Source of the DNA: Candidatus Levybacteria bacterium GW2011_GWA1_37_16
GTDB taxonomy: Bacteria; Patescibacteriota; Microgenomatia; Levybacterales; UBA12049
Assembly (NCBI GenBank): GCA_943354875.1
Contig: CALRDJ010000005.1
Location: 1-38,016, forward strand
Reading direction: 5' to 3'
Length of the DNA stretch: 38,016 bases
Shown: positions 1 to 38,016 of the stretch, one piece after another
How the letters are laid out: every line of letters starts with the position of its first letter
Position numbering within the stretch: the first letter of the stretch is position 1
Program-made: the position numbers and the translations under genes
The notes under the pieces: generated by a model
The model's input: the letters and a program-made list of their open reading frames with translations, nothing else
The model's database searches: none
Told to the model about the DNA's origin: nothing

Positions 1-69
1 TATAATTACAACAAATAAAGAAAAGAACCAATTTTTTTTAAAAAAGGAGATAGTTTTCTTCATAGTAAT

Positions 70-789
70 TTAATTCACAAACCGATATTTAAGAAGAGCT
101 GTAAGAGCTTTAATTCCATCGGTAATAGTATTAAGTTTTTTTCCCTCATCATATCCTCGCGGTGTCGTACTAATGGAAACTTCTATAATCTTATATCCAT
201 TTTTTAATAGTTTAGCAGTTATTTCAGGCTCAAACTCAAATCCACGAGCATGTATGACAAAAGAATCTAATGCCTTTTTAGGAAATAACTTATAACAAGT
301 TTCCATATCGGTGAGCCAAGTACCATATAAAATACTTGTCATGAGACTAAGAGACCTGTTTCCTAAAAAATGGAGCAAGAACAACGAGTGATTTTCTTCT
401 TTTTTAATATTTGGCAAACGCCGTAATCTCGTGCCATAAACTACTTCTGCTTGCCCTTCAAGAACTGGTGTTAAGAGTTTTAAAATATCTTTTGGATGGT
501 ATTCTAAATCTGCGTCTTGAATAACTATATAATCGCCAGTAGCAGACTGCATGCCTGTCATAACAGCTTTTCCTTTTCCCTGATTAATCGAATGATTAAT
601 CAATTTAAACTTATACTCTTTCTGAATTTTAGTCAGCACCTCTTTAGTCTTATCTGTCGAGGCGTCATTCACCACCACTACCTCTTTTATTATCTCTTTT
701 GGTAAACAAAGCTCTTCAACTCGCTTCAAAGTCTCTGCGACAAGCATTTCCTCATTATAAACCGGAATAATAATAGACAATTTTTTCAT
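70..789 (-). CDS. Glycosyltransferase family 2, DPM1/polyprenyl-phosphate glycosyl synthase-like
   Basis: ORF; KLSIIIPVYNEE N-terminus, DxD-like QDADLEYHP, C-terminal EVSISTTPRGYDEGKK typical of DPM-like GT2. Confidence 0.85.
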   Translation of the reverse strand: MKKLSIIIPVYNEEMLVAETLKRVEELCLPKEIIKEVVVVNDASTDKTKEVLTKIQKEYKFKLINHSINQGKGKAVMTGMQSATGDYIVIQDADLEYHPKDILKLLTPVLEGQAEVVYGTRLRRLPNIKKEENHSLFLLHFLGNRSLSLMTSILYGTWLTDMETCYKLFPKKALDSFVIHARGFEFEPEITAKLLKNGYKIIEVSISTTPRGYDEGKKLNTITDGIKALTALLKYRFVN

Positions 790-829
790 AGATTCACATT
801 ATACTAGTCGATTAAATAAAAACATAGAA

Positions 830-2266
830 TTACTTTCTTTTCAGGATGTATTGATCTTCTGTCTGATAAATTATTTCGTATTTTGGATCAGCTACTATTT
901 TTAAAGCAAGTAAATCAAGTGTAGGAAAGTCACTATTTACAGAACCCAGATAATTATTTGGACTCTGCCCACTTCTCTTATCAAGAAGTATATAGTCAGG
1001 CCTCTGATCAGCGTATGATCCCCTCAATAGCCATACACGGTTATGTGTTAAATGAGCTGCTAAGTTATTGTGTGTGGCTACGGTTGCATTAGGTGGAATT
1101 TTTTTTATCATAACATCTAGAAATCCAAATTTCCCCGAGTCTTCATAAAAAACTTTGTTATATACTAAATTAAACGGTCCATTTAACACGAATCTATTTA
1201 GAAAAATAGCTAAAAAAATTAGTATAAAACCTATTAGATATTTCAAAGGCACAACTCGCTTCTTTTGAAGCAACCATCTAAAACTATATACTGAGGAAAG
1301 AGCTAGTATTACTGCAGATTCTGCATTATAGTGCATTCCCAAACCCCATCGCGTCGCAAAATACTTAGGAACAAATCTTCCCGCGTAATCTTGTGCCATC
1401 ATTGCCCAGAATTCCGGCGAGAAAATTGGTAGAAATCCAAAACTAAAAAAACTATAAAAAAGCGTTCTTCTCTTTTGTGGCTCATCCACAAAAGCTACCA
1501 TCTTTTCCCATAATGATTCAGGAATATTCTGAGCGTATAAGTAACCCCCTGCAGAGAAATAAGGCATTACTATTCTCATAGCCAAAAATCCCCATAACGC
1601 AGAAATTAAAATAGTGAACACTGCTTCTTTTCTCCACCTTTTATTTAAGAAAAAAATACACAATCCTATTCCTATACCTAAAAGGAAGGTGACCTCTTTG
1701 AATCCAAGGGTCAAAATTAAAAATAAGAAATACAGCAAGCGCTTTTCTCGTACAAATGCCCAAAAAATCAGCATTAGAAAAAGACTCATAACTGTTAGCT
1801 CATGGAATTCAGTTATCACAGCATTCTGAAGTCCTACAAACATAAAATAACATATCAAAATCACTAGTGACAAAAATTTATTTTTTAATAACACGTTGCC
1901 TACTAGATATAGCACGTATCCACTCAGCCCCACTGCGATCGCTTGTGCATACAAAATCGTGAGAGGACTTGAAGTTATCCAATAAAGAGGAGATAGTATA
2001 AAAACGCTTGGAGTGAAGTGATCAGCAAAAACATTAATGTATCCATGCACAAAGTGATCTACCATAGGTGCTCTAAAATGAGCTACCTGCCAGATAGCCT
2101 GGTCATACTGCCCGAAGTCTATATGGTAAACTTCGTATTGAAAGTATCTATTTATCGATACGATAATACCTACGATAGTAAATATCAGCACAAGAAAATA
2201 CGCGATAAAATCTATAATCCTTGATTTTTCTAAAAATGTGCTCTTGCCACGAAAAAACGCATTCAT
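830..2266 (-). CDS. DUF2079-family multi-pass membrane protein
   Basis: ORF; N-terminal IDFGQYDQAIWQ motif and many hydrophobic segments as in DUF2079 proteins. Confidence 0.75.
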   Translation of the reverse strand: MNAFFRGKSTFLEKSRIIDFIAYFLVLIFTIVGIIVSINRYFQYEVYHIDFGQYDQAIWQVAHFRAPMVDHFVHGYINVFADHFTPSVFILSPLYWITSSPLTILYAQAIAVGLSGYVLYLVGNVLLKNKFLSLVILICYFMFVGLQNAVITEFHELTVMSLFLMLIFWAFVREKRLLYFLFLILTLGFKEVTFLLGIGIGLCIFFLNKRWRKEAVFTILISALWGFLAMRIVMPYFSAGGYLYAQNIPESLWEKMVAFVDEPQKRRTLFYSFFSFGFLPIFSPEFWAMMAQDYAGRFVPKYFATRWGLGMHYNAESAVILALSSVYSFRWLLQKKRVVPLKYLIGFILIFLAIFLNRFVLNGPFNLVYNKVFYEDSGKFGFLDVMIKKIPPNATVATHNNLAAHLTHNRVWLLRGSYADQRPDYILLDKRSGQSPNNYLGSVNSDFPTLDLLALKIVADPKYEIIYQTEDQYILKRK

Positions 2267-2267
2267 A

Positions 2268-3197
2268 CTATGATTCTAACTCAGAAATAACTTCATCATC
2301 CGTTTTTGTAAAATGTTTTTGAACACTTTTTCGAGAATTTAAAACAGATGGTAATAAAAATAATGCCTGAAAAAACCCATTGAACCATGCACCGTCACCT
2401 CGCAATAAGGCTTTTACGTAATGGTAACCTAACCACTCTAGGTGAGAAATCAGTGTTCGACCACTAGCGTTTTTCCAAACAAAAATAAATTGATTCCTAT
2501 ATGCTATAGATGTGATTTCTCTTTTAGAATATAAGGATTGAATTATTCCTTTTTCATGCTCGTGCAGTACTACACTTTTTGGTTCGAACATAACACGATA
2601 ACCTGATTTCAGTGCTCGATAAGATAAATCTATGTCCTCCCAATAAAACGGATTATATAGTTCGTCAAGAGATCCTATTTTTTCTAAAATAGATTTACGA
2701 AAAGCGCCACTGCCACCACTTACCCATAAAGTACTATGGGTGTTCACCTCGCCTCTTCTATGTACCAAGAACCCCCTTCTCCACTCGCCTAATCCACGCC
2801 CTCGTAAAACGATCTTTCCTTCTTCTCTACTCTTGTCCATACAACCCACTGCAAATACTTTTTCATCAGAAAAATGCTCAATAAGAGAAATAAGAAAGTC
2901 TTTTTCTGGAGAAACATCAGTATTCAAAAGAACGACAATATCTCCAGAAGAATTTTTAATACCCTTATTTACCGTAGAAGAAAAACCAAGGTTTTTAGCA
3001 TTACTAAGAACTGTAATATCCTTCTGTTTAGATAAAAAATCTACACTATCATCCGTAGAGTCATCATCGATGATAATTATCTCAACATCGCTTTTCGTAT
3101 TTTTTTTATAAAAATCAATTGCCTCAAGAACCACTGGCAAATTCTTTTCTAATAATACTCGTCCATTAAAATTAGGAATGATAATGCTAATATTCAT
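2268..3197 (-). CDS. Glycosyltransferase family 2 (rhamnosyltransferase-like)
   Basis: ORF; NISIIIPNFNG, LLNTDVSPEKDFL, WVSGGSGAFRKSILEKIGSLDELYNPFYWEDIDLSYR. Confidence 0.87.
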   Translation of the reverse strand: MNISIIIPNFNGRVLLEKNLPVVLEAIDFYKKNTKSDVEIIIIDDDSTDDSVDFLSKQKDITVLSNAKNLGFSSTVNKGIKNSSGDIVVLLNTDVSPEKDFLISLIEHFSDEKVFAVGCMDKSREEGKIVLRGRGLGEWRRGFLVHRRGEVNTHSTLWVSGGSGAFRKSILEKIGSLDELYNPFYWEDIDLSYRALKSGYRVMFEPKSVVLHEHEKGIIQSLYSKREITSIAYRNQFIFVWKNASGRTLISHLEWLGYHYVKALLRGDGAWFNGFFQALFLLPSVLNSRKSVQKHFTKTDDEVISELES

Positions 3198-3199
3198 AA

Positions 3200-5482
3200 T
3201 TAAAATAAAAAGTTTTCAAACTCTACGATATGTTCACCTTTTGGAACAAATACCCCCCTGAAATTATAGTCTGTTCTATAAATCATTGCTGGAGATTTTA
3301 TGTTGTCCTTTGCTTCTCCAGTGAGATTGTCATGAAAAGTCTCACAGCAAATAGTTACCTTCCAGGTAGGATAAAAACTGTCTGTTAATACTAAAAACCC
3401 GTCTTTCTCATTTGTTGTCTTAATCGTAACTTTGTTTTTAGAATAGCTTGTAATAGATGCAACTCCAGCTGTCAAAGCAATCGCATTATTTAGATTAGAT
3501 TCGACAAAAGCAGTCCTCCTTAAATCTATTTTTGGATCAAGCATTTTTTTAATCATCTCCTCTTTTGATCTAATATACTCAACTCGCTCTACGAAGAACG
3601 CGCGCGGAAAAACGTTTTTATTTTCATATATCCTTGTTTCTCCCTCCTGAATCACTTTAGTTAATCTAGAAGAACTAATATCCGATAGAGACAATACATA
3701 CCTAACCCCTAACAGATCTATTATCTTTGAATCAAAGTTATGCGGAGTAATTATACGATTAAATCCGAAAGGGGATGAAATATCCGGCTTACCACGCTCT
3801 GAAGCAGCTATAAGCTCTCCATAGCTACGTAGGTACAGCGGATCATATCCATCTATGCTTTGCAGTTGATACATAATGGAAAAATTAGGAGCCATTATTC
3901 GTGAGTCTGTTGTCATGTATCTATAGTTTCCTATATTTTTTTGTAAAAAAGTGATTGCTTTCGTATTAGGAAACAGATATTGAGATTCCGTAAAGGGAAT
4001 AAATTTATCAGCAAAACGAAAGAGATCGAAAATAGTTAACAACACTAACATAGTACAAGTCATCATGATAAACCTTGTACCTCTCGATATATAACTAAGT
4101 AAAAATATAACTACAGATATACCTAAGGTTATCGAAGGAAAAATAAGATTTCTTTTCGCAATCATAATATTCTCGCTATTCACCCAAAGCAATATGCTGT
4201 TTCCATATAGTACAAATATCCACAATGTCATAAAAAAAGCTGTGACTATTCCTACTGGCAAAAGTAGTTTTTTCTGATTTTTTATAAAATAGTCCATTCC
4301 AAAAGCTGTCAAAACAGCAAAAGCGAAGTCTATAATTCCTAAAAGTCGAGTGGGCTGAGCAGTCGAAATAAAGGGAATCTTGAGCGAGAATGGAAGTTGA
4401 GATATAGGATTTTGAAAAGCAAATAAGAATGCAATAACTCCTAAAACACTAAAAAAAAGTGTTTTCCTATCTCTTCTAAAAAGAAGTGCGTAAGATACAA
4501 ATATCAGAGGCACTACTCCAATGTATCCGATTAGCTCTCCATAATTCCAGACTCCCCAGTAATTAAGCGTAGCCGGATTACCAAAAAAATCAGGAACTAA
4601 GAATTGCACCAAATGCTGCCATGGAATAAACCAGCCTTCACCCTGCCAGTTCAAGTCTATATTTCGAGCACTTAACAAAATAAGCTGCATCGTGGGTATC
4701 CACTGTATGGCAGAAAATAAAATAAAAAATACAAATGCTGTTCCTATAAAAAATATAGATCTATATCGCTTAGAAGAAACTACTTCAAAACCAGCATGCA
4801 TAAACACAACTACTGCAACGTAGAAAAAAGTCTGAAGATGTCCTGCAAAAAATGATGACGCTAGTGCTACGCAGAACAACATCGACCAAATAAATTTCTT
4901 TTTACCTTCATAAATAATCTTATCTAAACTTAGTAATATAAGAGGTAGCCATAATATTGCCTGAATAACCGTATTCCACTCCATCCATGCGACTGAAAAC
5001 CCACAAAATGAAAATACTATAGCTCCTAAAAAACTTGCCATTCTATGGAGCTTCATGTGATCCAAGTAATAATACAAAAATATTCCTGCCAATATGGGCT
5101 GAAGCATTATCAAAATACTCCATGCATCCTGAAACGAAAGAACGAAAAATAATAAGTTTAAAGGATACCACGGAGAAGACTGACTATTCGCCAAGAGTGG
5201 ATATCCAGCCATAGAGTATGGATTCCAAAGAGGAAGTTCCATTTTTTTCTCTCCGTTAATAACTAAGAACCGCCACGGATATTGCTGACGCACTGGGTCT
5301 GTAATGAGTGAGTTTTTAAAAGGCACTCCACGAGGATAGTCTTTCGCCAATAAGTCCCTAAATGGATGATATAAGCCGACAATTGTATCTGAGGGGATGG
5401 GAAGCTTACCAGAAAAAATATATGATCTAAAAAATAGTAGAGAAACTAAGACAATTAAAAAAGGAAATATTAATTTCTTCAT
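3200..5482 (-). CDS. YfhO-family membrane protein
   Basis: ORF; N-terminal PSDTIVGLYHPFRD, PLWNPYSMAGYPLLANSQS, C-terminal SFYPTWKVTI...GVFVPKGEHIVEF typical of YfhO. Confidence 0.8.
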   Translation of the reverse strand: MKKLIFPFLIVLVSLLFFRSYIFSGKLPIPSDTIVGLYHPFRDLLAKDYPRGVPFKNSLITDPVRQQYPWRFLVINGEKKMELPLWNPYSMAGYPLLANSQSSPWYPLNLLFFVLSFQDAWSILIMLQPILAGIFLYYYLDHMKLHRMASFLGAIVFSFCGFSVAWMEWNTVIQAILWLPLILLSLDKIIYEGKKKFIWSMLFCVALASSFFAGHLQTFFYVAVVVFMHAGFEVVSSKRYRSIFFIGTAFVFFILFSAIQWIPTMQLILLSARNIDLNWQGEGWFIPWQHLVQFLVPDFFGNPATLNYWGVWNYGELIGYIGVVPLIFVSYALLFRRDRKTLFFSVLGVIAFLFAFQNPISQLPFSLKIPFISTAQPTRLLGIIDFAFAVLTAFGMDYFIKNQKKLLLPVGIVTAFFMTLWIFVLYGNSILLWVNSENIMIAKRNLIFPSITLGISVVIFLLSYISRGTRFIMMTCTMLVLLTIFDLFRFADKFIPFTESQYLFPNTKAITFLQKNIGNYRYMTTDSRIMAPNFSIMYQLQSIDGYDPLYLRSYGELIAASERGKPDISSPFGFNRIITPHNFDSKIIDLLGVRYVLSLSDISSSRLTKVIQEGETRIYENKNVFPRAFFVERVEYIRSKEEMIKKMLDPKIDLRRTAFVESNLNNAIALTAGVASITSYSKNKVTIKTTNEKDGFLVLTDSFYPTWKVTICCETFHDNLTGEAKDNIKSPAMIYRTDYNFRGVFVPKGEHIVEFENFLF

Positions 5483-6546
5483 ATCAGGCTTCTTAATTTA
5501 CTATAAAACTTATCACTACTAAAAACTAACGCTCTCGCTTGAGCGCTTTTTGACATCACTTCCCACACATCCTTCTCTTCAGAAATAATTTGGGTATAGC
5601 CTATTAACTCCTCTATACTATTCCACAAAAACCCACTTTTCCTATTCTCAACTATTTCCATTTGCCCACCTGCATGAATCACTATCGGTACCGCACCAGC
5701 GCCCATAGCCTCAACTGTAGAAATACCAAAATGCTCTGCCTTCTCTGGATGTTTTTCAATATCCTCACCAAACCCAGAGGCATGCCAGTAAATTTTTGCC
5801 CGACCATATGCCTCCCATAACTTCTCATTTGAAGGATTAACAATGAATTCTATCGGGTAATCACTCCCAAGTTTTCTTAATAATTCAAATCGCTCATTAT
5901 CCCTCTCTGCTACGCTTATTACAAAAACCAGCTTCCAGTTCTTAAAGCCTCCATCAATCATCTTTTTAAAAGCCTGTATTAGCACATCCTGCTTTTTAAA
6001 ATAAACACCTTCTACGTGCTGCCCGAACCTCCCTACATTTAAAATTACATTTTCTTTTTCTATTTCGACTTCCTTAATTTCGACAGGAGGATATAATACA
6101 TCACTGCTAACTGTAAATTTCTTGTCGATAAGTTCTTTCGTAAATTCAGAGTTACAAAGTATCTTTTCTACTCGTTTTAACTTAAGCTGAGTCTTGATCA
6201 ACCTGCCGTCTACCCATTCCACAGGAAACTGGAAATGGAGAATAAGTCCACACGATACGACAGGAATACTCCCATCACTAAGAAAAATTATCTTATCGTA
6301 CCGCTTACTTCGCAGTAATCTAGATACCACAGAAACAGAGGAGGAGAAGATATTGGACACAAATGATATATTTGAAATATCAATTCCTAATTTTTTCTGC
6401 GCATTGTACTTCAAAGACTCTTCATCCTTTGGATCCCAAAAAAGTGACACTTCGTGCTCTTTCGCTAAGCATGCAGCCATGGAGAGGATATACTTCTCAC
6501 CACCAGTGAGAGTATCCAAGTAGGGCGTATAAATACCGATCTTCAC
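5479..6546 (-). CDS. Glycosyltransferase family 4 (group 1)
   Basis: ORF; YLDTLTGGEKYILSMA N-terminus, NVGRFGQHVEGVYFKKQD, HFGISTVEAMGAGAVPIVIHAGGQMEIV. Confidence 0.85.
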   Translation of the reverse strand: MKIGIYTPYLDTLTGGEKYILSMAACLAKEHEVSLFWDPKDEESLKYNAQKKLGIDISNISFVSNIFSSSVSVVSRLLRSKRYDKIIFLSDGSIPVVSCGLILHFQFPVEWVDGRLIKTQLKLKRVEKILCNSEFTKELIDKKFTVSSDVLYPPVEIKEVEIEKENVILNVGRFGQHVEGVYFKKQDVLIQAFKKMIDGGFKNWKLVFVISVAERDNERFELLRKLGSDYPIEFIVNPSNEKLWEAYGRAKIYWHASGFGEDIEKHPEKAEHFGISTVEAMGAGAVPIVIHAGGQMEIVENRKSGFLWNSIEELIGYTQIISEEKDVWEVMSKSAQARALVFSSDKFYSKLRSLI

Positions 6547-6602
6547 CTATTAATTGTATCAAGTTTTAGGCCAAGGAGTAAAAGATATGTTATAATAATT
6601 AA

Positions 6603-6830
6603 ATGAATGCTGATATAGCTGGAATGCTTCCGTTTCTCATCTTTTTATGGTCTGTTTCTTGGGGAGGACTAGCGCTGTGGAGAGCCTCGAAACTGGATCA
6701 AAAAAATTGGTTCATAGCGCTGCTAGTGTTTTATTTATATACCTTTGGGACACTTGCTATTGTCTATTTATTTTATTTCGCGAAAAAGAAGTTGACCAGA
6801 AAAGAATTATTTTCTTTTTTTAAACGCTAG
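6603..6830 (+). CDS. Small membrane protein, DUF5652-like
   Basis: 75-aa ORF, WSVSWGGLALWRASKLDQKNWFIALLVFYLYTFGTLAIVYLFYF, two hydrophobic segments; extended -10 TGtTATAAT just upstream. Confidence 0.7.
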   Translation: MNADIAGMLPFLIFLWSVSWGGLALWRASKLDQKNWFIALLVFYLYTFGTLAIVYLFYFAKKKLTRKELFSFFKR

Positions 6831-9067
6831 AACTCCTCATATTTAAACGTCACAATTGATTCCCCCATCGGCACTTCTACAGCACGAAACGCATAATCAG
6901 CACGGAAAATCCTCGTAGCATAAGAGGTTCCACTCTGTGTTATCGTAGCATGCCAGTTTTTATAATAAACATCCGACAAGAAAAGAAGCGCAGGAGTATC
7001 ACTATGTACCCGTATCTCTATCATGCTTGGCTTATACGAAACTATGGTAGCGCTTCCAGCACCTTTAGGATTTGATCTAATTTTTGGACTTTCCTCCAAA
7101 ATAAGAGTAGTGCGATAATCAAATTCCTGACTATAAAATCTTTTTAATATAACATCCCCATCAGGAATTACTTCAAAAGTATAAAATAGCATTGCTCGCG
7201 GTAAAGCAGTGTTATTCTTGAACAGCTGAAACAAATTGTCACTATATACGAGCTCAAATCGCTTCTGGTCTTTCCATACCGGGTACGCCCAGCCCTGATT
7301 TGTATCTGCTACCGGATGAAACACAAGAGAAACTCCCAGTAAGTCTATGACTCTATCTGCATATTTTCCCAGCCTATCAAGACCAACAACAGACCGCTGA
7401 GCCGATTCTTTGTCTCCAGTTCTGGCTGTTTGTATAAATACTCCATATCGCTCTATATATAATGGGTCATATCCATCAATCATGGGAAACCCGTAATAAC
7501 TGGCTACCTCAGCACCCAAGTTACCCAGCAATCTACCACTACCTATATATTTTTGGATACCGGCAATAATAGGTAAGTTAGGATATACAAGACTTCGAGG
7601 ATCAAATGGTACCCATTTTTGTGCATATCTAAAACTATCAAATGCAGTTCCTAAAAGGATAAAAATTACTAGAAAAATAAAAAATCTTTTGTAGTAAAAA
7701 GACATCGCTCCTATCGTTATCAAACCGAGGTACAAACCAGTCGGTAATAATAAATTTCTCTTTGCAATCAAAATATTTTCAGGTGAAAAAGGCTTCAATA
7801 GAAATAAGTAAACCCAGATCCCAACGATAACCATGCCCACACCTACTAATGGCCATATCAAGGATCGCCATTTTTTAACTTTTAGCTCCTGCATAAAGTA
7901 ATCAAATCCCATGCCCGCCAAGATACTTATGGCAAAACTAAATAAAGCCACTATTCGAGAAGGGTTACTGGTCGAAAGTACAGGGATTTTCAAGCTTCCT
8001 ATAATTGACTGCACTGGTGAGTCAATGACAAGCACCAACACTATTACTGCCAAGATCCAAAAAAACTGTATATTTTTTTTACCTGAATAAATAGAAAAAA
8101 GCGATAAACTCACTGGTAAGATACCTACAAAACTCGCCCATTCAGCGTAATATCCGAACCAGTCATTCCGAGTAACTGGATTTCCAAAGAAATCCCCAGC
8201 TACCAATGTTATAAGATATGAAAAAGGAATACCACCTGATTTGATAAAAATACTGCTCCTAACGGAGTCCTCATACAGAGAAATCGAGGGAATTAACTGG
8301 ATCAGTGATATAAAAAATCCTAATACAAAAGCTACTCCCACCCATAAACCATCACGAACGCGCCTCACAGTAATAGCTTTATAGATTAAGAAACTGAACA
8401 CAGTTATTAAGACATACATACTGGTTTGAAAATGTCCGGAAAAAAGAGACAACGCTATCGAAAAAGAAAGAATAGGTAAAAAACTCATTTTTCTCGTCTC
8501 GTACCATTTCTGTATCGCATAAAGTGCCAAAGGCAAGAAACATAAAGCCATGGAAAGGGTTCCATATGGCATCCATACCACCATAAAACCAGAAAACATA
8601 AATGCAATTGATGAAACCACCGACCCCACATCACTAACTCTTAAGGACCGCATGAGCAAATAGGTAAAAACCCCAGCGAGAAGTGGCTGTAAGATAATTA
8701 TGAGACTCCATGCATCGATAAATGGCAAAACAAAATATAATGCGTTAAACGGAGAAAAAACTGCAGACTGAAAATTTCCTACATGACCATTTCCTGAAAA
8801 ATTGTAAGGATTCCACCAAGGAATTTGTCCCGCTTTCAATGACTCAATCGTAAATTTTTTCCACGGATATATTTGATCTACGATATCAGGCATAGCTCCA
8901 TTTTTTACAGGACCCCAAAATTGCTGGTTTGAACTCCAAGGAGGAAAATGATTAACTTGATAAGTAGAAGGATAAGGAACTAATCCCTTTAAAAGATATG
9001 GACTAACAAATAGTAGCCAAACTGAAAAAATCAATAGCGCTGGCCAAATCTTCAGGAGAAGTTTCAT
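6827..9067 (-). CDS. YfhO-family membrane protein
   Basis: ORF; IPWWNPYNFSGNGHVGNFQSAVFSPFNALYF, FLSDVYYKNWHATI, VEVPMGESIVTFKY. Confidence 0.8.
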   Translation of the reverse strand: MKLLLKIWPALLIFSVWLLFVSPYLLKGLVPYPSTYQVNHFPPWSSNQQFWGPVKNGAMPDIVDQIYPWKKFTIESLKAGQIPWWNPYNFSGNGHVGNFQSAVFSPFNALYFVLPFIDAWSLIIILQPLLAGVFTYLLMRSLRVSDVGSVVSSIAFMFSGFMVVWMPYGTLSMALCFLPLALYAIQKWYETRKMSFLPILSFSIALSLFSGHFQTSMYVLITVFSFLIYKAITVRRVRDGLWVGVAFVLGFFISLIQLIPSISLYEDSVRSSIFIKSGGIPFSYLITLVAGDFFGNPVTRNDWFGYYAEWASFVGILPVSLSLFSIYSGKKNIQFFWILAVIVLVLVIDSPVQSIIGSLKIPVLSTSNPSRIVALFSFAISILAGMGFDYFMQELKVKKWRSLIWPLVGVGMVIVGIWVYLFLLKPFSPENILIAKRNLLLPTGLYLGLITIGAMSFYYKRFFIFLVIFILLGTAFDSFRYAQKWVPFDPRSLVYPNLPIIAGIQKYIGSGRLLGNLGAEVASYYGFPMIDGYDPLYIERYGVFIQTARTGDKESAQRSVVGLDRLGKYADRVIDLLGVSLVFHPVADTNQGWAYPVWKDQKRFELVYSDNLFQLFKNNTALPRAMLFYTFEVIPDGDVILKRFYSQEFDYRTTLILEESPKIRSNPKGAGSATIVSYKPSMIEIRVHSDTPALLFLSDVYYKNWHATITQSGTSYATRIFRADYAFRAVEVPMGESIVTFKYEEF

Positions 9068-9076
9068 AGTGAATTT

Positions 9077-9844
9077 TTAATTTTTTGATTTCGAACTATT
9101 TAAATCACTCTGCATTTCCCATAATCTCGCGTAGGTAATAAACATACTGAATCCTTGATAGGTACTTTCAATAAATCCTACTACGCCAAGTCTCCATCCC
9201 TGCTGACGAATATATGAATCAAAAAATGCGGTAAACATTACTCGCGGAAACCTCCACCAAGTCATCAGTGGATGTCCTGAGTCAAACCGAAGCTTTGCCT
9301 CTATCTGAGACCATTCGATAGTCTTTCTAAGCATAGAGGTCAAATCACGATGCGTGTAATGAAGAATGAATCCATCCAACTGCTCTACCGCTCCTTTAAC
9401 GATCGGAGTTTCATGCACTATACCATGCCAACCTTCTAAGTATTCTTTTCTAAATAGTCTTTCCAATGACTCTATAAAAGGCCATTCGTACTCTCCAAAA
9501 TAAAAATTCTTTCTCCACAGCTTATACGCTACTATATTCTCTTTCGAAATAGCTCGCCGCAGATACACAACTAACTCTGGCGTGATCCGCTCATCTGCGT
9601 CTACATACAGCACCCATTCTTCCCCGGCATGTCTTAATCCCTCCATGCGGAGTTTTGAAAAATCATGAACTCTGGATACTATTACACGAGCTCCCATTCT
9701 CTTGGCAATTTCTGCCGTATTATCGGAGGATCCGTTATCAACCACTAGCACTTCGCTACAAAACTGTAGTGAATCCAAACAGTCTGCTATCATTCCCTCT
9801 TCGTTTTTCGCGATGATTATAGCTGTTACGTTAATTTTTGACAT
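9077..9844 (-). CDS. Glycosyltransferase family 2 (WaaE/KdtX-like)
   Basis: ORF; VTAIIIAKNEEGMIADCLDSL, VLYVDADERITPEL, HGIVHETPIV. Confidence 0.85.
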   Translation of the reverse strand: MSKINVTAIIIAKNEEGMIADCLDSLQFCSEVLVVDNGSSDNTAEIAKRMGARVIVSRVHDFSKLRMEGLRHAGEEWVLYVDADERITPELVVYLRRAISKENIVAYKLWRKNFYFGEYEWPFIESLERLFRKEYLEGWHGIVHETPIVKGAVEQLDGFILHYTHRDLTSMLRKTIEWSQIEAKLRFDSGHPLMTWWRFPRVMFTAFFDSYIRQQGWRLGVVGFIESTYQGFSMFITYARLWEMQSDLNSSKSKN

Positions 9845-10742
9845 AGCTACCCTTCCCGAATTTCATTAAGTAAAAATCTAAAACACCTTTTTTCTGCCAT
9901 GGTCTCCCGTTAAAGATTAAACGTAAGCTCTCACGAAAAACACTCATCCTTGACCTAAATGATGCATATCTTAAAGCAAACAGCAATCTATTTCTCGTAA
10001 TATAGTAGTCTTGAAGCGCAGATCCTGACCCTCCAGTAGAACCAGCATTCTTATGCCAAATTACCGATTTTGAACTATACCAAATATGATATCCTGCTCG
10101 TTTTACTTTCTCAGAAAAATCTGCATCTTCATAATATAAAAAGTATGTTTCGTCAAAAAATCCAACCGCATCCAAAACGTCCCTACTTACGAGAAAAGAA
10201 CAGCCCGTGGCGAAATCTGTTAGCATATCTTTACTAAACTGTCCCTTGTCTACCTCATCTACTCCCCGATGCTTCCCTAAAATATTATCCCAGTCCATTT
10301 CTCCACCTGCATACCAAATAACTTTTCCTAACTCGTTTTTTTCATATTTATCTTTATGAAATTCACGTCCTTTTGAAAAATATATCTTGGGACTTACCAA
10401 TCCTGCTCTTGTATTCTTTTTATACGTATTTACCAACTCATCTAAAAAATCTGGGTCAACCAAGGTATCATTGTTTAATACACAGACATAATCACATCCC
10501 GATTCAAGAGCTCTCCTGATTCCGACATTATTTCCTGCAGCAAATCCTACATTTTCTTTATTCTTAAGACATTCCAATGTGTATGGGAGATCTGAAGTTT
10601 TAAGTTTGAGGTTTTCTTTTGAGTTATTGTCTACTACAATTACTATCAACTCATACTTAGTCTTAAGTTTTGATATTGATTCTAAACACTCTTGAGTATC
10701 ATGATTACCATTGTAATTTACGATAATTATTCCTATTTTCAT
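9831..10742 (-). CDS. Glycosyltransferase family 2 (rhamnosyltransferase-like)
   Basis: ORF; IGIIIVNYNGNHDTQECLESI, VLNNDTLVDPDFL, FFDETYFLYYEDADFSEKVK. Confidence 0.87.
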   Translation of the reverse strand: MKIGIIIVNYNGNHDTQECLESISKLKTKYELIVIVVDNNSKENLKLKTSDLPYTLECLKNKENVGFAAGNNVGIRRALESGCDYVCVLNNDTLVDPDFLDELVNTYKKNTRAGLVSPKIYFSKGREFHKDKYEKNELGKVIWYAGGEMDWDNILGKHRGVDEVDKGQFSKDMLTDFATGCSFLVSRDVLDAVGFFDETYFLYYEDADFSEKVKRAGYHIWYSSKSVIWHKNAGSTGGSGSALQDYYITRNRLLFALRYASFRSRMSVFRESLRLIFNGRPWQKKGVLDFYLMKFGKGSYVKN

Positions 10743-10746
10743 TTCA

Positions 10747-11637
10747 TTAAATAAATCGAGCCAGTATTTTTTCTATTGGGGTTTTTGCTACTTCTCGCTT
10801 AGCCTGGCGTGTCCAATGAGCAAATTCTTTACTTAAATTTTTACTCTCTGTCTTTAAATCATTTATTACACTAGATTCGTCCACTTGAGGAAATTTCATC
10901 TGCTCCCACAATCGAACAAAAATAATGAGATGATAAAATGCCATAAGGAACGACAACACCAAGCCATGAAGGCCATCTTTATATCCTTTTCTTGCAAAGA
11001 AACGGCTGAGAAATTCTCTAACAGGAAACCTTACACTATCGAGCCAATTAAATGAATACCCGTTTTTCAGTAAATTCTCTGCTTCATTCGGAGTATAAAT
11101 TCTATTCATCTTATCTATAAATTGAGAGATAGTTTGATAATTCTGGTGCTCTATAGGACTGTTTAAGACTTCAACTTCCCCATCCACTTTTAGCATCTCA
11201 TGAACATGCTTTTCCGCAAATCTCCCTTTATTACGCTTGAATAATCTCAACTGATAATCTGGATACCATCCAGTATGCTCTATCCATTTACCAAAAATAA
11301 TATTTTTTCTAGGAATTTTATACCCATCAGCTTTTGGATTGCTAATCGTAGTAATAATTTCTTTTGCGAGTTCTGCTGTTATCCGTTCATCCGCATCTAG
11401 ACAGAGTATCCACTCAGAACTAGCTTTAAGGAATCCAAAATTCTTATTAATATTTAACATTTGATGGTTTGGGCGGGTAAAAATTTTCTGAGTATATTTC
11501 TTGGCAATCTCTTTTGTCTTGTCAGTGGAGGAGTTGTCTACAAGAATGATCTCATCAGCAAAGGCTGATGACTTTAAACAATCAACTATATTTTTTTCTT
11601 CGTTAAATGAAGATATTACTACCGAAAGACTTGCCAT
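10747..11637 (-). CDS. Glycosyltransferase family 2 (WaaE/KdtX-like)
   Basis: ORF; SVVISSFNEEKNIVDCLKS, LCLDADERITAEL, FAEKHVHEML. Confidence 0.85.
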   Translation of the reverse strand: MASLSVVISSFNEEKNIVDCLKSSAFADEIILVDNSSTDKTKEIAKKYTQKIFTRPNHQMLNINKNFGFLKASSEWILCLDADERITAELAKEIITTISNPKADGYKIPRKNIIFGKWIEHTGWYPDYQLRLFKRNKGRFAEKHVHEMLKVDGEVEVLNSPIEHQNYQTISQFIDKMNRIYTPNEAENLLKNGYSFNWLDSVRFPVREFLSRFFARKGYKDGLHGLVLSFLMAFYHLIIFVRLWEQMKFPQVDESSVINDLKTESKNLSKEFAHWTRQAKREVAKTPIEKILARFI

Positions 11638-11638
11638 A

Positions 11639-13096
11639 TTATTTTTTTAAGTTTGTGATTACAAATAAAATATCAGCCCTAATCTGTTCTCTAGCCATAA
11701 GATATAAAAATCCACAATATAGTATAGCACCCAAAGCAACTACAACGATAAGCATTGGCATAGAAATGGCTATCAGGGGGGTCACGAAATACAGTATGCC
11801 ACCCATGAGAATAGAGGCAAAAGCAGGAAATCCGATAGAACGTGCCATGTTAAGCTGTATTGAGCGTCTGACTATCATCACAACACCTATTACCGAACAG
11901 GCAACTAAAGCAGATACCATTGCCACCCCATTAAACCCATACCACGTTATAAAAAGTGGTGTTAGCACCCAAGTCGCTACTGTCCAGAAAATCATAAGAT
12001 TTAAAGACGTCCGTATTTTTCCTATCGCATTTAAAACATTCGTAAGTGGTGTTGAAACTGAAGAACAGAGAGCATTTACTCCAAAGAATGTCATAGCTAG
12101 AAGTGCCGGCTCCCATTTATGATACTGAGGAATAAAATGAATAAAATAAGGAAAAACTATGATGAGGCCAATTACTGAAGGGAAAACGAAAAATGCAGAT
12201 GCAAACAATGACTTCTCTAGTGCTATCGAGAGTGCACGCTCATCATGCTGTAAGCGAGAAAAAGAAGGAAATGTAATTCGTATTATATTATCCATAATAA
12301 GTCTAAGAGACACAAAAGCCCACTTCTGGGCAAACCCTATATACCCTATCTGAGAAAACGGCAGCACCTTTCCTAAATACACTATAAGTAGGTCATCTTT
12401 CAGTAACGCTAAAAAGCTATTTACTTGAAAAGGTAGGCCAAAAGCTAACAAACTTTTAGCAACGCTTCTTGAAAATCCAAATGAAACTCTCCACGGAGAG
12501 ATCACATAAATAGCGATAAGCCCGATCATTCCCCGAGCCAGTACCGCATATGCAAAACTCTGTATTCCAAAGCTGTTCATAGCCAAAACCAGTGCCACAA
12601 TATTAAAAACGAGCGTCTCCAATATCTGCGGTATCACAAGCTTATTAAACAATAACTTTCTCTCCAGCATAACTGAAGGAATAGTCTTAAGTGAGGAAAG
12701 GAAAAAAGCAATTATGAGTGCTTGAAAAAGAAATGTTCCATCTTTTCCATAGTGGTAAAACGATGATATTGGCTCTGCAAAAATTAATGAAAGAACTACC
12801 AATGCCCCAACCAGTAACTGCTGAATCGAAAAAGTAGTACGCAAATCCTCCTGAGTTATTTCTTCTTTTTTCTGAACTAGGGCAGCAGCTAGCCCTATAT
12901 CTGAAAAGTATGTCAAAAATCCTATGAATGCAGAAACCACATAGAATACCCCATAAACTGACGGAGCTAAAAATGCAGGAAGTAATAAATTACCAACTAT
13001 AAATCCTATAATTTGGATAACAAGTGTCCGAGAAACTAACGAAAATATCCCACGAATAGAACGCTTCGTAACAGTAGCAATGTCAATTTCTTCCAT
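11639..13096 (-). CDS. Polysaccharide flippase / lipopolysaccharide biosynthesis protein (MOP superfamily, Wzx-like)
   Basis: ORF; ~12 hydrophobic segments, IGLAAALVQKKEEITQEDLRTTFSIQQ and GKVLPFSQIGYIGFAQKWA. Confidence 0.85.
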   Translation of the reverse strand: MEEIDIATVTKRSIRGIFSLVSRTLVIQIIGFIVGNLLLPAFLAPSVYGVFYVVSAFIGFLTYFSDIGLAAALVQKKEEITQEDLRTTFSIQQLLVGALVVLSLIFAEPISSFYHYGKDGTFLFQALIIAFFLSSLKTIPSVMLERKLLFNKLVIPQILETLVFNIVALVLAMNSFGIQSFAYAVLARGMIGLIAIYVISPWRVSFGFSRSVAKSLLAFGLPFQVNSFLALLKDDLLIVYLGKVLPFSQIGYIGFAQKWAFVSLRLIMDNIIRITFPSFSRLQHDERALSIALEKSLFASAFFVFPSVIGLIIVFPYFIHFIPQYHKWEPALLAMTFFGVNALCSSVSTPLTNVLNAIGKIRTSLNLMIFWTVATWVLTPLFITWYGFNGVAMVSALVACSVIGVVMIVRRSIQLNMARSIGFPAFASILMGGILYFVTPLIAISMPMLIVVVALGAILYCGFLYLMAREQIRADILFVITNLKK

Positions 13097-13103
13097 AAAC
13101 GAA

Positions 13104-13844
13104 TTATGTATTTTTCTTAACCTGTTTCCATGGCTGTGTTTGCAAAAGACGTATCATAGTTTGAATATCATTCAGAATTGTTGAGTACAGTCGTACAGTA
13201 GAGCCAGGATTGTCCACCCAATGAACCGGCTCCTCATAAATCCTGTATCCACTCTTTTCTCCGACAATAAGAAGCTCTCCATCGAAAAACCAATCGTTAT
13301 CTTTTATGTGAGGAATGAGACTAGAAACCACATTTTTTGTAACCGCTTTAAAACCACACTGTGCATCAGTAAAGTGAGTTTGAAATGCTGATTGGATAAA
13401 CAAAAAATTAAGAGTTCTAGAGATAACTTCTCGAAGAAGCGTTCGACCCTCGACCCTTGCACCTCTGGCTAGTCTTGAACCTATCGCAATATCATACCCA
13501 TTTTCTAAAGCTCTCAATATACTAGGCAAATGCTTCAAGTCCGTAGACAGATCCAAGTCCATATACACACAAAGATCAGCATGTGACTTGTCCCACGCTA
13601 TTTTCACTGCTCTCCCACGTCCTTTTTGTTCAAGCCTCAAATGAGAGACATGAGAATGCTTTTTTGAAAGCCTTGCTGCCATAATCGGAGTATTATCCGA
13701 AGAAGCATTATCAGCTATTGTTATATGCCAGTCGTATTTAGTTAGATTTTTACTACAAAAATTTAAAAGCGTAGTAATGTTTGTATCCAACTCTTTTTCT
13801 TCGTTATATACAGGTACTACTATCTCGACCATCTTTTTCTTCAT
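13104..13844 (-). CDS. Glycosyltransferase family 2, dolichyl-phosphate beta-glucosyltransferase-like
   Basis: ORF; VEIVVPVYNEEKEL, VYMDLDLSTDLKHLPSIL, IGSRLARGARVEGRTLLREVISR, DAQCGFKAV. Confidence 0.87.
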   Translation of the reverse strand: MKKKMVEIVVPVYNEEKELDTNITTLLNFCSKNLTKYDWHITIADNASSDNTPIMAARLSKKHSHVSHLRLEQKGRGRAVKIAWDKSHADLCVYMDLDLSTDLKHLPSILRALENGYDIAIGSRLARGARVEGRTLLREVISRTLNFLFIQSAFQTHFTDAQCGFKAVTKNVVSSLIPHIKDNDWFFDGELLIVGEKSGYRIYEEPVHWVDNPGSTVRLYSTILNDIQTMIRLLQTQPWKQVKKNT

Positions 13845-13846
13845 AA

Positions 13847-15289
13847 CTATTTCTTTCGCTTTCTAGAGTAGATTATACCAGCAATAACCATCACTACTCC
13901 AGCAATACTTACTAGATTTGCTATTTCCTCCACCGGAGTTTTTAAAAATTCAATCGGAGACTTCAAATTAACCTCATCGTAAGACTTTGGCTTTTTAAAA
14001 TCTTTTGGCAAGTATTCATCAGAAATTTTTGAAGCAGTCCATTTTAGCGCATAAACACTCGTATAATCACTTGCAGATCTAGTAACTATCGCCTGAGGAG
14101 CAAATAACTTCAGATTAACGAAAAATATTATTCCTATACATATACCTAGCATGGTAAACATGATTTTTTTATTTTTTTGAACAAACATACCATATCCCGA
14201 AATGAGAGACATAAAAAATGAAGCAAGCATTAAGTATCGCCATGGATATTGCAAGAATGCTAGTGGAGGAATTCCGTCCCACACGGGCTTGGAGAAATCA
14301 AGCATCATCAGTACTGAAACAATTGCTCCAAATAATGAAAATAATACAACTTCTCTTTTCTCTTTTTCTTTTTGCCAAAAAATAAAAAACAAGACTACAG
14401 AAAGCAATGCAAATATAACATGGGCTTTTCCTAGCCTGAAAGACAAACCATCTACGCATCCTACTACTGATCCTCCGAACCCCCACAGACTCTCCCACAG
14501 CTGAGGTAGACATACAAAGTGATCTTTATAATCCGCCCCTCCGCCCACCTGAGACAAAACATTTGTACTTCCCATCTGAAGAAGAGCAGGCAGCCAATAA
14601 AAAGCAGAAAGCAACACTCCTAAAAGAGCTGTAAAAGATATGTTTTCAAAAACTATTCGTTTATATCGTGCCCTGTGAAGCAAAATTAGACCAAAAGCAG
14701 CTATAAATGGTGCTGCCATAAAGGCAGTAAGGTTATGCGAAAGAATAAGTCCTGCAAACCCTAAAGCACCCGTGGCTACGTACCTCCATTTTCGCTCATG
14801 CGAAACTTTCCAAAGTCCATAAAAGATAATAGGAAGAAAAATATATGCATATAGCTCTGCTACATCACCACGCACATAGAGGTTTAATGCGTGATATGGT
14901 GCATATGCATATAATATGCCTGCCAGTACTCCCCCTAATATCCCGAAAAATTCTCCTGCGAGTAAATACATCGCGACTCCTGCGCCAAGCATGGCAAAAG
15001 CTATCATGAGCTTAGTCGAGAGCAGTGCATCAAAACCCAAAACATTAAAAAATCCACCTATATAGTAGGCTAAGGGTGCATAGAAATTAAAAATAGGATA
15101 TCCATAGCCGTATCCAAGATCTGAAACCCATCGAACTGGAAGTACTCCCAACTTCAACATTTTTCCCATCTCAAAAACTCTCGCCACCTGAGTATCGTCA
15201 TGCATAGGAAAAAATCCATTCGAAAAAAGAGGAATTATCGTTAAAAACGATAAAGCTAATACAGTTATGAATCCAATTATTTTATTCAT
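13847..15289 (-). CDS. Membrane protein with 6-pyruvoyl-tetrahydropterin synthase-related domain (PTPS_related, GT-C-like)
   Basis: ORF; FPMHDDTQVARVFEMGKMLKLGVLPVRWVSDLGYGYGYPIFNFYAPLAYYIGG. Confidence 0.72.
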   Translation of the reverse strand: MNKIIGFITVLALSFLTIIPLFSNGFFPMHDDTQVARVFEMGKMLKLGVLPVRWVSDLGYGYGYPIFNFYAPLAYYIGGFFNVLGFDALLSTKLMIAFAMLGAGVAMYLLAGEFFGILGGVLAGILYAYAPYHALNLYVRGDVAELYAYIFLPIIFYGLWKVSHERKWRYVATGALGFAGLILSHNLTAFMAAPFIAAFGLILLHRARYKRIVFENISFTALLGVLLSAFYWLPALLQMGSTNVLSQVGGGADYKDHFVCLPQLWESLWGFGGSVVGCVDGLSFRLGKAHVIFALLSVVLFFIFWQKEKEKREVVLFSLFGAIVSVLMMLDFSKPVWDGIPPLAFLQYPWRYLMLASFFMSLISGYGMFVQKNKKIMFTMLGICIGIIFFVNLKLFAPQAIVTRSASDYTSVYALKWTASKISDEYLPKDFKKPKSYDEVNLKSPIEFLKTPVEEIANLVSIAGVVMVIAGIIYSRKRKK

Positions 15290-16916
15290 ATCTTTTTTTT
15301 CGAATTTTAAATATAACTAAACTCCCTAATCCAATCGCTGTAACTATGGAAATAGTATCTGCCCACATCCTCAGTGGAGTCTCCGAAAAGGATCCCATAA
15401 TCACATGGTCGCCCTTAGTCAAGCCGACACGCATTACACCATACTCATTATTATAAGTAATTGGCAGTAATTTATTATCGCTTTCCATAGTCCAACCCGG
15501 ATAGTAGATTGTTTGTATGGAAATAGCACTATCTGAATCTAGATGCGCTTTAAATGTTATTTTTTTTGAATTATATGAAACAACATCTATAGATCCTTTT
15601 CCGCTCAAGATAACTACCTTATCCGACACCAAATTAGAAGGCATCAACTTAACCCAAACCGGCATAAGCTCACTTGAAGACGTTGTCGTAGCTGGATTAG
15701 TAAGATAGTATTGATCTCCCCGCTGAACATATCCTGCTGGTTTTGCATAAGAAATCGTACTAATTATCGCCACGCAACACAGTCCAAGCGCTGTAATTTT
15801 TAGTACTGTGCCATGCGAAGCAATAAATCCTGCTATTAAGCTTATAAGAAAGCCACTAATTGCTAAAAGCGTCCATGGATAATTAACTTCTGACAAAAAA
15901 GGCAACTTCCAAATAGGTGATGAGAATGAGAACATCATGCTCAATACAACCGTGAAAACTAAAACTAAAACCATAACCATCTTATATTCCCTATCCCATC
16001 GAGTGTTTATTTTTGTGAATAATGCAATTAATGATGTTATGAAAATCGCCAATTGTGCCATTCCTATTTGATAAGAAAACCCATTTGGTTGATCTGGAAC
16101 TCCATATCCCCATCTAGGAATAACTAGTTGATTAAGCGTCACAAAGTATAAATTCCTGTCAGCAATCGGAATTCTTGAAAGGAGTATATTGCTCTTCTCT
16201 GAGATAGCAGGGAGCCAAAAAAATGCAGAAAACAGCAAGCCACTTATAATTGGAAACATAATGCTTCGATAATTTTTTCCATAGATCAATGCATATGATA
16301 CAAGAAGCAAGAGAAAAACAGGAGTAAATAATACTGCCATTATATTATGGGTCATAATAAGACATCCATACGAGACTCCTGCCAGAACTCCATATACTAC
16401 GTTTCTATTTTCCAGAGACTTAAGCGAGAAGTAAAAAACAACTGGAAATAATACAAAAGCTAATGATTCGCCAATCGAGCCTCGTACGTACAAATCCACC
16501 ATTCTATATGGCAAATATACATATAGAATTGAACTTACCAACCCAGCCCATCTACTCTTCCAGAGTGCATTTGAAGCAAAATACATACCTACAGCAGAGA
16601 GTGGAACGGTGGATGCAAATAGTATCTTTATGCTATCCACAAAACTAAATCCAAGTAGATGAATGAGAGTTCCTACATAATATGGAAATGGATATGCGAA
16701 GTTAAAGAGTGGATATCCATAACCGAAATTCAATGCTCCACTATATCGTGGAGGTATTTGAAAATCCCTGAGAGTTCGAAACATATCGCCTAGGCGAACT
16801 ATTGCCCATTCACCATCATGTGTAGAAAAAAAGCCAGGATGGAAATACGAGGAAACTAAGGGCAAGCTTATTAAAATACAGAGTATCCAGACTATGTTAT
16901 TTCGTATTACTTTCAT
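15282..16916 (-). CDS. Membrane protein with 6-pyruvoyl-tetrahydropterin synthase-related domain (paralog of the adjacent gene)
   Basis: ORF; FSTHDGEWAIVRLGDMFRTLRDFQIPPRYSGALNFGYGYPLFNFAYPFPYYVG. Confidence 0.7.
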   Translation of the reverse strand: MKVIRNNIVWILCILISLPLVSSYFHPGFFSTHDGEWAIVRLGDMFRTLRDFQIPPRYSGALNFGYGYPLFNFAYPFPYYVGTLIHLLGFSFVDSIKILFASTVPLSAVGMYFASNALWKSRWAGLVSSILYVYLPYRMVDLYVRGSIGESLAFVLFPVVFYFSLKSLENRNVVYGVLAGVSYGCLIMTHNIMAVLFTPVFLLLLVSYALIYGKNYRSIMFPIISGLLFSAFFWLPAISEKSNILLSRIPIADRNLYFVTLNQLVIPRWGYGVPDQPNGFSYQIGMAQLAIFITSLIALFTKINTRWDREYKMVMVLVLVFTVVLSMMFSFSSPIWKLPFLSEVNYPWTLLAISGFLISLIAGFIASHGTVLKITALGLCCVAIISTISYAKPAGYVQRGDQYYLTNPATTTSSSELMPVWVKLMPSNLVSDKVVILSGKGSIDVVSYNSKKITFKAHLDSDSAISIQTIYYPGWTMESDNKLLPITYNNEYGVMRVGLTKGDHVIMGSFSETPLRMWADTISIVTAIGLGSLVIFKIRKKRYE

Positions 16917-18565
16917 GTTTTTATAATTTTATATGCAACTTTTCCATCAGGAAATCGTATTTCTTTTAATACTTCTGCGGTTTCAGGAATCTCTTCTGGA
17001 GTACCGATAAGAAGTGCTTTTCTTTTCTGCGAATCTTTAGAAAATTCTATATTCTTAAACTCATATTTTCCTATTACTCGAAAAAAGCGATCTATCTTGC
17101 CAGTTTTAGAATAGTCCCAGTTTTTTTGATACCATGCAGGATCTACCTCATTATGAAATAGATAATAAACATACGGTTGATCATATCGGTATGACATAAT
17201 AATCGAATCATATTCTGATTCGTGCTGCTTGGCATACTCAATAGCTTCTTTGTTTCCATATTGCCAGAAATACCCATACTCGATAGGAGTAGCTATATAA
17301 TATTGCCTCAAGTAATACGCCACGTTGACTCCAAGAGCAACCACAATAACTGCTGCGATAACCCACCTCAAGTGCTGTTTTTTCTGAAACACGATACTCA
17401 TAAACATCACAAAACCAACAGCGGTAAAAATATGAAATGCAGGTATCATAGCAATCGCACGAACCGGGTGAGGAGTACCAGTAGTAATAGACGCAGGAAG
17501 AGGGGCGACGAGAAAAATAAATAATAACACAAATATACGACGATCAATTTTTGATCGCAGGAAGAATAACCCCAATAAGATAAATGGTAATTCCCACAGA
17601 TATAGCATTCCCATATTAACTGCATGATGTTGCACTCCAGTGTCACCATGGACAAATAGGAAATCAAAACTAAAATGATCTAAATATCCTTTCGCTACAG
17701 CTCCCATGTACACAAACCTTCTGTTATGAATAAATTCACCGAGTGCATCATTATTTTTTTTGTCAGACTCCACTTGCTTTGCTATTCTCTCTGCCAAGCT
17801 ATCATCAGAGAATATCGTAACCATAGAAAGCCTGGCACCGGTTCCTTCTGGGCGAATAAAAGATCCATAAATAGGAATTCCTGCGATAACGAGTAATACG
17901 ATGGCGATTAAAACCCATTTCTTAACCTTTTTAAGCTGATTAAAAAAAAGAAGTCCAAGTAGTATGAGTATGAACACGTCGATCATTCGAAAACTGTGGT
18001 ATGAATACAAACTTCCCACAAATGCGAGACTTGAAAGAACGAAGAAAAATGGTTTTTTCAAGCCTAGGAAAAATAGATAGAGAGCGAGGATAAGGAAAAA
18101 TAGTCCTACATTTCCTTCAAATGCTGCACGAGAAAATTGTAAATGCCAAGGCGAAATAGCGAGCAAAAATGCAGAAACTAGGGCAATTTGTTTTCTATGC
18201 CTCCATGCAACAAAAAACTCATTAACCAATAGATACGTCATGAGAACAGACAGGACCCCTATAATTGCCGCAGGCAAACGTACTGCAAATTCTGTGAGAC
18301 CAAACACTGCTACGGATGGGACTGTCAAATACACATACATGGGCGGCTTATAATCGTCAAATGAACGAATACTAAGAGGTAAAAAATTACCATATTCATC
18401 TGCGCCAGTTTTTAAGATCGAATAAGCATTATATCCTAAGCTCGCTTCATCCCAGTCAAGGCTTGGAGGATTCATTCCAAGCTGAAAAAACCTAAGTGCC
18501 GTAGCCAAAAAAATAATTCCGATAAGCAAAAAGGGGTAAAAATTTGTCACAGGAGGTTTATTCAT
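16913..18565 (-). CDS. GT-C glycosyltransferase, PMT/ArnT-like (GT39 superfamily)
   Basis: ORF; NPPSLDWDEASLGYNAYSILKTGADEYGNFLP, GLTEFAVRLPAAIIGVLSVLMTY, multi-pass. Confidence 0.8.
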   Translation of the reverse strand: MNKPPVTNFYPFLLIGIIFLATALRFFQLGMNPPSLDWDEASLGYNAYSILKTGADEYGNFLPLSIRSFDDYKPPMYVYLTVPSVAVFGLTEFAVRLPAAIIGVLSVLMTYLLVNEFFVAWRHRKQIALVSAFLLAISPWHLQFSRAAFEGNVGLFFLILALYLFFLGLKKPFFFVLSSLAFVGSLYSYHSFRMIDVFILILLGLLFFNQLKKVKKWVLIAIVLLVIAGIPIYGSFIRPEGTGARLSMVTIFSDDSLAERIAKQVESDKKNNDALGEFIHNRRFVYMGAVAKGYLDHFSFDFLFVHGDTGVQHHAVNMGMLYLWELPFILLGLFFLRSKIDRRIFVLLFIFLVAPLPASITTGTPHPVRAIAMIPAFHIFTAVGFVMFMSIVFQKKQHLRWVIAAVIVVALGVNVAYYLRQYYIATPIEYGYFWQYGNKEAIEYAKQHESEYDSIIMSYRYDQPYVYYLFHNEVDPAWYQKNWDYSKTGKIDRFFRVIGKYEFKNIEFSKDSQKRKALLIGTPEEIPETAEVLKEIRFPDGKVAYKIIKT

Positions 18566-20201
18566 ACACTATGTGAAAGACGTGCGTTCCATCAAGACGA
18601 TCAATATATTCTGATTTATTTCCGCCCATGCATTCCCCTTTTTCGATATATAAAATCTTTTTATTCGTGGGGAAACGACTATCTTGCTGTGTCGCAGGGC
18701 ATGCCTGCGGAACGAAGAATAACTTCCCAAAACCTGCATATCCCGCATCCTTAACCGACCCCTCAGACTGATAAGCTCTAGGGTCGTATTGTAGAGAAAA
18801 AAGCAATAGCGGATATATTCCACCCAATGCTTTCGTAACGACGATCTTATCGTAGGCACCATAATTACTTTCTACAATTTCCCCCATCTCCTCAAAACCC
18901 ACATTCCTATACCAGTTTTTATGGATCGGGGCATTAACACTATACTGATGGAAAAAATACAAAACACTATAGAGAAAGACTAACGAAAGAATAAAGATCC
19001 CGAAAAGCCTGAACCGTGGAATAATTCTTCCAAATACCGCTACTACTCCACATGCGGCAAGCATTTCCAGAGCAGGAAGCATAACAAGCGTGCGATTTAT
19101 ATTTGGTATATCGTCAACTGTTATAGCAGCAGTTATTGGAGCTACTAAAAGCCATATCAATGGTGTTTTTTCAATTATTTTTCTAGAGGTAGCAACCGCC
19201 ACTATTCCCCAAAGAATAAACGGTAACTCGATAAGATATAATAGCCCCATTCCAGGAACTCTGTACCATGCTGGCAAACCACCGCTTATAAATAGAAAAC
19301 CACCAGTAAAGTACTCAAAGTAATTTCGAGAAAAAGTCAAAAAGTAACTAATAACTTTATTGTGAAACATGCGAGAAACTGTGACCATAGATTTCATAAC
19401 CCCATCTTCCTGAAGCTGTTCATTCATAACCAGTCGTGTCTCAGGAAACCCAAATATGTTTACTTGCGTAAAACGTCCTGTTCCACCCGTCACTAAAAAC
19501 ACTAATGCGAAAGACACTAGTGAGGTTATGATGAAACATGTTAGAAGCACAACCTTATAATTTCTAGCTGTTTTCCTCCACAAAGAAAAAAGAGATAAAA
19601 ACAGAGAAAAAAACAACATAGGGACGAAAACGCGAGGAGTGTGGTAGAAGAAAAAACTTAAAATGATGCACAGTGTCCCTGATAAAAGATATGAAACTTT
19701 TTCCTTTGAAATACTATGCAGTAAAAGCGCAAACCCAAGCGTTATGAAAAACAGAGCGATTATTGCTTCTCCGCTCGCACGGGAAACGACAATGCTCCAT
19801 GGAGACATAGCGCCTAAAAACGCCACAAGCAATCCGATCCTTTTGTCTTTAAAAATGGAGAAAGCAAGAAAATAGAGAGGAAATACCAGCAATGACCCAA
19901 ATAATGCGGCAGGAAAACGCGTAGCAAAAACATTCAGACCAAAAAGCATAACTGGCACGATATCAATGATGTGATATCCTGACGGTCGATTATCACCAAA
20001 CATATCGATATATAGAGGAAACAGGTGGTTATTCTCATCACGACCTGTTTGAAGCAATGAATATGCGTTATATCCTAGAGACGCTTCATCTATATGAAAA
20101 CCAAAAGGCACCGAACCTAATTGATAAAAACGAAGAAAAAGACTAAGTAGAAAAATAGCGAAAAGGATAAGGTAAGTCCTAGATACGAATTTTTTTAACA
20201 T
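18558..20201 (-). CDS. GT-C glycosyltransferase, PMT/ArnT-like (paralog of the adjacent gene)
   Basis: ORF 18558-20237; likely start at MLKKFVSRTYL (20201). FGFHIDEASLGYNAYSLLQTGRDENNHLFPLYI, FATRFPAALFGSLL. Confidence 0.78.
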   Translation of the reverse strand: MLKKFVSRTYLILFAIFLLSLFLRFYQLGSVPFGFHIDEASLGYNAYSLLQTGRDENNHLFPLYIDMFGDNRPSGYHIIDIVPVMLFGLNVFATRFPAALFGSLLVFPLYFLAFSIFKDKRIGLLVAFLGAMSPWSIVVSRASGEAIIALFFITLGFALLLHSISKEKVSYLLSGTLCIILSFFFYHTPRVFVPMLFFSLFLSLFSLWRKTARNYKVVLLTCFIITSLVSFALVFLVTGGTGRFTQVNIFGFPETRLVMNEQLQEDGVMKSMVTVSRMFHNKVISYFLTFSRNYFEYFTGGFLFISGGLPAWYRVPGMGLLYLIELPFILWGIVAVATSRKIIEKTPLIWLLVAPITAAITVDDIPNINRTLVMLPALEMLAACGVVAVFGRIIPRFRLFGIFILSLVFLYSVLYFFHQYSVNAPIHKNWYRNVGFEEMGEIVESNYGAYDKIVVTKALGGIYPLLLFSLQYDPRAYQSEGSVKDAGYAGFGKLFFVPQACPATQQDSRFPTNKKILYIEKGECMGGNKSEYIDRLDGTHVFHIVYE

Positions 20202-22554
20202 ACAACACAAAGATAAATGCCAAAAACGCAAAAACACTAACTATGCTTATGACCGTACCTATTCGAAAAGAATCAGGCTCATATGAGAATACAATTTCAT
20301 GATTTCCTTTTCTGATAGGCACACTTCTGAAAGAATAATCAGCTTGATATATCTTACCAAAAACTCCATCAATAGTCACTTTCCAACCAGGAAAATTAGT
20401 ATCAGAAATAAAGAGAAGCTGATCTTCCGTCGAGGACGTTTTCAAAACCACTTTATCAGCTTCATAAGACATAATCTCCACTGAAGCATTCAGATCTTTT
20501 TTTAACAATATGTCTGATGGAATTGACTCTCTGAGGATCAATTTTTCTTTGAGTGGAAACGCCCTATCATGGATTAACTCTGCAACCTTATTTGGATTTT
20601 TCTCCACTACGTAATCTGAGAAAAGCGCCACCCTTGGAAGTGCCTGTTTATTTTCATATATAGACCACGCTCCCTCATGCCAAATGAGAAAATATACTTC
20701 CTTCGGAAATGTTTCGACATCGGGAGACTCCGAGTGAGATCTATCCAATACATATTTAACGCCAAGTAAATTTAACATAACCTGTCTATGTGAATTTTTC
20801 CGTAAATCTTCCTTTCCATATCCCGGCTGTATCATCCCTTCGGAGCGGGCAGTAATGATAGACCCATTTCCAGATGTACTTACGATTTCTCCATATTCAC
20901 GTGGATACAGCGGATCATATCCATCAGGAGAATATAATTTTTCAAATCCAGTAAGATTTGATTCTATGCTTCCGCTCCCATATCCCCAAATACGATTTAT
21001 AGATGTGTTTTGTTTTAGATACGTAAAAACTGCTGTACTCGGATATAAGTATTTTAAAGGTGCGAAAGGGGTAATTTTTTCAAAAAAATAAAATAGGTCA
21101 AAGACTGTTATCAACAGTATTCCACCGATTACGACATATCGTTTTACATTTAATTTCATTTTTGAAAAATAAAGAACGGTGAAAATTCCATTGCCAAAAA
21201 GAAATAAAGTGGGAAGTACTAAATTTCGATAGATCGTTCTTGCTTCTGATTGCACGTTTGGGGCGAAAAGTGCGTAAGCCCAAGTAATCATAATTATGGC
21301 ACCTACGCTTCCGAGAACCATCCAATATTTTTTCTTTTCTTCTTGCTTTAAGAAATACTCAAATCCAAATCCAGCTAATATACTTCCTGTAAAAGCAAAG
21401 ATGCTCAGTATTCTGGTCGGCACAGTGGTAGAAATAATCGGAATGGGCAATAAATAGAAATACTTAGTGACGAACAAATCGGTTGCAAATAATAACGATG
21501 CTATAAATAGGATTCCAAATATTTTTATCTCTTTTCTCTTTTTAAATTGAGTCAATGAAAAAACAGCAAAAACGAATGGAATGAAGCCAAAATACGAAAC
21601 CCGCTCTATATAAGTGCCATAAAACCAATGATTTCGCGCAGCAGGATGACCGAAAAAGTTGGGAACTAAGATAGTTATCCAATACCAAACTGGATTTAAT
21701 AATTTTTCTATTACTGAAAGACTGTAATTGTTTCTCGCAGAGTGAGAAAAAAGTTCTAACGTAGGCAAAAGCTGAAACATCGAAAATAAAAGTGGCGTAC
21801 CTAACAAAATACCCACAAGAATTATTCTCTTAAAATTCACATTTTTCGCAGTCAGTAGCTTTCCGAAAAAATAAACCAAGAAAACCACTGTCTCATAAAA
21901 ATACCCCTGAATATACCCACCCAAGAACGAGAAAGTGAAAGCATACACTATGCATGTTACATATCTTAGCTGAAACTTCTTAAGCATCTTCTCACTCAAA
22001 TATAAAATAAGTGGAAGCCAAAGAAATGTATGTCCTACATTTCCATATTCCAACCACACCACCATGTAGGAAGAAAAAGCAGCGGTAATTGATGAAAAAA
22101 TACTTGGAATTTTTGAAATTGAAAGTTCTCTCAAAAAGAGATAAGTAAAAAATCCAAATAAAAGTGGAATGAGATATATATACACAGTCCAAGCTAGCCC
22201 AAAAGGCAAGACTAGAAATAAAACATTAAGTGGATAAAACACCCCACTTTGAAAATTCGCCATAAGCGGAGTTCCAGAAAGATTATATGGATTCCATAAT
22301 GGTATCTGACCTACATTCCAAAGAGAGGTTGACAAATATTTCCATGGGAGAAGTTGACGAATCACATCTGGTCCCTGCGCTTTGTTCGTTACGCCACCTG
22401 GCGCATATCCATCATACGAGTTTGTGTTATATGGTGGATATCCACCGACGAGTAGATCTCCAGGAAATGGAATCTGACCCCTTAATATGGGATGAAAAAA
22501 TAAAAGTGTTGTGCCAAAAAGAATAAGTAATGTCCAGAAGAGTTCTTTTTTCAT
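20179..22554 (-). CDS. YfhO-family membrane protein
   Basis: ORF 20179-22644; internal start MKKELFWTLLILFG at 22554 gives a 4-bp overlap with the upstream gene. IPLWNPYNLSGTPLMANFQSGVFYPLNVLF, SDTNFPGWKVTIDG. Confidence 0.8.
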   Translation of the reverse strand: MKKELFWTLLILFGTTLLFFHPILRGQIPFPGDLLVGGYPPYNTNSYDGYAPGGVTNKAQGPDVIRQLLPWKYLSTSLWNVGQIPLWNPYNLSGTPLMANFQSGVFYPLNVLFLVLPFGLAWTVYIYLIPLLFGFFTYLFLRELSISKIPSIFSSITAAFSSYMVVWLEYGNVGHTFLWLPLILYLSEKMLKKFQLRYVTCIVYAFTFSFLGGYIQGYFYETVVFLVYFFGKLLTAKNVNFKRIILVGILLGTPLLFSMFQLLPTLELFSHSARNNYSLSVIEKLLNPVWYWITILVPNFFGHPAARNHWFYGTYIERVSYFGFIPFVFAVFSLTQFKKRKEIKIFGILFIASLLFATDLFVTKYFYLLPIPIISTTVPTRILSIFAFTGSILAGFGFEYFLKQEEKKKYWMVLGSVGAIIMITWAYALFAPNVQSEARTIYRNLVLPTLFLFGNGIFTVLYFSKMKLNVKRYVVIGGILLITVFDLFYFFEKITPFAPLKYLYPSTAVFTYLKQNTSINRIWGYGSGSIESNLTGFEKLYSPDGYDPLYPREYGEIVSTSGNGSIITARSEGMIQPGYGKEDLRKNSHRQVMLNLLGVKYVLDRSHSESPDVETFPKEVYFLIWHEGAWSIYENKQALPRVALFSDYVVEKNPNKVAELIHDRAFPLKEKLILRESIPSDILLKKDLNASVEIMSYEADKVVLKTSSTEDQLLFISDTNFPGWKVTIDGVFGKIYQADYSFRSVPIRKGNHEIVFSYEPDSFRIGTVISIVSVFAFLAFIFVLYVKKIRI

Positions 22555-24089
22555 GGAGAGATAATTTGATATACCGTCAAGTATCGAGGACCAGTAGCAA
22601 GTCCCCGGGTATATCGCTGTACGATCTTCAAATTCCTCTCCCAACCAATTGGTGCCAGTCCTGCTTTGCTACAGCCAGGACAAGGCTGATAAAATACTAT
22701 GTATGTCGGCATCTTTTTACTTTGATCGAGTAACTCTTGGGACACAGTATCACCTAAAGGCCAGTATCCTACAATTTTTATGTTAGGATTTTGAACGAGA
22801 TAAATTTCATATGCAAAAGGCATGAGACCAAATGTCCCCTGAGTCGCCAAATATATCGGCCCACGACTCGCTTCTTTTTCGAAAAATTCTACAGATTCCT
22901 TGACCCCTCCACCAGCTGGCCAGTCCAAAAGGTATTGCCTAAGATCTGAACGAGGAAGTGGAGCGTTCTTCAAATTAAATAAAACAAAGTAATCCATGTA
23001 GAGTGGCCAGACAAAAAATAGCGCAAACACCAAATATCCTAATTTTTTATTTTTTATTCTGTCTTTCAACTCCAGTAGTGTATATGCCACTAGTGGAATT
23101 AGGGATAATGTCATAAATAGCACAAATCGAGGATAAATAGTTTTACCGAAGAAAGTAAGATATATAAACGGAACTAAGAATATGAAAATAAGAAAAACCT
23201 TTTCCCGAAAGTGCTTCTTCTGAATAAACAATCCTATTGGAACAAGAACTACCCAGGGAATTGTCATATAATTCCAGAACCAATCCCAAAGTCCTCTGAA
23301 ATTACTCCACAATGAAAAATATTTATTCGGAAGCCACCACCACTCCTCAAGTGTATAAACGAATAAGTTATTCTTATCAGAAATGATATGGAAAAATGGT
23401 GAAAGCCTGAGAATCGAGTAGCAAAGAAATGCAAGCACCGTGGAGACTAAGGCCAATCCGGCAAGCTTAAAAAGCCTGTATTTTACATTTTTTCCAGTAA
23501 AATCGAAAAATAATAAACCGAATATGGGGAACAGCAGGCTGAAAAATGCGTTCGTTTTCGTGAGCATTCCACCACCAACTACCAAACCAAATATAAGTGC
23601 TACGTCGAGACGAACAGTTCGAATCAGCAAGAATGCTATAAACAGACTCCAAATCGTAAAAGTCCCGACAAGCGTGTCGTACATAGCCATGCGATCGTAG
23701 ACTAACGCAAATGGATATATTAGATATAAGATACTGGAGAGTACTCCCACTCGAACACTCTTAAATATTTCACGACCCAGAAAAAATAATCCTATCATGC
23801 TCACAAGTCCTGCAAGAACTGATACCATACGTCCAGCCATGAGCGGATCTGAAATGAACTTCATAAGGATCATAGCTATCCAGACATACATCGGTTGTTT
23901 TCCGTCGGTGAGTGAAATAAATCTCCAGTTCGCATCTTGCTTGGCTATTTGTGACCAGCGGATATAGATGGCCTCATCGGTAAAGATAGGCATTTCTGTG
24001 AGGTGGTATGTACGAACAACAAAATATATAAGAGATAAAAATCCGAGTAAAATGCCTACTTTCCACCATTTTTTCATGAAATCTATCAT
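22551..24089 (-). CDS. GT-C glycosyltransferase, PMT-like (GT39 superfamily)
   Basis: ORF; MPIFTDEAIYIRWSQIAKQDANWRFISLTDGKQPMYVWI, LMAGRMVSVLAGLVSMIGLF. Confidence 0.8.
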   Translation of the reverse strand: MIDFMKKWWKVGILLGFLSLIYFVVRTYHLTEMPIFTDEAIYIRWSQIAKQDANWRFISLTDGKQPMYVWIAMILMKFISDPLMAGRMVSVLAGLVSMIGLFFLGREIFKSVRVGVLSSILYLIYPFALVYDRMAMYDTLVGTFTIWSLFIAFLLIRTVRLDVALIFGLVVGGGMLTKTNAFFSLLFPIFGLLFFDFTGKNVKYRLFKLAGLALVSTVLAFLCYSILRLSPFFHIISDKNNLFVYTLEEWWWLPNKYFSLWSNFRGLWDWFWNYMTIPWVVLVPIGLFIQKKHFREKVFLIFIFLVPFIYLTFFGKTIYPRFVLFMTLSLIPLVAYTLLELKDRIKNKKLGYLVFALFFVWPLYMDYFVLFNLKNAPLPRSDLRQYLLDWPAGGGVKESVEFFEKEASRGPIYLATQGTFGLMPFAYEIYLVQNPNIKIVGYWPLGDTVSQELLDQSKKMPTYIVFYQPCPGCSKAGLAPIGWERNLKIVQRYTRGLATGPRYLTVYQIISP

Positions 24090-24090
24090 A

Positions 24091-25251
24091 TTATTTCCAC
24101 TTTCTAAGCATAGCAGTTTTAATAAACCAACTTCCAGTCAAGATTATGGATAAAACTATGCCACCAATCATTATCTGATTGAGAGTCTGTGGAATCGGAG
24201 TATCCCAGTTTCCGACATATAAAAATGGCAGGTACTGTAATAGTGCTGCAATTGATAACACTACTGCGGAGATACTGATAAAATATTTTTTTGACAGGAG
24301 AGCTGCAAAGGGCAAAGCATAGAGCAAGTACCACGGCTGAAATGTAGTTCTCTGTGTCGCTACGAGTACTGCCCCAACCATAAGAAGTAATCCCGCACCA
24401 TACGCCATGTGTACGTTTTTTCTCAGTAGAAGAAATACAGGTAGTAAAAGTCCTGTCGCAAATTTCACTCCGACTGACAAGCCAAGCAACACCACACTTC
24501 CTGCGTATTTCTTATCTAAGAACCATACCATCGCCATAAGCACCAATGCCATCATCACGATATCATTATGAGCAGATACCAAACTCTCTACGAGAACTAA
24601 TGGATTAAACGCGAAAAACCCCAAGACGAACAGCTCATTCCCTACTGTTTTTTTCGCCAAGCGATATATGGCATAACATGCGAGTAAAAAGCTAGCGGAC
24701 ATAAGGAGCTTAAATAAAATAAGTGTAGGGAGTAAGAGCTTAAAACCTAAAAATGAGAGTGGCACAGTGAATAGCAACCATACAGGACCATACGGATAGG
24801 TACGATGTGTCCAATGCATGAATGACAACATAGGATCTCCTGGAAAGTCGAGTGCCTTATGGTCATAAGGATTTTGACTATAGTAGGTAATTATCTTCGC
24901 ATCAAATATATAATTAAATAGATCGTAAGAAAACGCATTATAGGAAAACGTGAGAATTACCGTGGTCAAAACAATTAAAACCCAGACCAATCCTTCTGAG
25001 ATCTTTTTATTTTTTACCATCCACAAGATAGTGAGATAAAAAATAAACAAAACACTCACTATTCCTACAAATAAATATGCAGATAATGGCCGATCGAAAT
25101 ATCCTATGTGCTGGAAAAACTTCTGAATTCCCTGCCAGACAGAAACTCTCGACAAAGTGAGAGACAAATCGACTTGAGTAAATGAATAGAAAAGAAGAAG
25201 AAGAACCGAGAGAATATATCCTGCGCTAAAAAGTTTTAGACCAAATTTCAT
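24091..25251 (-). CDS. Multi-pass membrane GT-C/GT87-like mannosyltransferase
   Basis: ORF; SYDLFNYIFDAKIITYYSQNPYD, YPYGPVWLLFTVPLS, FNPLVLVESLVSAHNDIVMMALVLMA. Confidence 0.65.
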   Translation of the reverse strand: MKFGLKLFSAGYILSVLLLLFYSFTQVDLSLTLSRVSVWQGIQKFFQHIGYFDRPLSAYLFVGIVSVLFIFYLTILWMVKNKKISEGLVWVLIVLTTVILTFSYNAFSYDLFNYIFDAKIITYYSQNPYDHKALDFPGDPMLSFMHWTHRTYPYGPVWLLFTVPLSFLGFKLLLPTLILFKLLMSASFLLACYAIYRLAKKTVGNELFVLGFFAFNPLVLVESLVSAHNDIVMMALVLMAMVWFLDKKYAGSVVLLGLSVGVKFATGLLLPVFLLLRKNVHMAYGAGLLLMVGAVLVATQRTTFQPWYLLYALPFAALLSKKYFISISAVVLSIAALLQYLPFLYVGNWDTPIPQTLNQIMIGGIVLSIILTGSWFIKTAMLRKWK

Positions 25252-26003
25252 ACGGAGTATTTTCCTGATACATCATTTTTTTTAATCCTCCACAAGTCTG
25301 CAATACCCTCTAGAGAATCTTTTATAGGATTCACACGCCGTGTTTCGACATATAACCATTCGACCGGTACTTCTTTTATTTTATATCCCATTTTATCCGC
25401 GACGAATAAAAGCTCGACATCAAACCCTGCGGTAACGCTCGAGCCAGACTTCTTTCGATATCCATGATGCAATGTATTTAAAAATCCAAATATACTTCGT
25501 GCCGCATCCTGTCTGAACAGCTTAAATCCACATTGGGTATCTGAGATTTCAGATAATCCCACGACTGTACTTCGAAGTATCATCCAAACTCTGGACATAA
25601 TAACTCTCGTCCATGGAGAATTTTTCCGTCTTGTATTTCGAGATCCAATCACGACCTCATATCCCTCTACATTTCTTAAAAGCTTGTCTATCTCTTCAAT
25701 CGGCGTAGCCTGATCCATGTCGGTAAAGAGCACATATTCACCCTTAGCTGCGAGTACTCCTGCAGTCACAGCGCCTGCTTTTCCTAAATGCGCATTCTTA
25801 ACTAATCTGAATTCTTTATTCTCTGAAGCAAACTTTTCCATATACTCGATGCTCCCATCACCAGAGCCATCATCGACGATAATTACCTCAAATGAAAACT
25901 TTTTACTGGAGAGAAACCGCTCGACTTTCTGTAAAACACCTTTTTGGAGATTTGCCATCTCATCGAAGCATGGGATAACCACTGAAAGAAAGATTTTGCT
26001 CAC
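25248..26003 (-). CDS. Glycosyltransferase family 2, dolichyl-phosphate beta-glucosyltransferase-like
   Basis: ORF; LSVVIPCFDEMANLQKGV, LFTDMDQATPIEEI, IGSRNTRRKNSPWTRVIMSR, DTQCGFKLF. Confidence 0.87.
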   Translation of the reverse strand: MSKIFLSVVIPCFDEMANLQKGVLQKVERFLSSKKFSFEVIIVDDGSGDGSIEYMEKFASENKEFRLVKNAHLGKAGAVTAGVLAAKGEYVLFTDMDQATPIEEIDKLLRNVEGYEVVIGSRNTRRKNSPWTRVIMSRVWMILRSTVVGLSEISDTQCGFKLFRQDAARSIFGFLNTLHHGYRKKSGSSVTAGFDVELLFVADKMGYKIKEVPVEWLYVETRRVNPIKDSLEGIADLWRIKKNDVSGKYSV

Positions 26004-26045
26004 GAGGAAATTATACTAGAAATAGAAGCACTTCACAAATCTCTT
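26003..26045 (-). promoter_or_regulatory. Putative promoter of the minus-strand glycosyltransferase cluster
   Basis: Minus strand reads TTGTGA-17 nt-TATAAT upstream of ATG at 26003. Confidence 0.5.
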
Positions 26046-26048
26046 TTA

Positions 26049-26077
26049 TTGAGATTCGAGCCGATTTAAGGTAAAAT
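26049..26077 (+). promoter_or_regulatory. Putative sigma70-type promoter of tRNA-Glu
   Basis: TTGAGA (26049-26054), 17-bp spacer, TAAAAT (26072-26077), 13 nt before the tRNA. Confidence 0.6.
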
Positions 26078-26090
26078 AGGATCACCACTT

Positions 26091-26166
26091 GGCCCCATCG
26101 TCTAGTGGCCTAGGACATCAGATTCTCATTCTGAGAACCGGGATTCGAATTCCCGTGGGGTCACCA
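26091..26166 (+). tRNA. tRNA-Glu (anticodon CTC)
   Basis: Cloverleaf folded by hand: acceptor GGCCCCA/TGGGGTC, anticodon stem-loop TCAGA-TTCTCAT-TCTGA with CTC, T-arm CCGGGATTCGAATTCCCG; CCA at 26164-26166. Confidence 0.93.
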
Positions 26167-27637
26167 AAGTTGTTTCATCGCCTGAAAAATCCCTAATTAG
26201 GTTGAAAGGAAGGCCTAAAGTAGCGGTTCCAAAGTTTTCGTTAGATACAGGAAGACCGTTTGGAAACATCAACGATTGGAAACGTTGTTTATTATCAAAA
26301 GACGCTTCAAACCAAACAGAAGAAACATTCTCAAGCAAGCTCTCTGCAAGACTTACAATGTGATCCATATTTGCTTCTATTGACCTAAGCTCAGTTCGCT
26401 CCAGTTCTTGCATAGCTAACTGGTCGCTGAAGGCCTCTACTTGCTCTTTGTATTCCTTATCACTTACTGTTCCCTGAAGGTTCTTAACTAACAATCGCTT
26501 CTTTAGTTCTTTAAGGTTAAAAATTTCAGTATCTATCTCATCTATTGCTTTCTTTTCTTCAGCATGTTTTCTTTTCCATATATCAACTAGTAGTAATTTG
26601 AATATCTTATTAAACTCTTTATTTGGCTGGATATACTTGAGATAATCATAAAATTTATTTTCAAATACCTCTTTTGATACCCTCACGGCACCACAAATGC
26701 AATGATAATATGAATACTTTTTACTTCTTCCAGTAGAACTACTTGCGGTAATATTTCTTGCACATTTTAGACATTTAAGGATATTTTTTAGTGGGAAATT
26801 ATGGTTGTTAGTTGAATGAGAAACAGATGCCTGAACAGACCTTCCAAGCCTAATTGATTCTACCTTATAAAAAAGATCATTGCTGATTAGGGGTTTATGT
26901 ATACCCAGATGGGTTTCGCCCCAAGCTTGGCATATTCCTATATAAAGCTTGTTGCTAAACATTTTGATCAAAAATTGAGAGGTAATTTTCTTACCATTGC
27001 CTGTTCTTAAGCCCAATCTATTTATTTTATTTACAACAAACTTTATTGTATAGCCACCATTTGCATAAATTTCAAATGCCTTTTTAATAAATTGCGCACT
27101 ATTTGCATCTACAATTAATCCAATTGGGGAGTTTTTGTAACCCAAGGGGGCTTTCCATGGCCATTGTCCCTGTCTTAGTTTTTCGAGCATTCCTGCTTTT
27201 GTTCTTTCAGATCTTGTATCATTATCAAATTGAGCTGCTGCTGAAAAAATGGACTCCATAAATTTCCCTCCGGGTGTATCGTCAACTAGCTCTGTTGCCG
27301 AACGAACCTTAACTCCCAATTTAAGCAAGATTGCCTTAACAGTGTGATGATCTGCAGATGAACGAGAAAACCTGTCAAATTTATAGACAAGTAGCACATC
27401 TACCAAGCCCTTATTTTTTCTACAATATTCAATTAACTTGATGAGTTCAGTTCTATTCGCAGTTTTAGCAGATTCTCCCTCTTCTTTAAAAACTTCTATG
27501 ACCTCCCATTCTTGCCTTTGCGCATACTCTCTACACGCCTTTTCTTGTGAACTAAGTGAGAAATTTTCTACCTGTTCTTTTGTAGAGACTCGTGTGTAAA
27601 GGATTGCTTTCATGGTTTTTATCTGTTCTATTTCCAT
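26126..27637 (-). CDS. Large serine recombinase / site-specific integrase (resolvase + recombinase + zinc beta-ribbon)
   Basis: ORF; AILYTRVSTKEQ, VLLVYKFDRFSRSSADHHTVKAILLKLGVKVRSATE, GKFMESIFSAAAQFDNDTRSERTKAGM, ILKCLKCARNITAS...YYHCICGA, C-terminal coiled coil. Confidence 0.95.
   Translation of the reverse strand: MEIEQIKTMKAILYTRVSTKEQVENFSLSSQEKACREYAQRQEWEVIEVFKEEGESAKTANRTELIKLIEYCRKNKGLVDVLLVYKFDRFSRSSADHHTVKAILLKLGVKVRSATELVDDTPGGKFMESIFSAAAQFDNDTRSERTKAGMLEKLRQGQWPWKAPLGYKNSPIGLIVDANSAQFIKKAFEIYANGGYTIKFVVNKINRLGLRTGNGKKITSQFLIKMFSNKLYIGICQAWGETHLGIHKPLISNDLFYKVESIRLGRSVQASVSHSTNNHNFPLKNILKCLKCARNITASSSTGRSKKYSYYHCICGAVRVSKEVFENKFYDYLKYIQPNKEFNKIFKLLLVDIWKRKHAEEKKAIDEIDTEIFNLKELKKRLLVKNLQGTVSDKEYKEQVEAFSDQLAMQELERTELRSIEANMDHIVSLAESLLENVSSVWFEASFDNKQRFQSLMFPNGLPVSNENFGTATLGLPFNLIRDFSGDETTLVTPREFESRFSE
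26151..26164 (+). repeat. Left att core direct repeat (within tRNA-Glu)
   Basis: tcccgtggggtcac, identical to 34330-34343. Confidence 0.85.
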
Positions 27638-27677
27638 TGTGTGCCTTTCATTTTATCGAGTCAATAACCCCAAGTTG

Positions 27678-27815
27678 TTATTTGGAACCATTTTCTGCAG
27701 CCTCAAGCATAAGTTCTGCTAGATGCTCCAACTGATTAAGTATCTCCTGTACTTGGTGGTCGGAATAATCCTTAGATTTTTTACCTAATATTTTCCTAAC
27801 TTCTATGATAGTCAT
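27678..27815 (-). CDS. Small hypothetical protein, 45 aa (not in the ORF track)
   Basis: Hand translation: MTIIEVRKILGKKSKDYSDHQVQEILNQLEHLAELMLEAAENGSK*; start 27815, stop 27678-27680. Confidence 0.6.
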   Translation of the reverse strand: MTIIEVRKILGKKSKDYSDHQVQEILNQLEHLAELMLEAAENGSK

Positions 27816-27869
27816 AAAAAAAATCAGCATCCGGTTGGGGAACAAGATGCTGATCACTTTCCCCCAACC
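27816..27869 (-). ncRNA. Predicted H-type pseudoknot followed by poly-T (regulatory RNA or terminator)
   Basis: Minus strand: GGTTGGGG-GAAAGTGA-TCAGCATC-TTGTT-CCCCAACC-G-GATGCTGA-TTTTTTTT; two perfect 8-bp interleaved stems (one extendable to 9 bp) then T8. Confidence 0.6.
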
Positions 27870-27883
27870 TATTTTCCTACTAA

Positions 27884-27951
27884 AAAAGGACTACAAATCT
27901 CTAGAATAAAACTCAAAATATCGAGTTATCTAGACGGTTTGCAGTCCTTTT
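27884..27951. repeat. Long interrupted inverted repeat / hairpin
   Basis: AAAAGGACTaCAAA/TTTGcAGTCCTTTT (13 of 14 paired) enclosing TCTAGA/TCTAGA and AACTC/GAGTT with loop aaaatatc. Confidence 0.8.
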
Positions 27952-28027
27952 AAGGAGTTAGCTTCGTCGTTGAAGTCGGTACTAGGTAAAGTTTAGAGGA
28001 TAAAAGAACAGGAAGGCAAGATGGAGA

Positions 28028-28240
28028 TTAAAGTAGGTCTTTAGCCTGTATTTTTAATGCTTTTGCAATTTTTTCTAGCACTTCAAGTGAAGGAGCGTAT
28101 CTACCTTGTTCAATAAATCCCATGTAGGCCCGGCTAATTCCTACCTTCTCAGCAAGCTCTTCTTGCGTATAGCTTAGCTGCTTTCTTTGCTTCTGAATCT
28201 TATCTCCAATTACTCTTGGCAATCGTGCATTACTTCTCAT
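28028..28240 (-). CDS. XRE-family HTH transcriptional regulator
   Basis: 70-aa ORF; IGDKIQKQRKQLSYTQEELAEKVGISRAYMGFIEQGRYAPSLEVLEKIAKAL. Confidence 0.93.
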   Translation of the reverse strand: MRSNARLPRVIGDKIQKQRKQLSYTQEELAEKVGISRAYMGFIEQGRYAPSLEVLEKIAKALKIQAKDLL

Positions 28241-28275
28241 GGCTTAATTATTGAGGTTAACTGAGGCAAACTAAA

Positions 28276-28338
28276 CTAAGCTACGCTTAGCACTTAGCCT
28301 TGTTTCAAGCTTGTATTTCTGCTAAGCTAGAGTTAGCA
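28276..28338. promoter_or_regulatory. Paired operator-like palindromes in the divergent region beside the XRE gene
   Basis: CTAAGCTACGCTTAGCA (28276-28292) and CTAAGCTAGAGTTAGCA (28322-28338), 14 of 17 identical, each a dyad. Confidence 0.6.
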
Positions 28339-28355
28339 ATATACAATAAATAACT

Positions 28356-28883
28356 ATGAATATTTTTCAACGTCTGACTATTTATTTCCGAAACCAATAT
28401 CTTGACTGGCAAAGAGCTTATTCAATTGATGATTTACCGAAAAAGCTAGACGATTTAGATATATATAATGAGTTACCAAAATGGCTTGTTGATGAATTAG
28501 AAGCAATTATTAAGGTTTATAAACCGAAAAATAAAAAGAAACTTTATTTAATCAAGTTTGATAAGAAATTTACTACTGATCAAGCTGAGCGTGAACTAAG
28601 CCTACTTGGTCTTTTACCAGCGAATATTGTAGAAATAGTCTTATTTGTTAATAAGTATTCAAAAACAGTAAATGAGAGACCTATTATTGCATTGAATTCT
28701 TACCATGACTACTCAAAAGCGTTTAAAGAGATACTGAAAACCTACAGCCGTCCTCCTAAATATGACCTATGTGTTTGCTACACTTCCTTAGGATTTGAAC
28801 GACCAGGAGAAATAGAATCATGCGAAGCAATGAATGGAGCAGTATTTAGTATTGGAACAACATTTATTGCTAAATCTTTTTAA
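28356..28883 (+). CDS. Hypothetical protein
   Basis: 175-aa ORF, divergent from the XRE gene, no family recognised. Confidence 0.7.
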   Translation: MNIFQRLTIYFRNQYLDWQRAYSIDDLPKKLDDLDIYNELPKWLVDELEAIIKVYKPKNKKKLYLIKFDKKFTTDQAERELSLLGLLPANIVEIVLFVNKYSKTVNERPIIALNSYHDYSKAFKEILKTYSRPPKYDLCVCYTSLGFERPGEIESCEAMNGAVFSIGTTFIAKSF

Positions 28884-28884
28884 A

Positions 28885-29217
28885 ATGAGAACAGCATTTA
28901 TTATCATTTTGAGCGTATGTTGCATTGTTGTTTCGGTTTCTATTGCTTACTATTTTATATTATTTCTTCCCCAACAACAGCGTGTTAATACAGCCACGCT
29001 TAAAAAAATTGAGCAGCAAGCAATAAAAACTAAAGAAAATACCGAAAACATACCATCAACTAGTACAACAAGTATAGAAAACCGATTAGATGACATAAAT
29101 AACTCAATAGAACAACAAAATGCAGATATGGAATATGAGCAAAAAAGAAGAGGCTGGTGTGAACAAGGCGGTGGAATATATTATGGGAATGGTTCTTGTA
29201 TAACCTCACAAAAATAA
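28885..29217 (+). CDS. Hypothetical protein with single N-terminal TM segment
   Basis: ATG at 28885; MRTAFIIILSVCCIVVSVSIAYYFILFLPQQQR then Gln/Asn-rich coiled coil. Confidence 0.65.
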   Translation: MRTAFIIILSVCCIVVSVSIAYYFILFLPQQQRVNTATLKKIEQQAIKTKENTENIPSTSTTSIENRLDDINNSIEQQNADMEYEQKRRGWCEQGGGIYYGNGSCITSQK

Positions 29218-29271
29218 GAACTTTTATCTAAAAAGCAGAATTTGAAATCGTTGAAGGAGTATAATTAAACT

Positions 29272-29928
29272 ATGATACATAAACAAACTCAACTTACACT
29301 TTACCTTATACGTCATGCGGAATCGGAAATGAACCAAAATCCTCATTTAATTGGAGGAAGAAGTCCACGCACTCCTCTTTCTCCTCTTGGAATAGAACAA
29401 GCTATGAAATTAGGTAAGTATTTTCATAAGCATGATATTACATTCAATGCAATTTATTCATCCACTGCGGTAAGAGCGATTGGAACAGCAAGACTGGTAC
29501 TTAAAGAATTTAATGTACCGGAAGACAATGTCACTACCACAGATCAACTCGTTGAGATTGGTCAGGGAGATTGGGAAGGAAAACTCAGAACAGAAACTTA
29601 TACACCAGATACCTTGAGCTACATGAATACAAAAGGTCCGATATTCACTCCCCCAAATGGCGAGTCTCAATTAATGTGCGAACATAGAGTATCTAGTTGG
29701 TTTATTGAAGAAATACTCAATAATAAAAAATATATGGGTAAAGAAACCACAATTGCAATTTTTTCTCACGGTATAACAATAAAGTGTTTGCTTCATTTTG
29801 TAATGCATTTTAACGATAGGCTAATTTATCGAATAACACTCGATAATACCAGCATGTGTAGGCTAAGGCTTACTCCTGATGGATGGTTTATTGACAGTAT
29901 TAACGATACGTCACACTTAGGCCAATAA
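29272..29928 (+). CDS. Histidine phosphatase family protein (phosphoglycerate mutase-like)
   Basis: ORF; LYLIRHAESEMNQNP, IYSSTAVRAIGTARLV, LVEIGQGDWEGK, IAIFSHGITIKCLL. Confidence 0.92.
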   Translation: MIHKQTQLTLYLIRHAESEMNQNPHLIGGRSPRTPLSPLGIEQAMKLGKYFHKHDITFNAIYSSTAVRAIGTARLVLKEFNVPEDNVTTTDQLVEIGQGDWEGKLRTETYTPDTLSYMNTKGPIFTPPNGESQLMCEHRVSSWFIEEILNNKKYMGKETTIAIFSHGITIKCLLHFVMHFNDRLIYRITLDNTSMCRLRLTPDGWFIDSINDTSHLGQ

Positions 29929-29982
29929 ATCCCAATTTCACTTAAATAAATTTTGGGTAAGTTTAGTATTTTAGCCTCGTTT

Positions 29983-30011
29983 TTGACAAACCATCGCTAA
30001 ACTGATACTAT
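29983..30011 (+). promoter_or_regulatory. Putative promoter of the leader preceding the 30113 ORF
   Basis: TTGACA (29983-29988), 17-bp spacer, TACTAT (30006-30011). Confidence 0.55.
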
Positions 30012-30050
30012 ATAAATAGCTTTAGCGTCCTAATTTAACGAAGGAGTCCA

Positions 30051-30116
30051 TTGCAGCTACCATTCTGGAGCTGTATTTTTTTGGCTTCAGACGGTTACAA
30101 AACCGAAAGGAGGTGA
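30051..30116 (+). CDS. Candidate leader peptide ORF (21 aa, TTG start)
   Basis: AAGGAG at 30041-30046, then TTG CAG CTA ... AGG AGG TGA = MQLPFWSCIFLASDGYKTERR*; the stop overlaps the next gene's Shine-Dalgarno. Confidence 0.35.
   Translation: MQLPFWSCIFLASDGYKTERR
30052..30082 (+). terminator. Putative intrinsic terminator/attenuator in the 5' leader
   Basis: TGCAGCT ... AGCTGTA stem with inner CC/GG, followed by T7 (30076-30082), located between promoter and CDS. Confidence 0.45.
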
Positions 30117-30121
30117 AAAAT

Positions 30122-30472
30122 ATGGAAACAAAACTAAGGTGCCACTTAATAGAGGGTACCCCTACAGAGTCTGATTTATCTCCTAGTGACGCACACTTCG
30201 ATGTTATAAAAACATTTGAAGAAGATAGCCATTTATCCAGACGTATTCTCAAATGTAAGAGATGCGGACAGCTGTACTTCTATGAGTTTTATGAAGAGAT
30301 TGATTGGAAAGAAGGAAACGATTCTCAATACTGCACATACATTCCAATCGAAACAGTAGAAGAAGCGGAAGAGTTGAATAAAAAATCTCAATTTGCACTG
30401 CTCGGCGTAGTCCCAAGACTACAAGACGACTTCTTACAAGACGGTACAAAAACAATCGAGTGGATGAGGTAA
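30122..30472 (+). CDS. Hypothetical protein with one Cx2C motif
   Basis: ATG at 30122 with AAGGAGGTG upstream; METKLRCHLIEG...LKCKRCGQLYFYEFYEEIDWKEGNDSQYCTYIP. Confidence 0.75.
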   Translation: METKLRCHLIEGTPTESDLSPSDAHFDVIKTFEEDSHLSRRILKCKRCGQLYFYEFYEEIDWKEGNDSQYCTYIPIETVEEAEELNKKSQFALLGVVPRLQDDFLQDGTKTIEWMR

Positions 30473-30527
30473 AATGAGAGATAGATTGATTAAGAGTATG
30501 CTATAGTAGTGGAAAGGTTTTGCCTAT

Positions 30528-30713
30528 ATGAAAGCGAACAACTTACCACTTAAGAATACTAAGCATTCACCAAAGACGGATCTGTCCAGTCAGGACGAAG
30601 ATTTCATACACAATTTGAACGTGGGAATGCCCTCATCGGAGAGGAGAGGTCAGATATTAGTGGAAAATCTCAATCGAAACCTACTCAAGAAACAGCCCCC
30701 ACAAGAGAAGTAG
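30528..30713 (+). CDS. Hypothetical small protein (uncertain)
   Basis: 61-aa ORF MKANNLPLKNTKHSPKTDLSS...; another frame stays open to 30799. Confidence 0.3.
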   Translation: MKANNLPLKNTKHSPKTDLSSQDEDFIHNLNVGMPSSERRGQILVENLNRNLLKKQPPQEK

Positions 30714-30795
30714 TCCCCGATTTCCAAATAAACGACTTCACGCCTAAAAAGGAGGCTCAACGGGTTATTAAAAAAATGATTATGTTTATGAAATT

Positions 30796-31122
30796 TTAGA
30801 CAGAAGATTCGACCATGCCTTTAAATCTTTGTTTTCTATACTTTAAATTAAAACACGTTCTGCATCCAATTATTTCTACTACTGGGTGCCTATAAAGTGC
30901 TCCAACCCTTTTCTTGCAATTTGGACACGCAAACCAGAACCTCTCACCATTGAATTTTGTTTTGGATGTGGTTAGGTTAACCACGACTCCTAGCACCTCA
31001 ATCTGGGCTTGTAGAAGCCTTCTCTTAAGCTCTTTTTGGGCTTTGCTTATCAAATCATCTACCTTGATCTTTTCAAAGTTTTCCACGACTAAAAAACTTC
31101 CTAAATCATATGGGTTTAACAT
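30796..31122 (-). CDS. Zinc-ribbon hypothetical protein
   Basis: ORF; FACPNCKKRVGALYRHPVVEIIGCRTCFNLKYRKQRF (CxxC...CxxC). Confidence 0.75.
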   Translation of the reverse strand: MLNPYDLGSFLVVENFEKIKVDDLISKAQKELKRRLLQAQIEVLGVVVNLTTSKTKFNGERFWFACPNCKKRVGALYRHPVVEIIGCRTCFNLKYRKQRFKGMVESSV

Positions 31123-31684
31123 TTTTATTATCCTGTATAAGTTGGTTCTGTCCTACAATCGTTGTGTTAGTTCTGATGTTAACATTTAGAGAAGGTTGCT
31201 TTAACATTCTCAATGTATGCAAGCCAGATAAGTATTGTCTACTTGCTCGATCTAGCTCTTTGCTTAGGGTAGCAAAAAATAAAATATCTGTTTTACTCAT
31301 CTGATCGTTTATATAATTATTTATCCTTCTTTGAAGTTCTAGAATTCGAACGAAATATAGGGTAACAAGCTCAGTAGTCGCTTTCTCGCTTGGAAGCGTA
31401 CAATTATACTCTTCTTGTAATTGTCGCATAAAGTCTATTGCGAAAGTCCTATATTGCTCAGGCACAATCGTGTACATGAGTGCTCCATTTTCAAATTCAA
31501 CAAGGGTCATTGCTCTAAAAAAATTACTTTTTACATCAACAGCCTTCCTACCATTGTTTCCATTACTAAATTCCTTATCAATCTCTCTCAATACATGATC
31601 GGGGTCAATTTCTAACTTATTTTTCTTTAGATGCTCACGGATCTCGACTGGTGTTTTTATTGAGGTTATAGAATTTTTACTCAT
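31106..31684 (-). CDS. Hypothetical helix-rich protein
   Basis: 192-aa ORF, 17-bp overlap with the downstream Zn-ribbon gene. Confidence 0.7.
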   Translation of the reverse strand: MSKNSITSIKTPVEIREHLKKNKLEIDPDHVLREIDKEFSNGNNGRKAVDVKSNFFRAMTLVEFENGALMYTIVPEQYRTFAIDFMRQLQEEYNCTLPSEKATTELVTLYFVRILELQRRINNYINDQMSKTDILFFATLSKELDRASRQYLSGLHTLRMLKQPSLNVNIRTNTTIVGQNQLIQDNKNVKPI

Positions 31685-31695
31685 AATAACCAGAA

Positions 31696-32670
31696 TTACA
31701 GCTCTATTTTCAAAGTTACTATTTCATTTATTCCTATTGCCTCAGATAGCCTAGAGAAGATGATTCGCATTTCGTCAGGAATAACCCTAGCATATCCACC
31801 TGTATTTAAGAAGAAATAAACCCTATCATATTGAACCATGTTTTTATCCCCGTCTCGTTTTCTAAGTAACTGCTTAATAGCGTCTTTTGAACTGTTAATA
31901 TAGCGAGAATAAACTGAACTTAAATCAAGAAACGCGTCTTTTGCCGTATTGAACATAGTTACTCCTCCTCCATACATAAATAAAAATCCAATATTACCCC
32001 TTTTTACATCGATTTTAAAGGTGAATCTATCTATTGTTTGTATGTGGTGCTTTATATCGTTTGTTTTTATTAATGGTCCAAGATCAACAATCAATTGATC
32101 CGTTGCGTGTTTCATCCTTTTATAAAAATCTTTTACGCTTGAGAAGTCAGATAATATGTAGTCGCATTGTATGTATATATTTTTCTGAAAAGACTCATCA
32201 ACAATACTTTGGACATGAAATTTATTATGCAAAATACTAAATCCAGGATCTATGTCATCTAGTTTTTTAACTTCTGCAAATCGCTTTATTCCATCTTCGG
32301 TATATTCGATATCAGGGTTTCCCTCTCCTGATATAAAGCTAATATCATTCATACCTTCTTCTTTTAAGAGCTTAGCAACATTGAGTTCTGCAATTACAGA
32401 AAGATATTCTATATCAAAGTTTGTTTTTAATCTGGATAAGGGCTCTTTAATATTTGTAAAATTTCTTTCTGCTATGAAATTTTCCAGTCCAGAAAGATTG
32501 GGCGAGTCTATTGCAGCATATCTTAAAAGTGGAATTTCAAGTAACTCCATAAAACTCTTACTACTTTCAACTTGGTTAATTACAACTTCTCTAAAATGCT
32601 CCTCAATTAAAGGATACTTTTTTAGATTTTTTGTTGCATTTTCCAATAGTTGTTTTTTATCTGTTGTCAT
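31696..32670 (-). CDS. Putative PD-(D/E)XK nuclease-like protein
   Basis: ATG start at 32670; VIAELNVAKLLKEEGMNDISFISGEGNPDIEYTEDGIKRFAEVKKL matches an E...PD...ExK arrangement. Confidence 0.6.
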   Translation of the reverse strand: MTTDKKQLLENATKNLKKYPLIEEHFREVVINQVESSKSFMELLEIPLLRYAAIDSPNLSGLENFIAERNFTNIKEPLSRLKTNFDIEYLSVIAELNVAKLLKEEGMNDISFISGEGNPDIEYTEDGIKRFAEVKKLDDIDPGFSILHNKFHVQSIVDESFQKNIYIQCDYILSDFSSVKDFYKRMKHATDQLIVDLGPLIKTNDIKHHIQTIDRFTFKIDVKRGNIGFLFMYGGGVTMFNTAKDAFLDLSSVYSRYINSSKDAIKQLLRKRDGDKNMVQYDRVYFFLNTGGYARVIPDEMRIIFSRLSEAIGINEIVTLKIEL

Positions 32671-32675
32671 TATTC

Positions 32676-33122
32676 TCAAGCGTTGCTTTCTATGCTTTTT
32701 TTATAATCTTCTAATCCACCAACCTCTTCTCCTGTAAAAAGAAGCATGCGAAGCATCACTTTGCTTTTTACTAAGGGTGATTCCACCATGGCCCGATAAA
32801 TTCCAATAGCCCTATGAATACCATCAGTAATTACAATGGGAGAAGCGTCATTTTTTCTCATACCAAAAACTGTCGTGTCTGTATAGTAATTTTCGAGGAT
32901 TGTTTTTTTGCAAAGATTTATCTTTTTTATCTTCTCATCTTTATGGTGATCAGGAATGTTCTCGTCCTTTAAAAAATCTTTTATATTTTTACCTGTCTGC
33001 CACATAACATATATCGCTCCTAAATTATCTAAATTAACAATGCCGTACACAGGCATAGCACCAGCTCCAGCCATTAAATATAAAGCTCCAGTCGCATTAT
33101 TATCTATTTCTTTAAGATCCAT
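32676..33122 (-). CDS. ParB/sulfiredoxin-like protein (DGxHR motif)
   Basis: ATG start MDLKEIDNNATG at 33122; SPIVITDGIHRAIGIYRAM resembles the ParB/Srx core motif. Confidence 0.45.
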   Translation of the reverse strand: MDLKEIDNNATGALYLMAGAGAMPVYGIVNLDNLGAIYVMWQTGKNIKDFLKDENIPDHHKDEKIKKINLCKKTILENYYTDTTVFGMRKNDASPIVITDGIHRAIGIYRAMVESPLVKSKVMLRMLLFTGEEVGGLEDYKKSIESNA

Positions 33123-33123
33123 A

Positions 33124-33825
33124 TTAAGAGGGTTTTGATAGAAACGTATAAAACTTGCAAATAACTTCAGCGCCAACTTTTAAAATTTTTGTGTTATCTT
33201 TACCTGAGACATCTTGATACTTACCATGCCTAACAACATCAGCAAAAGTTTTAGCAAAATCTACGTCCTCTCTTTTTATACTTAGCTTCTGACGTATTCC
33301 CTCCCATTCAAGAGTCTCATTTTTTAAATCAGTTGGATAAAAATGCTTTTTAATATTTTCTATGGCAAGATATACAAAAAGCCCCGTATATGCAGTGTAA
33401 CGCCTAGCATTTTTGAAATTGCTTAACGCAAGCCTAAGGCTCATATGTTCAATCGCAGCACCCATAAATATTTCCATCTGGGGCAATTCTTCTATCTGCA
33501 AGTCTCCTAAGAGCTCTTCTAAGCTTGCCTCGCTATATTTTTCCTCACTATCATCATGTTTAACCATTTCTAGCCTTACTTCGTAAATCTCGCCTGTTAT
33601 GAACGAGTAGGCGTCTACAAGCCCTTGTATCGTTTGCTCTGCAGATTTTAGAGCAGTCCCCGCGTTTTCAATATGATCAGCGACAAGTGTAGCGGTAATT
33701 ATCGATTTTTGTATTTCAAAACCGAAAGTTCCCAGTTTTGATGGGTTGGCGCTAGGTACGACTGGATAACTAACTTTTTTAGGGAAAAAGGGCAACACTC
33801 TTCCAAGAAATATATACTGCTTCAT
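33124..33825 (-). CDS. Hypothetical protein
   Basis: 233-aa ORF, first gene of the minus-strand operon; extended -10 TGaTATAAT just upstream. Confidence 0.7.
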   Translation of the reverse strand: MKQYIFLGRVLPFFPKKVSYPVVPSANPSKLGTFGFEIQKSIITATLVADHIENAGTALKSAEQTIQGLVDAYSFITGEIYEVRLEMVKHDDSEEKYSEASLEELLGDLQIEELPQMEIFMGAAIEHMSLRLALSNFKNARRYTAYTGLFVYLAIENIKKHFYPTDLKNETLEWEGIRQKLSIKREDVDFAKTFADVVRHGKYQDVSGKDNTKILKVGAEVICKFYTFLSKPS

Positions 33826-33834
33826 TGCAGCGTA

Positions 33835-33843
33835 ATTATATCA
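33835..33843 (-). promoter_or_regulatory. Extended -10 promoter element of the 5-gene minus-strand operon
   Basis: Minus strand TGATATAAT ending at 33835; ATG at 33825. Confidence 0.45.
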
Positions 33844-33883
33844 TCGATTCTAGTATCCCATGGTAGTATAAATTTGTGGCAAA

Positions 33884-33962
33884 CTAGGCTCAGGATTTAG
33901 GATTGGTTTCCATTGCTCAAGGGAGGCACGAATCTGGTTCCAATTCGAAAACATTTGGGTCA
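33884..33962. repeat. 79-bp imperfect repeat, copy A (possible degenerate tRNA-like sequence)
   Basis: Ungapped match to 35074-35152, 56 of 79 identical by hand count. Confidence 0.55.
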
Positions 33963-33984
33963 CTTCGGCAAGCTCAGTGCAAGC
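33963..33984 (+). repeat. Imperfect inverted repeat, left arm, flanking the GIY-YIG gene
   Basis: cttcggcaagctcagtgcaagc; its reverse complement matches 34255-34276 at 17 of 22. Confidence 0.65.
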
Positions 33985-33990
33985 ACTTCT

Positions 33991-34302
33991 ATGGACAGAA
34001 GGTTACCATGGTTTGTCTACATGCTTCTTTGCGATCAGAAAACGTTTTATATCGGCATTTCTGATGACCTCAAAAACAGGCTCTCTCAACATAAAAACAA
34101 ACAAAACATCTCAACTAAAAAGTTTTCTGATCTTAGACTTATTTATGCTGAGCGATACTTGAATAAGCTTGATGCGACCAAGCGAGAAAAACAGCTAAAA
34201 GGTTGGTCGCATACAAAGAAGCAGATGCTTATTGACGGAAAACTTGGTATAAATGCTTGTACTGAGTTGGCGAAAGAGCTCGTTCGAGAGTTAGAACTTT
34301 GA
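33991..34302 (+). CDS. GIY-YIG endonuclease domain protein
   Basis: Likely start ATG at 33991 (MDRRLPWFVYMLLCDQKTFYIGISDDLKNRLSQHKN...RLIYAERYLNKLDATKREKQLKGWS). Confidence 0.9.
   Translation: MDRRLPWFVYMLLCDQKTFYIGISDDLKNRLSQHKNKQNISTKKFSDLRLIYAERYLNKLDATKREKQLKGWSHTKKQMLIDGKLGINACTELAKELVRELEL
34255..34276 (+). repeat. Imperfect inverted repeat, right arm, within the GIY-YIG 3' end
   Basis: gcttgtactgagttggcgaaag. Confidence 0.65.
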
Positions 34303-34329
34303 GTTTACTTCGAGCTAGCCGAGAAGAAG

Positions 34330-34343
34330 TCCCGTGGGGTCAC
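34330..34343 (+). repeat. Right att core direct repeat
   Basis: tcccgtggggtcac, identical to 26151-26164 in tRNA-Glu. Confidence 0.85.
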
Positions 34344-34345
34344 GA

Positions 34346-34374
34346 TTGACTTCATCCTACCTATTCAATATAAT
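34346..34374 (+). promoter_or_regulatory. Near-consensus sigma70-type promoter
   Basis: TTGACT (34346-34351), 17-bp spacer, TATAAT (34369-34374); ATG at 34383. Confidence 0.75.
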
Positions 34375-34382
34375 CTTCTGAA

Positions 34383-35018
34383 ATGAAAGAATTACGTACT
34401 CCAGTTCGAGAAGGGGAAGCAGCACGATCTATCATAGTAACAATCATGGATCGGTTGGCTGAAGTATCACAGGGAAACGAAGCAATTAGAGATGCCTATG
34501 TGCGTCTCACACCTGAGGGTGTAGCTGCAATTGATGCAAGTCTTCACGCGAACGAGCTTCTTCCTCCAGATGTAATAACTCGAACAGCAACAGTAGAGGT
34601 GTTTGATCATAGAAGAGGGTGGACTGATGACTTTGTAACAACGTCTCTTTGGGCAAAACTTGATTTTCCCGAACTTGCAGAACGCAGATCTGCTGGCCTA
34701 CCTGAAGGGCCTATGTTAATCCTTGATCTAGGTTCGCGGTCTGGAGAAACCTCTCTTCCTCCTTTTGGAATGGGTAGTTCAATAGTCATAGATATTCACA
34801 GAGACAACTATGATCCAGCGTTAAGAGCTGCTGTAGAAAGAAGAATCAATGGCATAACTGAAAAGCTTGAAGAACATAGATATGGCAATGAGAATCCCGT
34901 GATTGTTGTCTTTGAAGCAGTTAGGAATGAGATTGAGCGAGGAAATTTCGTTCCAGTAGAGGGAAGAAGACATCGAATAGTAGAATTAGACCCTGACGAT
35001 TCCCTCTTGGGTCTTTAA
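34383..35018 (+). CDS. Hypothetical protein
   Basis: 211-aa ORF directly behind a strong promoter; no family recognised. Confidence 0.75.
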   Translation: MKELRTPVREGEAARSIIVTIMDRLAEVSQGNEAIRDAYVRLTPEGVAAIDASLHANELLPPDVITRTATVEVFDHRRGWTDDFVTTSLWAKLDFPELAERRSAGLPEGPMLILDLGSRSGETSLPPFGMGSSIVIDIHRDNYDPALRAAVERRINGITEKLEEHRYGNENPVIVVFEAVRNEIERGNFVPVEGRRHRIVELDPDDSLLGL

Positions 35019-35073
35019 TACTCCAACATAACAGGATTCTAGTAACCTACGGCAGTAAGAACTCAGGAATAAG

Positions 35074-35152
35074 TAGCCTCAGGATACATTATACTCCTCC
35101 ACTGTTTTAGAGAGACACGAGTCTGGTTTTAATTCGAAAATATGAGGATCAC
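35074..35152. repeat. 79-bp imperfect repeat, copy B
   Basis: Ungapped match to 33884-33962. Confidence 0.55.
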
Positions 35153-35361
35153 ACGTTCTTTTTCGCGATTATTACCTGGTGTTTTTCTCCTCCTGAAGTA
35201 TCGATTTCATCAAGTATTATTTCAAACCCTGCATATCTCACTATTTCTATGTTCTTTTCCGCGCCGAAGTGACTCCAAATCATTTGTCATAGATAGTGAG
35301 ATTATATCAATTCAAATTCCAAGTGTAATTACGTAATCTCTTCATATATAGCTCATTCTCC

Positions 35362-35390
35362 TTGACAAATGAGCTCAAATGTAGAAGAAT
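35362..35390 (+). promoter_or_regulatory. Putative promoter of the AAA+ ATPase gene
   Basis: TTGACA (35362-35367), 17 bp, AAGAAT. Confidence 0.45.
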
Positions 35391-35411
35391 ACTGAGCGTA
35401 AGAATAGCACT

Positions 35412-36608
35412 ATGGTATTTAAACGAGAATTACTACAACAAGAGGGCTCTAGATTTAGACGTATTGATGTGAAAACGAGCCCGATAGACACACTCTCCGA
35501 ACAACTATCTTCTATGGTAATAGGTCAAGAGCAGGCAGCACATAAACTAGCCCAAGCTGTTATAAGAGCCAAGGCTGGATATGCAGACGCGAGAAGACCT
35601 GTTGGCTCTTTTATATTTTTAGGCCCGACAGGGGTAGGAAAAACAGAGATGGCTAAGGCATTAGGAAGAAATCAGCTAGGAGATGATTGGGAAAAACGAT
35701 TTCTTAGAATTGACTGTACAGAATTACAAGAACCTCACAGCGTAAGACGATTAACTGGAAGCGATCCTACCTATGTCGGATATGGTGATCCAACTCTCAT
35801 AAGACCAGACTTTTTACATCAGGAGGAGGGCGTCATTATACTGTTTGATGAAATAGAAAAAGCAAACGCCACAGTACACAGGGCACTTCTTCCTATACTA
35901 GAAGAAGGAGGTATGACGATTTATGCTCCGACAGATAAACCAAATATTAGTGGTATAAAAGATGCCAAAGAAATTGCGCCATTTGAATTAGATTTTACAA
36001 GGGCTATTATAATTTTTACCTCAAATACTGGCGCCGCAGAAATCCAAGCACAAAGACAAGGCAGATCTCATCTGGGCTTTAGACAAGAAGTTTTTGATGC
36101 ACATGATTTATCTGCTACACAGACAATTGGTATAGATGCACTTCGAAAATCCTTCAGACACATGCCGGAATTTTTAGGAAGAATAGGTGAGGATAATGTT
36201 ATGGTATTTAGAGATCTAGGCACCGAAGATTTTAGCAAAATTTTCGATATCTTCATTGCAGACATAAATAGAAATAAAAGATCAATAGGTAGTCTTTTTG
36301 ATGTAACGCCAGAATTAAAACAGCAATTAGTTGAGAGAGCGATAAAAATAGGAAAGTATGGCGCTCGAGATTTGAGAAGTGTTATAGAAAATGATTTATT
36401 AACTAAGATCGCAGAAGCAAAAGAGGCTGCAGGGAAAAAATTAACCCAGTACGTAATAGCTGACATTGATGAGGAAGGGAAAATAATATTGTTTGCCTTA
36501 GACCCTGACGTGCACTCAGAACTTGGACCCGAATCCGGAACTTCGAGCAATCAAATTGCTATTCCTGGCTCTGCAGAGCTTGCTGCAGCCAAAGATCTCA
36601 CATCATAG
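35412..36608 (+). CDS. AAA+ ATPase, single ClpA/ClpB D2-like module
   Basis: ORF; VIGQEQAAHKLAQAV, Walker A GPTGVGKTEMAKAL, Walker B GVIILFDEIEKA, FTSNTGAAEI, C-terminal FLGRIGEDNVMVF...YGARDLRSVIENDLLTKIAE. Confidence 0.88.
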   Translation: MVFKRELLQQEGSRFRRIDVKTSPIDTLSEQLSSMVIGQEQAAHKLAQAVIRAKAGYADARRPVGSFIFLGPTGVGKTEMAKALGRNQLGDDWEKRFLRIDCTELQEPHSVRRLTGSDPTYVGYGDPTLIRPDFLHQEEGVIILFDEIEKANATVHRALLPILEEGGMTIYAPTDKPNISGIKDAKEIAPFELDFTRAIIIFTSNTGAAEIQAQRQGRSHLGFRQEVFDAHDLSATQTIGIDALRKSFRHMPEFLGRIGEDNVMVFRDLGTEDFSKIFDIFIADINRNKRSIGSLFDVTPELKQQLVERAIKIGKYGARDLRSVIENDLLTKIAEAKEAAGKKLTQYVIADIDEEGKIILFALDPDVHSELGPESGTSSNQIAIPGSAELAAAKDLTS

Positions 36609-36616
36609 TTTCCTCT

Positions 36617-36645
36617 TTGACAAAATTTCTTGCATCTATTATAGT
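36617..36645 (+). promoter_or_regulatory. Putative sigma70-type promoter of the VUT/YhhQ gene
   Basis: TTGACA (36617-36622), 17 bp, TATAGT (36640-36645); ATG at 36658. Confidence 0.65.
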
Positions 36646-36657
36646 TCTAGTCATAAT

Positions 36658-37308
36658 ATGTTAAAGATTCAAAAAATGGATTTCCTCATCGCCCTTTACG
36701 TGGCATGTATCGCGATAACTGAACTCATGGGCGGCAAAACATTTTTCATCGGAACTATAGGAGGCTATAAATTAAATGCGAGTGTCGCGATATTTGTCAT
36801 CCCGATTATTTTTACTATAAATGACGTCATTACTGAAGTATTTGGAGCAGAAAGAGCCAAAAGCGTGGTGAGATCAGGATTACTCATGATCTTACTCCTT
36901 TTTCTCTATTCAGTCCTCGCAGTGGCACTACCACCATCCACTCGATTTATGACGAATGAAAAAGCATATGATACGATCTTCGGATTAACTGCTCGCATCG
37001 CAGCAGCGAGTCTTATCTCATTTGCAGTGGCAGACTTTCTGGATATAGCGATATTCGCCAAAATTCGAAAGAAACTAGGAACAAGCAAATTGTGGCTTCG
37101 AAATAATGCATCCAACTTCCTAGCCCAGCTCGTCGACACGACGCTTTTTATGTTTCTCGCATTTTATGCATTTAATCTACCATTTGAGGCAAATCTCTCA
37201 TTTTTAGTAAGTATTATTCTTCCCTACTGGTTGCTTAAATGCTTTATGTCGGTGATCGAAACGCCTCTCGTGTACCTCGGCGTCCGCTGGTTGAAGTCTG
37301 AAGCCTAA
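36658..37308 (+). CDS. yhhQ: Queuosine precursor transporter, VUT/YhhQ family
   Basis: Start MLKIQKMDFLIALYVACIAITELMGGKTF; IIFTINDVITEVFGAERAKSVVRSGLL, WLRNNASNFLAQLVDTTLFMFLAF. Confidence 0.87.
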   Translation: MLKIQKMDFLIALYVACIAITELMGGKTFFIGTIGGYKLNASVAIFVIPIIFTINDVITEVFGAERAKSVVRSGLLMILLLFLYSVLAVALPPSTRFMTNEKAYDTIFGLTARIAAASLISFAVADFLDIAIFAKIRKKLGTSKLWLRNNASNFLAQLVDTTLFMFLAFYAFNLPFEANLSFLVSIILPYWLLKCFMSVIETPLVYLGVRWLKSEA

Positions 37309-37340
37309 AGGGAGCAAGACCACTCCTACTCCCTATTTTT
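37309..37340. terminator. Putative intrinsic terminator between convergent genes
   Basis: AGGGAG (37309-37314) / CTCCCT (37329-37334) followed by ATTTTT. Confidence 0.5.
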
Positions 37341-37345
37341 AAGTA

Positions 37346-38016
37346 TTATTTCCCTTTCTTTTTTATCTGATTAGCGAGCTTCATTTGAAGCGTATATAGC
37401 TCTATGAAACCTGCACTTGCATTTACGTTTAGATCATAGCCTTCTTTATTATTAAAAGAGGCGTGCTCGAGAGCATTTGGCGATTTTAATGCTACGACTG
37501 TCGTATTACCTTTAAACAATTTTATCGTAACTTCACCGCTTACGTTCTCATTTACCTCATTATTAAATGCGTTAATCGCCTGCATAACAGGGTCATACCA
37601 AAGAGCACCATAGCAAAGATATCCCCACTTCGTATCGAGCATCTCTTTCAGTTCATTTAATACTCTGGTTGATACGTATTTTTCTAAGTTTTTATGTGCT
37701 TCTATAATGACGTGTGCTCCTGGATGTTCGTAGACTCCTCGGTTTTTTAACCCCACGAGCCTATCCTCCAAAAGCTGAACCGTACCAACTCCATGTTTTC
37801 CAGCAAGCGTATTAAGTGCCAAGATTAATTTAGCGAGACTTAATTTTTTCCCATTTAAAGCCACTGGAATACCCTTGGAGAAAGTAAGCTTAACCGTCTC
37901 AGGAATATTCGGCGCATCTTTTGGTAATGAATATGTCGTTAAAAACTTTTCTTCAGGTGCCACAAGTGATGGATCAGTAATTTCTCCACCTTCCCATGTA
38001 ATTCCCCACATATTAT
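37346..38016 (-). CDS. argG: Argininosuccinate synthase, C-terminal part (gene runs off the window)
   Basis: LWG-like MWGITWEGGEITDPS, GIPVALNGKKLSLAKLILALNTLAGKHGVGTVQLLEDRLVGLKNRGVYEHPG; no start inside the window. Confidence 0.88.
   Translation of the reverse strand, partial: NMWGITWEGGEITDPSLVAPEEKFLTTYSLPKDAPNIPETVKLTFSKGIPVALNGKKLSLAKLILALNTLAGKHGVGTVQLLEDRLVGLKNRGVYEHPGAHVIIEAHKNLEKYVSTRVLNELKEMLDTKWGYLCYGALWYDPVMQAINAFNNEVNENVSGEVTIKLFKGNTTVVALKSPNALEHASFNNKEGYDLNVNASAGFIELYTLQMKLANQIKKKGK

Follow-up and report, generated by a model that had tools for sequence, protein, structure and literature searches.

Discussion of how the large serine integrases are controlled usually centres on repressors and directionality factors, and RNA structure in front of small genes is represented by the type III toxin-antitoxin RNA ToxI, in which a pseudoknot RNA and a terminator lie directly before a small gene. 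Pseudoknotted leaders also occur among riboswitches. The transcriptional preQ1-I riboswitch of B. subtilis places an H-type pseudoknot aptamer in the 5' leader and acts through termination of the downstream gene (PMC11625349), and the SAM-II riboswitch is an H-type pseudoknot leader for which termination yielding a short RNA has been proposed (PMC9373788). In the open-access literature searched, no paper dealt with pseudoknots in the leaders of serine recombinases.

The window examined here is a stretch of 38,016 nucleotides from a Levybacteria-family (Patescibacteria) genome. On its minus strand, at positions 27816-27869, two interleaved helices (S1 and S2) head the operon of a small ORF and a serine integrase, part of an element of ~8.2 kb located at tRNA-Glu. 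By its predicted structure, the locus would share with preQ1-I an H-type pseudoknot in the 5' leader coupled to intrinsic termination, with SAM-II the H-type pseudoknot leader and with ToxI a pseudoknot RNA and terminator immediately 5' of a small gene. It differs from preQ1-I in that the riboswitch combines a small ligand aptamer with a separate terminator hairpin, whereas in the window S2 itself would be the terminator stem, and in the lack of a conserved aptamer sequence and of an Rfam match; the SAM-II sequence is likewise missing. Both riboswitch knots are ligand-binding aptamers, whereas the window knot is a predicted structure. By analogy, the window leader may be seen as a variant of the pseudoknot attenuators, a kind already known from the preQ1-I and SAM-II riboswitches.

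Identity with described families was examined through Rfam. Gathering scores over the window gave no match at the knot, a permissive search of 27600-28100 gave no riboswitch there, and Rfam over the relatives gave no family for it. The preQ1-I, preQ1-II and SAM-II riboswitches were rejected as identities because no Rfam aptamer matches at the knot. SAM-II scored 16.6 bits, below its gathering score of 44, at 28052-28087, inside the XRE gene and away from the knot. A type III toxin-antitoxin RNA was also rejected, as the sequence read for the leader has a single knot, with no tandem repeats, and the next gene encodes a two-helix protein of 45 aa and not an endoribonuclease.

Anatomy of the leader and its operon

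Read directly from the sequence, the minus-strand order is GGTTGGGG(7)ATCAGCATC(5)CCCCAACC(1)GATGCTGAT-T7-ATG, that is, two perfect interleaved helices of 8 and 9 bp. All of the following parts lie on the minus strand. S1 joins the 5' arm GGTTGGGG (27869-27862), taken from the sequence and from the ABAB scans, to the 3' arm CCCCAACC (27840-27833); shifting a G gives an alternative drawing of 10 bp. S2 joins the 5' arm ATCAGCATC (27854-27846) to GATGCTGAT (27831-27823), which is the 3' arm of the putative terminator stem. The loops are GAAAGTG (7 nt, 27861-27855), TTGTT (5 nt, 27845-27841) and a single G between the two 3' arms (27832). Past the S2 stem there is a tract of 7 T (27822-27816), flush on the ATG of the small ORF at 27815. 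The original prediction had described two perfect 8-bp helices in ABAB order ending in T8; the interleaving, the perfection of the helices and the abutment of the tract on the ATG stand, whereas the second helix is corrected to 9 bp and the tract to T7, one T belonging to S2.

The window copy has the ABAB helix order of an H-type pseudoknot, with an unusual loop 3 of 1 nt. S2 (9 bp) is followed directly by T7, the G+C-containing stem-loop and T tract by which an intrinsic (Rho-independent) terminator is recognized; it is absent from the list of a simple terminator scanner because its 14-nt loop exceeds the limit of 3-8 nt used by the scanner. A long interrupted hairpin with T6 (H1; 27882-27951, minus strand, from sequence and fold) lies ~12 nt upstream of the knot and is possibly the first terminator of a tandem pair. 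Such a tandem arrangement may belong to the design, since a terminator-like hairpin also directly precedes the knot of the related locus G373 (L136).

The 45-aa small ORF (27678-27815, minus strand) belongs to a family of two-helix proteins encoded ahead of serine recombinases (alignment A1). It is followed by the gene for a large serine recombinase with Resolvase and Recombinase domains (26126-27637, minus strand; Pfam PF00239 and PF07508), the 3' end of which overlaps tRNA-Glu (26091-26166, from tRNA prediction). An 18-bp repeat (direct repeat D7, plus strand) forms the left attachment repeat within the 3' end of tRNA-Glu (26147-26164) and the right one at 34326-34343, identical in 17 of the 18 positions, and this one-mismatch copy of the tRNA end therefore indicates an element of ~8.2 kb integrated at tRNA-Glu. 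The element (26147-34343) also encodes an XRE regulator and several proteins without a Pfam family.

The small-protein family is conserved, with R7 and D19 invariant in alignment A1; among 385 genomes of the class, 55 encode a member. At the loci examined closely the small ORF precedes a serine recombinase. The protein is modelled with high confidence as two helices (mean pLDDT 93), for which a fold search gave no significant structural match, and it belongs to no Pfam or PHROG family.

Chance expectation and recurrence at homologous loci

Perfect 8+8 ABAB sites occur in first-order Markov random windows at ~0.1 per strand under loose loop limits. An explicit ABAB search of the window found the knot site on both strands, as expected of any ABAB site, and one further 8+8 site, AT-rich and within coding sequence at 25062. 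Interleaved 8-mers alone are uncommon, not extraordinary or impossible, and the earlier statement that they are hard to explain by chance is too strong for the bare 8-mers; it holds once G+C-rich stems and short loops are combined with a T tract and an abutting ATG, and this context is what lends the site its significance.

As a background, 412,624 bases of the same genome were scanned blind on both strands with a strict energy threshold. The scan retained 14 sites, an ATG lying within 14 nt in 3 of them. Only the window and contig C40 combine the ATG with a T tract, and each of these two sites heads a serine-recombinase operon; the third ATG-adjacent site, on C10, has no T tract. The formal T5 count of the scan script was reached by the window alone, because the C40 T tract lies partly inside the drawn stem.

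The same build, with unrelated stems, is found before the homologous small ORF in other genomes (G373, G068 and G037) and on contig C40 of the same genome; these leaders and that of the window are here termed class 2. The G373 leader comprises TCAACTGTGG, AATCTCGGC, CCGCAGTTGA and GCCGAGATT-T6-ATG; the G068 leader, GCTGGGCG, AGCCTTCAAT, CGCCCAGC and ATTGAGGGCT-TTTTTGTTT-ATG; the G037 leader, TTTGTGGCTA, GCCTTATT, TAGCCACAAA and AGTAAGGC-ATTTTTT-ATG; and the C40 leader, TCGGGTGCAG, ACTCCTG, CTGCACCCGA and CGGGAGT-TTTTATTTGACT-ATG. The measured identities between the recombinases at these loci and the window recombinase are 25-33%. The end of the S2 3' arm lies 3-9 nt from the ATG in the relatives, and most examples have a loop 3 of 0-2 nt, in which they depart from ordinary H-type pseudoknots. 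No sequence conservation was found among the class 2 copies, and single-protein scans of viral and genome contigs found no close homologues of the window copy, the small-protein alignment being too variable to serve for a contig scan.

In a strict position-locked test the knot was found at 5 of 89 loci, the control rates being 1 in 10,300 for shuffles and 2 in 1,122 for control ORFs (Fisher p 4e-5). Because the set was seeded with the window, and G037 was included only once its knot had been noticed, the unbiased count is 3 of ~86. This test was used instead of a loose one (8/89 vs 2.9% of shuffles), which was discarded as too weak. About 84 of the 89 small-ORF loci are without a strict knot, some having other leaders or none. 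Terminator-like hairpins with a T tract near the ATG precede 8 of 89 small ORFs and 22 of 1,562 controls (p 1e-4), the former count including G037 and G083, both added after being seen. In a named-genome scan of recombinase upstream regions, enrichment was confined to strong energies: 7 of 77 reached an energy of -40 or below compared with 3 of 420 controls, and there was no enrichment at -25. Thresholds were picked in the course of the analysis; the controls (shuffles, other ORFs and own-genome scan) agree in direction.

These results bear on the possibility that the feature is an ordinary terminator or insulator of the upstream unit and that S1 is complementary to its loop by chance, which we consider very improbable. 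H1 with its T6 ~12 nt upstream would suit such a function, as would the rate of ~0.1 chance interleaved 8-mers per strand and window; however, interleaved helices are found again at the homologous site of other genomes and on C40, and an insulator would normally leave space for a promoter before the ATG.

Other leaders are also seen before the small ORF. A third type (L111, L113, L117, L128 and L138) shares the conserved sequence CGCATCT..AAGTTGGTAACTTCTTATACAGGTAAGGTGAACGAG and has hairpins that covary, which in some copies pair across the start codon. Scanning four of these loci (L111, L117, L128 and L138) against Rfam gave no match. The known sRNA family LOOT (RF03000) occurs in divergent orientation upstream of the small ORF at L131:1184-1300 (minus strand) and L136:2330-2433 (plus strand).

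The presence of LOOT RNA near two related loci, together with a stable 3' knot and a U tract of the kind that suits an sRNA, would fit a free small RNA acting in trans (antisense, antitoxin-like or guide-like), with the knot as its 3' end and the T tract as its normal end. Such an RNA is hardly to be expected here, given the lack of sequence conservation among class 2 copies, the absence of tandem repeats and of a toxin gene, and a position fixed relative to the operon ATG.

Folding and mode of action

Taken alone, the S1 hairpin is predicted at -14.0 and the S2 hairpin at -11.0 kcal/mol; among the nested folds of the 60-nt leader, an S1-type hairpin is optimal. In a lenient model of rigid A-form helices (sterics, linker limits, linker threading ignored) S1 and S2 can coexist with the loops of the window, while in G068, where loops 2 and 3 have zero length, the helices coexist only if 1-2 bp are trimmed. 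The model cannot separate a pseudoknot from two alternating hairpins, and a steric argument for mutual exclusion of S1 and S2 was dropped because the model allows both.

A search just upstream of the knot found no promoter-like site. The T tract and the ATG leave no room between them for a start signal or a promoter, and the small ORF and the integrase would therefore depend on read-through, whether past a knot or past alternating hairpins. We infer transcription of the minus strand, with termination and regulation at the knot. On balance, and with modest confidence, the feature is probably the leader of the small ORF and serine integrase operon, acting in cis as an attenuator in the form of a pseudoknotted intrinsic terminator that would limit read-through into both genes. 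According to this mechanism, the S1 hairpin would be the first to form as RNA polymerase advances, and the S2 3' arm would pair with the S2 5' arm within the S1 loop, directly behind the polymerase. S2 and the U tract would halt the polymerase just before the AUG, and the integrase would be kept low until something blocks S2.

The chief rival to the pseudoknot attenuator is a bistable switch without a true pseudoknot, in which S1 and S2 would be mutually exclusive hairpins, S1 serving as antiterminator and S2 terminating once an upstream RNA or a trans factor takes the S1 5' arm. This arrangement is rather unlikely, although it deserves serious consideration: S1 is more stable than S2 (-14.0 vs -11.0 kcal/mol), would form earlier and dominates the nested optimum, and the zero-length loops 2 and 3 of G068 require trimming for coexistence, whereas for the window both helices are permitted by the rigid-helix model. 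When the 5' end is extended, folding predicts that the S1 5' arm pairs with an upstream region (CUUCAAC near 27970) and that S2 forms, which lends weak support to the switch; however, the upstream pairing includes G-U pairs, was predicted from one sequence and may be due to chance.

A sequence-conserved sister class

A scan of 90 recombinase upstream regions revealed a sequence-conserved interleaved RNA (class 1) with the layout P1a-P1b-TTTTTTAATGGCCGTnTTGGACA-P1b'-P1a'-CCnG..CGGCCATTTAAGTT. In alignment A3 (14 sequences) the two interleaved helices, P1a and P2, covary, with 96.3% of cells paired and 15 of 22 pairs changed on both sides; none of 500 shuffles was as good, and slid controls gave 32-47%. 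Of 148 related genomes, 44 carry the RNA according to the covariance model R1, with 64 copies in total. Most of these precede serine recombinases; examples are L023:1405-1505, L025:1408-1505, L080:434-530 and L083:309-410 and, in the genome of the window, C49:4512-4617, which is among the strongest sites of the blind scan. Most copies have a TATAnT box a few bases before them, a spacing consistent with an RNA that would start at P1a. Orphan copies were observed ~300 nt upstream of RecA-like (L365) and RuvC-like (L372) ORFs, with no recombinase in the stretch read. Class 1 RNA matches no Rfam family and, being widespread and strongly covarying, is therefore a candidate new RNA family.

Class 1 and the window leader are alike in having interleaved helices in front of serine recombinases. 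They differ in that class 1 has a conserved TTTTTTAATGGCCGT..TTGGACA, a long P1 and mostly no T tract, and the window gave no match to model R1 up to E 10. The covariation of class 1 thus marks interleaved-helix leaders as a selected feature of these recombinase operons, although it is no proof for the window copy. Judged by comparative sequence evidence, leaders of this kind are real. The proposal of a riboregulator, attenuator or pseudoknot terminator made in the original prediction is the best supported, as the topology recurs with unrelated stems and class 1 covaries, and is sustained only in part, the window copy having no close homologues.

The P2 3' arm of several class 1 leaders ends ~8 nt before the recombinase ATG, without a T tract, and a gap of 7-9 nt separates the S2 3' arm from the ATG at several class 2 loci. 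Both spacings would fit a translational operator, in which the S2 stem, 7-9 nt before the AUG of the read-through RNA, would hide the ribosome site and termination would be secondary. For the window this is improbable: S2 runs straight into a T tract, as is characteristic of intrinsic terminators, and the S2 arm contains no Shine-Dalgarno sequence.

That distantly related elements have comparable knots, built from other sequences, in this position suggests that RNA folding may control DNA integration in these bacteria. A broader and speculative proposal, which we put forward as possible but doubtful, is that the integrative elements of Patescibacteria have an undescribed layer of RNA control, in which the class 1 (conserved) and class 2 (fast-evolving, including the window) leaders would be co-transcriptional switches of serine integrases, perhaps sensing the integrated or excised state via the length of the upstream transcript. 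If true, a recurring RNA attenuator directly ahead of the integrase operon would mean that integrase control has an RNA layer as well, in bacteria that rank among the least accessible, and it would be a source of compact pseudoknot terminators amenable to in vitro tests.

Follow-up and report, generated by a model that had tools for sequence, protein, structure and literature searches.

The locus and its five-gene operon

The window, i.e. the whole stretch of 38,016 nucleotides analysed here, corresponds to contig C5 in a genome of 1.05 Mb. Towards its right end lie five minus-strand genes, all co-directional, which we number in the order of their transcription:

33124..33825 (-), gene 1, 233 aa, ATG start
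32676..33122 (-), gene 2, 148 aa, ATG start
31696..32670 (-), gene 3, 324 aa, ATG start
31106..31684 (-), gene 4, 192 aa, ATG start
30796..31122 (-), gene 5, 108 aa, ATG start, Zn ribbon

The spacing from gene 1 to gene 5 is +1, +5, +11 and -17 nt (genes 4 and 5 overlap by 17 nt), and all five reading frames are intact. A sequence-only reading of this DNA had proposed such a tightly spaced operon and had singled out within it a nuclease-type E...PD...ExK spacing, a ParB/Srx-like motif and a CxxC..CxxC Zn ribbon. All of these are present, as E..NPD..EVK in gene 3, DGIHRAIGIYRA in gene 2, and CPNC together with CRTC in gene 5. Searches of Pfam, NCBIfam and PADLOC gave no significant match for any of the five genes (among the PADLOC models only LmuB responded, to gene 1, with E=0.015), and sequence searches of the PDB returned nothing meaningful for any of them.

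An integrative element at tRNA-Glu

A genomic island of ~8.2 kb contains the five genes, which make up its right-hand operon and lie in its right half. The remaining features of the island and its borders are:

26091..26166 (+), tRNA-Glu (CTC), integration target at the left end (ARAGORN)
26126..27637 (-), large serine recombinase (Pfam: PF00239 5e-36, PF07508 1e-9, PF13408 0.05)
26151..26164, left attachment repeat TCCCGTGGGGTCAC, 14-bp exact repeat, tRNA 3' end
28028..28240 (-), small XRE/Cro-like HTH regulator, like the HTH genes of loci L055 and L056 (sequence reading)
28356..30713 (+), plus-strand cargo block of five ORFs (ORF list)
29272-29928 (+), histidine phosphatase (Pfam: His_Phos_1 1e-35)
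33913..34302 (+), GIY-YIG-type endonuclease ORF just inside the right attachment repeat (sequence motif; weak PADLOC hits)
34330..34343, right attachment repeat TCCCGTGGGGTCAC, 14-bp exact repeat, right island end

The recombinase comprises a resolvase, a recombinase and a weak Zn-ribbon domain, and its ORF ends at 26126, within the 3' half of tRNA-Glu. A match of 14 bp to the tRNA 3' half was reached in 1 of 300 simulated flanks. Since the recombinase ends in tRNA-Glu and the 14-bp repeat reproduces the tRNA 3' end, the island is bounded at about 26151-34343, and the earlier suggestion that the cargo sits on an integrated island holds. The serine recombinase would insert its own ~8.2-kb element into tRNA-Glu. 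No empty site was found in 40 related genomes, because nearly all of them lack the right-flank gene (one weak match).

The plus-strand block encodes a 175-aa protein of unknown type, a 127-aa protein with a single TM segment, the histidine phosphatase, a 119-aa CxxC protein and a 61-aa ORF, none of which apart from the phosphatase belongs to a significant Pfam family. No primase gene was seen among the ORFs and Pfam matches of the island. The GIY-YIG-type ORF stops 28 bp before the right attachment repeat, and a repeat-like stretch, CTTCGGCAAGCTCAGTGCAAGCACTTC, precedes it. To the left of the island, positions 70-26003 hold a nearly one-strand run of glycosyltransferase-like and large membrane-protein genes that extends up to tRNA-Glu and is probably a cell-surface polysaccharide cluster.

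Genes 4 and 5 form a recurring backbone pair

Relatives of gene 4 occur in 6 of 196 other genomes of the phylum, and in all six gene 5 directly adjoins. Further loci with both genes were found in two closer relatives (L055, L056) and on one viral contig (L047), which brings the elements with both genes, besides that of the window, to nine. In eight of them the two genes are neighbours; in L056 replication genes sit between them. A site-specific recombinase is encoded in every one of the eight genome loci of the pair (serine in seven, tyrosine in L036), and on the viral contig the recombinase end lies outside the sequence covered. The serine recombinase ends inside a tRNA gene in L034 (Trp), L035 (Glu), L038 (Glu) and L039 (Gln). 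Small mobile islands inserted at tRNA genes recur among related ultra-small bacteria, with genes 4 and 5 as their backbone. A description of this element family was not found in the literature searched, which covered few subscription journals.

The sister elements also carry replication genes, namely a Prim-Pol in L036, a Toprim protein in L039 and a DnaG-type Zn ribbon in L056, and helicase-like proteins can be read from the sequences of L034, L035 and L047. In gene 5 the cysteines C66, C69, C87 and C90, which make up the CPNC and CRTC motifs, are invariant across seven homologues, as are about 16 further residues. Weak Pfam hits of gene 5 to ADD_ATRX and MCM_OB fell below the cut-off and were rejected. 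Genes 4 and 5 probably serve the DNA metabolism of the element, be it replication alongside a primase, excision or DNA packaging.

A distant homologue of gene 5 lies on a Legionella plasmid, within an element that encodes a tyrosine integrase; the genes for AlpA and a RepB-type primase precede the homologue there. This stretch (L050, Legionella adelaidensis plasmid, 849-7477) encodes the integrase, an FRG-domain protein, AlpA, the RepB-type primase and the gene 5-like Zn-ribbon protein, and is possibly a proteobacterial cousin of the elements with genes 4 and 5.

The sequence-only reading had gone further and had taken all five genes as one undescribed system, naming their co-occurrence in other genomes as the test. 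A dedicated defence or DNA-processing system of this kind, with genes 4 and 5 as working parts, would agree with the tight spacing and common direction, from which a shared transcript is likely. Genes 1-3, however, are absent from all nine other elements with genes 4 and 5, which have different cargo each time, and in the collections searched genes 1-3 were never found together outside the window; relatives of genes 1 and 2 stand singly in unrelated neighbourhoods. The single-system claim thus fails on this comparison: it is largely refuted, and we consider it very unlikely. The five genes are two things joined, a recurring backbone pair (genes 4-5) and three nearly unique passengers (genes 1-3), and the earlier interpretation is partly supported. 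The passengers occupy a part in which members of the island family often have genes against phages.

Gene 4 and a possible small-terminase-like fold

The structural model of gene 4, built from only two sequences, consists of two long helices followed by a C-terminal beta hairpin (pLDDT 61; core about 84). In a Foldseek search its five best PDB fold matches were all HK97 small terminase, with probabilities of 0.98-0.99, TM scores of 0.54-0.64 depending on the target and an rmsd of 3.2-3.4 A, at fold E-values of 0.35-0.62, which are not significant. This resemblance, along with the satellite-like gene set of the sister elements, speaks for a phage-satellite-like (PICI-like) family composed of integrase, HTH regulator, primase, a TerS-like gene 4 and defence cargo. 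Against it stand, besides the non-significant E-values and the limited model, the profile comparisons: hhalign of ten gene 4 proteins against HK97-type TerS gave a probability of 0.1%, and none of the ten matched a terminase in Pfam or PHROGs. Homology of gene 4 to TerS, hinted at by the fold, was not supported by hhalign, Pfam or PHROGs, and a satellite nature of the family appears improbable.

Terminase-like genes do occur elsewhere on the viral contig of L047, about 30 kb from its gene 4-gene 5 pair. There, positions 3695-7318 of L059 encode two ORFs that look like DNA methylases and, after them, ORFs resembling small and large terminases, and this stretch is probably a separate mobile element.

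Cargo of the sister elements

Recognisable defence genes are present in five of the nine sister elements, and a sixth (L035) encodes an Mrr-like nuclease:

L055, Avs2 (E=0)
L056, EcoRI-type methylase and GmrSD_N/HNH protein
L036, TIR protein
L039, type III RM
L047, type I methylase
L035, Mrr-like nuclease

The long Avs2 of L055 (1366 aa; locus positions 5888-9988) is the main cargo of that element, with the HTH gene on one side and genes 4 and 5 on the other. No attachment repeats were found for the sister elements, and some of the cargo genes listed could lie outside them. Six control regions of 15 kb from the same genomes contained what looks like one type II RM pair, besides several matches of housekeeping type, against several defence loci in seven elements. 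At about five of seven elements versus one of six control regions (one-sided Fisher ~0.08), the enrichment is only suggestive.

Genes 1-3: three nearly unique passengers

Gene 1 starts with an N-terminal 'MK..G.V.P' and has a helical C-terminal part with a conserved RH(G/A), which is the only conserved motif of HEPN type across three aligned sequences and comes with no family match. To judge from this motif, the C-terminal part is reminiscent of HEPN-type proteins. A paralogue of gene 1 is present on contig C15 of the source genome (23% identity, E=4e-10), and a Photobacterium plasmid carries a homologue (26%, 6e-6). Scanning genome contigs and viral contigs with a gene 1 profile yielded nothing. 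On contig C15 (L003, 6458-10133) the paralogue is the first gene of a tight operon that also encodes a class I methyltransferase and a helical protein of 261 aa. The operon is flanked by a Fic-like gene and tRNA-Lys; nearby, at 2703-4418, a second serine recombinase ends in tRNA-Arg.

In gene 2 the motif DGIHRAIGIYRA lies at residue 100 and contains DGIHR, which is ParB/Srx/DGQHR-like. The one good relative of this gene (L044:6979-7404, 32%, E=3e-19) conserves the motif as DGVHRAIGIQKA and overlaps a type I HsdS gene by 4 nt; the locus of the two (L044, 4945-9016) lies beside tRNA-Gly. Gene 2 also matches weakly a PHROG without assigned function (E=4e-4), and a scan of viral contigs gave nothing. 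Homology to ParB/Srx was not recovered in Pfam, NCBIfam or, in any meaningful way, the PDB. A profile match to the PDB chain 'Ika8', which we took for a designed protein, was discarded. Similarities to ORFs of ~630 aa in L042 and L043 (E 2e-4 and 8e-4) were likewise set aside as chance, because their neighbourhoods are type IV pilus assembly loci.

Gene 3 carries E at ~95, NPD at 118 and EVK at 133. The corresponding pattern, E-x(8-40)-[GSNT]xPD[hydrophobic]-x(6-25)-[h][EQ][h]K, appeared in 24 of 20,000 shuffles of gene 3 (~1e-3) and in none of the other ~230 ORFs with 150 aa or more in the loci examined; the motif beats chance, yet it is a single motif in a single sequence. Up to 389 genomes from the phylum yielded no relative of gene 3, and neither did the collections of phages, plasmids, viral contigs and genome contigs, where the short-peptide seeds of the search could miss distant ones. 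An AF2 single-sequence model (pLDDT 37) was uninformative on the fold. The motif points to a putative PD-(D/E)XK-type nuclease, which would cut nucleic acid.

The ORFan or nearly ORFan character of genes 2 and 3 and the want of a primase would both fit a decaying remnant, in which reading frames happen to survive on a defective island. Five intact frames with tight spacing and in-frame starts argue otherwise, as does the backbone pair, which retains its conserved residues including the four cysteines, and decay appears extremely improbable as an explanation of this operon.

A role of genes 1-3 in the stabilisation, replication or transfer of the element itself has to be weighed as well. They lie directly upstream of gene 4, in the place where L035, L036, L039 and L047 have a primase or helicase, and the primase-free island of the window could here have a nuclease and ParB-like maintenance module in the primase position. 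No homologue of genes 1-3 exists in any sister element, however, the relative of gene 2 is found in a restriction-modification context, and the relatives of gene 1 belong to different operons; we hold a maintenance function to be unlikely. The position upstream of the backbone pair also fits exchangeable cargo.

We infer a shared defensive role of genes 1-3 from the gene 3 motif, the context of the gene 2 relative and the cargo of the sister elements; the idea of defence gains indirect support because those elements carry known defence genes. On balance we favour, with a probability of roughly 0.6, the reading that the operon joins the backbone pair of a tRNA-Glu integrative element to exchangeable, most likely defensive cargo in the form of genes 1-3. 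Under this reading the cargo would be transcribed ahead of the gene 4-gene 5 pair and would defend against phages or against other mobile DNA. The effector would be gene 3, as a nuclease of PD-(D/E)XK type; gene 2 would serve as a small partner or regulator with a ParB/Srx fold and gene 1 as a partner resembling HEPN proteins, all three presumably acting together.

Comparison with known elements and proteins

A genomic island with type I RM has already been described from Patescibacteria (PMC12455944), and dense defence repertoires have been reported for this group (PMC12259885). The element in the window resembles the described RM islands in being an integrated island with interchangeable, defence-type cargo; in its case the gene for the serine recombinase runs into a tRNA, and there is an attachment repeat. 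It differs from them in its recurrent gene 4-gene 5 pair, which is unmentioned in the papers found, and in a cargo that matches no known defence family. With PICI/SaPI/P4-like satellites the sister elements share the integrase, the HTH regulator, the primase or helicase, defence cargo and possibly a TerS-like protein, whereas profiles leave TerS homology unsupported and the window's element is without a primase.

At the level of single proteins, gene 3 has the order and spacing of E...PD...ExK in common with PD-(D/E)XK restriction and defence nucleases (e.g. the Mrr-like nuclease of L035), but the likeness is one of motif, without detectable homology to described families. Similarly, gene 2 shares its DGxHR signature with ParB/Srx-fold and DGQHR/GmrSD_N-type proteins, among them the GmrSD_N protein of L056 with its akin DGQQR, but is short (148 aa) and has no Pfam or NCBIfam match.

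Conclusions

In the best reading, genes 1-3 are rare and probably defensive passengers of an integrative element whose variant has not been described before. A bolder version takes genes 4 and 5, as a TerS-like protein and a Zn ribbon, for the mark of an undescribed and widespread phage-satellite-like class that shuttles defence between tRNA genes in Patescibacteria, genes 1-3 being a new defence system of three genes with a PD-(D/E)XK effector; this seems to us a long shot. Defence repertoires are dense in ultra-small bacteria and their mobile carriers are poorly described; the recurring pair offers a handle for finding integrative elements, and what appears to be traded defence cargo, in these organisms. 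Genes 1-3 are no longer an isolated oddity and become a testable candidate for new cargo.
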